From: Paramacrobiotus metropolitanus
Taxonomy: Eukaryota; Tardigrada; Eutardigrada; Parachela; Macrobiotidae
Direction: 5' to 3'
NCBI RefSeq assembly: GCF_019649055.1
Contig: NW_026570275.1
Coordinates: 248,001-312,000, forward strand
DNA length: 64,000 nt
Under the pieces are notes generated by a model. It was not told the DNA's origin, made no database searches, and saw nothing but the letters and a program-made list of their open reading frames with translations. The position numbers and the translations under genes are program-made. Below, piece after piece: positions 1-64,000 of this stretch (the stretch's first letter is position 1; every line of letters starts with the position of its first letter).

Positions 1-120
1 AAGTTCCGATTAAAAAATTCGCGAATTTCTTTAATCGGTTGGCAACAGACCGATTGAAAAACCGAGCGATTAAAAGTTTCTCTTGGGACTGCTTTTTAAT
101 CGCATTTCTTTAATCGCTCA
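1..120. repeat. Inverted repeats built on CGATTAAA
   Basis: The first 120 bases hold nested inverted repeats. CCGATTAAA near position 6 pairs with TTTAATCGG near 38 around the palindrome AATTCGCGAATT, and GAGCGATTAAA near 64 pairs with TTTAATCGCTC near 118. This looks like the end of an inverted-repeat element that continues outside the window. Its family is unknown. Confidence 0.5.
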
Positions 121-3100
121 GAAATGCTTAGCGCATTCTCCTGTAATGCTAGCACATGAAACATCCGGTAGCTGATCTGAATATACAGTACTTATTTATG
201 CGCTTACATGTGTGGTATTACGACAAGTATGAGAAATTCATCTTTTTATTCCCCAATCAGCATGGCGTAGCGCGATGTACTTAAGTATTCTAAGTGGCTC
301 CAGTAATTATTTTAGTCGCTCGAGTCGACTTTTTGGATATTGCGGTTATGGTGGTCACCGGTTTGTGAAACGGGCTTGTACAGTTGTACTTAAGTCGTAC
401 CAGAAGCTAAGACAAGTCTGGTAATTACTAATTTCAGTCCTGGCTGATTGCACACTTGCAACCAAGTACATCTTATGTGACAGAAGCTGTTGTGGTGAAT
501 TATTGTGGAGTGTGGACCAGGGTCAAAAAGAGGGAGGGAAAACTAAAGGAATGGATTTTCAGCGGTCGAAAAGAGGGAGGGAAAACTGAAGAAAGGGACG
601 AAAAGATGGAGGGGATTTGTTTGGTCAAAAAAGGAAGGAAAATTCTTTGTCAAAATTTTGAAAATAGTAAAGTAATTTTCTTGGTCATAACGAAAAAACA
701 ACTTCTCGCGATGTGAGATATTTGGAAAAGTTGTAACATGAATTTTTGAAAGTGCACGCGACGGTTGATACACTGTTGTAAAAAAAACAGCGAGCGCCGA
801 GAGGTGTGATCAGTGATCAAGCGTTATGCGCAGGTTAGAGCAACAATTTTATGACCAGCTTTGTTTTTCTCGGCATCATCTGCCACTTTTAACATCTACT
901 GTAGTTTTAGGATTTATTATTAAAAGCGTGAGTGCATATGAAAACATCCCCAATAGTCTTAAAGAATTACAGTATGTACATGTGCACTGATTGTGCAGAT
1001 CCTACATCAACTTTAATAATTTATTAAATAATATAATTTCCAAATGATAAATTAAAGTTTGATAATTCATATTTAATAGTTTTAGATTGCAAAGATTTGT
1101 TAGAATCAAATCAACAATCAACAATGGTGAGGAAGTCCAGGTTTATGAATAAAAGTTCGGCTGGTCGGTTCATTCGCATTATTTCGGTTAGTTTAATATT
1201 AAAGTAGTTACTACTGTGGTTAAAGCATCTTGGAGGATTTTTATTGGGTTATTCAAGTTACGCGTAACATTATTAAACTTTGTCCTTAACAAATTTCCGC
1301 CAAACCAAGAAAACGTACAATTCTCAGAATTGTACTATTTTTTTCATAAATCGTGCTTCATAGACCAAAGTATAGCGGGATACGAGTGTCGTAAACCGTT
1401 TCACCCCTCCGGCTTCTAGGCTCGCAGTTATTAAAATCAGTCGGACACGAACGTGCCGACAGAAGGGGTCGCGTAATATGTTTCTTGTTTGAAATTGTAC
1501 CAAGAAAAACTGCATTGTCGTTAATAAATAAACACGACAATGACATTATTAATTAATGTAAAGTATATTATTTCGTATTTTTTTAATTGTGTATAATGTT
1601 TTCAAGGAAAATTTTTTAATTTCCTAGGTTATCATGAAACAGGGTTGGATCGGTTTCGGCATGACACGGGCACGATTTTGATCGAACGTTTTCCAAAACA
1701 AAAACCTTGCGATCAGCCAGTTCAAAACCACGGCTGATTTAAAAGTGGTCAGTTTTTCTCGAAATTTTCGGATTAGCGAGATCTGAAAACTATGGGGAGG
1801 CCGGGCGTAGTATACATTTTTTTCTTAATAATTAAATTCAGTTTTTTTTGTGCGGTTTGCAAATCTGGTGACCCGGTCGGGCATCAGAGGCAGCATGGAC
1901 CACCAGAAACGCGGAGGCGAAGCCGCATCTGATTTCTTGCCTCTTTTTGACCCTGGCCGTCATGGCGGGGGTCGAAATCTGCAGGTTCTGGCAAATGACT
2001 GACAAAAACACCTGGCAGTTGCCAAAAAAAATTATGGCAGTTTACCTTACGGGTTTGAAAAACAATCACCACCGAGACTGGATGTACACAGACAGAAGCC
2101 ACTACAGACAACGTCGGCACTTTGGCTTCTGCGGAGTGCTCGCTGCGCTCGATAAAAAAGTTAATAAGAATCTTCTGCATAAAATTATAGCTATCCAACA
2201 ATTGCATGCGCAGTGTAGCCTCCAGCCTTCGGCACGCTCGTCTAGGACTTATGAAGGATTACAACTAACTTTGATTACAACTAACGTGATTACCCTACCG
2301 AGTATTTGGTAATTTTGCAATAACTTCTATCTCAGAGATAACAATTATTTGTCTTACATGTATTGGTTTTGTAACCGTTTGAAAGAACTTATACAATTAT
2401 TGACAACGCCACAATCAGGCGTGCCGAGGGTATACGAGGCGTAGCGTGCCTAGCCATTGTCATTTCAGATGAGACAGTAGCGCGAGGCATATGGGACTGC
2501 TTTACAAGCATCTGCAAAACTCCATTCGCAATCAGATCAGACAACGTTTAATGTCGTTTTCCTTTTGATGTCGTTTACTATAACAACATCTAAATAAAGT
2601 TATAAATACTTCCATATATATATAGAAGTGATCTAACCATGCTTTTGCGCAGACATTGTGCAAATCTGCTTAAGAGTTCACAGTCGAAGTTATATCTGCA
2701 GTTGTGCGATGCTTGCAGATTATGAAACTGAAAAGCTCATATTTTTGAATTGTGCTTACAGTGAGTATGTCCCAGTAAATTTTCTAAACAGTCTCTGAAT
2801 TAACGACAGTTGTTTTGTTTATGGAATGCTTGTATTAGCTAATTTGACTTTAACTGAGATTATCTAAAACGCGCGCTAAATAAAAATTTATTTTCGATTT
2901 TATAAGGCGGGCATGCGTTGTCTGGGGACTGGGATATCTTCAGGATGTACTTATAAATAATTCAGATAATTTTAAAGAACACTGTCATGGTAGTTACTAC
3001 TATTATTAGTAATCTATATATACTTTTTATTATTTAAACGAAACATCAAACAGCGAAATTGCTGATAATAGATCGCGCTGCGAACATTTCACAATACTAT

Positions 3101-3825
3101 ATAATGATATGAGTTGAAGTTTTTACAAAATCGACAACGTTATTGTTTTTGCTTGCGAATTGGGGCACGGCAACGATCTGGCTCAGTTCAGTTTTGTATA
3201 AAATTTAAAAAATGAATGATAAATCGTAGAAAAGTGCTAATATATAAGTCGTAAATTGTAAGCGTAACAGAGTTAAAACATACGATATAAGTCGTTGCTA
3301 ACAACTTATCATAAATCGTTTTTCACAATCGTTGTAATGGCAAATAAACAACGCTCACACTTCACAAGTTCTGTACAAGAGCAACTCGAAAGCCATTCAA
3401 GTACAGCGAAGTCGCCGCCTTAGTTACGTGTATATGGCAAGAGCTATAACTTGGGACATGGTTTACTTTTGCAGAAAACAGAGTGTGACATTTTACTGGT
3501 ATAGCTAAAATTGTTAAGATTAGTTTAGCTTTGTAGTAATTTTTGTGCTGAAAAACTCCTCTTTGACTGTACTTTGAAAAAACAAACAGAAGAGTGAATG
3601 CGTGTAGAAATGTGAACTGCACTGGTGTTTTTCCCATAGACGCATATGCTTAACCTTTCAAAGCGTCTCATCCCAAATGACACAATAGAGCCGAAATCAC
3701 ACCTCATTAGCGATTGTGCCGTTGTCAATTAGTGAACCATCATACTCGTAAAGTACATCATAAGCTGTGGCAGGCATAATAGCATTTCCATATACAGTGG
3801 TACGCGCATAACTCCATAAGTGGTA
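121..3825. other. AT-rich stretch with no recognised gene
   Basis: Open frames here are short, overlap on both strands and show no domain, no signal peptide and no convincing splice pattern. A direct repeat of about 24 bases lies at 522-590. I see no RNA gene. The stretch is best treated as intergenic. Confidence 0.5.
522..590. repeat. Short purine-rich direct repeat, two copies
   Basis: A purine-rich sequence of about 24 bases beginning GGTC and ending GGGAGGGAAAACT occurs at about 522-547 and again at about 564-590. No function is apparent. Confidence 0.6.
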
Positions 3826-4006
3826 TACAGTAAAACCAGTCTTTTACATACACCGGTAAATACATACACCTGGAGATTACATACGCGGAAAGTTTAACCG
3901 GCGCGTCCCATAGACTGTAATTTAGCTCTGTCTAATACATACACCTGGATAACACATACGGTTTTGCTTTAACCGAAGGTGTATTTAGTAGCCAGGTTTC
4001 ACTGTA
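3826..4006. mobile_element. Small inverted-repeat element (MITE family A), complete copy
   Basis: The left end reads TACAGTAAAACCAGT inward and the right end, read on the minus strand, TACAGTGAAACCTGG. Both arms carry spaced versions of TACATACACC and TAAATACA. The outermost TA at each end suggests a TA target site, as in Tc1/mariner-type MITEs. It is 181 bp and non-coding. The same two ends recur at 50177 and 55966, where they bound a 5.8-kb insertion, so this copy is probably the short internally deleted form of that element. Confidence 0.7.
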
Positions 4007-5950
4007 GTGTGTTCAGAGTTATCGAAAATTAGAACGTAAAAATCTGTCAAATGGCAATAATAAGTACAGAAATTATGGCAGAAGGGGGTACAAAGTCACA
4101 CTACAAGCACATAATATTATGGCCCTTAATACTAGTTATTATTACTCACACTGCTCGACAGAATAGATGAGCACTAAAATGACAAGGAAAGTAATACCGT
4201 AAAACGAATTTATTTTCACGTACAGTTCATTAAATACATCCCACTATGATCCTATCCACCTTGATGAAGCCAGGATTTGGTGAAATATGACGTTAACAAC
4301 AGGTGTCGGCAGCGTGAGACATCTAAAAAAGGCGCCATACTCGGATATAACCGTTGCAATACGCAACAAATTTCTACTAAAGCGGAGCGCACAGCAAAAT
4401 ATTTTGAAAATACGGCTACCTAATACTACACTTACACTTTTTATTACACGAGTACTGTTCGCGTTCATCTTTTCGTGTTCATGCCGCATGATTTATTTTC
4501 GCCGTTCCATACTTGCAAGTTGGTGCACCAAGCAAAATATTCAGCTAACATTACTATAGAGGAATTTTAAGAGGTATTTATTTAGAGGTATTTATAGAGA
4601 GGTATTTATTTAGGGGTATTTATTTTTTATATGTATTTATTTATAGAGGTAATTATTTTTTTTATTTTGAATTAGAGGTATTTTTTGTGTCAAACTATCG
4701 AAAACAGCGCCAAAACACAGATGCTCGAATAGCGGGTAGTGATGACTCACTGCGCAGTGCGCATACGCAGCCGCCAGGAAGGTGGCCTGGCTTTGGTTGT
4801 CTCAGGAAGGCACACGTGTATGCGACCGGCTGGTGACGCTTAAAGTGATTAAACGCGCTAAGCTGCATGATCTTGATGTTCGATGAAAGCCCGTCAAGTA
4901 GTCCAAGTCCGTAGAAAGTGGAGCAGTCGATCTTTTAGCCGGACAGTGGTAGGGCATTAACCTTGTAAACACAAACAAACACCTAGAGGAAGAAGGGTAA
5001 CTCTCTTACCAGGAAGGGTAACTGGGTAACTGGGAGAGAGGTGGAAGGCTAACTCATAAATCTGCCGGTCTCTAGCAGGGAGGTGGAATTAAATGGTGGA
5101 TGCGATTGGGTTTGTACGTCCGCTATCAACCCATCCGCGCCGGCTACATGCACGAGCGTCCCATAGGGTATACCACTCGCAAACCAATTCAAACGAGCCC
5201 CATCTATGTTTTTTGATACGCGTGACGGAAATGTAGTCGCTACTGTGGTATAATACAGATATAGTATACTGTATTCATAGTACCTGGCACATTGCAGTTT
5301 TGGGTTTTTGGTGCCCTAGCTGTTCTGCTGTTATTGCTTTTGTAAATCACTAATTGTACGGGTCTAGCTTAGTACGAACCAAGGTGCATTCACTCTATTA
5401 ATTTGACGCTTATGACAGCATTTTGAAGTGAGGCTTGTACGAGTATTTTACAGCCAGCAGATTTTGTATCGGAATACGGATTATGCGCCCAGCATCCTGT
5501 TGGACAGATATGGGTGAAATAAATCCCTAAAAGTTTTATCCAGCAACCGGCGTATACTTTCGTGCGTACCAAAAGTTAGGTTATCAACAGATCTTATCAA
5601 AGGATTCACATAATAGCGTATCAATATGGATATGGTTTTTATACTGAACCGGATTTCGGCAATACTTTTAAATTTTAAATTGCAGTATATTAAATTAAAT
5701 ATTTAAAATTCAAAAAAAATGCAAAAAGGTTCGGTTTAATTGCGATATTTATAGGTACAAATATTGTGAGAGGCTGGAGCAGATCATTTTCAATTACCAA
5801 TCGCTACTGGAAAATCTGATAAAAATCGCGTATAAATTTGGTACGCCTTTGATCGATTTAATTGTTTCGAGCAGCAAAGCCTGTAACCGGGCACTCTCAC
5901 ATACTCGTGTCTCTTGAAGAGTATCAGATTCGAAGGGATGTCAGTAGAGC
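4007..5950. other. Intergenic stretch with no recognised gene
   Basis: No open frame here shows a recognisable domain. Two overlapping frames on opposite strands near 4244-4559 look like chance. Apart from a T/A-rich repeat patch at 4568-4690 I see nothing structured. Confidence 0.45.
4568..4690 (+). repeat. Degenerate AGAGGTATTTATT tandem repeat
   Basis: Units close to AGAGGTATTTATTT recur about six times with variable spacing, then fade into T-rich sequence. It is a simple low-complexity expansion. Confidence 0.7.
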
Positions 5951-6105
5951 ATGTCAGTAATCCCTGTATTTCCTGCCGTCCGTCTGCTGGAGTAGAACGT
6001 GGCGTCAGTAATATGGTTAAATCAGGCGCGGTACATAAACATCATGTATAGCCACAACGTTATACTCCAGGCGGCTGACGGTTTCAAGGACAGGGTTACT
6101 AGCAT
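5951..6105. mobile_element. Foldback element (MITE family B), degenerate copy
   Basis: The left end ATGTCAGTAATCCCTGT pairs with the reverse complement of the right end. The centre (ATGGTTAAATCAGGCGCGGT followed by ACATAA) closely matches the centre of the better preserved copy at 45133-45333, and both arms align to that copy. It is non-coding and about 155 bp. Confidence 0.6.
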
Positions 6106-6110
6106 GCATT

Positions 6111-6170
6111 AGATCAGCAGCATTACTGACGTCCCCTCGTAGATCAGCAGCATTACTGACGTCCCCTCGT
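6111..6170 (+). repeat. Perfect 30-bp tandem duplication
   Basis: A 30-base unit beginning AGATCAGCAGCATTACTGAC occurs twice back to back with no differences seen, so the duplication is recent. Confidence 0.9.
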
Positions 6171-7792
6171 ATGCTAGACTAATCAAGTTGTGGATGTACT
6201 GTAGTAAGAATACTGATGAGATTCCAAAGTTTTTAAAAATAAACCAGCGTATCAAACGTGGATTATGGCTAATCTTATTCAACTTTTGCACACCAGACGC
6301 CCTAAGTACGGCTGTCCGTGGCTATCGAAGCGAGGGAGGGTTGGTAGCTGTGAAGTCCTCGTTGAGGAAATTCCGAAAAATTGGAACTAAAGGCAGAATC
6401 GAAACGCCTGTTAGGCTGCTACCGAGTATGATCTACGCAGCACTCATCAAGCTGTTAGCTGTGCATTATCTGCAAGTGCCTTTAAATTTTAGCAGACTTC
6501 TGTTGCAGTTGAAGTTAACTGGTGATCGCTGGCAAGGGCCACTGTACAAGCGCCGCGTGTTGGCTGAGATCAAGATATTGGTGTTTGAGCCAACCAGGTA
6601 GCCAGCGGACTGGGGTGTCTGCCATGTGTACAGAGCATAACTTCCTTAAACACCAACCATCAGCATGCATGCACTTTTAGCACTAGACAGCTGCGATACC
6701 TTGGTGGTCGCGTCACCGCTACGATACCTTGGTGGTCGCGTCACCGACTTAGGCAGCATCCATAAATTACGTACGCAGGAAATCGTGATTTTTACTCCCC
6801 TCCCCCTTCATAGCGGTCCGTGACGTTTGCTTGGAATTGAGAAGACCAAGCGGAAATTGAGAGTCCTCGGTACGCAGTTTTTCGGAATTGTTATTACGAA
6901 TACTTGTATAATTGGTAGTGCAGACAACATATAAGCCGGATGAACAAACCAAGTAATTTCTTTGATGAATTTGAAAATGGACACATGATGTGGTGGCAGT
7001 GGCCAAGACGGCTGCTAACACGTTCTCCGACAACGCAGTGTCGAAATCTCGCCCGACACCTGCGGGGTTTGCCGGAACATTTTCCCCCCCTACCTACCTG
7101 CTTAGTGCATTTGACACTCATCCTTTACAGTACCACTTACCAAGGGCGGCAATGAGCAGGGACCGGTCACCGGTTCGTCTCTCAGAAGAATTTGGTTTTT
7201 GCATGAAGATAGAGTAACATCGGGATAAACTTAAAAAATACTGTTATTGGCAAATGGTTCAGTGAGCGTGGCCAAACACGAATCTGTTGACTAAAAGTAT
7301 CGTAAAATATTATTATTATACAGAACTCTTTAACTGGTTAAATTGAACGTTATTAACTATTACCATATTACCAGGCTGTTTGTGCCACTTTCGAGCATTG
7401 TCTTACCCCTCATCACTGTAACCTCCTTTATCGCTCCTTTATTTGATTTTATACTAAAATACTGTAACTGGTTCATCGTTTATCCAAATAGTAGCTTTAA
7501 AATTTTTTGCCACTTATCGGTCTGGGCAGAATATTTGCAGTGCAAGCGCGGTTTAAACACAAAACATTTTAACAGAAATAGGAAGAGTTTCTAAAAGCTG
7601 TGTGGGCGGGTGGCGAGACTTTTTGACAAGGTACTCTTCTGTACACCAGACCTTCAGATGCAGCGGTTCATCTAGCGGCTATAGCATTGTTCGTTCTAGT
7701 ATAGAAGTATCTCATCTGATTTGATGACTTATGTGTAATCGTGAAGATCTGAAATCTGAAAATTCTAATTTGAAACACTTGTTTTTTTGTAG
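6171..7792. other. No confident gene; possible 5' region of the Ig gene
   Basis: One plus-strand frame of 137 codons (6188-6601) has no recognised domain. A 28-base-period direct repeat lies at 6691-6746. The exon at 7793 opens with a splice acceptor, so its upstream exons may lie here, but I could not find a signal-peptide exon in the matching phase. Confidence 0.4.
6691..6746 (+). repeat. Short direct repeat, 28-bp period
   Basis: CGATACCTTGGTGGTCGCGT and the five bases that follow (TCACCG context) occur at 6694-6718 and 6722-6746. It is a local duplication in non-coding sequence. Confidence 0.85.
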
Positions 7793-8607
7793 TAATGCAG
7801 CAGTTGCATGAATCCTTCTCGAGACACCAGAATGGAACCGTGCGTTCGAGTAACCTAACCATAACGCCCTCAGCCTCGGTGTATTCGCTGGACAATAACG
7901 TAGTTATAAGAGCTCCCGAAAGAACGCCGATAACGCTAAGGTGTCTAGACGATCGCATTGTACCGAGAACGAAAGAAACCAACCGGTTTGCTTTGCGCTA
8001 TAACGGAATAGAACACAGCCATTTGGGCGTTAGTCAAGCGGTCGCTCCAGAACCCGCCACCACCTGTGGATGCTTACCACCCGGTACACAGACGGGAAAA
8101 TTCCATGCTGTGATATACAACCTGACATCGGCAGATGTGCACCTACTGAATTTCAGCAACGTCAACGGCGGCCAGTACGAGTGCGTATGGTACAACGGGG
8201 ACGACGCTGGTTACGTTAGTCAGCGCTACCTAGTCAGTCCACTGTTGACTGCTCAAGAGGTCTTCACTCCGCCACTGCGCAACATCTCCGCCGAGATAGG
8301 CGAAAGCGTGGAGTTGAGTTGCTGGGTAAAATTTGACGCAATGATGGGCGGGTTGAAGGGACGATTCCTGTGGATCAACGAGAAGGATGTGTTGTCCGCG
8401 CGAGGCTTCGACCGTTTGCAGCACACTGTGCGCCGGCGGGACGGCATCACGGTGCATTACAAATCTGACGCCAACTGCATCTGCTACGTAGCACTGAAGA
8501 TTCAGGCCGTTCGGCGGGATGATGCCGGATGGTATCAGTGCTGGTTTAAAGCCGACGATGTCTTCGATGAGTGGCTGGTGCAAAGCGCGTTTCTAACAGT
8601 AACGTAA
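7793..8607 (+). CDS. Protein with two immunoglobulin-like domains (terminal exon)
   Basis: An open frame of 270 codons reads as two Ig-like domains. The first spans roughly residues 18-140 and ends in the classic F-strand pattern GGQYECVWYN. The second, residues about 158-268, has ELSCWV for the B-strand Cys, a W (FLWIN) and DDAGWYQCWF for the F-strand Cys, ending LTVT before TAA. Extra cysteines (TTCGCLP, ANCICY) suggest additional disulfides. Ig folds of this kind bind other proteins at the cell surface or outside the cell. No signal peptide is present, and a T-rich tract ending TTTGTAG lies directly before 7793, so I infer an internal or last exon with upstream exons missing; the ATG at 7795 is probably not the true start. 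The domain family is clear; the gene boundary is not. A GTAACG near 8600 could also be a donor. Confidence 0.7.
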
Positions 8608-9354
8608 CATTTGGGTGGCTGGAGCTGTGGGCCAACAAATTTGGAGGAGTGGCAAATCTCATGATGAAGCAGCTTTAGAAGATGATTCATTCTGTACGAA
8701 GAGGAGCTACCTTGGCCCGATCAAAGGCGCGAACACGACCATAATCCGATCACTGTGCACGCATGTGTGTACAACGCCCAACCGCCCAGGTTGGCAGTAA
8801 ATGAACCACTGTGCCGGCATACGCAAAACGGCAAACCACCCACATCGGCAAGAACTTTGACACAATCGCTATGGCCGCCATATTTAAAAAACGAAAAATC
8901 CATTTTGTTATTAAGCCATTTATTATTATATTATTATTAAACGAAAAACCCATTTATTAAAAGAAGAAATTTTAGAGAGCTAAATTTATTAATAACTTTG
9001 CTGCCGTGGCAGGGTGAACAGCCATGTTTCACGCGCGGGCGGGCAAGTGGTTAACGTCGCTGCCAACCTGGGTGGTTTGGCGTTGTGCACACACGCGGGC
9101 ACAGTGATCGGATTATGGTCATGTTTGCGCCTTTGATCGGGCCAAGGTAGCTCCTCCTCGTACTATTTGCCAAAGATGTGCTGTTTCATTAAGTACTAAC
9201 GTGCTTTTGGGGTTGCCGCTTGTATTAATTTGCTCTTATGAAGCGTTCTTTTGTCTAGTTTTTTTTTGTATAATACTAGTTTTTACTGTTTAACTGAATT
9301 GACCTGGTGACATTATATGGGGTATGCTTTAATTGTCTGTTCTTGTGGTGCAGG
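8608..9354. other. Non-coding stretch containing a long inverted repeat
   Basis: No coding potential seen. It is dominated by the inverted-repeat pair listed separately at 8694-9167. AT-rich sequence around 8890-8960 contains a short direct repeat of CGAAAAAYCCATTT. Confidence 0.5.
8694..9167. repeat. Long imperfect inverted repeat, arms of about 120 bp
   Basis: The left arm (about 8694-8815) begins GTACGAAGAGGAGCTACC; the right arm (about 9045-9167), read on the minus strand, begins GTACGAGGAGGAGCTACC. The arms stay closely matched through the CTTGGCCCGATCAAAGGCGC segment and into the CAGGTTGGCAG segment. The spacer is about 230 bp and AT-rich. A transcript would fold into a long hairpin. 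It is either a foldback element or an inverted duplication. No target-site duplication was identified. Confidence 0.75.
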
Positions 9355-9875
9355 TACAGTAAAACCTGCGTACATTGAACACCTGCGGTTCCAAATTTTT
9401 CGTTAAATGTAGGAGCCTGTCCAATGTACAGAACAGCTGCCCCCAGGGGGCCGTCCCTGGGGGCAGTAGTTCTGCGCACTAAAACTTCTCCTGGGGGCGA
9501 ACGGAAGCCGCCTGAAGGGGGACAGCCCGGTTAACGAGCTTCTATACGCTATTTTCGCGCATAACACATCAAAAATCGTGTGGTGTCAAAGTTATAACAA
9601 GCGAATGGCTTGTGAACTGTGGTCCGTTAAGCGCATTTTTTGGTGTTTTTTTTGCTCCCGAAACCAGATTCCGGCGCCTTGTTCATTTTCAAAAGGGCTA
9701 AACATTAGTAAATAATTAGATTCGTTCCAGCTAATTTGTTCAGTGTTCACTTCAGAGAAGTGTTCAATATAAGCGGGGTCCCCCCCTATGTCATAGTCTA
9801 CGAGACGCGACGGTTCCGTAATGACCGTTCAATGTACACCATACGCGAGTGTTCAAAGTCACAGGTTTTACTGTA
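9355..9875. mobile_element. Inverted-repeat element with TACAGTAAAACCTG ends
   Basis: The left end TACAGTAAAACCTG and the right end, read on the minus strand, are identical for 14 bases; a CATTGAACA-like block follows each. The outer TA is compatible with a TA-targeting transposon. At 521 bp it has no coding capacity. It shares only the outer bases with MITE family A, so I treat it as a separate family. It contains a strong GC-rich hairpin at 9430-9473. Confidence 0.6.
9430..9473. repeat. GC-rich perfect hairpin
   Basis: CTGCCCCCAGGG pairs perfectly with CCCTGGGGGCAG across a six-base loop. An outer AGAAC/GTTCT pair extends the stem beyond a two-base internal loop. The role is unknown. Confidence 0.85.
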
Positions 9876-11533
9876 ACGTAAAACGTTTAAGGTGGTTTGG
9901 TTTGCTTAGTTTGCTACAGTAAATACATATTACTTGTCCCTAGTGTCCCGAGAATCGATGGTCGGGTGACACGCAAGGTGAACCAGCGTGACAAACGTTA
10001 ACCATGCAGCCATACTGAACTATATCTTGGCATAAATCTTAGTTAATTCCACAAAAACTACTTGTATTTTGGTGTGTAAGTTTTGGGATTTATTTAGTAC
10101 CTCAAAATTGACTGATTTTAAGAATGGCAGAAATTGTTCGTTGACCTTTACGTTTTTGTTCCTCACGTTGCAGTCCGCTGATAGGCACATGAAGACAACA
10201 AATTTCTTAGTTATTAGTTAAAACGGCAACACATCTAGACATCCAGGTGCCATATATTTCTCATATACTCCCACCAGAGAATACTGACTGACGTACACTG
10301 TACCGTTTTTCGTTTGCCACAACCCGATGTTTCAGGACATGACTTCAGCCTGATTGAAGCCTGAGTGAAGTTTCGTGCCAAATACTTTGACCTGAACGCG
10401 GTTCATTGCCCGACGTTTTAGTTCAAAAAAGATTTCATTCAAGCCGAATTTCCGGACTCAGTGCTACTGTTTATCTTAATCGAGCGAAGCGTAGCGAAGG
10501 CCTTAGCGATCTTCTGCGTTTATGAAAAATATCGTGTCCGTCGGTCACCGCCGGAATTATGCGTTCAGTTTTTCTTATCAAAATAAATGCGCGACGATCA
10601 AGGCTCTCATTGATGCCGATATACGAGTATAATTACGATCACATGATATAACCAGGAGATACTAAATTTCATCCACAATGAAGAAATCTGCACACAAAAT
10701 GCATGACTCCATTCGTGAGCATTTCCGTCCGTCAAAAATGCTCACACCGTGAACCGTTGTCGTTCAAGCATTTTCGTCCGTTAAATGTGCCCCCTGCTCA
10801 CACCGTGAACCGTGAACATGTGAGCAATCTTGCCGGCTACAGACGTCACAGAGTAACACCGGTGACCGACGGACACCATGAGTTGCATGTGGTGTAAGTA
10901 TATGGTCCCACCGTGGATGCGGGCATTTTTTACAAAAGATAGCGCGTATATGTACATTCGGTGGCGGTGACCGACGGACACCACATTCCCCATAATTGTT
11001 GGACATAGAGGACCCTCGCTACACTTCGGTCGATTAGATATTTAAAAAAAAAAAGAATTTCCGGATGATTTCTTGAAGGGTATTGTCTTTTGAAGGATAT
11101 GGGACACAATTTCTTCACGAGTGAAGAGCTAATGGCGGGATGCAATCATCCCCATATGTTACGTCCGATGTCGAATGTCTTTATTCAGATGGGCGTACAA
11201 AGAGGAGCAAATCTGCCCCGCATTTTATGGAGAACTTTGTGAACAATAAAGGATTTATCTTTATAATTATCCGACACCAGCAGAATAAAACACCAATAAT
11301 ACTTTCTATTTACTGCATCCGAGAAACACTAATGAATACAGTGCACACGCTAAGTACGTTAAGAACAAGCAGGACATGGTTCGGGGATGAGCAGGATACA
11401 TTAAAGAATTCCATGAATAACATGGAAGAAGAAGTATGTCGTGCAGTGTGTTTAGCACTTGCATCATAGTTCTCTTTAAATGCGTTTATAAATGATTGCG
11501 CTGAGTCGCAATAGTACACAATCTTCTCAGACC
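9876..11533. other. Intergenic, with repeated GGTGACCGACGGACA motifs
   Basis: No recognisable gene. A 19-base inverted repeat (GTGTCCGTCGGTCACCGCC) lies at 10534-10552 and 10963-10981, with a further copy in the latter orientation at about 10860. CTCACACCGTGAACCGT occurs twice near 10740 and 10797. These may mark another inverted-repeat element of about 450 bp. Confidence 0.5.
10534..10981. repeat. Inverted repeat pair GTGTCCGTCGGTCACCGCC
   Basis: The two 19-base arms are exact reverse complements 410 bp apart, with a third partial copy between them. This is a possible small transposable element; no other feature supports that. Confidence 0.6.
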
Positions 11534-14022
11534 TCAGTCACATTTATCATTGATGGAATACTCCACCCTTGTGAAATTAATCTGCTTGGGACTACTGGGA
11601 AACGGTTGGGCCGCGCAGTTAATCGGGACGTAGATCGCCTCTTTGGGAATCTCCACATTGCCGAAAGACCCCGGGATACGGTAGATCTCACTGTCGCTAG
11701 CGTTGCGCAATAGCGCTAGGTTATTCCGCCACCAGCGCCGAAACCACGCCCACCGGCAGTCACAGTGCAGGCGCCGTATATACTCCTGCGTCTCGGCACG
11801 GAACTCCGTCATCATATCCACGGAGAACTCCAGCGCTAGTAATCGCAGTGCCGGCAGGTCGCTGAACGTGTCTTCCTCCATCGTCCGGATCGTCGAGTTC
11901 TCCAGGGTGATCATCCGCAGCCAGCGGTTGACGCGGAAATCACCACGCTGAATGTCCAGTTGGCTGCAGGATGTCAAAGCAAATTCCAGAAGAAACGGGA
12001 AGTTTAGGTCTGATAACTGCCCCGTGGTGCGCGAGCGGCGACAGTGCAGTATCTCCAGTACGACGACCTGTTTTCTGATTGGCTGGAAATTGCTGGCGAC
12101 GGTTTGGCGACCGTCGTGAACGACCACGGCCACCGCCCGCAGGAGACCGTTGGCGAGACCCGTGGCGATGGTGCGCACTTCAGTTGCGGTGGCGTTGGGT
12201 GTGCAGGAGATGGACAACGCCTTTTGCGACATGCAGGAGTCCTTCGTCGTTTCCGCGTTGCGACAATTAGCCGAGAACTGCGCACGGCACTGGGCAGCGG
12301 TCATCCGTTGCGTGGAGAACTTGGGAAAGGGTTCCGGGATTACGCTGGAACACGTCGCTGTTGAAGAATCCGATGGGAGATCTTGGAGGGCGCAGTTGTA
12401 CGCGATCTGCAGTTTGGCGACATCAAGGATGCTGAGTCCCTCGCGTTGTCCCATCTTAATGGGTTTCCGGGTCCCGGTTTTCGGGAGGATGACCGGGGTA
12501 CCTTGTGAGACGGCGAAATCGAACGGTCCGTAGTGCATGAGGGATAGGAGGTCGTACTGCGTCCCGTGGGTGGGCAGATGCGGTAGTTTGACGAAGTTGG
12601 GGTCGTAGCGACCTGGCTGGATGTGGTCAGTGTAGATGGCTATGTGGTCGTCGCGATCCGGTCGGTTCTGCTCGTGGAAGAGGCCCAGGGCGTGGAGGAG
12701 TTCGTGTTGGATGACGCCGGGGGTCATGCAGAAGGGTGCCAGGCGGATGCGGGTGGGGTAGCCGGGAACGCGGCCGATATCAGCTTCGCAACTACAAAGA
12801 CACTACAGGCTCGACACAGCTAAAGAGTTTCGCTGGTTTAGTTTTCCCTGGTTCTGTTAACGTAATCGTTGAGCGCGGGCTCTTGTCCAGAGTACCATAG
12901 TAGTCGTACTGCTTTACCATAAACAGAATGAATGTAACAAAGAAGATCCCAAATTAAAAAAGAAACATTCTCGAGAAGCCATGGATGGAGGAGTCCCACA
13001 ATATATTTGCAAAGTATTGTGACCTTTAGGCTCTGGCTTTTTGAAGCATACCAGACTTACTAGTCAATTCGGTAACCATAAACAACCATGACAGTCATGT
13101 AACTTAGGAACTCATTTATGCCCTTACCAACGTCCGGGATACAACGAAATATATTCCTCTTCATCTGTGCGTTCCTTAAATGCCACACACGAAAATGTCC
13201 GGCGCTCGATGGTACGCATGGCGGTTTCGATCAGACGGCGACTGGTGAAATCTGATGACAAAAGGTCCTAGTTATAGAATTTTAACAACCTAGATGGTGT
13301 GTTGTGTAGTATCGAGGCATTACGAAAGCTTTCGTAATGCCTCGGTAGTATATGTGGGAATAGTAACGCTTTATTGGTGAGTCGTACTCTGTAGCTCGAC
13401 AAAATAGCAACTGATTTTGCTGACACTGTTTGTCAACAACAATATGGACAGCGTCGCTAGGGACAAGCGCGCGTCCTTTGTACAAGGTCGAGGCATATCT
13501 AACAGTTTGCCAAATGCAAAAGTTTTACGTAGATGACGGTTAGTTATGTACATACGGTTCAGTGTACGATGCTGTTGGTGGAAAAGCGGCAGACAAAATA
13601 GTGCGGATTAAACCGTTAAAGCGTTTTTCTCGATTTCCAGCTAACGTTAAAATGCCTAAAGAGCATCCCTACCGAATCCGGAATAAATTACATAAGGGAT
13701 GGCATTGGGTGTCGGCCAGTAATTATACGCCTGCATCTGCCCGGTCTGAGCGGCGTAGATCCCGAAAGCACCCGGACTGTCCGGTTCGGAGATAATATCA
13801 CCGGCTGATGAGGCATTGAAGGGCGCCGCAACAGAGGGATCGATCAGATTGCGCCAATCTGAAGATAAAAAACAGCCCCAGAAAATCATGTACAGAGTCT
13901 GCATTACGTACGTTTTTACGGATTAATATCACCTGACCTGAAGGAAGTTTGGACGCTCTGACGTAATACGGATGCTGTATCCAGCCGATCAGTAGCGAAA
14001 TAAAGATTATCCTGCAGTCCAT
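11534..14022 (-). CDS. Secreted astacin-type metalloprotease with C-terminal LRR-like cap (copy 1)
   Basis: Four exons on the minus strand: 14022-13938, 13858-13673, 13251-13128 and 12791-11534. The phases join cleanly and total 1653 nt (550 residues). Exon 1 gives a signal peptide (MDCRIIFISLLIGW...). Exon 2 is a short propeptide ending in WPTPNAIPYVI, the usual start of the mature astacin domain. Exon 3 has AMRTIERRTFSCVAF. Exon 4 holds the zinc site HELLHALGLFHEQNR (about residue 160 onward) and the Met-turn SLMHYG. Astacins are zinc endopeptidases that cleave extracellular matrix, cuticle or growth-factor targets. Unusually, about 300 residues follow, including an LRR-like stretch (TFSDLPALRLLALEF) and an LRRCT-like cap with CDCRWAWFRRWW. 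A close paralogue follows at 14831-17888 with the first intron at the same place, so the pair arose by tandem duplication. The catalytic residues look intact. The first ATG is the only signal-peptide start that fits the phase. Confidence 0.85.
13313..13344. repeat. Perfect 32-bp palindrome in an astacin intron
   Basis: CGAGGCATTACGAAAG is followed at once by its exact reverse complement, with no spacer. It lies in the intron between the second and third exons of the first astacin gene. Such sequence can extrude as a cruciform. It could be a dimeric factor site or the scar of a foldback element. Confidence 0.9.
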
Positions 14023-14830
14023 TCTTCAGTTTACTCGGTAGCGATTTTGGAGAAAGATTACTATTTATGTATTTTATTCCCCAGCAGCTGCACAGGCGAC
14101 AAAGGCAAATGGGACGTTTATCAATCCGCCAATGAAATACACTTTCAGGGTAGTGATATTTTTATGAAATTACTAGCAAATTACCATTAAGAAATAATGT
14201 CAGTTAAGTTACCGTATTAATAATAAACCGGGCATAAACTGCTTTTCAATGAAGAGGCCACAAAGAACTGTTTGGCACCGGCATCTCCACTGTACTGACT
14301 TTGCTGAGTTTTTGCTACCAATGCATGGATCGCTAAACAATTTCTCTGAAGGAAGACCGTGAAAACGTACCGGCGCTCGCGGAAGTGATAACGATCTCAA
14401 TACACTATCAGCTAACGTTTATAACCGGAACACGAACAGCTCATCGCACTGGAGAAACACACTCAACGGGCAACGCAGTGCCTTGCAGACTGTACGTACG
14501 GCACATTGCCGTATTCCGATACGGCTGGCCATCATGATAACTGCTGCACAAGCAAACGCTACTTGGATGGTTGGATTATAATTTTTGTCAACCAGTTAGA
14601 CAAGTCGTGCACTGGCAAACTGTTCTGCTCAGTATTAAGTTAAGCACACGTTATTATGCATTTTATTCCGCCAATAAAAATCACAGATATAAAGCACCGG
14701 TTAACATCATTAATAAAAAGAACACCATACCCAAGAAACATCTGCTTGCAAATACCGAATTCGAGCTTCACGAACACAAAGAACCCAGTTCATCTTTAGA
14801 CCATTCGTTTATTATAAAAAGCAGCAACGA
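14023..14830. other. Intergenic spacer between the two astacin genes
   Basis: About 800 bases between the start codon of the first astacin gene and the stop codon of the second. It should contain the promoter of the first and the 3' end of the second. No clear TATA box, hairpin or repeat stands out. Confidence 0.5.
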
Positions 14831-17800
14831 CTATCTGCAGGTTTTATCTTCATTAAAAGAAAACGGTATCTGGCTGAACAAAATATTATCCAGATCGTTG
14901 CAGTCAACCGGCACGTACAGTTCCTCCTTGGCCACCGCTTCACTCTGCCACGACTGCGGCAGACCATACACACTACCTTCGGCACGGGCTTCCAGCAGGC
15001 GTTGATTCTGCGTCAACCAGCGGCGAAACCAGGCAAACTCACACGTACAATGTATCTTCCGCAGATAGTCTTTATCGTCCAGCATCATGGTGTTCTCATT
15101 GAACAAGTACTCCAGCGAAAGAACCTGCAGATTCGGCAGCAGGTCGCTGAAGGTCCCCACTTCCAAGGAACTAACCGTCGACTGCCGAAAGCGAATCATC
15201 CTGAGCAGTTTCATGTTAGAGAAATCGCGTTTCTTGATCACTAAGTCGTTGCACATGAAGAGCTGGTAATCCAGAAGATTGTCGAGGAACAATCGAGAAA
15301 CCCGGGTCGTCGTATGGCTGCCGCGGCAGTCTGTTAAACACAGCACGACAACCTGCAGCCGCACCGGGTCAAAGACGTCCCGCGCCATGTGGTCGCCATC
15401 GGTGAGGAAGAACTTGAGCGCGCGATGGGACGCGTTGGCTTTAATTGCATTGTTCAGCGCTTTCAATGGTTGTCGCTTCACGTCGGTGGTGTAAAACACA
15501 TCGAGACCTTGAAAATCGTTGCACGGTGTGCCGTTCTTCGGGCCCTTGATGCTGATGCAGTGCGGCGGAAAGGGCAACTCCATCTCGACTTGAGTGATGG
15601 GCTCCAGCCGGAAAAGACCGGGCAACGGCTGTTTGGAGGGATCTTTGGTCGTGGCCTCGGCGTCCTCGTACGCGCGGCACTCGTACAGGTTGCGCACTTT
15701 GGCGATATCCCCGTTACTCAGTCCCTTACGTTGACCCTGGCGTTGGTTCTTACCGCTCTTAGGGATAATGGTGGGTTCGCTGGGGGTCTTGGCGAAATCG
15801 TACACCCCGTAGTGCATGATGGACTCCAGGTCGTAGAACGTGCCGTGGTACTCCATGTCCTCCATAATGGCGAAGTTGCGGGCGATAGCGCCGTCCAGAA
15901 TATTATCCACGAAGATCTCGACGTAGGCATCGCGGTCTTTACGGTTCTGCTCGTGGAAGAGGCCCAGAGCGTGCAGGGTCTCGTGCTGGATGATCCCGTG
16001 GGTCATGCAGTCGCGACCTAGGCGGATGGTCTGTTGACCGCACTGGCGTCCCACCGGCGATTGACAGGCGTTGCTGAAAAGGGACAGTGTTTATTTATCC
16101 GTTTTTTTATGCAAAATAATTTTTGAAGCGTCATAATACAGCCTATTTAAAACTATATTCTTTTCCCGTTCTGTTACTGCTTAAAGCGCAACCATAAGAT
16201 TGTGTATTCATAAAATAGCGTACTCCTGTTAAAAGGCATCGCATCGCATCAGCATTAATCCAAAGGTACGTTTTTAGTTTGTCTTGGTGATATAAGGCAC
16301 TGTCAGTTTTTAAAACTAGTCTAAAATTAGTTCTAGTTATTTACTAGTAGGTTAACGTGTTGCCTCGTATGCGCAACTGGGAAGCTAAAAATCCGTAAAG
16401 CGGAACGTATGGGACGGCGTGCTGAAAGGCAGCGATGACACTTACTCTCGGCTGTCCGGCTGGAAGTAAATGTAGTCCCGTTCGCCGGCTCGGCGCTTGA
16501 AGGTGATGCAGGCATGCGAACCCGTCTTCGTCCAGTTGGCGATCCGCTGCAGCGCCCACTCTATCAGTTTGTAGTCTCCATTGCGCAGAAAGAAGGGGGC
16601 GATGTCGTAGGGGATACTCCATGCGCGGTTCCATTTGTTCCAGGGCTTGAGTTTGCCGGTGTACATGACGTTGTTAACCGGCACCATATCGCAGTTGGTC
16701 GAGTTGTTCGTGATGGCGCGCTCGGATTCCCGTTCGGTCAGCACGGTCGGATCGATACGCTCTTTCCAGCCTGCAACATAGAATTATTTGTTAAAATATG
16801 TTGTTTATTTGAATCACAAGCCGCAGCTCAGAAACTTTCAGCGACAATATATAGCAAACGCTGCGAAACCAGGCAAAAGATTTGCTAGCTCTTGATACTG
16901 TCACGAGCAAGGTCTAACACCCCCTCGAAATAACAGATAAATCTGGAGGTGGGATAGCACGGGTGTCCCACAAAAGAAGAGTTTATTGCCCAAAAGGGAA
17001 AAATACAGAAATATGGGAAAAAGCAAGCAATAAACTGATCGTTTCCACAGGAAATACAGGAAACGATACCAGCAGCCACCTAGGGCGGCTGCTCCATACA
17101 TCTAGCATGCACCGTGACAATACGTATACAAAAGCGCGTCCGCTACAGTTTCTCATGAAATTTCTGTTCCAATCCTACACGTCACGGTGGATTAAACAGT
17201 ATCATTTGCAGAGCATGCGTGTCTGCGGGTGTACCAGCAAAGTTAGAGCCGCGCGGAACATCTACAACGGAACGCCGCCCAGATGGCTGTACGACATTCG
17301 CCTGGAAACGCGGAATGTGTCTAGCATGGGATGTGACATGCGTAGACACAGTGGCGGCGTCACATGTTAAAGCAACGTCCGCCACAGCGGGAGCCGCCGC
17401 TACGCAAGCCGAGGAAAAGAAAATCAGACTGTATTCCTATCTGAACGGCCGTTATATCTTTGTCCCAATCGCTTTTGAAACGATTGGCCCTTGAGAGCGG
17501 CCATCGCCATCGTCAAGGAGCTGGGTAAAAGACTGCGACAACAAACCGGAGAAGTACGCTCGCACGAATTTCTTCGACAGCGCCTGTCGATTGAGATTCA
17601 ACGGGGGAACGCGGCGTCAGTACTGGGCACCATGGATGGAGTGGATAAGCTTACAGAGATTTTTTTGTTATAGTTTGAGCGGTTCTGTTTTATATTACCC
17701 ACAGTGTAACGAGCAACAATAAATTAAACTACAGACCATTGTAAAATGAAAAAAAAAATCCTACACTAATCACACAATTGATGGGTACCGGCAGTTTAGT

Positions 17801-17888
17801 ACCCCGAATAAATTTCCAGCTTACCGTGAGGCGCCATAGCGCACAGAACGGACGCGCATCCCATAAAAACAGTCCAGGAAACCAACAT
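14831..17888 (-). CDS. Secreted astacin-type metalloprotease with C-terminal LRR-like cap (copy 2)
   Basis: Three exons on the minus strand: 17888-17825, 16770-16446 and 16073-14831, totalling 1632 nt (543 residues) with matching phases. Exon 1 is a signal peptide (MLVSWTVFMGCASVLCAM). Exon 2 carries the propeptide (WKERIDPTV, matching WRNLIDPSV of the neighbour) and the N-terminal catalytic part (AWSIPYDI, SHACITFKRRAGERDYIYF). Exon 3 has HETLHALGLFHEQNR and SIMHYGVYDF, then a long extension with LRR-like sequence and the Cys cap CTCEFAWFRRW. Role as for the neighbour: an extracellular zinc endopeptidase whose cap probably sets partner or matrix binding (inference). The 1.05-kb first intron contains an antisense remnant of a non-LTR retrotransposon (17215-17673), which explains its length. 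GTAAGT/GTAAGC donors and CAG acceptors support the model. Confidence 0.85.
17215..17673 (+). pseudogene. Remnant of non-LTR retrotransposon C-terminus (restriction-like endonuclease)
   Basis: The translated remains match the C-terminal part of the copies at 50397 and 53765: RRPDGCTTFAWKRGMCLAWD (the RPD...D core of a restriction-like endonuclease), then DVTCVDTVAASHV, and a final IQRGNAASVLGT block ending EIFLL and a stop. The reading frame is broken by TGA at 17492 and a frameshift next to it. Only about 150 codons remain, so it is 5'-truncated, as expected from incomplete reverse transcription. It sits in the first intron of the second astacin gene, in antisense. Confidence 0.8.
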
Positions 17889-18896
17889 GATTTGAATTCC
17901 CGATGAAATGAAAAGCACTCTTTAGTGAAGATGAGATTACTCACGATGAAATTAAAAACACTTTCTACAGTCGATTCCGACAAACCGATGTCGCGATATG
18001 TCTTAAATGCGTTAGTGCAGCGTGTTCGAAGCAGGAGCTCAGAGGACTTTGACCCTCAGGCTGCATATCGCAAGCGGAAATCTTGACCACATATTGCGAA
18101 ACACCGCATGACACGCGCGTATAGTGTGTACTGCAGCTACTGTCTAAACTGGCGTTGACTAACGCAGACCAGTTTAAATATTTAAGTATATTCATTTGGT
18201 CGAAGAAAATCTGATTTAAATAGGATACATGTACTGTGTGTGTATTTACACTATTAAAAAGTATTGGACTTCGGTGAGCGTGGTAGTACTAACTACTAAG
18301 GAAGATGTGTATCCATGCCATTTACACCGCCCACCTAGCTACGTTTTATTTATTGCGAAAATGAAGCGATATAAGTACTGCTGTCATGCATATTATGAGT
18401 ATAACAACGGAAAGGCGCAAATAGCTTCGTAATAAACTTCAACTTTGAGATATTTTTGCGCATTACCGCGTTTATATACTGCACATGTAGATATGTCCGT
18501 ACAGATATAATGTATTATTGGGTTCATACTTTTTACTAATTTTTATTGCGGCGGATGCTCCGGCTGCTGCACATTTAAGCACTGTCATAACAAAATAAGC
18601 AAAGTTCATTTTTCTTTTTTATTCCCCAAAGTTTATAAAATGTGCAGTAGATGAAACAATATATTATATATCTCAGTACAGTAGGTGAAACTATGCAAAC
18701 GTATTTTTTAAAGTAAGTCAACATGACGTGAACGGTGAACCTGTAATTCAAAGATTATTAGGACATCCAAAAATGGATCTATAGACAGTGGATGGTAGAC
18801 TGATTCGTAAACAAGAAGGTGAAGTTTGAAGTTTTGGCTTCTTTGAAGTTTCTCCGCAACTGTGTGTATCTTGTAAGCAGACGCACTACCTCCACA
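17889..18896. other. Intergenic, no recognised gene
   Basis: About 1 kb, AT-rich, between the second astacin gene and the Cys-repeat gene. It should hold the astacin promoter and the 3' flank of the Cys-repeat gene. No structure seen. Confidence 0.5.
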
Positions 18897-19955
18897 TTAA
18901 CCTGCGATGGGGATGCCGGTAACGACGCTAGATGTACCAGTGGCTGTAACGACCGAAGAAAACAAATGTTGTATCATCGAGACAGCTTGTAAACTCAAAG
19001 GTCAAGGACAATTACACACTTCGCTATCTCCATTGTTTCGAAACTATGGTGGTACAAACTTACCGCCTCCAGTGGGGATACACATTAACACGCTTGACGA
19101 AGGGCCTGCAAAAGTCCAAGCTTTATTACGGTTATCCTGCCGGACGATGTCTGATCCTTACATGGCGAATGGCACTGGGCTACTGTGCCGGTGAAAATGT
19201 TGTTCATCGGTGGCGTCAGGTAGTGACACGACGGACTCGGTAATGACGACATAGCTCCGTTACACAGAAACATGGGAGACGATTGGGTAGAAGTGCCGGA
19301 AAAGAGGTAGTTGACGGCTGCATTGGGGTAGGTGCATGCTGGATCGTACGAAATTGTAGTTTGTCCGTTACACGCAAAGACATAATAAGGTTGGGCGTTC
19401 CCCAGAGTGCCGGTGAGGATGTTGTTTGTCGGCGCGGTGTTATAGGTGCAGGCCGGATTGTAGGTCACTGTCGTTGTTCCGCCGCACAGGTACTGCAGTC
19501 CAGCGGTTAGGTAACCTTCGTAAGCGGTGCCTGTCGGTGTCGTCAGGTAAATACAGGCCGGGTTGGCCGTGGACTGGGAGATTCCATTGCACGTGAACGT
19601 CGCGCCAGGAGTGGAGGTTTTGGGGATTCCATAGAACGCGCCGCTTACCGCCGGGGTGAGGTAGTGGCATGCTGGGTTGACAGTGGTGGAGAGTATGTTG
19701 TTGCATATATAGGCATAGGAAGAGGAAACAGGAGTTCCATTAACAGTTTGTCCACAGGAACGGGGAGCGGCTTCTGTAATCATTATATGTTTAATTACTT
19801 TTTATGGATATCAAAATTCTCTTTAGTATACTCAGACAAACACCCGGCGCTGGGATAAGGAAAAATTAAGAGAAAAATCGCGTTTTTTCCGGGATAGCGT
19901 TGGGCTTACCGCAAAGTACCGCAACAGCGAAAGCATAAATGACTAAAATCCGCAT
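18897..19955 (-). CDS. Secreted protein of Cys-containing tandem repeats (novel)
   Basis: Four exons on the minus strand: 19955-19910, 19773-19162, 19105-19064 and 18943-18897, totalling 747 nt (248 residues); every junction is phase 1 and fits. Exon 1 is a clean signal peptide (MRILVIYAFAVAVLC). The mature part is built of about six units of 33-37 residues, each with two cysteines: a CNG or CGG element, then a PACxYLTP-like element and a Gly/Thr/Asn-rich linker (for example NPACTYNTAPTNN, DPACTYPNAAVNY, SPSCHYLTPPMNN). The even Cys spacing suggests one disulfide per unit in an extracellular, perhaps structural or mucus-like, protein. I do not recognise the family. Reading straight through the first donor also gives an open frame to 19085, but the spliced model continues the repeat pattern better. 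Confidence 0.65.
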
Positions 19956-20196
19956 TATTTTACGCGATCTAACCCGAAAATATGTACCACAAAAATATTT
20001 ATGTACCACAGAAGTATTTAACCTGGCGGTGACGTTGAAACAGTTGCTGCTGTTATGAAAGTTTTTAAAAACGGTTGTTCAGTTTTGATGCACGAGTGCA
20101 TTGCAAATTTACCGCACGGGGTTTAAATAGAGGGGTCGACTTCTTCCGAATACTGTCGAATATCAGTTGGCAGCAAATCAAGCCGGAAAACCCATT
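19956..20196. other. Upstream flank of the Cys-repeat gene and of the LTR element
   Basis: About 240 bases that should hold the promoter of the Cys-repeat gene (transcribed leftward). No obvious core element is seen. It ends at the GTAT target duplication of the LTR retrotransposon. Confidence 0.4.
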
Positions 20197-20200
20197 GTAT

Positions 20201-20537
20201 TCTAATGCTAGATCCAGAATGGATCCAGGGACGGAGACAGAAACGGAATCTATCCCGTGGAGTGAGCTATGCGATATGTATAGCGAACTACGCGGAATCG
20301 CGAGACGTCGCACCGCTAATAGCCAACTTTTAATAATATTGAAAATCTGCACAACAGAAATCAACAAGTGATCGGCGCAGCTCGATCGCAAATCGTAGAG
20401 CCAATTCAACAGTGTGTAACACTGTGCAGCACGTGCTATGCCGCGCCCACTAGCCAATCAGAGCGAGACACAACACAGACACGTAATCCAGCTGGCGTAG
20501 CGTCGTGGACGTGAACGCTAGTGAACCCCCGCTCACA
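20201..20537 (-). repeat. 3' LTR
   Basis: In element orientation it begins TGTGAGCGGGGG and ends GCATTAGA. The end is not the usual CA. I set it there because TTAGA is shared by both LTRs and because this places the GTAT duplication and the primer site exactly adjacent. A less likely choice ends at the CA five bases earlier. The preceding element sequence (CCCCCCAGAGGCA) is a poor match to a polypurine tract. Confidence 0.9.
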
Positions 20538-23260
20538 TGCCTCTGGGGGGATGCCGAGCTCCGTTGAGGCTGGACACACTCCGAATCCACGAAAAGACGG
20601 CGGTCGCCGGTGTCTGTGCGTGCTCAAAAACATCAAATTCTCTTATTCCATTTTATCACATCAATTCCAAATGCACAATGTGAAATAAAGAGATCTGTAT
20701 CAAAATACTATTCCATATCAATTCTAATACAAAACAGATCAACAGTTAAACAGATCAACAGAAGCAATTAATCAATGTAGACTAGGATCCTCCATTTCTG
20801 ACTCGTAAAGGTCACAGGTCCTGTCCACCGTTTTCCGCACCTTGGCCCATTCCGCTCGCTTGAGCAATTCTGCGCATCCATAGTGCGACTTTCATCACAA
20901 TCCGCTTGAGAATCGGGTGCGTATCAAGTACGACTTAGGGAATACTGCTTCAATCTTTGGGATATGGTGCGTATCAATTGTACGACTTAAAATGAGATCC
21001 ATAAAGGTCATGGAGGGACGTCTTAAGACAAGCGTAGTTCGCTTCCTCCCTGGTAAAGGTTATCCTTTGTTGGGATGATCCGTTGAGATGTGCGACTCGT
21101 TTTGGGTTAATGGTCCCAAAAGGTCATGCGACTTAAATTCCAATACGGTGACTCTCTTGGGCGGTAATGATCCCAAAGGTCATCCAACTTCGCTTCAAAC
21201 TTCGATTAAAGGTCATGGAGGAACTTAGCCAATTTTCTGCGGCCTTCAAGCACTTCTTTGCTTGCCTCCCTGATAAAGATTTCGATTTGACCTTTCCGTC
21301 GCACATCCAACTTCAACATGCCTCGAGCGGCCAGAGTGCCGGCAGAGTTTACCGTAGCATCTCTGATGGGGCCGGCTAACTACCGCATTAAATTTACCCC
21401 ATGACGCTTCCACATTAAATCTTTTACTCTTGTTCGCCGCTTGTGGCCCATCTTCGGTACGAGAGATCCGGCTTGATTACCGTTATTTCTCTCGTTAAGT
21501 TTTGACACTGAATCGCTTGGAGAGAGTGGCCGGCATAGTACACCGTAGCGTCTCTGATGGGGCCGGCTAATGGACCGAATCAAATTCAACCCCATTAATA
21601 TTTCCACCTGTTGTCTTTCTCTTTTTCGCCGCTTGTGGCCCCCTTTCGTGTTCAAGAGATCCGGCTTGATTACCGTAGTTTCTCCTGCCAATTTGTAACA
21701 CTGAGTCGCTTAAGGAGGAGAGCCGGCTGACTGCCGTAGCAACTCCTTTGGGGCCGGCATAATAGACCGAATTGATTTCAACCCCAATCGCTGCTCCACA
21801 TGATTTCTTTATCCTTTGCGATTCTGTGCTATAAACGCTGAAAACAACAATTACACGAATGCAGTTTAAGTTAACATGTTACGTGACCTTTATACTTAAC
21901 CATGATATTCGCTTCTGATGACCTTTCGAGACCTTTTTCGTTAAATCATTAAGGTCAATTGCTTCATTCTAACGCGGTGACCTTTCACGTTTTGTCGTTT
22001 ACGCCAGTTCAAGTGCTCCGTCGTTAATCAAACATTCAACAGAGTTTCTGATTTACTTCCCATCCTTTCCGATATTCAGTTTGAACATTTCAAAGTCAGA
22101 CAGCCATGCAGTTCAAAAGGTCATTCAACGTCACTGCGTTTGTTCCGACGATAATATCCATGGCCGCATCAGTTATGGCCGCCCCCACGAATTTTTATTG
22201 TTGTGCCCCGGTAGTATGTACACCGGTATGTTTTTCGCTGGTATACCGCTAGCATCCGGTTTCTGGGGGGATAATGCCGAGTCCGTTGGGTCCATTTCCT
22301 GGCTCTCTGTTTCAACAATCTTCAACTTCGCCAACGATCCGGATGATGACTGGGCCGATTTCGGCTCATTATTCTTCTCTTCTTCTCTTCTTGCGGCAAG
22401 GTCTCGTGACCTTTCGGTTTCTCCGTTCAGGTAGCCTCTATCAAGGATTTCTGAAACACTTGACGCGCCGAATCGGTTTCCGCATCTGCTGCCGCTTTTT
22501 CCATGGGGAGCATGACCTTTTCTTTCTCCCCTTCTTCCGAAGTTTCATGGTCTTTCAGTTGTCCCGTAGACGCGGAACTCTCTTGACCTTTAGGTTGCGC
22601 TTCCTCTTTCACGGTTCCAGACGTCTCTTGACCTTTAGACTGTTCGTCTTTTTCTGACCAAGTCCCGTGACCTTTCAGTTGGTCTGTCACTTGACGTTTC
22701 ACTTGACACTTGGTTCACTTGACATTTGACCTTTAAGTTTATTTGCGCTTGACCTTTGGTTCGTTAGTCACTTGACCTTATGGTTTTCGGTGATCCGGCT
22801 TCACAATCTCATTTGATGACCTTTTATTTTTGCTGATCCAGATCTTTCGTAACCTTTTGGCTGTTCCATTTGGATTTCTGCCCGAGTCTCTTACCCTTTC
22901 AATTGACCTTTCACTTCTTCCGCTTTTACTTCGATCGACGTTTGCACTTCATTTTGTACTTCAGTCAGAGTCCGATGACCTTTCGACTGGTCGACAATTT
23001 CTGAAGATTCCGGACTTTCGTGACCTTTTCGTTGTTCCATTTGAATTTCGGTCGGAGTATCTTGACCTTTCGATAACCTTTCGCTTCTCTCGTATGATTC
23101 AGTCCGAGTCTGATGACCTTTCGACTGGAGGACCTTCCTGTTGACTTTTCGTCCATTATGACCTTTCTAGTGTCCGTTTCGATGAACTTTTGACCTTTTG
23201 ACATTTTTCAGTTTGGTGACCTTTCTACTTCCATTCCTAATATCGTAAACTCCCGTTAAT
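20538..23260 (-). other. Non-coding 3' region of the LTR element, motif-rich
   Basis: About 2.7 kb after the integrase stop. No sense-strand frame has a recognised domain. It holds about 27 AAGGTCA/TGACCTT motifs, mostly TGACCTT on the plus strand between 21880 and 23225, often 40-60 bases apart. It also contains a tandem repeat of about 195 bp at 21325-21840. Open frames on the plus strand here are antisense by-products of the repeated motif. Confidence 0.7.
21325..21840 (-). repeat. Tandem repeat of about 195 bp, 2.6 units
   Basis: On the plus strand each unit carries GTGCCGGC or GGCCGGC, ACCGTAGC, CTCTGATGGGGCCGGCTAA, CGCCGCTTGTGGCCC and GAGATCCGGCTTGATTACCG in that order. Units start near 21325, 21521 and 21716 (partial). 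A related unit with CCGGCTGACTGCCGTAGCAA and CGCCGCTTGTGGC lies in the 5' leader near 37575-37680, so both ends of the internal region share it. Confidence 0.75.
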
Positions 23261-25405
23261 CTAATTTTTCGGATTAATATCTCTGCGTCCTTTAGTTATC
23301 CGATCAAGGAGTTCTTTGTCGGCCGCATCTTCAACTTCACCTTTCTGGGTCAGCAATTCTGTAGGAGTTAGTTTCTTTTTCCTCTGTTTAACCTTTCTCT
23401 CATCGATGGCTTTCGCTATATCACGGCCCAATTGTTCAGCTTTTGATTTGACCGCCTCTATTTCCTCTTTTCGCTTTTTTGTGAGGTCATCCTCATTATC
23501 GGTAGCAGTGCGTGGTTCGAAAAAGGATTGTTGCAAGTCCTTTTTGGAAGTACGCCCTGGTACTTTGGAACTCGGTTCGATATCGTTTTCCAGTGACCTT
23601 TCTGCCAAATTCCCCGCTTCTGCGTTCAACTTGATTGTGACTGCAGTTTCGAAATCCTTGTCCTCTTTCCTTTTTCTTCCTCTCTTCTGTTTCGGTTTAT
23701 CTCCGCTTGTATCCGGTAGCAGGGAGCGTGGTTCGAAAAATGGTTTCTGTTGTGTGACTGAGTCATTTTTCGGACTCCGCTCTAATTTATCTTCTTTTCC
23801 GTTAGCTTTCTCCGTTTCGGGTAGCAGGGGTGGTTCGAAAAAAGATTCTGCCGAGTCTTTTTGAGTACGCTCTGTTGCTCGTTCTACTGTTTCTTTTTCC
23901 ACTTCAGGTAGCAGAGGTGGTTCGAAAAAATTCGAGGTACGCTCCGATACTTTTTGCGAATCTTTCTCTTCCGGTAATGGCGGATGCCATAGCTTTAATC
24001 GGTCGATCGAAAACACCTTTAAGTCTGCCTCTTTCTTTGGGTTCTGCTCAATGACCTCGGCTTCGTTTGTTCGCGGGAAACTCAGAATCTTCCACACTTT
24101 ATCGTATTTTGACTTGAAGTCCGACTGATTTTCTTTCTTCCCTTGTTTCGTGTCCTTTGGTAATCGTATCAGTACGAGGTCGCCCACTTTGAAGTTCGGC
24201 TCCGATTTCTTCTTATTGTAAATCTCCGCATTCTTCTCGTATGCATCTTTGATATTGCATTTCGCCACTTCTTCTGCAAAGGTCAGGTTCCTCTTCATGG
24301 TCTCCACCCATTCATCTGGAGTCCCATAATCGTCTGGGATATTCGTTTTTGTGACCACATCTTCCGGCATTGTCATTTCTCTGCCGTGTAGCATATAGTA
24401 TGCTGAATATCCAGTTGTGGCGTGTACAACTCTGTTCATCGCCGAAATGACGTATGGGAGGTACTTGTTGAACTTCCTTTCGTTTCCCGCTTTCAAGTAT
24501 TGCGCCAAGCCATCCGCAATCGTCTGCATCTGTCTTTCGACTTGGCCTTGACCTTCTGGGTGATATGCCGTTCCAAATGTGTGTCTAATCTTGAACACAT
24601 TGGTGACCTTTGTCAAAACTTCGGCTGTAAAGTGCCGTCCACGATCCGTGTGTAAGATGTGTGGTGCTCCATGTACCAATATCACATGTTTGACGAACAC
24701 TTTGGCAAATTCTTTGGCTGTAGCCGTCTTCATTGGTACGGCAATCACGTATTTCGTCAACTGATCGATGAACACCGCTATGTACTTATATCCACGTTCC
24801 TTCGTCGGTAGCAATGGTCCTTTCAAGTCCGCATAGACCCGGAAGAACGGATGTCCGACCTTTATCTCTTGCAATTTCCCGGGTGGGCATTTCCTCGGTG
24901 TCTTACGAAATTGACATCCTTGACAGGCACTTATGTAATTCTTCACGTCTGTACTCATCCGATCCCAATAATATCGGAGTCGGATTGCCGTCAATGTCTT
25001 TTCGAATCCCAAGTGTCCTGCCGCTTTCTCGTCGTGTAATGCGTGGATTATCGCTCTTCGCATTGACAACGGTACGACATATGACCTTTCAAGTCTCCCA
25101 TTTTTATCCTTTACTCGGTACAATATGCCATTCCATAACTGGTAATGAACTTCGAATTTCGATCGCGTTTCGGCATCTGGTAGATGTTCCAATTCATCTA
25201 TTATCATCGCCAGATGGGGATCCTTTAGCTGTTTATTCCGCAACTGCAAGTTCGAGTCATCTTCTTCCTCCTCATCGCCTTGTAAGTTAACAATACGGAC
25301 TGTTGCCGTACTGAGTTCGTTCCAATCCTTGATGACCTTGCACCGCGGTAACGGCTTGTACCTCTTTTTGTCTGTTTTGGGAATCTCAACAACTTGATCG
25401 GACAC
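23261..25405 (-). CDS. LTR-element integrase ORF
   Basis: About 714 codons with no ATG near its start; the frame opens just after a stop, so it is probably reached by -1 frameshifting from the preceding pol ORF, which it overlaps by about 180 nt. An HHCC zinc-binding region (HALHDEKAAGH ... CQGC, residues 121-164) is followed by the DDE core: D193 (YADLKG), D254 (HTDRG) and E290 (GQGQVER), giving D-35-E. All are intact. A GPY/F-like module follows (FKVGDLVLIRLP, residues about 400-480). The tail of more than 200 residues is acidic, Lys-rich and low in complexity, with four copies of FFEPP/FFEPR. Integrase inserts the cDNA; the GTAT duplication fits a 4-bp stagger. No chromodomain is recognised. 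Confidence 0.9.
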   Translation of the reverse strand: MSDQVVEIPKTDKKRYKPLPRCKVIKDWNELSTATVRIVNLQGDEEEEDDSNLQLRNKQLKDPHLAMIIDELEHLPDAETRSKFEVHYQLWNGILYRVKDKNGRLERSYVVPLSMRRAIIHALHDEKAAGHLGFEKTLTAIRLRYYWDRMSTDVKNYISACQGCQFRKTPRKCPPGKLQEIKVGHPFFRVYADLKGPLLPTKERGYKYIAVFIDQLTKYVIAVPMKTATAKEFAKVFVKHVILVHGAPHILHTDRGRHFTAEVLTKVTNVFKIRHTFGTAYHPEGQGQVERQMQTIADGLAQYLKAGNERKFNKYLPYVISAMNRVVHATTGYSAYYMLHGREMTMPEDVVTKTNIPDDYGTPDEWVETMKRNLTFAEEVAKCNIKDAYEKNAEIYNKKKSEPNFKVGDLVLIRLPKDTKQGKKENQSDFKSKYDKVWKILSFPRTNEAEVIEQNPKKEADLKVFSIDRLKLWHPPLPEEKDSQKVSERTSNFFEPPLLPEVEKETVERATERTQKDSAESFFEPPLLPETEKANGKEDKLERSPKNDSVTQQKPFFEPRSLLPDTSGDKPKQKRGRKRKEDKDFETAVTIKLNAEAGNLAERSLENDIEPSSKVPGRTSKKDLQQSFFEPRTATDNEDDLTKKRKEEIEAVKSKAEQLGRDIAKAIDERKVKQRKKKLTPTELLTQKGEVEDAADKELLDRITKGRRDINPKN

Positions 25406-28400
25406 TCATTCAGCGCTTGTGTCACTTTGTCCTTTTCCCAAAGGTCATCCCGACTTTCCACCGTTTCGTCAAGTCCGGTGACCTTTCCATTTTGATCTTC
25501 GAATTCCGCGTTAAGTCCGGTGACCTTTAGGTCGCTAACAGCGGGCAACCAGCTTTTTACCCGGTTCACTTTTGCCTCGTTTTCAGCCGACTCATTCGCC
25601 GTAGCTGAAGTGACCTTTAAACGTTTTTCTCTCTGTTCCACCATCTGTAAGAACAGCTGTCCAATTTCGATTGCTGGTTCTTTCGTGTCGAATTCTTTCT
25701 TGTAATCTTCAAAATTCGGAATTTCATCGAATTCTTCTTCATGGCACGTTGGACCTTCAATTGGCGCTCTTGATAAGGCGTCCGCATTGTCGCAGTACTT
25801 TCCTGGTTTATATTCAATTTTGAACTGGTGACCCTGCAGTGCCATTGCCCATCTTGTCAAACGCGGGTTCATTCCCACTTTATTCGTCTCTGACCTTAGT
25901 AAGTTGGTCAGCGCCTGGTGATCCGTTCTTACGGTGAATTCCGCATAGTCGATAAATGGCTTGAATTTTCTGACAGCAAAGACCACTGCCAGACATTCCC
26001 ATTCCGTCACACCGTAATTCCTTTCAGCACCATGTAGAACACAACTCGCGTACGCAATCGGATGTCCATCCTGTGACAACACTGCTCCAATTCCTTCTTT
26101 ACTTGCGTCGCATTCAATAACGGTCGGTTTTGCGGGGTCAAACTTCGCCAATACTGGACCTTCACACAACAGTTGTTTCAAACTGTTGAATTCGTCTTCG
26201 TGCACTTTCGTCCAGTCTTTCTTTACTTGTTTGTCTTGTCTCAACAGCTCATACAAATGACAAGTCTTCTGTGCATATCCCATAATGAACTTGCGATAAT
26301 AATTCGCCAGTTCGAGGAATGACCTTAGCTGCCTTTCTGTTTGAGGTCGTTTAAATTCTGAGACTGCGGTGACCTTTTCCGGATCCATTCGGATTCCATC
26401 TTCACTAAGGATATGTCCCAAGAAACCCATTTGTCTCATTCCAAATTCGCATTTAGTCGGCTTTATCGTGAATCCCGCTTCGACTAAACTCATTAAGACG
26501 TTTCTCAAATTTTGCATGAAAATCGCCCACGTTTTTCCGGCGAAAATAACGTCATCTATGTACCCGAAAACACAACCCTTTCTTTTCGCTTTCGACAGTA
26601 CTTTATCCATGCACAATTGGAATGTTGCTGGGTTATTGCAGACTCCAAATGGCATTCTTTTAAACCGGTACATTCCATCTTGCGTTACAAAGGTCGTCTT
26701 ATTGATTGACGCTGGATCCATTGGGATCTGCCAGAATCCACTTTGCAAGTCCATTTTTCCATAGTATTTGTTGCCTGCACACGCATCAAGCAACTCGTCC
26801 GGATTCGGTAACGGGTAGTTATTCTTCCTCGTCAACTTATTCAGCATAATGTAGTTGACACAAAATCTTGTTCCCATTGTCCCGTCGCCGTTTTTCTTTA
26901 CTGCCAGTACGACTGGGAAACTCCACTCGGCGTCCGACGGCTCGATTACATCTTGTGCCAACATTTCTTCAATATGCTTCGTTATAAACTCGCGGCCTGT
27001 CCAACTCGTTCTGGCCGGGTTACATTTGACTGGTTTCGCATCTCCCGTATCGTTTACGTGAGTGACCCCTTTCACATCTCCATATGGTTTCTTTGATGTG
27101 GGTAAGACCTTCCAGAATTCCCAGAACGCGTTATACACGTCATTCTTTTGTTCCTCAGTTAGGTCGGGTCCTAATTTCAAGTTTCCAATTATCTTTGTCA
27201 GTTCCGCTTTCGTCGTATCGTCCACCTCTGGGTCTTCGAGTACGTTCTTTACTGTCCCAGCGTTAACCTTTACGTTTTCCATATGTTCATACGGCTCCAC
27301 GTAGCCAAGAAGTTGATTTTTCTTCACGATTTGATATTTGCTACTGTGATTCGCGATGACGATTTCGAAGTATTTTCCTCTGTGGTCCGTCACTCCTGCC
27401 AACGGTTGCACATCGGTTTCAATTTGCGGGACCGGTGTAAACATCAACTTGTTCTGAGCCGGTGCATATTTTCCCATCTTGACCTTTACCCGTGTGCAGT
27501 TTGACGGTTTCAATTTAATTCTTTGGTCACTGTAGACCTTAATCACATCTTTCGACATTCTAGCCTTTTCCACTTTCAATCTTCTGACTTTAATTTCTTT
27601 TTCTTTTTCTTCGTCCACTTCGTCATCTTCATCCAGATCCATTAAGTCCTCTTGTTCTGAAAGGTCACTTACGCCTGAATCTTCCGAAGTCGTTGAGTTA
27701 TCACTTGAACTCGTCCACTCGGAGTCCGAGTTACTACTCTCATATTCCTGTACAGTAGCTTGACCTTTATCAGCCTTTTCGAGTGGGCGCTCATCAACTC
27801 CTTCATCTTCTGATAAAAGGTCACTTTCGTTTTCCCGCGAATCGCTAAGTTTTTCCACTTTCGAATTTTTGAGCAGAGGATTGTCCGCTTCCTTTGCCTT
27901 GCGCCCATTTCGTGCGGCGTTTCTCGGGTGACTCCTCGCTACCCGGATTCTTGTTGACGACCTTTCTGTCTGATCAGAGTTTGACCTTTCTTCTTCCGAT
28001 TTTGACTTTTCCAACTCATCAATTTCTTCGGGGCTCATTACTGGTTTTTCGGTCAACCCGACCGGCGGACATCCCTCACCGTTATCGAGTGACCTTTCCC
28101 CGTTTTTTGCCTCAGTTACTGGGTCTTGTTGTTCATTCGATATCCTTTCGACTTCCTCTTTGAACTTCTTCCACATTTCACCTCTATCTGTTAACATCCG
28201 TGCGATGTCGAAAGCCGACTTTGAACTTTCTTCCGTCTCGTTCGATTCTCCTTCAGCTGTCTCTTTAGCTGTTTCTTCCTTCTCCGCTTCTTTCATAGTC
28301 TCTTTATCAATTTCATCCTGTTGGACCGTCTCGTAACCTTTAGGCCGTTTGGGACCAACAAAAACGCAATTTGCCATGAGTTCTTCGGTGACCCAGTCAT

Positions 28401-31400
28401 CACTCGGAATCGTTTCGTACATGTACCACGTATCACCACCTCGTTCTGGGTAGTCGACTCCATCTGGATCTGGTGCAAAGGTCACCTTTTTCTTCTCCAT
28501 CAATCCCGGTAACCTTCTTTTCCGGGTTACTTGCAATTCGCGCATCTCCTTTGCGTCGAATATTGGAATCTCCGTTTCGAATTTCCTCCAGTATTTGTCG
28601 AATATCTGCCAGTTATCATCTTTGAGTGCTTTACAGAATACCACCACCGATTCATATACCGGTGTACCAAGTCCTGTTGGGAATATGACTGTTCTCCCTT
28701 GACCTTTGTACATATGGTTTATGCGAAAGTCCCAGAACAGTTCTATTCTCGCTTCTTCCCATAGCTGTACTTCTTCATTCATTACGTCTATCTCTCTTTC
28801 GAGTTTCCGTTCCGTTTTTACCGGATCAAAGGGATCTTGGATTCCGTTATCCGCACGTTGCTGCCAATGGTTTAGCCATTTCCCTCTCCCCGTAATAAAG
28901 TTTTTTACACATGACAACCAGGTCCGATATCTGTTCCAATGATACCGCTCAATGTGTGGCTTCCACATTTCGTTGGTCCTCATGATACTTTTCGTTTTCT
29001 TTTGATCTTGACCTTTAAGATCTGCTAATGCAGCGTTACATCTCGGCCATTCTGAAAGGTCATCTTGGGAGGCGTCTTGACAACATTCGGTGCATTCCCA
29101 TTGTGGTTGCACTCTACACGGATCCTCATAGTAACCATGTCCGCAACTCCCCATTCGTTCTTCTGGAGTTAATATCCTTCGATTCGTCTGCGGGTTGGCG
29201 ACCTCCTTCTCCTGTGTTGTGGTTTTCTGCTCACGTTCGATTTCCGTTACGATCGCTTCGTCGGAGGATATTTCAATAATCTCCGTTCCATTATTCAGTT
29301 GGTGACCTTTCAACTGCTCAAGTGCTTTATTGCGGATTTCGCTCGCGAACATCTGTTCTTCTTCAACTATTCGTTTCAATATCCGTAACCTTTCACTCTT
29401 TTTATCCTTCCCGACTTTAGCCGTCTTTATTCCCAGTGCCTCTGGTACTGGGATAGGCTTTGCCCACTCCATGCCAGGCACAAGCGATTGTTTCGCTGCA
29501 GCTGTCGCTTTTTTCTGTGTGGCAGCTATCTCTTCAAGTGTTGGTGACCTTTCGTCATTTTCGGTAGCAGATCGAGGTTCGAAAAGATTCGGGATACGCT
29601 CTGGTACTCTCTGCAAATCTTTTTCTTCGGTTTCATTTTCGGTAGTAGATCGTGGTTCGAAAAAGGTCTTACTGACGTTTTTCGGATCCAGCTCTGGCGC
29701 CAAGTTCAAAATTGGTGACCTTTCATCTTTCGTTCCCAGTGCCTCTGGTACTGGGATAACTTTTTCGACACATTCTTTTTCTGTGGCTCCTTGCTCCCAG
29801 TCATCTGCGATCATACTTCTCCCGTCCGGGAGAAATATGATCGCCTCATCCGTGTCTGGCGCAAGCGGTTCCTGTTTCCTCTCGTTCACTTTTTCGACAT
29901 TTCCACTTTCACTTTTCTTCTCCGGTGCCTCTGGTACTGGGATTGTCCGTTGGCTAATCTCGTTCTGCTGCACTCTCGTCATTCCCGGTGCCTCTGGTAC
30001 TGGGATGACCTTTTCTCTTCCCTTTCGTGTCAGCATTATCCGATTTAGTGTGTCTTCAATCTCCTGTTGAATCATTTGCAGCTGCTCAAATGGTGACAAT
30101 TCTTTTTTCGTTTCTTTTGCCTTTCCCGGTGCCTCTGGTACTGGGATTAGCGTTTTTTTAACCGTTTGAGCATTTCCCGTCTGTTTTACAAGTTCGGTGA
30201 CCTTTCCGACTTGGACTTTTGCGATCGGTTTCGGGTCATCTTCTTTCTCTTCTTCGCCTTCATTATCCATCAGTACAAATTTCTTTTCTAAGAAGTCAAA
30301 TCCAAGTAACACCTGTACGTCATCACATTTCGGTCGGACGTAGAAGGAGTGTTCACTAGTCTTTTTTCTTAAGGTCACTGGTGCTACGCAGTAGTGCGTC
30401 ACCAGGAATCCTGACGTTCCACTAATTCCGTTTATCTTCACCAATCTGTCTGGTGGCAATGGGAGCATGTGCAGTCCATTCTTTTCGCAAAACGGTTTGC
30501 TGATCAGCGACGTCTCAGCGCCGGTGTCCAACATTGCGTTGACCTTTATGTCTCCCACTTTCACTTCATGGGTGTACGATTCAATTCTCTTGGGCAATTT
30601 TCCATTTTGAATCTTCAACGTATGAATCTTACATTTCACAGGGATTAGCGATACTGGTCCCGGATCCATATCGGGAAGCACTTGCTCCTTTGCTGAAGTA
30701 CTGTGACCTTTCAGTATTTCGCTTAGCTTGTCAATCCTGTGTGGGACGTTAGTTCGAACGTCGTAGAATTTTTGCGGCTTCTTCTTCTCTGCTTGCTTCT
30801 CTGCAGCCATTTTACCACTGGTGACCTTTTCAACATTCTGCACTTGCGGATTTGCTTTTGTGCTATCCGCGTGACCTTTAGTCACTTCATTTATCGTCTC
30901 ATGGATCAGTTCGTCTTTGCGATTCTCATTTCGTTTATCCCGCAGCTTCTCAATGACTTCACTTGTTATTTGGTCAGCTTGCTTCAAGTCGTCTGCTTCG
31001 CTGTCTTTCATCTCATTTGGTGACCTTTCATATGTTACCATATCATATCCCTTTTCGGTCATCCATTCAATCACTTTTGCAGACACTTCATTGTTCGTTT
31101 TTGTCGGGTCGATTTGCGAAGACATCCCGTCTGTTCGGGCTGGTGACTTGTCATTGGCATCCTTTTGTAGCGCTTGTGAGAAGTCCCGTGACCTTTCAAC
31201 TGCACTACTCTGTTGTGTTTGCGCCATCTCATTTGACCCTCCTTTCTGTTCATTTCGCGCTAAGTCCTGTGACCTTTCATTGCGCTTTATGACAAATCCG
31301 CCGCCCGTCAACTTTTGTATGGGAACTTTTTCTCCATAATTCAGCGGTTTATCTTTCGGCGGTGCATTTCGCGAGTTATTCAGGTCAGCTTGTGCATTCT

Positions 31401-32505
31401 TGTATTCAGTCGCGTTGAATACTGGAGCCAGGTTCGGTGACCTTTCAACTTCTTTTCCAGTAACCAATTCTTCCAGTCTTTTTCTCTCATGTTGCGTTCG
31501 CAATTCTTGCATGTCCCAGTAATCTTCTTGAGACATTCCCGCTTTCTGTTTCGCTTTTGGTGTCACGGGTATCCACATCCCGTGATTCCCATTCGGTCTG
31601 TAGGCTACTTTTTGCCATATTTCCTTCCGTTGCAGCGTTACTGCATCTACAAGTGAGTCATCGGAGTTCTGCTGTGCCGGTTCGCTATTATTCTTCTGCT
31701 GCGCTGTTCGCAGTGTCAAGTCTGTTTCTTGACCTTTTAACACGACGCTGTCGCCGTGACCTTTAGCGTTCGAACGCGCTCCTTGACCTCTCACTTGGAT
31801 TTTTCCCACGGAAGGTGACCTTTCATCTTTTCCGTTAGCTGTGATATTCTGCTCCAACCATTTTTGCGTTATCAATTTCCCATCTTCGTCGTCTGAGCAA
31901 TTCCAGAACTTTGACTTTGTCCCTTCATAACAGTCACAACGTGACTCATTCACTTTGTCGTTTTCTGCCAAGTATTTCCGGAATTTCGCATGTTGCTCAT
32001 TTTCCTCTTGCGCAGTGTCGTTCTGCGGTTTCTTTTGATTCAGGAGCGCCTGTTGAATCTTCGCATTGCGTAATGCCCGGCGTTCAGCTAACACCTTTTC
32101 GCTGCAATACGGTGACCTTTCGTTTTGCTGCGCTGTTCGCAGTGTCGCGCTACTGTCACGACAATTTCCACTCGCAGTACCATTCTGCGGTGACCTTTGG
32201 TCTCGTTGCACATTTCCACTCGCAGTACCGTTCTGCGGTGACCTTTTATCCGCTTGTACTGGTTTCCCGATAACCAGTTCTTTTTGCTGCTGTGACGGCA
32301 TCCTTATAGCCGTTTCAATTTCCTTTTGCAATGACGACAACCATCTAGCCGTTTCAGTTTGCTGTAGCGGCATCCATATAGCCGTTTGCTGTGGTTGCGG
32401 CATCCATATAGCCGGTCCACTTTCTTTTTGCGCTGACGGCATCCTTATAGCCGTCGCAGTGGTCACATTCACTGCAGTACCATTCTGCAGTGGTGACCTT
32501 TCCAT
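25225..32505 (-). CDS. LTR-element pol ORF: protease, RT, RNase H with a very large insert
   Basis: About 2426 residues from the first ATG; the frame is open further upstream to the gag frameshift site at 32574-32580. The N-terminal part (1-640) is low-complexity, with repeated AIRMP/AIWMP and PQNGTASGN pieces and many ERSP, KGH and KVT. The aspartic protease has LDTGAETSLI (about 657) and VLLGFDFL. Residues about 740-1750 are a spacer without a recognised domain; it has five IPVPEAPG/IPVPEALG repeats, two FEPRS repeats, a Cys-rich patch (CTECC) and a compact Trp-rich segment (about 1200-1400). A pre-RT LGYVEP segment precedes RT (about 1830-2030: PFGVCNNPATFQ, GYIDDVIFAG). RNase H (about 2125-2250) has ECDASKEG and DNADALSRAP. 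Catalytic motifs are intact. Typical Ty3/gypsy pol is about half this length or less. Confidence 0.9.
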   Translation of the reverse strand: MERSPLQNGTAVNVTTATAIRMPSAQKESGPAIWMPQPQQTAIWMPLQQTETARWLSSLQKEIETAIRMPSQQQKELVIGKPVQADKRSPQNGTASGNVQRDQRSPQNGTASGNCRDSSATLRTAQQNERSPYCSEKVLAERRALRNAKIQQALLNQKKPQNDTAQEENEQHAKFRKYLAENDKVNESRCDCYEGTKSKFWNCSDDEDGKLITQKWLEQNITANGKDERSPSVGKIQVRGQGARSNAKGHGDSVVLKGQETDLTLRTAQQKNNSEPAQQNSDDSLVDAVTLQRKEIWQKVAYRPNGNHGMWIPVTPKAKQKAGMSQEDYWDMQELRTQHERKRLEELVTGKEVERSPNLAPVFNATEYKNAQADLNNSRNAPPKDKPLNYGEKVPIQKLTGGGFVIKRNERSQDLARNEQKGGSNEMAQTQQSSAVERSRDFSQALQKDANDKSPARTDGMSSQIDPTKTNNEVSAKVIEWMTEKGYDMVTYERSPNEMKDSEADDLKQADQITSEVIEKLRDKRNENRKDELIHETINEVTKGHADSTKANPQVQNVEKVTSGKMAAEKQAEKKKPQKFYDVRTNVPHRIDKLSEILKGHSTSAKEQVLPDMDPGPVSLIPVKCKIHTLKIQNGKLPKRIESYTHEVKVGDIKVNAMLDTGAETSLISKPFCEKNGLHMLPLPPDRLVKINGISGTSGFLVTHYCVAPVTLRKKTSEHSFYVRPKCDDVQVLLGFDFLEKKFVLMDNEGEEEKEDDPKPIAKVQVGKVTELVKQTGNAQTVKKTLIPVPEAPGKAKETKKELSPFEQLQMIQQEIEDTLNRIMLTRKGREKVIPVPEAPGMTRVQQNEISQRTIPVPEAPEKKSESGNVEKVNERKQEPLAPDTDEAIIFLPDGRSMIADDWEQGATEKECVEKVIPVPEALGTKDERSPILNLAPELDPKNVSKTFFEPRSTTENETEEKDLQRVPERIPNLFEPRSATENDERSPTLEEIAATQKKATAAAKQSLVPGMEWAKPIPVPEALGIKTAKVGKDKKSERLRILKRIVEEEQMFASEIRNKALEQLKGHQLNNGTEIIEISSDEAIVTEIEREQKTTTQEKEVANPQTNRRILTPEERMGSCGHGYYEDPCRVQPQWECTECCQDASQDDLSEWPRCNAALADLKGQDQKKTKSIMRTNEMWKPHIERYHWNRYRTWLSCVKNFITGRGKWLNHWQQRADNGIQDPFDPVKTERKLEREIDVMNEEVQLWEEARIELFWDFRINHMYKGQGRTVIFPTGLGTPVYESVVVFCKALKDDNWQIFDKYWRKFETEIPIFDAKEMRELQVTRKRRLPGLMEKKKVTFAPDPDGVDYPERGGDTWYMYETIPSDDWVTEELMANCVFVGPKRPKGYETVQQDEIDKETMKEAEKEETAKETAEGESNETEESSKSAFDIARMLTDRGEMWKKFKEEVERISNEQQDPVTEAKNGERSLDNGEGCPPVGLTEKPVMSPEEIDELEKSKSEEERSNSDQTERSSTRIRVARSHPRNAARNGRKAKEADNPLLKNSKVEKLSDSRENESDLLSEDEGVDERPLEKADKGQATVQEYESSNSDSEWTSSSDNSTTSEDSGVSDLSEQEDLMDLDEDDEVDEEKEKEIKVRRLKVEKARMSKDVIKVYSDQRIKLKPSNCTRVKVKMGKYAPAQNKLMFTPVPQIETDVQPLAGVTDHRGKYFEIVIANHSSKYQIVKKNQLLGYVEPYEHMENVKVNAGTVKNVLEDPEVDDTTKAELTKIIGNLKLGPDLTEEQKNDVYNAFWEFWKVLPTSKKPYGDVKGVTHVNDTGDAKPVKCNPARTSWTGREFITKHIEEMLAQDVIEPSDAEWSFPVVLAVKKNGDGTMGTRFCVNYIMLNKLTRKNNYPLPNPDELLDACAGNKYYGKMDLQSGFWQIPMDPASINKTTFVTQDGMYRFKRMPFGVCNNPATFQLCMDKVLSKAKRKGCVFGYIDDVIFAGKTWAIFMQNLRNVLMSLVEAGFTIKPTKCEFGMRQMGFLGHILSEDGIRMDPEKVTAVSEFKRPQTERQLRSFLELANYYRKFIMGYAQKTCHLYELLRQDKQVKKDWTKVHEDEFNSLKQLLCEGPVLAKFDPAKPTVIECDASKEGIGAVLSQDGHPIAYASCVLHGAERNYGVTEWECLAVVFAVRKFKPFIDYAEFTVRTDHQALTNLLRSETNKVGMNPRLTRWAMALQGHQFKIEYKPGKYCDNADALSRAPIEGPTCHEEEFDEIPNFEDYKKEFDTKEPAIEIGQLFLQMVEQREKRLKVTSATANESAENEAKVNRVKSWLPAVSDLKVTGLNAEFEDQNGKVTGLDETVESRDDLWEKDKVTQALNECPIKLLRFPKQTKRGTSRYRGARSSRIGTNSVRQQSVLLTYKAMRRKKMTRTCSCGINS
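25375..25381 (-). promoter_or_regulatory. Candidate -1 frameshift heptamer C CCA AAA (pol to integrase)
   Basis: Within the overlap of the two pol ORFs the sense strand reads C CCA AAA in the upstream frame, a legal X XXY YYZ slippery heptamer. Integrase lies in the -1 frame. I did not find a convincing hairpin at the usual distance. Chance of some such heptamer in a 180-nt overlap is perhaps one in ten, so this is moderate evidence. Confidence 0.5.
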
Positions 32506-32537
32506 TCCCTTTTTATCCGGTGGTTTCGGGTCGGGGC

Positions 32538-32580
32538 GATCAGTAGGCTCACCGGTGCCTACTGATCTTGCCCGTTTCCC
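32538..32580 (-). promoter_or_regulatory. Gag-pol -1 ribosomal frameshift signal: slippery heptamer plus hairpin
   Basis: On the sense strand the gag frame reads G GGA AAC (32580-32574), a well-known -1 slippery heptamer. Six bases later a perfect 11-bp stem GATCAGTAGGC/GCCTACTGATC with an 8-base loop follows (32567-32538). The gag stop codon TAG lies inside the first arm. The pol frame is exactly the -1 frame and is open through this point. Heptamer, spacer length and stem together are the standard retroviral layout. Confidence 0.85.
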
Positions 32581-33104
32581 TGAACCGGCGCACCACTTTG
32601 TTGCGCGCCCTGCACGTTTCCTTGCACGTTTCCTTGTCCGCCGTTATTTACCGGGACATAATTTTGTCCGCCTCCGTTATTCTGGCCACCACCATTATTT
32701 TGGCCACCACCCTGTTGGTAGTTTCCTTGGCCGCCTCCATTTCCGCTGTTTCGGTTGCCGCCATTCCAATTTCCGCGGCCAAAGACTCTGTTTCTCCCTC
32801 TAAAGCCGCCGCGGAAGCCGCCACGGTTGCCACCGCCTTGGCCACCATTTCCGTTTCCATAATTTCCGTTTCCTTGCTGAAAGTTCGCTTTGGCCTGATA
32901 CCATTGAGCGATCAGGTCATATCCATTTGCCACCGCCTGTCGCCAGCCGCCCGAATTGCGCAGCCGTTGCCACTCTCTGAAAGCGAACAAGTTCGGGTTC
33001 TGATCCGGCGGCGTATTCGCGAACTTGCATCCCTGGGTCTGATGATTGCCATACATACAGTATTGGCACATCTGTACACCGTTTGCAACCCATCCATCAA
33101 TCAT
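32559..33104 (-). CDS. LTR-element gag C-terminal part: zinc knuckle and RGG/GN-rich tail
   Basis: This ORF of 181 codons starts at ATG 33104, overlapping the stop of the preceding gag ORF by 8 nt. Near its start is a CCHC knuckle, CQYCMYGNHQTQGC (C-x2-C-x4-H-x4-C), the nucleocapsid signature that binds genomic RNA. A Gly/Asn/Gln/Arg-rich tail follows, with GGFRGGFRGRN resembling RGG RNA-binding repeats and GGGQNNGGGQNN runs. It ends at the TAG inside the frameshift hairpin. In other retroelements capsid and nucleocapsid are one protein. Here a frame change separates them, either by programmed +1 shift, re-initiation, or indels in the low-complexity Gly/Asn/Gln sequence just upstream; reading other frames there continues the same biased composition, which favours indels. 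Confidence 0.8.
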   Translation of the reverse strand: MIDGWVANGVQMCQYCMYGNHQTQGCKFANTPPDQNPNLFAFREWQRLRNSGGWRQAVANGYDLIAQWYQAKANFQQGNGNYGNGNGGQGGGNRGGFRGGFRGRNRVFGRGNWNGGNRNSGNGGGQGNYQQGGGQNNGGGQNNGGGQNYVPVNNGGQGNVQGNVQGAQQSGAPVQGNGQDQ

Positions 33105-34257
33105 TTGAAACTTGAATTCCGTTCGTGACCCTGATTCTGCTGGAAGTTATTCTGGTTTCCCTATTTGGCTGGAAGTTGCCTTGACCTTGACCTTGATTCT
33201 GGAAGTTCCCTTGACCTCCATTCCAATTTCCATTACCATATCCGTTTCCACCGAAATTTCCATTGCCCACTCCTTGTTGTGGTAATCCTGCATTCATAGG
33301 GGCCACATTCTGTGGTGCCGGTGGAGCCACATTCTGAGGTACCGGTCTCACTTGAGCCGCCGCCTGTATCGCAGCTACCATTGCGTATGTAAGTGGCTGT
33401 CCCGTCTGGCTATCGATAAAGGTCACCTCCTTTGTGACCTCTTGCACCGGGGCTTCTCTGCGGTATTCAACCGCCTGTTGAACCGGTGCTGCCGCAATCC
33501 TTTGTTGTGGCACATTCTCAACTTGTCCTGTGCGAATTGTGACATAGTCCTGGTTGCGTTGACCTTTCGGTGCTTTGTACTTTTCTTCTCCAGCTGACCA
33601 ATGTCGGAAGAAATCTTTGATTTCGGTTGGCGTTCTACACTGCTGTGTGCGCAGTGCCTTATAAAGGTCACTGTCCGCTCTGCATCCTTCGATAAGGAAG
33701 CCGACTGCTTGCTTCTCAGTAATAATCCTTTTCGCCTTGTATTTCATGATCGCTTGATAAAACTGATCAAGAGATTCCTTTCCAAGGTCAAATTTCCTTG
33801 CCATGGCTTCTCGTAAGCCGAGGACTTCTTCATCACGGTCACCGTATTCGTCTTTGAATTTGTTCATCCATTCTGTTATCGTATACTCCATCTCTTCCTG
33901 GAGTGCGATTTCCCTCTCGCCTTCGAACCAAGTTTTTGCTGGTCCTTTCACCGCGCTAGCTATTTCGATCAGGACCTGGTCGTCCGTAAGTTGATAAGTT
34001 CGCTGAGTGTCTCGGACCAGTTGTGTCCAGCCATTGACTGCATCGCGACTTCCGTCAAAGGTCACTAACGTCGTTTTCCGAGCCATCGAGTTGAGCGCTT
34101 TTGTTAATTGCGCCGCTGTCGATTCTGCTGTCAGGTCATCCTCTTCTTCGCTATTTTCATCATCATTTTGGTTTCGTTTCGCCTTTCCGTAACGGGACTT
34201 CCGAGGCGTTCTTGTCGACTGGGGGGTCTGTCCTGAGCCTTTCGTCAATATACACAT
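33097..34257 (-). CDS. LTR-element gag capsid-like ORF
   Basis: About 386 codons from ATG 34257; the frame is open up to 34332, where it overlaps the end of the upstream ORF. Residues about 60-230 read as a retrotransposon gag/capsid domain (VTFDGSRDAVNGWTQLVRD, GPAKTWFEGE, WMNKFKDEYGD, LDQFYQAIMKYK, AVGFLIEGC), the shell protein that assembles around the RNA. The C-terminus turns into a Gly/Asn/Gln-rich region (GNFGGNGYGNGNW) and ends in a stretch whose composition suddenly changes, a hint of a frameshift just before the zinc-knuckle ORF. Several VTF, VTK and KGQ residues come from the embedded AAAGGTCA/TGACCTTT motif. Confidence 0.85.
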   Translation of the reverse strand: MCILTKGSGQTPQSTRTPRKSRYGKAKRNQNDDENSEEEDDLTAESTAAQLTKALNSMARKTTLVTFDGSRDAVNGWTQLVRDTQRTYQLTDDQVLIEIASAVKGPAKTWFEGEREIALQEEMEYTITEWMNKFKDEYGDRDEEVLGLREAMARKFDLGKESLDQFYQAIMKYKAKRIITEKQAVGFLIEGCRADSDLYKALRTQQCRTPTEIKDFFRHWSAGEEKYKAPKGQRNQDYVTIRTGQVENVPQQRIAAAPVQQAVEYRREAPVQEVTKEVTFIDSQTGQPLTYAMVAAIQAAAQVRPVPQNVAPPAPQNVAPMNAGLPQQGVGNGNFGGNGYGNGNWNGGQGNFQNQGQGQGNFQPNRETRITSSRIRVTNGIQVSND

Positions 34258-34297
34258 TCGTTTCAATATGCGGGAAATTGGGAGGGATCGCCGTGAC

Positions 34298-36337
34298 TCA
34301 TGTGCGGATAGCCTCCTGATGGTGGCTCTTTGTCATCTTTGACCTTTTCACTATCCTTTTCGTTTTGACACTTCCGGTGCCCGTACCGGTTCGCAGTGGC
34401 ATCTCGAAGTGGAAGCTTTTACCCGTGCCCGTTTCATGTGCTTTACTGTAACTGGGCGGGGGAGACTCCACTGTTGCTGCCTTGACTCCATGTTGAACGA
34501 GTTGTTCATCCTTATGTTTGTTTGACATCTGGAGGACTTTATTCTCGTCCTCAAGGCGTTTAGTTCGCAGCTGAAGTTCCTCTCTTTGCCTCTTCAAATC
34601 GGAATTTTCCAAGTTGACCTTTCGTAGGCGTTCGTGCAGCTTAAACGTCTCTTGCTGCGTGACCTTTTCGTTATCCTGTTCCATCTTTTTGATGTGCTCG
34701 ACCAGCTCGGTTGTTTCTTTTTCAAGTTGCTTATATTGTCCAGCGGCTGCTCTCAGCTGATTCTTGATCGCGATCAACTCATCATCCTTTGCCAGTGCTG
34801 TGGTAGTCATTTCGAGTAGTTCGCTATTTAGCCTCGTAACTTCCTGGCTCTTTTCTGCAACTTGTTGCTGCCACACTTTATCCTTCCGCTCCAATGCTGT
34901 AACCATTGTATCCATTCGACGTGCTTCCTTCTGCCATTTAAGTCCCTCCTTGGTGACCTTTTCAATGTCTACCATGACCTTTTCATTCTCCCGGTTGACC
35001 TTTTCGATTTCTTCTTTCAGGCGTCCCCCTTCAGTGGCTGTAATGTCTCTTGCCTCGCGCATCTCTTTGATTGCGTCGTTGCGTAACTTTTCAGCTTCGT
35101 CTGCCCGTTTCTGGTGACCTTTCGACTCGTGTTGCAGGGTGCTGACATCTTCCTCCCGCAGCTTCAGGTCATTCCTGAGCTTAAACGTTTCCGTCGCCAA
35201 CTTTGTCAATCGTTGTGTAGCCTCTGCTAGGTTGGCGGCGTATTCGTCCCGTTTAGTTTCGGCTTCGGTGACCTTTTGACGCAATTTGTCACACTCGTCC
35301 TTCAATTCCGCCAAGTGCCGTGACCTTTCGGCTGACTCCTCTGACATGCTCTCGTTAAGGTCACTGACTGCGAGATGACCTTCCATTTCTCTGTCATCTA
35401 CCATTTTCAGGTACTCCTCAGCAAGCTCTTTTTGACGCTCGTATTTAATCTTCCATTCGTCCGCTGTGCTTTCCAAGTCAGCTTGTTGTTGCTCCAGTTC
35501 ATAGATACGAGCATCCAGAGATCCTATCCGATTTTGATATTCCTGTTTCTTCTTCGCCACCAGGCTTTCCTTGGTTTCAAGTTCTTCTTCCAACTCCTTC
35601 ACGCGTCTCTTCAGAGTTGACGTGAGACTGTTAGGTGACGGTGGTCGTACGTTGATGACCTTTCCTGTTGTTGTCCGTTCAATAAGGTGCTCCGGTATCT
35701 CTTTGAAAGGTGTCATCCCTTCAGCACGGTCAGCTTGTCTCATTGCGGATTGGAATGACATATTCATAGTCGTTTCATCGTCCGTGAAATATGATTCATT
35801 GGACTCATCTGAGACCATTGGAGTTGCCCAAAGGTCATCGTCTGCCGCTTTGTCATTCAGCGAAAGGTCACTCAATCCGAGCTCAGCCAATTCCTCTTCG
35901 GTAACCTTTGTCTTTTCCATTTCCACTTGAGCCGGGTTTGCGTTTTTATCCTGCTCTTCTGTTCTGACAATGGTAGCATCCAACTGTGATGCCCCAACTG
36001 CCTCCGCTTCCATTTTTGTGGTTCCATCCTCACCAGTGACCTTTTTCTGGTTCATCGGTTTGCCTCCCGCCGCAGACGCGGGAGTTTGCTTTCCGTCACC
36101 GCTGGAGCTCTCTTCGTTCTGTATAGCTCCGAGCGCCACTTGGTATGTACTGTCACTGCCTTTGCTGTCCTTTCTTGCAAAGGTCACAGCCGCTCGGGTC
36201 TGTCTATCGTGTCCGACTGGACGCGCGAGCGACTTGTATTCCTTCTTATACGGATCGACTGCGCCTTGCTGTGATCCGCGGGAGCTCCTGCTTCCCTGGC
36301 TGCTGTTAGATGTCGGTTCCACATTGTCTTTGTCCAT
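34298..36337 (-). CDS. Coiled-coil ORF upstream of gag in the LTR element
   Basis: 679 residues from ATG 36337 (the frame is open 15 codons further, but without ATG). The N-terminal 200 residues are Ser/Gly/Glu-rich and disordered-looking. From about residue 235 to 640 there are nearly continuous heptads rich in E, K, L and R (ELEEELETKESLVAKKKQEY, ELEQQQADLESTADEW, LRNDLKLREEDVSTLQHESK), predicting a long rod-like coiled coil. No catalytic motif is seen. Ty3/gypsy elements usually begin with gag, so an extra structural protein in front is unusual. It may act in particle assembly or trafficking, or be a captured host gene (inference). It overlaps the open part of the gag frame by 35 nt, so translation of gag would need re-initiation, a +1 shift or a spliced RNA. 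Confidence 0.7.
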   Translation of the reverse strand: MDKDNVEPTSNSSQGSRSSRGSQQGAVDPYKKEYKSLARPVGHDRQTRAAVTFARKDSKGSDSTYQVALGAIQNEESSSGDGKQTPASAAGGKPMNQKKVTGEDGTTKMEAEAVGASQLDATIVRTEEQDKNANPAQVEMEKTKVTEEELAELGLSDLSLNDKAADDDLWATPMVSDESNESYFTDDETTMNMSFQSAMRQADRAEGMTPFKEIPEHLIERTTTGKVINVRPPSPNSLTSTLKRRVKELEEELETKESLVAKKKQEYQNRIGSLDARIYELEQQQADLESTADEWKIKYERQKELAEEYLKMVDDREMEGHLAVSDLNESMSEESAERSRHLAELKDECDKLRQKVTEAETKRDEYAANLAEATQRLTKLATETFKLRNDLKLREEDVSTLQHESKGHQKRADEAEKLRNDAIKEMREARDITATEGGRLKEEIEKVNRENEKVMVDIEKVTKEGLKWQKEARRMDTMVTALERKDKVWQQQVAEKSQEVTRLNSELLEMTTTALAKDDELIAIKNQLRAAAGQYKQLEKETTELVEHIKKMEQDNEKVTQQETFKLHERLRKVNLENSDLKRQREELQLRTKRLEDENKVLQMSNKHKDEQLVQHGVKAATVESPPPSYSKAHETGTGKSFHFEMPLRTGTGTGSVKTKRIVKRSKMTKSHHQEAIRT

Positions 36338-36407
36338 GTTGATCGGATAACTTTGACGCTCCTGCCAATTGTTCTCACACACACGTTATCGTATGGTTTA
36401 TTCAGTT

Positions 36408-37140
36408 GTCCTAAAGGTCACTTTACAGTTCGAAATTTTTCTAAGTCCCTTTTAAAGGTCACTTTTCGGTTGAAAAATTTCGACTAAGTTCCGTTTAAAG
36501 GTCACTTTTCAATAAAACTTCGAGAGATTTGCCCTAAAGGTCACTTTTCAGACAAAACTTCGAATCCGCTTTTACAGTTTAAAACACGTTTACGAATGAG
36601 ATCCTACTGCTGCTAATATCGTTATACTATTACAACGCAATTTCAACTTCAATAAAGGTCACCGTTGATCGTTTGCAGATCTTAAAGGTCACTCGAGATG
36701 TCAATTCAGTCAATTTTAATTTTTCGGTAAAGGTCACTTTTCGGGGTCAAAGGTCAACTTCTGATCTCAAAGGTCACTTTCCGACTCAACTCAACTTAAA
36801 AGGTCACTTTCCAGCTCAGTTTAACTTAAAGGTCACTTTCCGACTCAATTTCACTTAAAGGTCACTTTCGAGCTCAATTTCAGTTAAAGGTCACTTTCCA
36901 GCTCAATTTCAAGTTCAAAATCACTTTCAACTCAATTTCTGTTAAAAGGTCACTTTCAGTTCAACTCAACTCAAAAGGTCACTTTCCCTTTCAAATATCT
37001 CATTTCGATTCCTATTTCTCATTACAACTCAAGTTCAACGGGTCACTTTCCAGCTCAATTCAAGTTAAAGGTCACTTTCCAACTCAATTTCAGTTAAAGG
37101 TCACTTTTCCCTTGTCTTAACTCGAAAGGTCACTTTTCCT
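36408..37140 (-). repeat. 5' leader array of about 18 AAAGGTCACTTT units
   Basis: On the plus strand AAAGGTCACTTT recurs about 18 times in 730 bp, all in one orientation, in the densest part every 29-30 bases as a unit like AAAGGTCACTTTCCAGCTCA followed by ATTTCAGTT. In the element's own sense the units read GTGACCTTT, opposite to most copies in the coding region. Its position between LTR and first ORF resembles the Su(Hw) insulator array of Drosophila gypsy (comparison from known biology only). Confidence 0.85.
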
Positions 37141-37733
37141 TTCAAATATCTAGTCTCAAGTCGAAATTCTCGTTACAACTCAAGTTCAGCGGAAAATCCC
37201 CATTTACGTTGTTTACTTCGTTCTGATTGGTCGACTAGCTCAAACAATTCAGTTCAGATTTCAGCCAATCACAGCTCAGATAACTGACCAATCACATTAG
37301 GCCACTTAAATTTTATATCAGCCTGACGTCACGGTCAACGGCCAGACATGCGTGCCGCGTGCAAAACTCCGCCTACTTCTATGCTCAGCTCAGTACGGAC
37401 CAATAAAATTGACGATTTTACCATCTAACCAATCCCGTAATTAATAACGGCTTTTCTACCTGTTCACCGTCCGTTCCGCGGGAAATGATCCAGATGATCC
37501 GATTCTTCTCCACACTCCGTTCCCGCGCTGCCGCTTTTCCGTAGCGGTTGTGCCGCACGCTTTAGTCAGTTACTGTGCCGGCTGACTGCCGTAGCAACAG
37601 TAGTGGCGCTCTACTCCAGTTTGGAGGAGTCTGATCTGGTCTTGTCCCGTGCACCTTTTGGCGCTTCGCCGCTTGTGGCTCACGGCTTAGGCTCGCTGAA
37701 TTCGCTGAATCTTGCCGAGTATCAGTGACACCA

Positions 37734-37837
37734 GTGTAGGTCTTCGCTGAAGACTCTACACCGAGGAACACTGACGACTGAACTCTTGTACTCTTGCTCA
37801 GCTGAGGAAACAGCACAGGTCTTCGCTGAAGACACTG
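37734..37837 (-). repeat. Twin bulged hairpins in the leader near the primer site
   Basis: 37734-37761 and 37816-37837 each form a stem GTCTTC-GCT-GAAGAC, extended past a single-base bulge by GTGTAG/CTACAC in the first and CAG/CTG in the second. Two stems with the same loop and the same bulge 160-270 nt downstream of the primer site are plausible RNA packaging or dimerisation elements (inference). Confidence 0.6.
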
Positions 37838-37997
37838 TACCGAAAACCAAAGCTGGAAATCCGCGTCCCGATGGAGTTGCACCGCTTGTGGTGTGCGCTT
37901 TGCTGTTGCACGGACCTGTGCCTTACTGGTCACAGAAAACACATCAGATAACAGGCCAACTTTGCCTGACACAATTCAATCAGAGAACCGCTGTCGG

Positions 37998-38008
37998 CTC
38001 TGCTACCA
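37998..38008 (-). promoter_or_regulatory. Primer binding site for initiator tRNA-Met
   Basis: The plus strand reads CTCTGCTACCA directly next to the 5' LTR. This equals the 3' end, with CCA, of animal initiator tRNA-Met as I recall it, so the sense RNA (TGGTAGCAGAG) would pair with it to prime minus-strand cDNA. Zero spacing from the LTR supports the LTR boundary chosen. Confidence 0.8.
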
Positions 38009-38345
38009 TCTAATGCTAGATCCAGAATGGATCCAGGGACGGAGGCAGAAACGGAATCTATCCCGTGGAGTGAGCTATGCGATATGTATAGCGAACTACG
38101 CGGAATCGCGAGACGTCGCACCGCTAATAGCCAACTTTTAATAATATTGAAAATCTGCACAACAGAAATCAACAAGTGATCGGCGCAGCTCGATCGCAAA
38201 TCGTAGAGCCAATTCAACAGTGTGTAACACTGTGCAGCACGTGCTATGCCGCGCCCACTAGCCAATCAGAGCGAGACACAACACAGACACGTAATCCAGC
38301 TGGCGTAGCGTCGTGGACGTGAACGCTAGTGAACCCCCGCTCACA
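38009..38345 (-). repeat. 5' LTR
   Basis: Identical to the LTR at 20201-20537 except for one transition at 38045. It should contain the promoter and polyadenylation signals. I see no AAGGTCA motif inside either LTR, so the half-sites lie only in the internal region. Confidence 0.95.
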
Positions 38346-39409
38346 GTATGTTGGAGAGTTCCGTCATCAGCTCTGTTATCTGCTGAATAATGGCAGGGCC
38401 GGAAACCGAAAGCAAACATAAGACAATTATTGCCTTCTTTTTTATCTGTGAGTTAAGAGAGTCAAGACGCATACCGGTTCTTTACATTATGATGTAATAC
38501 GTACGCACGATAGGTCCGGTTGAATTAAGTTTGCGAAGTTTCTGGAGATGAACGATGCACCCGATTATCTTGCGGAAGAATGGAATGAAACGGCAGTGGA
38601 TTTCAGTTACGAGATTTTAGAGCATTTCGAAGTTAGTTTAATTATGTCGTTTCTTCCTGTAATCATGAATATCGTTTGTAATTTTGCTGCCTGCGATCAC
38701 ATGGCTTATTTTTATGTTTTAATTATTTTAAAAAGGATTTTTTACTATTTCAGTTTAGTATTTTTGACGTAGCGTTTCTGCCCACACTTCCGCCCACATC
38801 AGTAATTTTCGCCCACACGTTTCTAAGGTAATGACAGACTACACTTTGGATCTACGTGGCAGACCCGGTTTAAGCAAGTGGTTCGTTTGATCACGCTACG
38901 CTGTAATACGAGTACATTTTTTTAACAAACGGAAACTGTGTGGCGCGTTTGGGAACATATGGTGTGGCCGATTACAGCATGTATTATGTTTTTTGAATTT
39001 CAAGAATAAAATTGACATTTCACGTGACTAATGCTGGGGATATACATGTGGTTTTTCCTGCTTACTATGCAATTAAGTACTGTGTCACAAAGGAAAGTAT
39101 CGATCTATTCAACTCCAGTCCTTGAGCAGACAATAAGAAAAACCTTTATTTCCGTGGGTGATCAGTAATTATTATCATAAGACATTTAGGCATATATGTA
39201 TCAATTTTGGTTATTTGGAGATGTACTATTTTGCATACGGAACTGCGCCATACGGTATCGATTTCTAATTCGCAGCTAAAGATATAAGAACGTCAGAACT
39301 AAGAACATCTTATCCACTAAACAGTCAGAGGCATATAACAATTGAATTGTGATAACAGTCGCGAAATGATAACGTAACGAAACAGAAAAACTAGAAAACG
39401 TGGGAAAAC

Positions 39410-39660
39410 CATAAGATACGTTAGAAAACTTGAAAAATTATAAGGAAAAATTCCGAAGATTTGAGAAACCTGAGAAAATCTAAAAAAGCTTAAAAAACCT
39501 AAGAAACTTAAGAAACCCTGCTAAAACCTAAGAAACCTAAGAAGAATAAGAGAGCTTGAGAACTCTTAAGAAGTGCTAAGAAAAGCTAAGAAAGTTTAAG
39601 AAACTTAAGACAACTTAAGAAAGCCTACTTAAGAAAATCTACGAATACGAAAGAAACCGT
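39410..39660 (+). repeat. A-rich CTAAGAAA/CTTAAGAAA low-complexity repeat
   Basis: Irregular units such as CCTAAGAAAC and CTTAAGAAA repeat over about 250 bases. A T-rich mirror version occurs around 62170-62230 and 63580-63660. The resemblance to CCTAA telomere repeats is weak and the spacing irregular. Confidence 0.6.
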
Positions 39661-39685
39661 TAGAAAAAAACAGTAGCATGCAGAA

Positions 39686-39750
39686 ATGTCTGCATGCCGA
39701 AATGTCTTGTGCCGAAATGTCTTATGCTGAAATGTACTACGCTTAAATGT
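39686..39750 (+). repeat. Minisatellite with core GCCGAAATGTC
   Basis: About four units of 17 bases (TGCCGAAATGTCTTG type). The core is shared with arrays at 45779-45835 (reverse) and 46954-47050. Confidence 0.7.
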
Positions 39751-41319
39751 CACTATGCCAAAACGGTCGGATACGGCGCGGAATTCGTTACTCCATGCTA
39801 TTCGAAACATAATTTTTTCCGACGTAGTATGCGTGAAATTGCATCCCCCGTCTACATTCTCCGTTGCCGTTGTTATGGCAACGTTCGAGATTTAAATTAT
39901 AACTAATAACTGGAGAAGTGCTTGCAAAACTGCGCTTCAACTCTTCAGTCGGCGCCGTGAAACCAGTCACTGCTATCGATGGAATCACATTTATTGTTTA
40001 CAGCAAAATAACCCCGTGGCCGTGGTGGGGAGCTGTCGTTAAAACATATTCTAATATTATTATATTCAAAAAAGTGCTAAAATGACAATATTTTGATCCA
40101 GAGAAGTTGTGCTCTTGCTATTTTGTTACTCTGATCTGTATGCCCTTTCCGTCGTTGCACGTACGCACACCTCACCTAACGTTAACTTGCCTCAGTGCGC
40201 TTGCTGCGAATAGAATATGGAAAATCTGTGAGTGGTTCCGAGTGCGACTGCAGTTCCGTTTTGGTAAGTTTTAGAGCAGTTTTCGTTGTCTGAGACATCT
40301 CTGCTTGAGTACAAGATTAGCTGAAGTTTCGAAGCAAAACTTGCACTAATAAATTTGTATCTCTACATCCGAGTTTTCTGAGTATTCTGCTTTTTTTTCT
40401 GACTATTTTGTTTTCTGACTATTCTGACTTGAGGCCAAAATTATAAAATACTTGTCAATTTTGTTGAAATTCAAGTCAAGAGTTATCGATGGTCTGTTAA
40501 ACACAGTAACCGTCTGCAGTTTGTTCGGCCGGACACTTGGCTAAACAGAAACAACTAAGATGTTCGTGAGAGTTCTTCAGTATTTTCGCAAAAATTCCCA
40601 GCAGATCTCACATAAAATTAGATAATAACTGATTTCCCTGTCTCCAGAATTACTGGTTTCCTTTTTGTCAGTAAGGAAACTTTCCACCCAGCGCATAAGG
40701 TTACTGTACTCTATTCTCAAATGAGTTATAATACTAAACACTTTCAACGCGCTCCATGCATTCCACAATTAACAAAATTATGTGGCGAATGCGGCGGCGG
40801 ATGGCAGTAACGAGAAGGGCAAACACACTCTTTGGCTCTTCGAGTTCTTTCTTGACGCAGCGGGCAGATACATGTATGGTCTTTGCTATGTTGCTTCGTG
40901 AGAGCTGGTTTGCAGTTTTTTAGAAAACCCTTTCATTAAGTAACCTTTTTAAGGTGAAGATAACGGTGAGTAAAATATGAATTTTGATTCGTAGACGTTT
41001 GCACAGAGCTGAGAACATGTAGAGCCAAGTTCTACGCGTAACAGGACCGGAATAATATCTTTATTGTTTTTACGAGAATTCTCGTCACTGATGGCGCACA
41101 AAACCAACGAAATATCAATAACATGACAACACTGGCATTTTTCTACCGTTTTCATGCTGGACGCACAGGACACAAAGGTCGCTACAGACACTACATCTCG
41201 AGACATTACACAACGGTACACGCCCTTCACTTCTGAAATACACACAGAAAAGTATGATTTCCTAACATTGCTAAAGATTTCAAGGAAGATATTAGAACAC
41301 ATGCAGTTCATGCAGTCAC

Positions 41320-41960
41320 GGACAGAAACGGAGTCGTCCAAATGCTCATTTGGTTTGGCGGATACTCCTGGTTCATTCGGCTCGGCTTCTTCAACGCCTT
41401 CTTCTGCTCTCCAGCGTTGAGTACACTTCGATGACAGGTACTTCCGTGTGATGTCGTTCTCAAGCCATTAGGAAGGTCGCCTTCATAATACCTTCGAGAA
41501 CCTCCTCTGGGAATGCGCAGCAAGACTGCAGGAGGCCTTCTTCCGGAGCCAATTGGAGAACTTCAGCAGAGCAGCAGTTCTCCAAACTCCGGCGGGTGCG
41601 AGAAGTAATTTGCCCACTCCGTGTCCTTTAATGTCTTTTACACATACGCGTGCTCCAGTTTGTCGACTATCTGGGCCATTGTATAGTCGGGATCCTTCGG
41701 CAGGCACATGGCATGCAACATCTCCAGTGTGTCGCGTCAAATCCCAGGGAATCCAGAATCATGGCCTTTTGTTAAGATCCGAACCGGTTTGCGTTCATTA
41801 GGGACATCATCCAGTTGTGCAGTGCGTGCGGAGAACGAGCGTAGAGGCGCGAATACGTCAGCGCCGGATTAGGTCCCGCCGACTGGATTCGTTGACGCTT
41901 CCTTGGACTGTGAACGGAAGCAGGACAAATCTCGCACCGGCGTGTGTATATAATAGGCAA
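41320..41960 (-). pseudogene. Decayed retroelement fragment, possibly gag-like
   Basis: Short runs in different minus-strand frames resemble retrotransposon gag sequence, chiefly LPKDPDYTMAQIVDKLEHAY near 41640-41740, which has the look of the segment after the capsid core in some Ty3/gypsy gag proteins. Stops and frame changes break it throughout. It is unrelated in sequence to the intact element at 20201-38345. The assignment rests on this one segment, so it is tentative. Confidence 0.3.
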
Positions 41961-43995
41961 AGCTCAACCAGTACAGGCCTTCCCTGAGAGAGAAACGCAT
42001 GTGGTCTAGTTCCGCAGGTCACTCAGGACCTGTTTAATCAGGCCGCTCTCACGATAATAATTGATTATTCTGCCTTATCAAAAACAACGATTCATCCAGT
42101 TCTACTGCTACTCTCATCCTCCAATTTTTGAAGATGACAAAATTTTCGAGTTTGCAAAAACAAAGTTGTTATAATCGGAGGCAGGGATGAAATACCATTC
42201 CTTGTATTCGTTTTTGACAGTGTGCAAGCTCAAAATTAGCGACCATGCATTTCCGTCTTCAATGTCACAGAGTACATGCATTTCCGGCTATCTGTAAGTC
42301 GCATATGCAGGCAGGTACGGTTGTCGTTGCTCAGACGTTGTATGATTCCACTAAGCTTGTAAACTCGTTAACTACAAAGCAAATTTCCGTATTCTCGATG
42401 ATAAATGGTGGTTCCACGTTCCGCAGTCATAAGGCAAAGAAGATTCATCGAATTTTTGTTTTCTTGGACTGACGGTACACTGCACGAGACGTATGAAGTT
42501 TACAGGGTTGGCATCGCCGGGGTGTATGAATATGGCATCAAAGCGTTCTTGGTTGAACTCAGTTGGTATCCAAAATATCTGATATTCACACAGAAGCTTT
42601 TCCCAGATATTCCTATTTTTTTCCGATAAATCGGATTTGGAATTCTAATTCCGCCTCACAGTCCGCCTCATAAATTTCGCCGAGCCATGCATCAGATGAT
42701 CAGGGTCTTGCCAAATCGCAAGGTCATCGTTGGTTGTTAGCTGAAACTGCCTGTTCTCAATAGTAGCAAAAAATTTCAATTCGAAAATCACGCTCAAAGC
42801 CGTTTTAGCGTAGGTTAGCCCTATTTAGTAGAGGTTGACAGGATAAAATCGTAACGAAGAATATCTCCGCCAGTGGCTCCGTACGACGGATCTGCTGTTT
42901 GATCTACTGAAGAGCGCGGAGTTCTGCCTTATCTAATCGGTCAGCACCAAATGGTTTTGCAGGAATCAATCCGATGATTTGCAGTAACTCAAACCGATTT
43001 GGCATGGTACTATACGAAGTAGGCAAAATCACCAATTAGTTATGGCGGTGGGTAGGGTCAAACTGCACCACAGAATTTCGAAAATCGTAATGGGAAAAAC
43101 CTCGTTTAACACAGGTCATCCCAGTCTGTTCTGCAATGCAGCTGCCTGGAAGCGTATATCTTTGGCGAATCTTGCTGAGATCTCGCGTATCAGCTTCTTA
43201 GAACAAACGTAGATCAGCAGCGGCGTAGAATTTTCAAGGGCAATATTCATGCAGCACCAATACACTCGCCATCCGCTTCCTGTGATTTCCTGGACAATAT
43301 TTAGATGTTGAATCCTGTGAGGTGACAGGCACTCTTCTTACCCTTAAGTAGTGCTAGTATATTATTCTGTAAACGGCAGAGAAATCCAAAACGCGGATCG
43401 AAAACAGTGAAGTGGCGGAATAAAGCCGAAAATGGCTAGATCGAGGGATTGTATTTGTACCGTGTACGTATCCCCGTGGTCGAGTCGGGAGTTAATTAAC
43501 AGACATTGGTCAATCTCTAAAAACTGTAAGTCTTGCTCAAACTTGAGCCTTGTGGTAATTCACCCATTAATTGGAGGGAATGATCTTTTTGGCGAAGGCT
43601 TGTTGCGCTAGCAACTTCTAATTCGGGTTGAGAGAGCTTAGTCGTTTTTACGTTCGAAGCATCTTGAGAGTCTTCGGATTTATGTTTCACCTTTATCCGT
43701 TGATAGCATTCGTAACATCGGCGAGAAAGGTTATTAAACATGGTTCTAGTAGCTGTTCTTTCACTAAGTTAATCGAAAATTGGTTTTGCTATTCTGCTGC
43801 AGCATGTGAGTGTGAGCCCGTATACTAAAATGGTTTGAATCGATCCAGAAAATTGGGGTCATATTTACGTGCTTAAGTTGTCCATAGAATCGCAATTTAC
43901 ATAATGGTTTTGAGAGCCCGCGTTAAAAAGTATTCAGGTTTTTACTAAACTTGCTTAACTTACTTTTTACTTAACTTTTCTTTATTTTTTTCACT
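41961..43995. other. Intergenic, no recognised gene
   Basis: No frame shows a domain. A minus-strand frame at 43517-43741 (75 codons from ATG, with CYECYQRIK) is hydrophilic and might be an exon, but nothing supports it. Confidence 0.4.
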
Positions 43996-44095
43996 ACTTT
44001 ACTTTACTTTACTTTACTTTACTTTACTTTACTTTACTTTACTTTACTTTACTTTACTTTACTTTACTTTACTTTACTTTACTTTACTTTACTTT
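43996..44095 (+). repeat. (ACTTT)20 microsatellite
   Basis: Twenty uninterrupted copies of ACTTT, preceded by a degraded lead-in. The repeat is likely length-polymorphic. Confidence 0.98.
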
Positions 44096-45132
44096 AATAT
44101 TTTTCTCGCTGCTGTACAATTTGTGTGCTGCCGTTTAACTGGATAACCACATCACTGTCACCTTGAAAGTGTAAATTCATTTCACAATAGATGCAAAAGT
44201 TGCTATTCGTATCCGTAAAACTTCTAATTTTGCAAAGTCGCACAGTTCTCCGTTTTAGGCGGCATGTACTTCGTTCGCAGTGAACAAGGTCATGCAGCGC
44301 CTGGATCGAGGAGTTTGCTAGCCATTCAGAACAATGTACATTTCAAACCTAATAATATTATTATTGCATGTACATGTACAGTGTACTTATCCGGTTGAAT
44401 AACGTGGTGAGCACTGCTTTAAAATTGTCATCCAATTAGAACTGCAATAAAAATATGAGCGCCTATCTGGGGCTCCCGTGGAGTTTGAGAATATGTTATG
44501 CTTACACAGTCACGCATTTTGCTTATAATTTATTTAATTGGCTAATTGTGCGGAGGCCATAAGTGCCCAAAACTGGGAGTAGTAAGTAAGGAACGGTAAT
44601 AACGAGTATTCCTGGATTTCGTACCTAAATTTCACAATAACCTCAGAAACGATCACGTTAAGCAGCAATCGACAGAGTCGACATAGTTACAGAGAACATT
44701 TGGTCTAAATTTGCCTCTATCGGCGCTGTCTCCAAGATCGATGCTGCATTTCCTCGTTGAATTGTCGATGCTGATCCGTTGGTCGTAATCAACGGTCAGG
44801 TGAACGGTCAGTAATCACTGTAAGTAGAAATGTTGTTGTTACGCTGCCACCGATGAGTCCACGACCGAAGTAAAGACTTTAGATCAAGACCCAGGCGAAG
44901 ACAATTTATTTCGATCGAGAAAAATTCCTTTAACAATGCCATTATACTGTGGCATGGCATGTTAAAAAATTTTATTGCTGCATCGATGTCTCGCGCTTAG
45001 GCAATGCTTTTTCCCATTGAATTTGTACGAGCACGTTACTGTACGTATCATAATCATACAAAAGGATACTGATAAAGCAATACTTAACTGTATAATGTGT
45101 ATCTCTATTCACTAGCAGTACTTGTATAAGTG
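44096..45132. other. Intergenic, with one retrotransposon tail
   Basis: Apart from the non-LTR 3' remnant at 44658-44777 I see no coding signal or structure. Confidence 0.45.
44658..44777 (-). pseudogene. 3' tail remnant of a non-LTR retrotransposon
   Basis: Translates as IQRGNAASILETAP, then ANLDQMFSV and a stop, matching the end of the ORF at 50397 (IQRGNAASVMGTAPASANLD). Upstream sequence is shifted or lost after a few codons. It is a very short 5'-truncated copy or an old decayed one. Confidence 0.75.
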
Positions 45133-45333
45133 TATAAGGGGCAAAACTAAGCGTGTTCCACCGTTCCCCTGTATTGCTGCCGTCACCCGCCTGGAGTGTG
45201 ACGTTACGGCAATACATATGGTTAAATCTGGCGCGGTACATAAGCGCCATGTTCAGCCGCAACGTAAAACTCCAGCCGGGTGACGGCAGCAGTAGCCGGA
45301 AACGGTGGAACACGTTTAGTTTTGCCCCCTATA
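45133..45333. mobile_element. Foldback element (MITE family B), well preserved copy
   Basis: The left arm (TATAAGGGGCAAAACTAAGC) and the right arm, read on the minus strand, match over about 75 bases, continuing through GTGTTCCACCGTT and CTGCTGCCGTCACCCG. The centre carries ATGGTTAAATCTGGCGCGGT, shared with the copy at 5951-6105. It is 201 bp and non-coding. A TA target site is possible. Confidence 0.8.
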
Positions 45334-45778
45334 GTCCTTGTGAGATTAAGTGGTTGCCTTTAGTCCAGACTCCAGAATACGCCATAGGCTTTGTGTAATA
45401 TAATGTCGTGTACAAGCTTGTCCCGTAATTTCCATCGTAAAGGTACAGGTAGCGCGAAATTTGCGCTTGAGACGATGGCCACGTCACTACGCTTATCTGA
45501 TTGCCTAAATCCGCTCCGTATTTAGATTGTCCATTACCACACCGACTGTTTCTTAGCCATCTTACGCCAGGCAGTTACTGTTATTCTCGTTGAATTAAAT
45601 GGGGTGTACCAAGCCACCAGCCAGCCAAATGCATGTTACGTGTTTAAACAGTGTGGCGTGGCGCGCCGTAGTACGGATTTACGCGCAACACGTAAATTTG
45701 TAATGTTCGCTGTTCTGATGCGATGGAAATTACGGGACAAGCTTGTAGCCCCCGTTTTGCCTTTTGGGTATCCTGCCA

Positions 45779-45835
45779 TTTCGGCCGCATGACATATCGG
45801 CCGCATGACATATCGGCTGTCTGACAATTCGGCTG
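45779..45835 (-). repeat. Minisatellite with core GCGGCCGATATGTCAT
   Basis: Three to four 15-16 base units on the minus strand, the first two nearly perfect. It is the same core as the arrays at 39686 and 46954. Confidence 0.75.
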
Positions 45836-46953
45836 CTTGAGTTTCCGGCTGCCTAACAATCTGATAAACCTGAGACTGTTAGCACTCAGCAGCGTTTTCG
45901 ATAAAAATTAACCTTAAATCCAACAAAAGTAAATTATTTATTTTATTATGTTTGTATCATCATTAACTTGCACCGTCAATCTGGCATTTAACATACAGCC
46001 TGTTCTACAATATATTAACTATTTCATCACACTATATAGTACATAGTACATACATACAATGGACGACAAAAAGAGGTTGAACCGATCAGTCGGTCCGCGG
46101 TTCAAAAATAACCTCGCACCGACACGCCACCAGTAAAACTTGGACGCATACTTCTTTCGTTGCACGCTACTTTCAAACGCTCGCGCTCCGTGAATTTTGG
46201 AATGCAACTACACAAATTGCATATCAAAAGGCGTAGAAAAAAATTCAAAACTTTTTGATGCTAAACGTGTGGCTGTTTATGGCAAATAACACAAATTCTC
46301 GCCATTCTGCCTTCTCGTAGACACAGCAAAGAAACTGTGCGCAAAATTGTTTGGCTTTCAACCTATGCTTAAGTCAATGAGAAAAACAAACACTGATAAT
46401 TTGTTCTGTTTCCCATGAATTGCCACTTGTTTGGAATCAAAAATTTTCTAATTTTTTTCTGGATCTTTTGAGATATTGGCTGGGCAATTCTATTTCGTGA
46501 TTCACGAGAAATGGGTGGTAGAACAGACTGTACGACGCGCATCACATTGCCTACACTGGGCCCGAACAGAGAAGCGCTTGTCTGCGCAATAGGTTTTAAA
46601 AACTAGCCATCAACTACTTTTTGTCGCACATTGTAATTATACTTACGCAAATTTATGCATATCAGCATATGTGCAAGCAGCGCGGTAGATTCGAAATTAA
46701 TATGCATTACGTACAGATGCATAGCAGATTTGAAACCGAGCGGCCATTTGTATACAGTAGTACCTATCTGTCTGCAATTATGCATAAGGTGCATGGATTC
46801 GATTATACAATTGCAGCATCATAATTAGTAAATCGAACGTACATTTGCTTGACTGCATTTTGTATTCTGATAAGTTATCATAAGTGGTGGCAGTTGATTG
46901 TTTCAATTTTATTCAACCTTGCTGGTCCAGTTGTGGTACTGAGTTGCTCCATG
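45836..46953. other. Intergenic, no recognised gene
   Basis: About 1.1 kb between two copies of the same minisatellite core. No coding signal seen. Confidence 0.45.
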
Positions 46954-47050
46954 GGCGGCGAAGTCTCGGCGGCCGACATTTCAGGCGGCCGAAGTGACGG
47001 GCGGCCGAAATGTCGGGCGGCCAAAATGTCAGGCGGCCGAAGTGTCAGGG
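46954..47050 (+). repeat. Minisatellite with core GCGGCCGAAATGTCAG
   Basis: About six units of 16 bases, GC-rich, with variants AGTGACG, AAATGTCG and AAGTGTCAG between GGCGGCCG blocks. Confidence 0.85.
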
Positions 47051-47624
47051 AGCCCGTGTCAGGGCGGCATGTACCCTGATTGCGATTGCCAAGGTCATGC
47101 TTCTCCTGGATCGAAGAACCGAGCCACAAACCGCAGCTTACTTAAAAAGCCCGCCGCGCCGCTTGCTTTGCAGTACTACAGGATATATCGGGATCATCTT
47201 TGTACTCTGAAAATTACTCTAATTTGGCACTAAATTTTGCGTTTAAATTTGTTGATGTTCGGTTGCTTTGGCTTTGTGATCTACGGTACCATTACGACAA
47301 CCACGGCAAGTAAAGTGCAGATAAAACCCATATCATTTAACTCATTTTTCGATTGGAAAATCTCCAAATGACCGTCTAGCGCATGTGAGTAGTTTAGAAC
47401 ACATTCCTCTGCATAGTGCCCTTGGAAGATTATCCATTTCTTATCGCTGCATGAACTCAGCCAAGGTGTACATAATAGAATTTTGGGTGGCTACAAATGA
47501 ACGCAACACATAAGCACGGAAGAACCATACCTCATTATCTATACATATCTAGATGAATTCAAATGCAATAATTCTTAAAGAAAAAGAACAACCATCCGTT
47601 CTTGAAGGATGCGGGGAATAATGG

Positions 47625-49684
47625 TCAGTTGGCGTGCTTAATGCAGTGTTGGAGCATTTTACTGGGTTGGCGGCTGCGGAACTGGCAGTCCGCGCAAGCC
47701 AGCAAGAAATCTTCAGTGTGGCGTTTGTGTGACGGCGACATTAGATGGGAGAGAAAGGCCGTCTCTGCTGCCGTCCGGAATCCACACGCCTGGCAGCGGT
47801 AACGACTGTCCGCGACCGGTCCGTGACACCCGATAACCGCGACTTCTGCTTCCTTCACGCTATCGTCTGTTTTAACTGCATCAGCTGCGGGATTCGTTTT
47901 TAGAACAGTTTCTAGAGATTCTGCTCCGGTGTCACCCGTGCCGGTTTCTATGCACGAGCCAGCCACAGGATGACGGGCTTCTTCATCGGCGTTTTCCGCT
48001 TCCTCAAAAACACCGGAATGTGCATGTTGTTGCATAGTATGGGTCGCCAACGACCTCGATTTTGGTCGCGATTGTCGACTGTTGGCACGACGAGCAGATT
48101 GCTGCGCCTTTCGCAGCTCCTTGTACTCTCTCTACATAAACTCATTCTCTACATAAACTCACAAAGTTCAGCGTTGATCACATGATGTACGAGTACGGAA
48201 GCTCAAAGCAGACGGGAGGGAATGCCGTCGCTGGCTGGTAATGCGATAATCTTACTTGTCCAATGAAGGTCTGCAAAACTTCTTCCGGCCAAACGCACGA
48301 CCTTGGCGACGGTGAGGGTATTGAGCTTGACCAGTCGGCAGATTTCCTCCTGGCTGACATTCTCATCGAACAGCTGCAAAACCTTTTCTCTTGCTTCAGT
48401 GGTTCGCGGGCGGAAGCGGCGCTGACTGCCCCCGCCTTCAAAAACAAGCATTCCTTTCGTATCAAAGGCCTTAACACGTTAACCACGGAGGTTTCAGTTG
48501 TGTGACATGTGTACTACTACTTTCTCCTTACTGTAAGTATTACTTACATTCTAAAACCTACATGGTTTTTCTTACGTAACCGACGGTCCGGCTAACATTT
48601 ATTACACGGGCTTACTGTCAGATAGGCACTTTCCCATACGCAGCTCCTCTTGTTCGATTACGCGCTTCCCCAATCCAACACGCCGTGCAATAGATGGTCC
48701 ACTGTAACCTTTATTGAACAGTTCCCGGATGGTTTGCTGCTGTCTGTGTGTCACGGTGATCCTTGCAGAACAACGGTTCGCTCTGCAACTGCTGTTCAGC
48801 TGCTGGCGGCGCCTTAGCAGTGAGGAAACCGGCTCGGGTATTTCCGGTGACTGGCGATCGTCCCGCACTGGCGAAGCCGGTTTGTGGGGCTTTTCTCGTG
48901 ACAGCCTACCTACGTAGTTAGTACTAAGTATAAATGCAATATCATCAAGAAAAAATCTTTGATGATAAATGTAATGGTATGCTTCCATTCCACAATAACC
49001 TTTATTAATAGTATTCATCTCTTTCGATGTCCCTTTAAAGTTCAAATAAAATACAATTGCCAGTGTTCCAATTACAGCAACGCGGATAAAATAAAACAGT
49101 GGCTTACCTTTGTGGTAGCGAATGGTTGCCTTGCCGAGAAGGCGTAGTTTTCGGTGCACTGTTGCTGGGTTTAGGCGGAGGCGGTGAGCAATTTCCGATA
49201 CACCACGTCCTTCATCAAACAAGCGGACAATCTGCCTTTCTTGATCATTGCATCCCACGGAATGCGCAGGATTCGGGCCTGTTGGGACGCCACCACTTTA
49301 TCAAATGTTAGGCAATGCACACTAAAGTAAATTTGCTGTGGTATAGGGACGTACACTGGTGGTGGTTGCGCCCGGACAAAAGCTCGATCTCACAGCGAAC
49401 ATAGTGCAGGCTAGTTCCCATTTTCCTGACGATTTCTGCCACCGCACACCCCGCCGCATGCAGCGCTGCAATACGCTGCTGTTGCTCGGCGTTGGGCGCA
49501 TTGCACTTTGTGGCGCTGGCTAACGGCCCTATTCAGAAACGATCTAGATCAGACTAGATGCAATGGATAATTTCAATTGGCGCAAGAAATGCAAGTGGAT
49601 TAGCGAGGGGCACCTACTATGCGAATCTCTGCTCGGGGTGGGCGACGCGAACTCAGTCGATGTGCTGCTACTGCGTGGCATCAT
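47625..49684 (-). CDS. Four helix-turn-helix modules plus two C2H2 fingers (left paralogue)
   Basis: Six exons on the minus strand: 49684-49618, 49528-49355, 49278-49108, 48909-48616, 48435-48256 and 48127-47625 (1389 nt, 462 residues). All five introns are phase 1 with GT/AG ends, and the right paralogue has the same structure. Exon 1 is a short Ser/Thr-rich start (MMPRSSSTSTEF). Exons 2-5 each encode one module of about 40 residues with a shared pattern: EQQQRIAALHAAGCAVAEIV, QERQIVRLFDEGRGVSEIAH, QQQTIRELFNKGYSGPSIAR, and EKVLQLFDENVSQEEICRLV, each followed by an L-N/G-x-x-T/V recognition-helix-like part. This is the form of homeodomain-like or transposase-type HTH. Exon 6 is acidic, then two fingers: C-x2-C-x12-H-x5-H and C-x2-C-x12-H-x3-H, near the C-terminus (residues about 404-460). 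It is probably a nuclear DNA-binding protein; function unknown. The reading is strong, the family unrecognised. Confidence 0.8.
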
Positions 49685-50115
49685 TAGAGGTCACTAATGA
49701 TTTAATCCCGGCCAGATACTGGTAGCAAATAGTAACAAAAAGTAGAAAAAAAACGCGCATAAAATGAACACGTTAGACATCGACCGAGCCACACTAAAAT
49801 CTGATCAGTTTAAAGCGACAACATATTCGCACTATAACTTGAAACAAGAATTTTTGCGCTGCTTGAGAGCTTTTTTGTAGTGACCCTCATTCTTTAAACG
49901 CGCCAAAATGCAAACGCGCCCATTGATGCTGTACCATCAAAAAGAGGACATCCCGCAAAGAATCATTTTCTCTGTGTACTGATTGTCCGCCTGCATTCAT
50001 TTCAGTTTTCAAACCGAGAACAATAGCGCTGTTCTTCTCGGCTAAATCCGATTGGTGTTGAGCAGATGCTCCGGATTTGTATTATATTGTTAGGTGGGCC
50101 CTGGTTGGTGGTTGT

Positions 50116-50176
50116 GTGCGGTAGTAGTTATAGTCGTAAGGATGGCACGGGGTTGTCTGCAGAACTCACATAATAG
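50116..50176. other. Upstream flank of the left HTH gene
   Basis: This is the last stretch of homology to the right copy before the insertion border. It ends CTCACATAATAG immediately before the TA and the inverted-repeat end of the inserted element. Confidence 0.5.
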
Positions 50177-50396
50177 TAGAGTAAAACCTGGTTGCTAAAT
50201 ACATTATCGGTTAAAGCAAACCGTATGTGTTATCCAGGTGTACGTATGTATGACACAGAGACTGACAGAGTTACATATGTAATTAGCAACGCACAGCTTA
50301 GATTTTTTCGCTGTTCTGCGGCAAAAAATCACGCGTTACATCACTTCAACACATAATACACTGTAATCTTTCATAATAAAGATGTAATCTACAGCC

Positions 50397-53051
50397 TCAA
50401 CCGACAACAGAAATTGACGGTCTGATTATACTGAACATCTCATCTAAATTAGCCGATGCTGGTGCTGTTCCCATGACGGAGGCCGCATTCCCGCGTTGAA
50501 TTTCAATGCTGAACCTCTGGCGCAGATACTCAATCGCCCGTATCTCGCCCGTTTCTGCGCGTATCATCTGCCCGAGTTCGGTGACCATGCGAGAAGCGTC
50601 TGGTCCCAAAGGTCCGAGTGTTTCGACGCCTACTGCACGGAACATGTAGTCCGGTGTGATGTCACGATACTTCGCCACTTTATCCTGCTCTGCGCTCGCC
50701 GCGGCTGCTCCCGCTTGTTTCGATGTTGCCACGATGTGCGACAAGGCTACTGTGCACACACATGTAGCATCCCAGGTCAATATCTTTCCTCTTTCCCACG
50801 GGAGCAACGTCACTCCGTCGGGACGCATACCATTGGTTAGGCAGATACCGGGTGGTTCCAGTTCCGTTTCAATACCTGCTGAAGAGAAGGCGCGCTTTAA
50901 GGTGGGATTAAGGCAGCTGTGTCTGGACATCCGGCCCCGGCTTTTTTTGCAACTGAGGCCATGATATCCTCGCGAGTCTACCCATTCACCGCAGATGCAA
51001 CGGTGTGGTATGGTGATCGGTACTCCGAGGCGCAGGCCGATTGCGATTCTGAGTGTGGTATCGTTCAGGAAATTTCCCAGTGATGCTGCTGGGAGCGCTT
51101 CCAGCCATGCCCCGTTTTCTTTGCTGCTCACGCCTCGGAGACGGGCTTCACTGGACATGTCTGACTGTGCGGCCGCCAACAAAGCTTCCGTTGAACCCTG
51201 GATGACTGGTTCGTCCCATGTCTTCTGGTGCTTTCGGGTTTCGAGAGTCGGGAGATCAGCCCCGCTCATTCGCTGCCACTCAACTACGGCGCCACGACAG
51301 TACCTTTCCGGGTCGAAATCAACTATCTCGCAGGTAAGTTTAGCCACTGAGTAAGCCGAGGCCAAAAAGGCCGGCAGAGCTAGCTTCTCAATGCTCCGAA
51401 TTCCGAGACCACCCTGTGCGACCGGCAAGGACGCTTGCATCCATATGGCGTCGGTAATTTCCACATTGGTAACTGCGCACAGGCAGCCGATTATCATTCT
51501 GTCGAACCGTCGCAACAAATCTGGTTGAAGGTAACAACGTGCAGTGCGTAATCTGTAAATCATTCTTACAGGTCCCATACTACATTTCAGGAGGAACAAA
51601 GCATGGTGAGCAGGCAGGAGAGTCAGACGCTGAGTCATCTTCGCGATCTTTTCAGTTTCGGCGACGAGAGTGCCCGCAACTGCGTCGTTGCGTAATGGTG
51701 CACCAAGGTAGCTCAACTCATCCAGGTGTGGGAACTGCAAATCAGAAAAGGACTGGACAAAGGCGTCAGTTACTCGTTGGCGTTCTGTATCGGACCCTCC
51801 GATCACCACTAGTTCGCATTTCGCAATGTTTAAATGCAACCCAGACTTTTTCAGCTCTTCTTGTAGTGTGTACAGGTCATCGTACACGTCTTCAGGGTCA
51901 CCTCCCAGTGCATCGTCATCCAAAAAGCTCTCACTGAATTTGGATTTCAGGTGACGGTGTGGTTTTATGGTCGCTAGGCAATACAGCAGTGGACCAAGGG
52001 GATCACCCTGTTGTATCCCAGCTTGTAAAGAGACGCGGTAGGTACCGTGTAGTAGGACTGATGGTGAACCATAACACTGCCACACGTACCGGTAGTACTG
52101 TGGCAGAAATTCTTCCGCTGCTTCCAAGATCTTATTCCGATCGAGAGAATTGAAGGCATTTCGGACATCCAGTTTCAGGAATGCTTGAACTTTGTCGCTT
52201 TCAGCAGCGTTCTCGATAAAGCAGCGTGCACCATGAACTGCTGCTTCCACGCCGCCTTTTGTGGCAAAACCTAGTTGGAGAGGCTGCAGTTCACTTTTCA
52301 AATGACGCAATCTGTAGGATACAATACGGGATACAAGCCGGCGTATAGTTAAACCAACTGCAATTGGCCGTACTCCATTGTCCTTCTTCTTGAAGGCAAA
52401 TAAATTGGCACCGTATAATATGGCGGTGATTTCGGGGTGCACTTCCCCCCGTAGCATAATGTTTGCTACGTCTGCCAAGGCGCTGCACAGATTCTTCGTT
52501 ACTTCACGATTTTTCGCAGCCAGCATTTCTTTTAAATACTGTGGTCTTAACCCATCTGGTCCCGCTGCGGAACCATTCGGGAAGGCACGAATGGCTGCGG
52601 TGATTTCTGCTGCTGTTATAGGAGACGGCATTGGCGTTGCGACGCCCGGGGGCGGTCGACTGATTGGCGGGTTTTGGGGATGCTTCTCCTTCAACGCAGC
52701 GAGCGTTTGTTCAGATGGTGGCATTACTGTCTCCTCGCTAATCAGCTGCTGCACTGCACCAGTCACGTTGCCGTCCTGGAGCTTACGGCTAACTCGCTTT
52801 CGGAGAAGGGATGGCTCGTCAGGGTCTGCAGTTTTTCGAGTCTTTTGCGGTTCCAGGCTGATTTCGGGGGGAAACCTTGTTCTGGATATTACGACGGATA
52901 ACATTCGGAAAGGACATCGGTTTTCGTTTACCTGGAGGTGCTTTTGGTTGTCCCAAAGTGGAGTAGCTGAACTCGAGAAGTTCTGTCCATGCTTGTACGG
53001 AGTTGCTTGCGGTGACATTCTCCAGGGTTCTTTGCAACGCCTGAGCCACAA
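50397..53051 (-). CDS. Non-LTR retrotransposon: reverse transcriptase and restriction-like endonuclease
   Basis: This long minus-strand frame encodes the main part of a non-LTR retrotransposon protein. RT motifs are in order: AGPDGLRPQYL, KLDVRNAFNSLDR (motif A), GIQQGDPLGPLLYCL (motif B) and FLDDDALGG (motif C, the catalytic Asp pair). A CCHC-like knuckle follows (CICGEWVDSRGYHGLSC), then RPDGV...LTWDATCV, the RPD...D signature of a restriction-like endonuclease that nicks target DNA for target-primed reverse transcription. The tail IQRGNAASVMGT is shared by all related copies in the window. Gene order is that of R2-like elements; I do not assign a clade. The first 65 or so residues of this frame are not real: the true N-terminus is in another frame (52819-53304), and the two are separated by a run of six G at 52866-52871. 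Confidence 0.85.
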   Translation of the reverse strand: MWLRRCKEPWRMSPQATPYKHGQNFSSSATPLWDNQKHLQVNENRCPFRMLSVVISRTRFPPEISLEPQKTRKTADPDEPSLLRKRVSRKLQDGNVTGAVQQLISEETVMPPSEQTLAALKEKHPQNPPISRPPPGVATPMPSPITAAEITAAIRAFPNGSAAGPDGLRPQYLKEMLAAKNREVTKNLCSALADVANIMLRGEVHPEITAILYGANLFAFKKKDNGVRPIAVGLTIRRLVSRIVSYRLRHLKSELQPLQLGFATKGGVEAAVHGARCFIENAAESDKVQAFLKLDVRNAFNSLDRNKILEAAEEFLPQYYRYVWQCYGSPSVLLHGTYRVSLQAGIQQGDPLGPLLYCLATIKPHRHLKSKFSESFLDDDALGGDPEDVYDDLYTLQEELKKSGLHLNIAKCELVVIGGSDTERQRVTDAFVQSFSDLQFPHLDELSYLGAPLRNDAVAGTLVAETEKIAKMTQRLTLLPAHHALFLLKCSMGPVRMIYRLRTARCYLQPDLLRRFDRMIIGCLCAVTNVEITDAIWMQASLPVAQGGLGIRSIEKLALPAFLASAYSVAKLTCEIVDFDPERYCRGAVVEWQRMSGADLPTLETRKHQKTWDEPVIQGSTEALLAAAQSDMSSEARLRGVSSKENGAWLEALPAASLGNFLNDTTLRIAIGLRLGVPITIPHRCICGEWVDSRGYHGLSCKKSRGRMSRHSCLNPTLKRAFSSAGIETELEPPGICLTNGMRPDGVTLLPWERGKILTWDATCVCTVALSHIVATSKQAGAAAASAEQDKVAKYRDITPDYMFRAVGVETLGPLGPDASRMVTELGQMIRAETGEIRAIEYLRQRFSIEIQRGNAASVMGTAPASANLDEMFSIIRPSISVVG

Positions 53052-53304
53052 TGACGCGGGTGATTTTAGGCACGTGGTCGGGTAGGTGGACCTGTTCGCT
53101 CAGCCCAGCTAAGCGTGTTGGTAGTTCCTCCGAATTTACGCGTTGCTCATTGCTTGAGGATGTGCTGGCTGGTGGCTGTTGAGATCTGAGTTGCCTTGCT
53201 GTGGCTTCTCTGCAGTATGCTGGAGGCTTCTTCAAGTGATTTTCCAGATAGGCTGCGCTGGATAGAATTCTCTGGCACTTTGAGCACTGTAGTGGGTTCG
53301 TCAT
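52819..53304 (-). CDS. N-terminal part of the non-LTR retrotransposon (C2H2-like finger)
   Basis: Starting at ATG 53304, CSKCQRILSSAAYLENHL and a following Cys form a C2H2/C2HC-like finger of the type found at the N-terminus of R2-group proteins, where it binds target DNA. The frame stays sensible until about 52860, where coding sense passes to the RT frame across a run of six G (C on the sense strand). A one-base length change in that run is the simplest explanation, either a mutation that killed the element or a sequencing error. Upstream, about 150-200 bases to 53500 may be its 5' UTR. Confidence 0.75.
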   Translation of the reverse strand: MTNPLQCSKCQRILSSAAYLENHLKKPPAYCREATARQLRSQQPPASTSSSNEQRVNSEELPTRLAGLSEQVHLPDHVPKITRVIVAQALQRTLENVTASNSVQAWTELLEFSYSTLGQPKAPPGKRKPMSFPNVIRRNIQNKVSPRNQPGTAKDSKNCRP

Positions 53305-53764
53305 CTTCCTTTCAAATAAACGTTCGAAGCAGCAACAGATCTGGGAGGCAGGAGATCAAATGAGAGTACTTAAAGAGTAAGGAACTGCGGAGGCACGATA
53401 ACTACGGGACAACTGCCACGACAGTCTCACGAGAAAAATTCTCCAGACTAGGTCCCGTAGCCACCCTCCGATACTGGATGAGGGAAATTTTTCATCTAGG
53501 GGCGATGACGAGCCCGTTTAGGAAAATATATTACCAATCCATCGATATTCTAAATACTGTACTTATGTATCTGATCCATTTCCAGCACCTGGTTATCGTA
53601 ATGTACAATGGTTCCCAATGAAATTGTACACTATTCCAAACGCTAAAAGTTGCGTCAGTTTACAATCAACAGAGTAACAACGACTGACCGAAGATTTGAA
53701 TAAAGTCAGATCAGATTCACAATCTGTCAACGTATCCAACGAAATAGGTTAAAGTTTTAACAAG

Positions 53765-54950
53765 CTATAACAAGAAAATTTCCTCTAATTTCTCATGATC
53801 CGGTATTGTGCCCATCACGCACATAGCGTTTCCTCTTTGAATCTGTATGGAGATCCGCTGCCGGAAAAATTCCTTTGCCCGTGGTTGCCCGGTAGTGGCC
53901 GCGACGAGGTGTCCGATTTTATCCACTAGCTTCTTAGCTCCGCCGCCCAAAGGTCCGTATGTTTCGAAGGCAGCGGCGACAAAATCGTACCTTGGCTGAA
54001 GCCACGCATGTTTTGCGAGCTTTTTTGTTTCGGCCAGTTCCGCTGCCGCACCGACATTGACGGATGTACGGTCAACATAAGAAGTTGCCAGAGTGTCAAC
54101 ACAGGTTACGTCTATTGCGAGTGGTTTACGACGTTCCCATGGGATAAGCGTAACTACATCCGGTCTTTTGTTACCCACTATGGCCAATCCTTTCGGTTCT
54201 ACTCTGGCAGGGAAACCGCCCGTCGTTAACGCGCGAGCGAACTCCCTGCTGATGCCATCGTGTCTAGGTAGTCGTCCGGCTGATCGTTTGCACCGCATTC
54301 CATGTCTCCCGAACTCGTCCACCCATTCGCCGCATTTACATTCATGAGGAGTTACGATAGGGGCACCTAATCGGAGAGCGACGCTGGTCTGAAAATCAAT
54401 ATTTTTTAACAGATTACCTAAGCAAGCAGCTGGTAATGCGTGAATCCAGTAACCGGATTCTGGTGTTGACACCGCCTTCAGATGTGCGACTTCTGTGGCG
54501 GAGACACCGAGTGCAGAAAGGTCAGAGAGGGCACGCAAGGTCGCAGGAGTGTCCCATGCTTTTTGGACGCTGTGAAGGGGTTCAGCCGGCACATCATTTA
54601 AACCTGTAAGCAACTTCCAGACCAGTGTTGCGGATGTTACATCGGTCGGTGGTAGTATCGGGCATAATTTAGAGATAAGCGGGCGCACAGAGGAAGCCGA
54701 TGCCAGGTAGGCGGAGGGAGCTAGCTCCTCGGTGCGTCGTATACCTAAACCACCCAATCGAACAGGAAGTGATGCCTGCATCCACGTAGGGTGATCCATT
54801 TTCACGTTAGTGATGGTCTCCACAGCAGCGCGAAAAGTTTGATCTAGGGCGTATAATTCTTCCGAAAACTGCCACGCCAAAGAAGTACGAAGGAGGTGAA
54901 CGATTTTCGGTACGGCAGGGCAATTTTTTAACAAAAACAGTGCATAACTG
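53765..54950 (-). CDS. 5'-truncated non-LTR retrotransposon, second family
   Basis: About 390 codons matching the C-terminal half of the neighbouring copy but clearly diverged. After the RT core are ASLPVRLGGLGIRRTEELAP, the knuckle CKCGEWVDEFGRHGMRC, KRPDVVTLIPWERRKPLAID (endonuclease core) and IQIQRGNAMCVMGT. The homology begins near 54950 in the segment matching ALFLLKC of the full copy, and everything upstream, including the RT catalytic motifs, is missing. This is the usual dead-on-arrival product of incomplete target-primed reverse transcription. No internal stop is seen, so it is young or the frame has been lucky. The first Met of the open frame is not a true start. Confidence 0.85.
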
Positions 54951-56081
54951 AGTACTTGTAGTGTTTATGATTAAATTTTCGAAAGATCTTTTTGCACACT
55001 GCGTATCACGCATATGCAAACAAAAAGATCATCATTTTAGTTTTTCGTCAAAGCTTACTTTACTAGATAAACTATTACGTTTTCGATTAAATTATAAATG
55101 AGTTATCAAAATCGATAAATCATTTATACTGAACGTTCTGTAATATTTTAGTGCTCGCAGTACGTAGTGACCAGTGCTTATTCACTGAACGTATCTGCGC
55201 GAAAGCATGTGTTTTGCGACTTTTGTCGTAATTTTTTATTCGATGGAAGTGAGACTAGATAACATAGAGCACTATTTCCCCCTCAAAATTCAGAAAATAT
55301 AAGTTTGTGTAGAAAGGTAAGAGACTATACTGTCGTATAGAATTATTAAAAAATATTGTCAGCTGCAAAGGTTAATCACCCGGCGGGGCTAAACAAATAT
55401 TTAACAAGGTAAATGAGTACATAACACTACATAGTACAATACATACTGTTTCTATGAAATTAATAATTATTGGCGTTTACCATTATAATTATTATTTGAA
55501 TTTTGGGACGACTGGATTCTTGGACCTTCAGTTTTCAAGCAGACATCTTAAAAAGCGCTTATAGTCGTCATTTTCATTGCGCTCAAGTGGTGGATCACAA
55601 ATTATAATATAGATAGTAGGTATGCTACAATTGTTGTTTTATGAAAGTAGTAAGCGATTACAGAATACGTTATCAAACTATTTATATTATCACTAACTAT
55701 CACATTGTTTTTCTCATACGTTGTTTACTGTAATGTACAATACGGTTCATGTTGCGAATGCCGGTTGCATCATAATGTATTGTACCACACATGTCTATGC
55801 AGGCTAGCCAGTGGCCGCTGTTGCATGTTCCTACGACGTGATATGGGGGCGCTACAGTCATCAAGCAAAATTCACCGCAAGAGAGCAGCTGCGCCTTGCT
55901 AATTTCGCGTATGTAATTTCCAGGTGATGTATTTACCGGTGTATGTAAAAAACTGGTTTTACTGTACTGTAATAACACTATTGTAACGGTATTGCCGATC
56001 CAACTTGGCTCCTTTTGCCAAGTTGACTCGCCAGTACACTCAGATGCAGGACGTATTAGTTTATACAGGACATATTATGTC
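54951..56081. other. Non-coding part of the insertion and its right border
   Basis: AT-rich without a recognised gene. It includes the right inverted-repeat end (to 55966) and a 115-bp piece absent from the right copy that carries an AACTTGGC/GCCAAGTT hairpin at about 56003-56025. Confidence 0.5.
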
Positions 56082-56416
56082 ACCTCCAATGCAAATGTAC
56101 GGTACAAATTTAAATAAGGCACATGCGTCCGCGAATACACAATCGCACTAAGTGACCATTTGATTGTTTTATTTGGCAGAAGCCAGTGCACATATCGGTA
56201 TGCTTGCGGAGATTTACACTAATTAAAACGATTAAGTTGCCATTTGTGAGATTGTGATCAACCATAATACTATAAGGTGATACTTTAACCACCGGACGTA
56301 TGTTATGGGTCCCGGCTATAAACTGATTAGTATGACGGCAGGCGGTATTATCTGGATTTTGAACTTTTGACTGCTCAAAGGCGCTGCAGTACTTATAGTG
56401 CACTGCCGGTACACTC

Positions 56417-56425
56417 ACTTCCGGT
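56417..56425. promoter_or_regulatory. ACTTCCGGT motif conserved between duplicate units
   Basis: ACTTCCGGT, followed by CAGTTCGTCCACG, is present here and twice in the right copy (60908-60916 and 60934-60942). It matches the ETS-family consensus. Conservation in otherwise drifting sequence hints at a regulatory role upstream of the HTH genes. This is inference. Confidence 0.35.
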
Positions 56426-56750
56426 GATCAGCGGGACAGTTCGTCCACGCACAACTTTATGAGCTGATTTTGACGCTCTTAGCCGACCGGTGGCTTTGTA
56501 ACATGACTGCCTTCAGTTTAGTTCAGTTTATTTCCGCGCAGACCAACCGTGGGGCACTCAAATAGTCTGGTCAATGGCAAATTTCAACAGTAAACAGCAA
56601 AAAATTTAATCAATTACTTGAGACGCATTAAAGAAAAGAAGACTTCAACAGAACCACAGGCAAACAGACTACTATATCCATCGTTCATAATTTTGTTCTA
56701 TATTATTGAATATTTTATTGATTATTGAATTTTATTGAATATTGAATTTC

Positions 56751-57040
56751 TTAAGCCTCATCGCTAAGGTCGTCTCTACCATGCTCGGGATGCCTCGGGA
56801 CTTCCGACTGACGCGAATTCTCATTGGGACTCAGGCGATTGACTACAGTCGGAGTTCGGACGGGCATGCTTACGAGCCAGCGGTGCAAGCTGATCTGCCT
56901 GCGGGGAAAGCTCATCTGCCATCCTTGTAAAGTCATCTGCCATCGCTGCACTGAATGCGTCAACAGCTTCACAACTGTCCAGCGGCAGCACGACGGTTCC
57001 TCCTTCCCGGGCGTCACATCTCTGCCTGTTCCTTTAAAGT
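56751..57040 (-). other. Possible exon conserved in both duplicate units (left)
   Basis: After a possible acceptor (CAG before AGATGTGACG near 57026) an open frame reads DVTPGKEEPSCCRWTVV and ends NENSRQSEVP...DLSDEA with a stop at 56751. The right unit has DVTPGEEEPSCSRCTAVE at 60987-61225. The best conserved part is the first 20 residues; the rest drifts. It could be a terminal exon of another gene or merely shared non-coding sequence. Confidence 0.3.
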
Positions 57041-57652
57041 TCACCCAGATAGTTATTCCAACATGACACAAAGCGTTCCCTGCGACTTTCGGGCTGGCAT
57101 TGACCATTGGTGATATTCAGGATGAATTCTGCTATGCGGGTGGAATTTTTCTTTAATGTGATCCATTTGACCTATCGTCAGCCGTTCGCATCCGGATGAA
57201 GTAATGTGAACGGCGGTGATTTCCTATGGAACTAATGCAGGTGGTACGTATACGCTTATACGGCATGGTAGTGGTTGCGCCACACGTCTTATTGCCAGTT
57301 TGCCGCCAAATATTACTGTACTTGGCTTTGCGAGTTGCCGGCACCATTGCGATAACCATGGCAATTGGCAAGTAAATTGCAGATAAAGTCTGAAATACCG
57401 TTAAACTAATTTTTTGATTGGAGAATTTTAAAATTACCGTCTAGCGAACGAAGAGCAGTCATGGGCGTAGTTTACAACTCATTCCTTTGCACAATGCCTT
57501 TGAACTATCACTCAGTTTTGGTAGCTATGACCGCAACGAATACGCACGCAAGCAGCACAAAACATATCTCAAACAATTCAAAAGCAATTACTTGTAGAGG
57601 AAAATAACAGCCATCAGTTCTTAATGTTATCGAAGGACGCGGATAATAATCG

Positions 57653-60005
57653 TCAGTTGGCGTGCTTAATGCAGTGCTGGAGCATTTTACTGGGTTGGCG
57701 GCTGCGGAACTGGCAGTCGGCGCAAGCCAGCAGAAAATTATCAGTGTGGCGTTTGTGTGACGGCGACATCAGATGGGAGAGAAAGGCCGTCTCGGCAGCC
57801 GTCTGGAATCCACACGCCTGGCAACGGTAACGACTGTCCCCGACCGGTCCGTGACACCCGATGACCGCGGTTTCGGCTTCCTTCACGCCATTGTCTGCTT
57901 TAGCTGCGTCAGTCACAGGACGCCGGTTCGTTTCCGGAGCAATTTCCAGCGGTTTCGCTGTGGCGTCACTTGTGATAGCTTCCGAACACTGGATCGCCAC
58001 CGGCTGGCTGGCTTCTTCTTCGGCGTTTTCTGCGTCTTCAAACTCATCGGAATCTGAATGTTCCTGAACAGTGGTCCTTGCAAGTGAGCGTGATTTCGGT
58101 CGCGACTGCCGACTGTCGGCACGATGACCAGATTTCTGTGGCTTTCGCCGGTCCTTGTACTCTGCATAAATTTTAGTGGTGAATATACAACTCACTAATG
58201 CGAATGGTGAACTAACTAAAGTGCAAAAAAGGCTGAAGTGGCTGCTGTAACTGTTCGTTAACTGTTAGACACAATGTCCCTACTTGTCCATCGACGGTCA
58301 GTAAAACTTCTTCCGGCCAAACGTACGACCTTGGCGATGGTCTGATGGTTGAGCTTGACCCGCCGGCAGATTTCCTCCTGGCTGACATTCTGATCGAACA
58401 GCTGCAAAATCTTGCTTCTTGCTTCAGCTGTGCGAGGGTGGTAGCGCTGATGATGACCCCCAACCCCATCTTCGAAAACAAGTTCGCTTTAACGTTACGC
58501 ATGATTAACATTGCGGATTAAAGCCTTGACACGTTCGTTAATCAGGCAGGTTTAAGTTGTATGTTGCATACGTACTGCACATTGACTGCATTCATTATGT
58601 CTGCATTCACTACTCACAACTTGTGAGTCACAAGCGAAAACAAATATTGTAGCCGTCCGCACAAGTTGCTCGGCAGAGTGAGGTGTACGGTTTATTTGCA
58701 CTCACATTGCTCGCTGTTTAGCGCAGTGTGTGCATGGGGAAGGCAACGGCCGGATCTGCCAATGGAGCAACTTGTGCGGGCGGCTACAGTACATTCGTGC
58801 CAAACATGTAACCGACGGTCCGGCAAACATCTATTTACACGGGCTTACTGTCAGACGGGCACTTGCCCATACGCAGCAGTTCTTGTTCGATTACGCGCTG
58901 GCCCAATCCGACACGCCGTACGATATGTGATGCACTGTAACCCTTATCGAAGAGTTCCCTGATGGTCTGCTGCTGTTTGTGTGTCACGGTAATTCTTGTA
59001 GTACATCGAGTAGCCCTGCAACAACTGTTCAAAATCGGGCGGCGCGTTGGCAATGCGGCAGTCGGCTCGGGCATTTCCGGTGACTGGCGATTGTCCCGCA
59101 GTGGCGATGCCGACTCATGGGGCTTTTCTCCTGACAGCTTACCTAAATATTATGCAAGAAAACAGGGACTTACGTTTAATTCACAATAGTATGATAACAA
59201 TATCAAGAGTTAGTTTCACTTAAACAAAACAACATTTTCTACAATACCCATGACAGAAGCGGCATTACCCCTTTGAATTGCTAAAGAAATATTCTGCCTC
59301 AAAAACATCTTGGATTTTGTAATAATAATCATCATTAATTCATGTCTTTTGATCTCCCCCTCAAATACCGAAAACTAAATATTTTTGCCAGTATTTCAGT
59401 TATAGCAGTACTGACAAAAATTAATAAAATTGTCGCAGTATCATGCGCTTACGTTTGCTATATCGAATGGTTGTCTTGCCGAGGAGGCGTAATTTCCGGT
59501 ACACTGTTGCAGGATTCAGTCGGAGACGGTGGGCAATTTCCGATACACCACGTCCTTCATCAAACAAGCGGACAATCTGCCTTTCTTGATCATTGCAGCC
59601 CACGGAATGCGCAGGATTCGGGCCTGTTTGGACGCCACCACTTTATAAAATGTTAGGCAATGCACACTACAGTAAATTTGCTGTGGTATAGGGACGTACA
59701 CTGGTGGTGGTTGCGCCCGGACAAAAGCTCGATCTCACAGCGAACATAGTGCAGGCTAGTTCCCACTTTCCTGACGATTTCTGCCACCGCACACCCCGCC
59801 GCATGCAGCGCTGCAATACGCTGCTGTTGCTCGGCGGTAGGCGCGCTGCAATTTGTGGCGCTGGCAGGCAGGCCTACAGGAACGGAACAAGATGAAATGG
59901 ATAGTTAGCGCAGGACATTGGAGATCCTGTGGTGCACCTACCAAGCGAAACTCTGCTATGGCTTGGCAACGAGTACTCGGTCGAAGTGCTACGACTGCGC
60001 GGCAT
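57653..60005 (-). CDS. Four helix-turn-helix modules plus two C2H2 fingers (right paralogue)
   Basis: Six exons on the minus strand: 60005-59942, 59873-59700, 59623-59453, 59142-58849, 58469-58284 and 58161-57653 (1398 nt, 465 residues), all introns phase 1. Exons 2-4 are exactly the lengths of those in the left paralogue (174, 171 and 294 nt). Modules: EQQQRIAALHAAGCAVAEIV, QERQIVRLFDEGRGVSEIAH, QQQTIRELFDKGYSASHIVR, and SKILQLFDQNVSQEEICRRV; then an acidic Ser-rich linker (EHSDSDEFEDAENAEEE) and two C2H2 fingers with the same spacing as the left copy. Conservation is strongest in the HTH modules and fingers and weak in the linker and introns, which argues that both copies are or were under protein-level selection. 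It is likely a sequence-specific DNA-binding protein. The modular origin may be a transposase-type HTH multiplied by exon duplication (inference). Confidence 0.8.
59216..59330 (-). pseudogene. 3' tail remnant of a non-LTR retrotransposon in an intron
   Basis: FLRQNISLAIQRGNAASVMG, then a short tail and stop, matches the conserved C-terminus of the non-LTR copies. It lies between the third and fourth exons of the right HTH gene, and the left paralogue lacks it, so it entered after the duplication or was lost from the left copy. Confidence 0.8.
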
Positions 60006-60530
60006 CCTTTTAGCGGTCATTTATCAGCCAAGATGTTGGTAGAAAATATTCCAAGAGCTTCGATTCTTCAAAAAAAGGTTCTTAAATACTTCATACGCAT
60101 AAAATGAACATGTTAGACCTCGTCCGAGTCACGTTCAAATACCATCAATTTCAAGCGCGTGAGTGCTGTTTCGATGGTGAACCTCTCTCTATCAAAATGT
60201 AAACGCGCCCACTGATACCATCAATAAGAGGGCATCCCACAAAGAAAACCATGTGCGCTGTATACAGTGTGTCCGCCTGCGTCCAGTTCAATTTTGATCC
60301 AAGAACAATGCCGCTGTTCTTCTCTGATAAATCTGAGTGGTGTTAAAAAGGCAACCCGGATTTATATATTGTTTGGTGGGTTGAGTGGTTGAAAAAGTAG
60401 TAGTGGCCTGCACTCACCAATTTTCAAGTAAATGCTCTGTCACCTCCAATGCAAACGTACGAGAGTTTGATCAAGTAACATGTGTCCGCGATTACAGGAT
60501 CGCATTCACAAGATTTCATTAATTACTATT

Positions 60531-60590
60531 GTTTCATTCTGTTTCATTCTGTTTCACTTTGTTCCTTTCATTACTTTCATTTTGTTTCAC
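60531..60590 (+). repeat. GTTTCATTCT short tandem repeat
   Basis: Two perfect and several imperfect 10-base units, followed by related T/C-rich sequence. Confidence 0.7.
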
Positions 60591-60986
60591 TAATACCTCC
60601 CGAAACGGATGTTGCGCGCACAAACGGTTTTTCGCCTATGTGTACGAATCCTTTGGCTTCGAAATCGAAATATCATAAAGCAATGCGAAAAAGGGTTTGG
60701 GAGCGCGCGACAGCGAAAGTTGCCGTGGATGTATGCTATGTACCGGGCCGAATCCCTTAATCGCACTATTATAAGAATCATAAGATGATACTTTAACCAA
60801 GGTGTACAGCATAAAGGAATAAAGGGATACAAGGGACACCTTGCTTAAAACTGTTTTTAGACTACTCAAATCCGCTGGAATAATAATAATGCATTGTCAG
60901 TACACCCACTTCCGGTCAGCTGTCATTACACCCACTTCCGGTGGTCAGTTCGTCCACGAAGAATTTTATTAGCTGACATTGACGCT

Positions 60987-61225
60987 CTATTTTGTACTCA
61001 CTGGCTTGCAATATGACTTTAGGTGTAACTGTACGCTGACACGGCACCCTTCCGGCTGACGGAAATTCTCATTCAGGCGATCGGCGATGTCTGTTGTCGA
61101 ACAAACGTGCTTAGGAGCTACCTGCGGACGGTAAGCGCTCTTCCTCAATGAGGAACGCGCTCCTGGTTGCACAGTAATTGCTTCAACAGCTGTACATCGG
61201 CTGCACGACGGTTCCTCCTCCCCGG
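60987..61225 (-). other. Possible exon conserved in both duplicate units (right)
   Basis: DVTPGEEEPSCSRCTAVE near 61215-61165 matches the left unit; the frame ends at 60987. A possible acceptor (GCAG before CGATGTGACG) lies at the homologous place. Same uncertainty as for the left copy. Confidence 0.3.
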
Positions 61226-61300
61226 GCGTCACATCGCTGCTTTATCCGCTGAAGTTCGCCGAGACAGTTTTTTCCAACCTACCAGCCCGAAACTGACAGG

Positions 61301-62015
61301 GAAACGCTTTGTGTCCGTGGCAGTTGGTAGTTTGTGAAATCCAGTAAGTATGAATTCGCCGGAGTTTTACTCGAGCCTGAGTAAATCAGCCCATTTAGTG
61401 ACGGCGTTTGTCTTCAGGCGATGGCTTGATCCTTTTTTTCCTGGATCGTGCCAGTCGAGTACACAATAGTGTAACAAACCAGATTAATGGGAGGCTCTTG
61501 GAAGGAGCCTTTCTTGTACCTTGATCCCAAACGTTTGATTGTGGTATTCCGTCGCTTTGCGGAGCTGGACGCAGCTCTGTATCGGATTGGCCAGCCACTG
61601 GCGCCGGCTATTTTTGGATTATACTTATCAGTCCTGATTCAGTTTTGTCTCTGGGCTTTATAGATTAGACTCTTCGCAATTAAAAAGGTCGTGCCACGCC
61701 TGAATCGGGGATCCTGCTATCCGTTCACATTCGTGCACGTGGCATAAAGCGTGGTACTGTTTTAAGCTGAACGAAAGCCGCAGATATTTCTACACTTATA
61801 GATCGGGTGCGCGGTGAATTTTTCTTCCAGTATGTCCCTCAAAGATTCACAGGTAGAACGCTTTGCGGGTGTCCATTTGGGCCACCTGACAATTGAGTCA
61901 CCTAACGTTTGGCCTACCGTACATTTCGGTGTTCTTGAATATGGATTTTTTAGGCCTCACAGTACTGCACAGTACTAGTATTACGGTGTTAGTTCTTTTG
62001 GGTTTCTAAGGGCTC
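61301..62015. other. Intergenic, no recognised gene
   Basis: No coding signal. It lies between the tandem duplication and a small inverted-repeat element. Confidence 0.45.
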
Positions 62016-62166
62016 GTCCCGAATTCGAAGCGAATCTTGTTGCGATACAGCAACTTTACCTCGCGAGGTGGCTTCGCGTAGCGTGTCTGTAGGCGTGGCC
62101 ACTGCATACAGCCACCTCGTGCGCTTGAGCAACCGTACCATAGCGAGATTCGCTTCGAATTCGGGA
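62016..62166. mobile_element. Compact inverted-repeat element of 151 bp
   Basis: TCCCGAATTCGAAGCGAATC at the left and its reverse complement at the right form perfect terminal repeats of about 21 bases, themselves partly palindromic (TTCGAA). Inner arms (CGAGGTGGCT / AGCCACCTCG) also pair. It is non-coding. I cannot place the family. Confidence 0.75.
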
Positions 62167-62725
62167 CAAGGCCTTAGTTTCATTGGTTTTCTTAGGTTTA
62201 TTCGTAGTTTTCTTAGGTCTTCTTAAATTCTTTAGGTGGCCCAAGTGTCACGAAAGCTTTTTTTAAAAACTGAACGAAAGCCAGGAGTTACGTGCTGAAG
62301 TTTTTACTTCAGTTGTAGATGAATAACAGCTCTGAAGTGTTACCAGAAATCTTGCTTGGCTGCTCAAGCGGCAGAAGGAGTTTCTAACGTACAGAGAATC
62401 AAATCAATCAAATCTAATTACTGGGTTGTAAAGTTAAATTTAAATGGCATTGGCTTGTACAATTTGAAATAAAGTGGCACATTTAAAAAAAAAGTCAAAT
62501 CAATGTGACTATTTGATTACCTTTCCAATCTGTAAGTTAGAACGAGAGAAAGCCGCTCTAACTATATACAGTGCCAACTGCCCAGTGTGTTTTGGGAAGT
62601 GTCCCTTAATATGTCAACTGGAATAGCTTTTTAATTAGAATTTGTCAGTGCTGGAACAGCCATTTGTAACGTACTGATTAAAGTGTTCTCAGCAATGCTC
62701 ACGACATTTAGGGCACAACCTAATC
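62167..62725. other. Intergenic, no recognised gene
   Basis: T-rich sequence with TTTTCTTAGG-type repeats near 62170-62230. Nothing else seen. Confidence 0.45.
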
Positions 62726-63160
62726 GGTTGAATAATGAAGCGTTCTATAATTATTGCAGGTAAGCGTTAATAGTTTGGCACCAACGGTCATCGTAAGCCT
62801 TGGGATTTTTTTTCTGTTAATATTTTTGTTTAAATGAGATATTTGTGGCACGATTAATAATTAAGCGTTCTATAGGTTGAATAATTAAGCGTTCTATAAT
62901 TATTGCAGATAAGCGTTAATAGTTTGGCACCAACGGTCATCGTAAGCCTTGGGATTTTTTTTCTGTTAATATTTTTGCTTAAATGAGATATTTGTGGCAC
63001 GATTAATAATTAAGCGTTCTATAGGTTGAATAATTAAGCGTTCTATAATTATTGCAGATAAGCGTTAATAGTTTGGCACCAACGGTCATCGTAAGCCTTG
63101 GGATTTTTTTCTGTTAACATTTTTGCGTAAATGAGATATTTGTGGCACGATTAAAGTAGT
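62726..63160 (+). repeat. Three tandem copies of a 149-bp unit
   Basis: Units start at 62726, 62875 and 63024 (GGTTGAATAATKAAGCGTTC) and include TTTGGCACCAACGGTCATCG and TGAGATATTTGTGGCACGAT. They differ at a few positions. The first has TTGCAGGTAAGC where the others have TTGCAGATAAGC. Confidence 0.9.
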
Positions 63161-63836
63161 AAATTGTTTTAGTCCATACTTTTCGCGGACACCAGCAATG
63201 GTTTTTCCAATAATTGTGGGCGAATACGACAACGTACGATATCATGAAATGTCAAGCAACGATTTACCTCACATTGAGAAAAAAATAAGTTATAGCGTTT
63301 TTCACAAACATCAGCAGCTGTAACATTTCTGTTTGTAAGTAAGCGGTCGGAATGCTGTTGTGACCCCGCGTTATTGTCAAATCTGTCTTTAAAAGGAGTG
63401 TTTTTCTACTAGGAATGCGCTGCAGTGTTTCATTTATTCCACCATTCATTTTGTCCTCCATTCATTTCGTCCACCATCCATCCACTTACAGCGTGTCTTA
63501 CAGTTTAATTGACTGCTTTTGCCACTCTAAACTGTATTGAACGATTGTTAGGTTTCTTATGTCTGATGTTCTCCTTTTTTATGTTTTCCTACGTTTTCGT
63601 ATATCTTCGCACGTCTTTTTGTTTTTTTCTAAGGTTTTTATGTTTTCCTATGTTTCCTTACTTGTTGTAAGAAGATGCCAGTATGATTTAAGACACTAAT
63701 GTAACCTATCGTTTGCAATTGTAGTTCAGTGTGCGCTGTGGGCCGCATAACTCGAACTCGTAGATTTCGAAATTTACTTTAATCATTCACAAAAGCTATC
63801 AATTAAACAAATAAAAAACAGAAGCATCACGCAGCA
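63161..63836. other. Intergenic, no recognised gene
   Basis: T-rich low-complexity sequence around 63560-63660. No coding signal. Confidence 0.45.
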
Positions 63837-64000
63837 TCAACAGACAGCAGAAACAGGCGCCCGAATCACTAAGAACATTTGATCTAAATCAGCCGAAGCT
63901 GGTGCCGCTCCCAGGACGGATGCGGCGTTTCCACGCTGGATTTCGATGCTGAACCTCTGGCGCAGATACTCAGTTGCACGTATCTCGCCTGTTTCCTGCC
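63837..64000 (-). CDS. 3' end of another non-LTR retrotransposon copy (runs off the window)
   Basis: The last 54 codons are nearly the same as the end of the ORF at 50397: ETGEIRATEYLRQRFSIEIQ, RGNAASVLGAAPASADLDQM, then a stop at 63839-63837. It is the same family as the near-intact copy. The rest lies beyond 64000. Confidence 0.85.
   Translation of the reverse strand, partial: QETGEIRATEYLRQRFSIEIQRGNAASVLGAAPASADLDQMFLVIRAPVSAVC

Follow-up and report, generated by a model that had tools for sequence, protein, structure and literature searches.

Why does a tardigrade retrotransposon carry one eight-base word about 100 times, within its genes as well as between them? The question is raised by the window, a 64,000-nucleotide stretch of a Paramacrobiotus metropolitanus contig (NW_026570275.1, positions 248,001 to 312,000). 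An initial annotation had proposed that an LTR retrotransposon is saturated here with a nuclear-receptor-type site, AAAGGTCA, read in the other orientation as TGACCTTT.

A young Ty3/gypsy element and its relatives

The element in the window is indeed an LTR retrotransposon, of the Ty3/gypsy type: the LTR pair, the TSD, the primer site and the gypsy domain order are all present. The limits first given to it, 20804..37140, are too narrow, as it runs from LTR to LTR over 20201-38345. Its two LTRs agree at 336 of 337 positions, the TSD (GTAT) is found at 20197-20200 and 38346-38349, and the element is young. Its features, from the 5' end of the transcript, are:

20201..38345, minus strand: whole LTR element, family A, internally shortened form; 18,145 bp, with LTR pair and TSD
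38009..38345, minus strand: 5' LTR (sense TGTGAG...TTAGA) of the LTR pair, 337 bp, motif-free
37998..38008, minus strand: primer-binding site TGGTAGCAGAG, tRNA-complementary
36413..37132, plus strand: 5' leader array of 18 AAAGGTCA, every one opposite to the transcript orientation
34298..36385, minus strand: ORF1, 695 aa, 11 sense and 3 antisense motifs
33097..34332, minus strand: gag-like ORF, named by position, 1 sense and 3 antisense motifs
25225..32643, minus strand: pol ORF with aspartic protease, RT and RNase H, 30 sense and 5 antisense motifs
26378..27479, minus strand: longest motif-free stretch of the coding region, on the RT core side
23261..25405, minus strand: integrase ORF (H2C2 zinc binding, rve), 3 sense and 1 antisense motifs
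20807..23224, no strand assigned: 3' region with ORF4 remnant, 26 motifs (20 sense AAAGGTCA, 6 sense TGACCTTT)
20201..20537, minus strand: 3' LTR of the pair, with a single mismatch to the 5' LTR

The primer-binding site TGGTAGCAGAG is presumably complementary to initiator-Met tRNA. Pfam places the protease of pol at 693-786, RVT_1 at 1917-2079 and RNase H at 2169-2270; the integrase has its own frame, apart from pol, in the window copy, and the order protease-RT-RNase H-integrase is that of gypsy elements. The best protein match to pol, at 95%, is itself from P. metropolitanus. Neither ORF1 nor the gag-like ORF has a Pfam match, and many homologues of ORF1 are named as coiled-coil proteins. 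The leader array is partly built of 29-bp tandem units, which diverge while the motif stays. No known RNA family reaches its gathering score in 20000-38600.

An LTR search of the genome returned at least 41 matches (40 of 307 candidates scored), and coordinate pairing gave at least 15 LTR pairs: at least five elements near 18 kb and at least ten of 22.5-26.4 kb. There are at least 103 RT matches at 86-100% identity (103 of 1,700 candidates scored). Among the matches listed they form groups A (96-100%), B (about 91-93%) and C (about 86-88%), with matches between 88 and 91% left in part outside this grouping. The long copies examined have two extra reading frames, ORF4 and ORF5. The latter has a zinc-ribbon-like start, with an opening CxxC...CxxC stretch common to A, B and C, and an RS-rich middle. 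No accessory ORF of the long copies has a Pfam match above cut-off; a weak TMEM61 match of ORF4 (E 0.0016) falls below it. In the two 18-kb copies tested, that of the window and one other, ORF5 is absent and ORF4 is reduced to a remnant. Our sample, from one host species, comprises nine A copies (the window and eight siblings), one C copy and three B copies.

Density and placement of the octamer

Between 20804 and 37140, the plus strand contains 73 TGACCTT and 40 AAGGTCA (73 and 39 by the annotation's eye count). Extended to eight bases, these give 65 TGACCTTT and 36 AAAGGTCA, 101 octamers in all, or roughly one per 180 bp of element. Counting both strands, a trinucleotide Markov model predicts 4.65 seven-mers and 1.59 eight-mers for the element, where 113 and 101 are seen, and AAAGGTCA is its most over-represented octamer. 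The motif was said to be scarce in the rest of the window, with about four copies; the scarcity holds, and the recount is seven seven-mers and four eight-mers. All eight family A siblings fetched are similarly rich, with 107, 97, 89, 89, 102, 90, 84 and 76 octamers, and the family C copy has 87 exact ones. In all nine copies examined, the first 360 bp, corresponding to the LTR, are free of sites, and a 5' leader array of 8-18 sites is present.

The four ORFs hold 57 of the 101 sites, in both orientations. The claim that the motif is embedded in all coding frames stands for sense AAAGGTCA, which occupies all three; sense TGACCTTT occurs only in the two frames in which it creates no in-frame TGA stop. 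At their positions in pol, the motifs yield the peptides ERSP, KVT and KGH. No eight-mer lies between 26378 and 27479, in agreement with an RT core described as motif-free.

Selection on the octamer

Synonymous codons were permuted within each of the four ORFs, in 1,000 shuffles that preserve protein and codon use. The real ORFs contain 45 sense and 12 antisense sites (57), the shuffled ones a mean of 4.65 and 0.31 (5.0 in total); this check, suggested by the annotation, does not reproduce the count. No shuffle reaches the observed number of sense sites in ORF1, pol or integrase; in gag the maximum equals it (1). With antisense sites, the maximum falls short of the observed number in gag and pol and equals it in ORF1 (3) and integrase (1).

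Related copies tell the same story. In a protein-guided, codon-mapped comparison, six A siblings keep 50/56, 46/56, 42/55, 49/56, 43/56 and 48/57 of the sites (76-89%), against 703/931, 340/969, 388/922, 337/964, 267/945 and 332/971 of control octamers (28-76%); the closest sibling, with 76% of controls kept, shows the smallest gap. The codon-mapped family C copy retains 29 of 50 motif sites and 30 of 805 control octamers. A blastn comparison with C gave 14 of 16 coding sites kept; since that alignment may be drawn by the motif itself, we rely on the lower protein-guided figure.

Fourfold-degenerate sites were compared in the eight A siblings, using sites present in at least five. Inside motifs (n = 61) mean conservation is 97.7% and 56 sites are invariant; outside (n = 1,363) the mean is 75.9%, with 564 invariant (Fisher p 6e-16). 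The motifs thus do not decay like neutral sites, the other check that had been proposed. In the C copy, 41 of 44 such sites are conserved in motifs and 309 of 778 outside (p 5e-13). Because the A copies are related and their sites non-independent, the per-site fourfold test and family C carry the weight. Selection on the octamer is stronger than on the surrounding silent sites.

This selection ignores orientation: sense sites are kept in 290 of 346 cases and antisense sites in 80 of 92 across the eight siblings, and in 22/38 and 7/12 in C. It also has sharp limits, as conservation spans eight columns and falls to background immediately outside the octamer. As sources of the motif we tested and rejected peptide selection, codon use and mutation bias, on the synonymous shuffles, the orientation-equal conservation and the fourfold sites. 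The recurrence of ERSP, KVT and KGH might suggest that a favoured peptide is being encoded, or a mutation bias might spread the octamer; we give almost no credence to such an artefact, since the effect is seen in every sense frame, on both strands, in noncoding parts and at fourfold sites. As the annotation had argued, no single peptide explains the retention: the octamer is kept for reasons of DNA and persists where the protein tolerates it.

In the leader array, siblings keep between 12/18 and 18/18 octamers (8/10 in one partially aligned copy), while neighbouring octamers are kept at 11-19%, the closest sibling being the exception at 96%. Drosophila gypsy is likewise of the Ty3/gypsy class. 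Its insulator is described as 12 Su(Hw) sites in one 340-bp cluster in the 5' UTR (PMC2374998), so a factor-site cluster in the untranslated leader is common to both; here a different word is used, and sites also fill the ORFs and the 3' region. By analogy, the 8-18 leader sites found in 9/9 copies could act as an enhancer or insulator on transcription only, with the coding copies hitchhiking. We consider this very unlikely. Coding sites are retained about as well as leader sites, and better than nearby fourfold sites, and so are not hitchhikers.

A sister family without the sites

Family B is present in many copies among the RT matches listed and has an RT 93% like that of A; ORF1, gag, pol, integrase, ORF4 and ORF5 all have relatives in it. 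Not one octamer occurs in 21 kb of one copy (1.0 expected), nor in the 7 kb sampled from either of two others. When A sites are mapped to these three copies, 0/50, 0/37 and 0/36 are intact, with 60/800, 31/578 and 26/550 for controls. Fourfold sites in B behave neutrally, being conserved at 14 of 32 former motif positions and at 476 of 1,044 positions outside; this outcome in related genes again speaks against a mutational or peptide artefact. The near-zero retention can be explained without active removal. No replacement motif comparable to the octamer appeared in B, either as k-mer excess or among k-mers conserved between B copies, the best candidates being weak CTGGGA-type words. Since B has related genes and zero sites, the site is not needed for this type of element as such.

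Trees of RT-RNase H (support 0.97) and of pol 1600-1880 (support 0.91) place B with A and C outside. They were rooted on the motif-poor family D (P0002, P0004), and the motif's peptide signature is absent from the P0002 and P0004 proteins inspected. The integrase tree disagrees, joining C with A (support 0.80); the protease tree is unresolved and the gag tree has no outgroup. Sites common to A and C fall at the same codons, so the ancestor of all three families most likely had them, and B would then have lost them.

A recognition word in double-stranded DNA

The base 3' of the site is G in only 3 of 833 cases in the nine A copies (1/565 sense, 2/268 antisense) and in 1 of 87 in the C copy; other TCA triplets are followed by G in 20-30% of cases. 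Each one-mismatch variant occurs 0-8 times in the window and in C, against 101 and 87 exact sites. The eight-column constraint, the equality of orientations and the near-absence of a following G lead us to read the site as a double-stranded-DNA recognition word, AAAGGTCA followed by any base except G.

AAAGGTCA is the NBRE, which the NR4A receptor NURR1 binds as a monomer (PMC10419244), as the annotation had recognized. The NR4A dimer site, NurRE, is given as TGACCTTT-n6-AAAGGTCA (PMC10419244). This arrangement is found in 0 of 899 neighbouring site pairs in the nine A copies and C. Just nine of these pairs are separated by less than 20 nt, two being DR1-like; across the window and the tiles of B and C, dimeric receptor arrangements within 8 nt are absent. 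The element's sites are exact NBREs, mostly singles rather than NurRE dimers. In the window, C and four further A copies, the spacings between sites show no clear helical phasing, with R of 0.02-0.21 at 10.5 bp. With an exact word almost never followed by G, sites rarely close together and NurRE absent, we consider a monomeric reader that recognizes double-stranded DNA very precisely the most likely.

Candidate readers

A sequence-specific protein is very probably the reader of the octamer. That it is a nuclear receptor we find slightly favoured; that it is an NR4A receptor in particular is plausible, a little short of probable. The host genome has 63 zf-C4 matches, and among 20 zf-C4 exons inspected by eye one is NR4A-like. 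This 47-aa DBD exon, the only one compared with solved structures, matches NGFI-B (1cit) best, at 77 bits, with RXR at 62. A C after the site suits the NR4A matrix. An NR4A-type reader is consistent with both the site and the host exon. As at the classical NBRE, the octamer is identical and mostly single; here about 100 copies tile noncoding and coding DNA, and binding to them is a prediction. Against the NR4A reading, the near-absence of single-mismatch variants appears sharper than expected for many receptor sites. If the reading is true, the host DBD should bind AAAGGTCAC strongly and AAAGGTCAG less well.

The word is also clustered in another mobile element, where a 2.0-kb piece with a viral-type DNA polymerase B gene (DNA_pol_B_2) has seven sites, six of them in an apparent intron, and the 9 kb fetched on either side has five. 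A site cluster in this unrelated polB element favours a host-encoded reader; the sparseness of sites in the flanking 9 kb counts against the proposed reading.

The element might instead encode its reader, in ORF1, ORF4 or the zinc-ribbon-like, RS-rich ORF5, and recognize itself as VANC does on VANDAL. The large accessory ORFs of the long copies, devoid of Pfam matches above cut-off, leave room for such a protein, as does the CxxC...CxxC start of ORF5 seen in A, B and C. The sharpness of the site has a parallel in VANC21, whose binding is described as falling drastically on single-base changes in its 9-bp motif (PMC5735166). We nevertheless hold this rather unlikely: B has relatives of ORF1, ORF4 and ORF5 with zero sites and no replacement motif found, the two 18-kb copies tested keep their sites without ORF5 and most of ORF4, and the polB element has the cluster too.

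A role at the RNA level, in which sense AAAGGUCA would pair with UGACCUUU and compact or package the long genomic RNA, seems improbable. Both orientations are kept as exact complements, an exactness that would follow from pairing; the leader array is almost only in the orientation opposite to most coding sites, and local folds pair 96 of 928 motif bases with an opposite motif. However, in these folds, which are local only, 535 of 928 motif bases are paired, about the same share as among the remaining bases (11292 of 19788). Pairing also leaves the exclusion of G after the site, in both orientations, unexplained, and for the polB element no packaging as RNA would be expected.

Possible function and related systems

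The model we propose starts from selection, which maintains about 75-105 octamers throughout the internal region in this family of giant Ty3/gypsy elements. The octamer would have one reader, a sequence-specific DNA-binding protein that recognizes it mainly as a monomer; a host receptor of the NR4A type is the likeliest candidate. This protein would bind the full length of the integrated element (or cDNA), marking or coating it, and the coat might keep chromatin open, insulated or unsilenced across 18-24 kb, making a very long unit transcribable. As the octamer's role we favour expression or anti-silencing, at about even odds, with insulation and cDNA handling as the alternatives. As a whole, selected double-stranded-DNA sites, probably an NR4A-type reader from the host, coating, and expression or anti-silencing form the best explanation, to which we give about even chances.

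The signal extends over all sense coding frames, and selection has kept it in families that have diverged; what seems to matter is therefore how much binding occurs over the full length of the DNA rather than at one control region. More tentatively, the array could be a whole-length DNA address code: one word, in both orientations, through genes and noncoding DNA, by which a host nuclear receptor would coat the integrated element or its cDNA from end to end. Proteins would have been reshaped to it in tolerant regions (ERSP, KVT, KGH); the code would be switched off in a sister family, and the same word used by a polB element of unrelated type. With its related genes and zero sites, family B offers a natural control by which the question of how giant retroelements stay expressed may become testable.

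Transposons carry short arrays of sites for host factors or their own factors in noncoding regions. Arrays in transposon leaders are already known; what sets the present one apart is that it is tiled through all sense coding frames. We found no description of octamer tiling through coding sequence in all frames in the open-access literature, searched at the level of titles and abstract openings. At the same level, nothing matching was found on tardigrade giant LTR elements, this species' TEs or tardigrade NR4A.

VANDAL21/VANC of Arabidopsis likewise combines a dense exact motif, of 9 bp, with one family, and gain or loss between related groups (PMC5735166); here too the motif is dense in family A and absent from the sister family B copies sampled. 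The VANDAL motifs are described as mainly noncoding, in one orientation, spread by tandem repeats and read by an element-encoded protein (PMC5735166), whereas here coding sequence is included (57/101 sites in ORFs) and both orientations are used. Sireviruses are likewise LTR retrotransposons with a conserved short motif in many copies, palindromic, placed in LTRs and upstream of the env-like gene and described as noncoding (PMC2829016). Burro of planarians and Ogre of plants are likewise very long gypsy-type elements with extra ORFs; the present family differs in its 0.34-kb LTRs and its accessory ORFs, and motif tiling is not among the features given for them in the cited account (PMC6431247).

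Tardigrades are famous for surviving extreme conditions. The present array suggests that in a tardigrade a nuclear receptor may serve as a handle for mobile DNA. Across the whole 170-Mb genome there are 42,562 copies of AAAGGTCA and 15,522 of the same octamer read backwards; triplets within short gaps number 1,007 and 2, respectively. Arrays of the octamer are also seen in minisatellites, where they may be incidental.

Long relatives of the element and their ORFs

Six family A copies (L014, L015, L017, L018, L024 and L026), 22-26 kb long, are giant Ty3/gypsy elements, as are the long family B relatives L030 and L061. Downstream of the integrase, the long relatives of both families carry two large accessory ORFs, ORF4 and ORF5. 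The latter starts with a CxxC...CxxC motif and has an RS-rich middle. Among the matches listed, all hits to ORF5 (10/10) and to ORF1 (45/45) come from P. metropolitanus.

In the window copy, integrase (23261-25405) and pol (25225-32643) occupy separate frames; a few other copies instead show a single uninterrupted reading frame, roughly 3,000 aa in length. The window copy also holds stretches of the form GCTACGG...GCCGGC, for which a search of Rfam returned zero matches:

21457-21534 and 21650-21727, 78-bp repeats, 3' part of the LTR element
about 37578-37596, similar stretch in the leader, identified by eye

The octamer elsewhere in the genome

The receptor-type octamer also occurs in other repeats, and arrays of TGACCTTT units make up most of an apparent intron in a DNA polymerase B gene of mobile-element type, near which an A32-like ATPase is weakly matched. 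The loci are:

L033, C1:2923200-2925200, DNA polymerase B gene
L034, C3:2426000-2428000, DNA polymerase B gene
L035, C1:566200-568400, minisatellite-like AAAGGTCATCMACCTTTCTG units, octamer inside
L038, C7:413000-414500, minisatellite-like AAAGGTCATCMACCTTTCTG units, octamer inside
L036, C2:312000-313200, repeats, octamer adjoining GGTCGCCGTGTC
L037, C5:2092300-2093500, repeats, octamer adjoining GGTCGCCGTGTC

In contrast to the retroelements, the repeats of L036 and L037 allow a G directly after the octamer. Scattered copies outside clusters may be of importance too, since in the first 0.83 Mb of contig C1 the octamer outside clusters seems, by eye and among the matches listed, about twice as frequent as its reversed control.

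The window outside the LTR element

ORFs in the flanks include:

11534-12802, astacin metalloprotease ORF
14831-16090, astacin metalloprotease ORF
50397-53099, ORF encoding a reverse transcriptase domain (RVT_1), separate from the LTR element
53765-54964, ORF resembling the preceding one, by eye

The two neighbouring astacin ORFs are perhaps a tandem duplication. Outside 20201-38345, GTAAAGTA/TACTTTAC is found 23 times against 2.4 expected and is apparently a local repeat.
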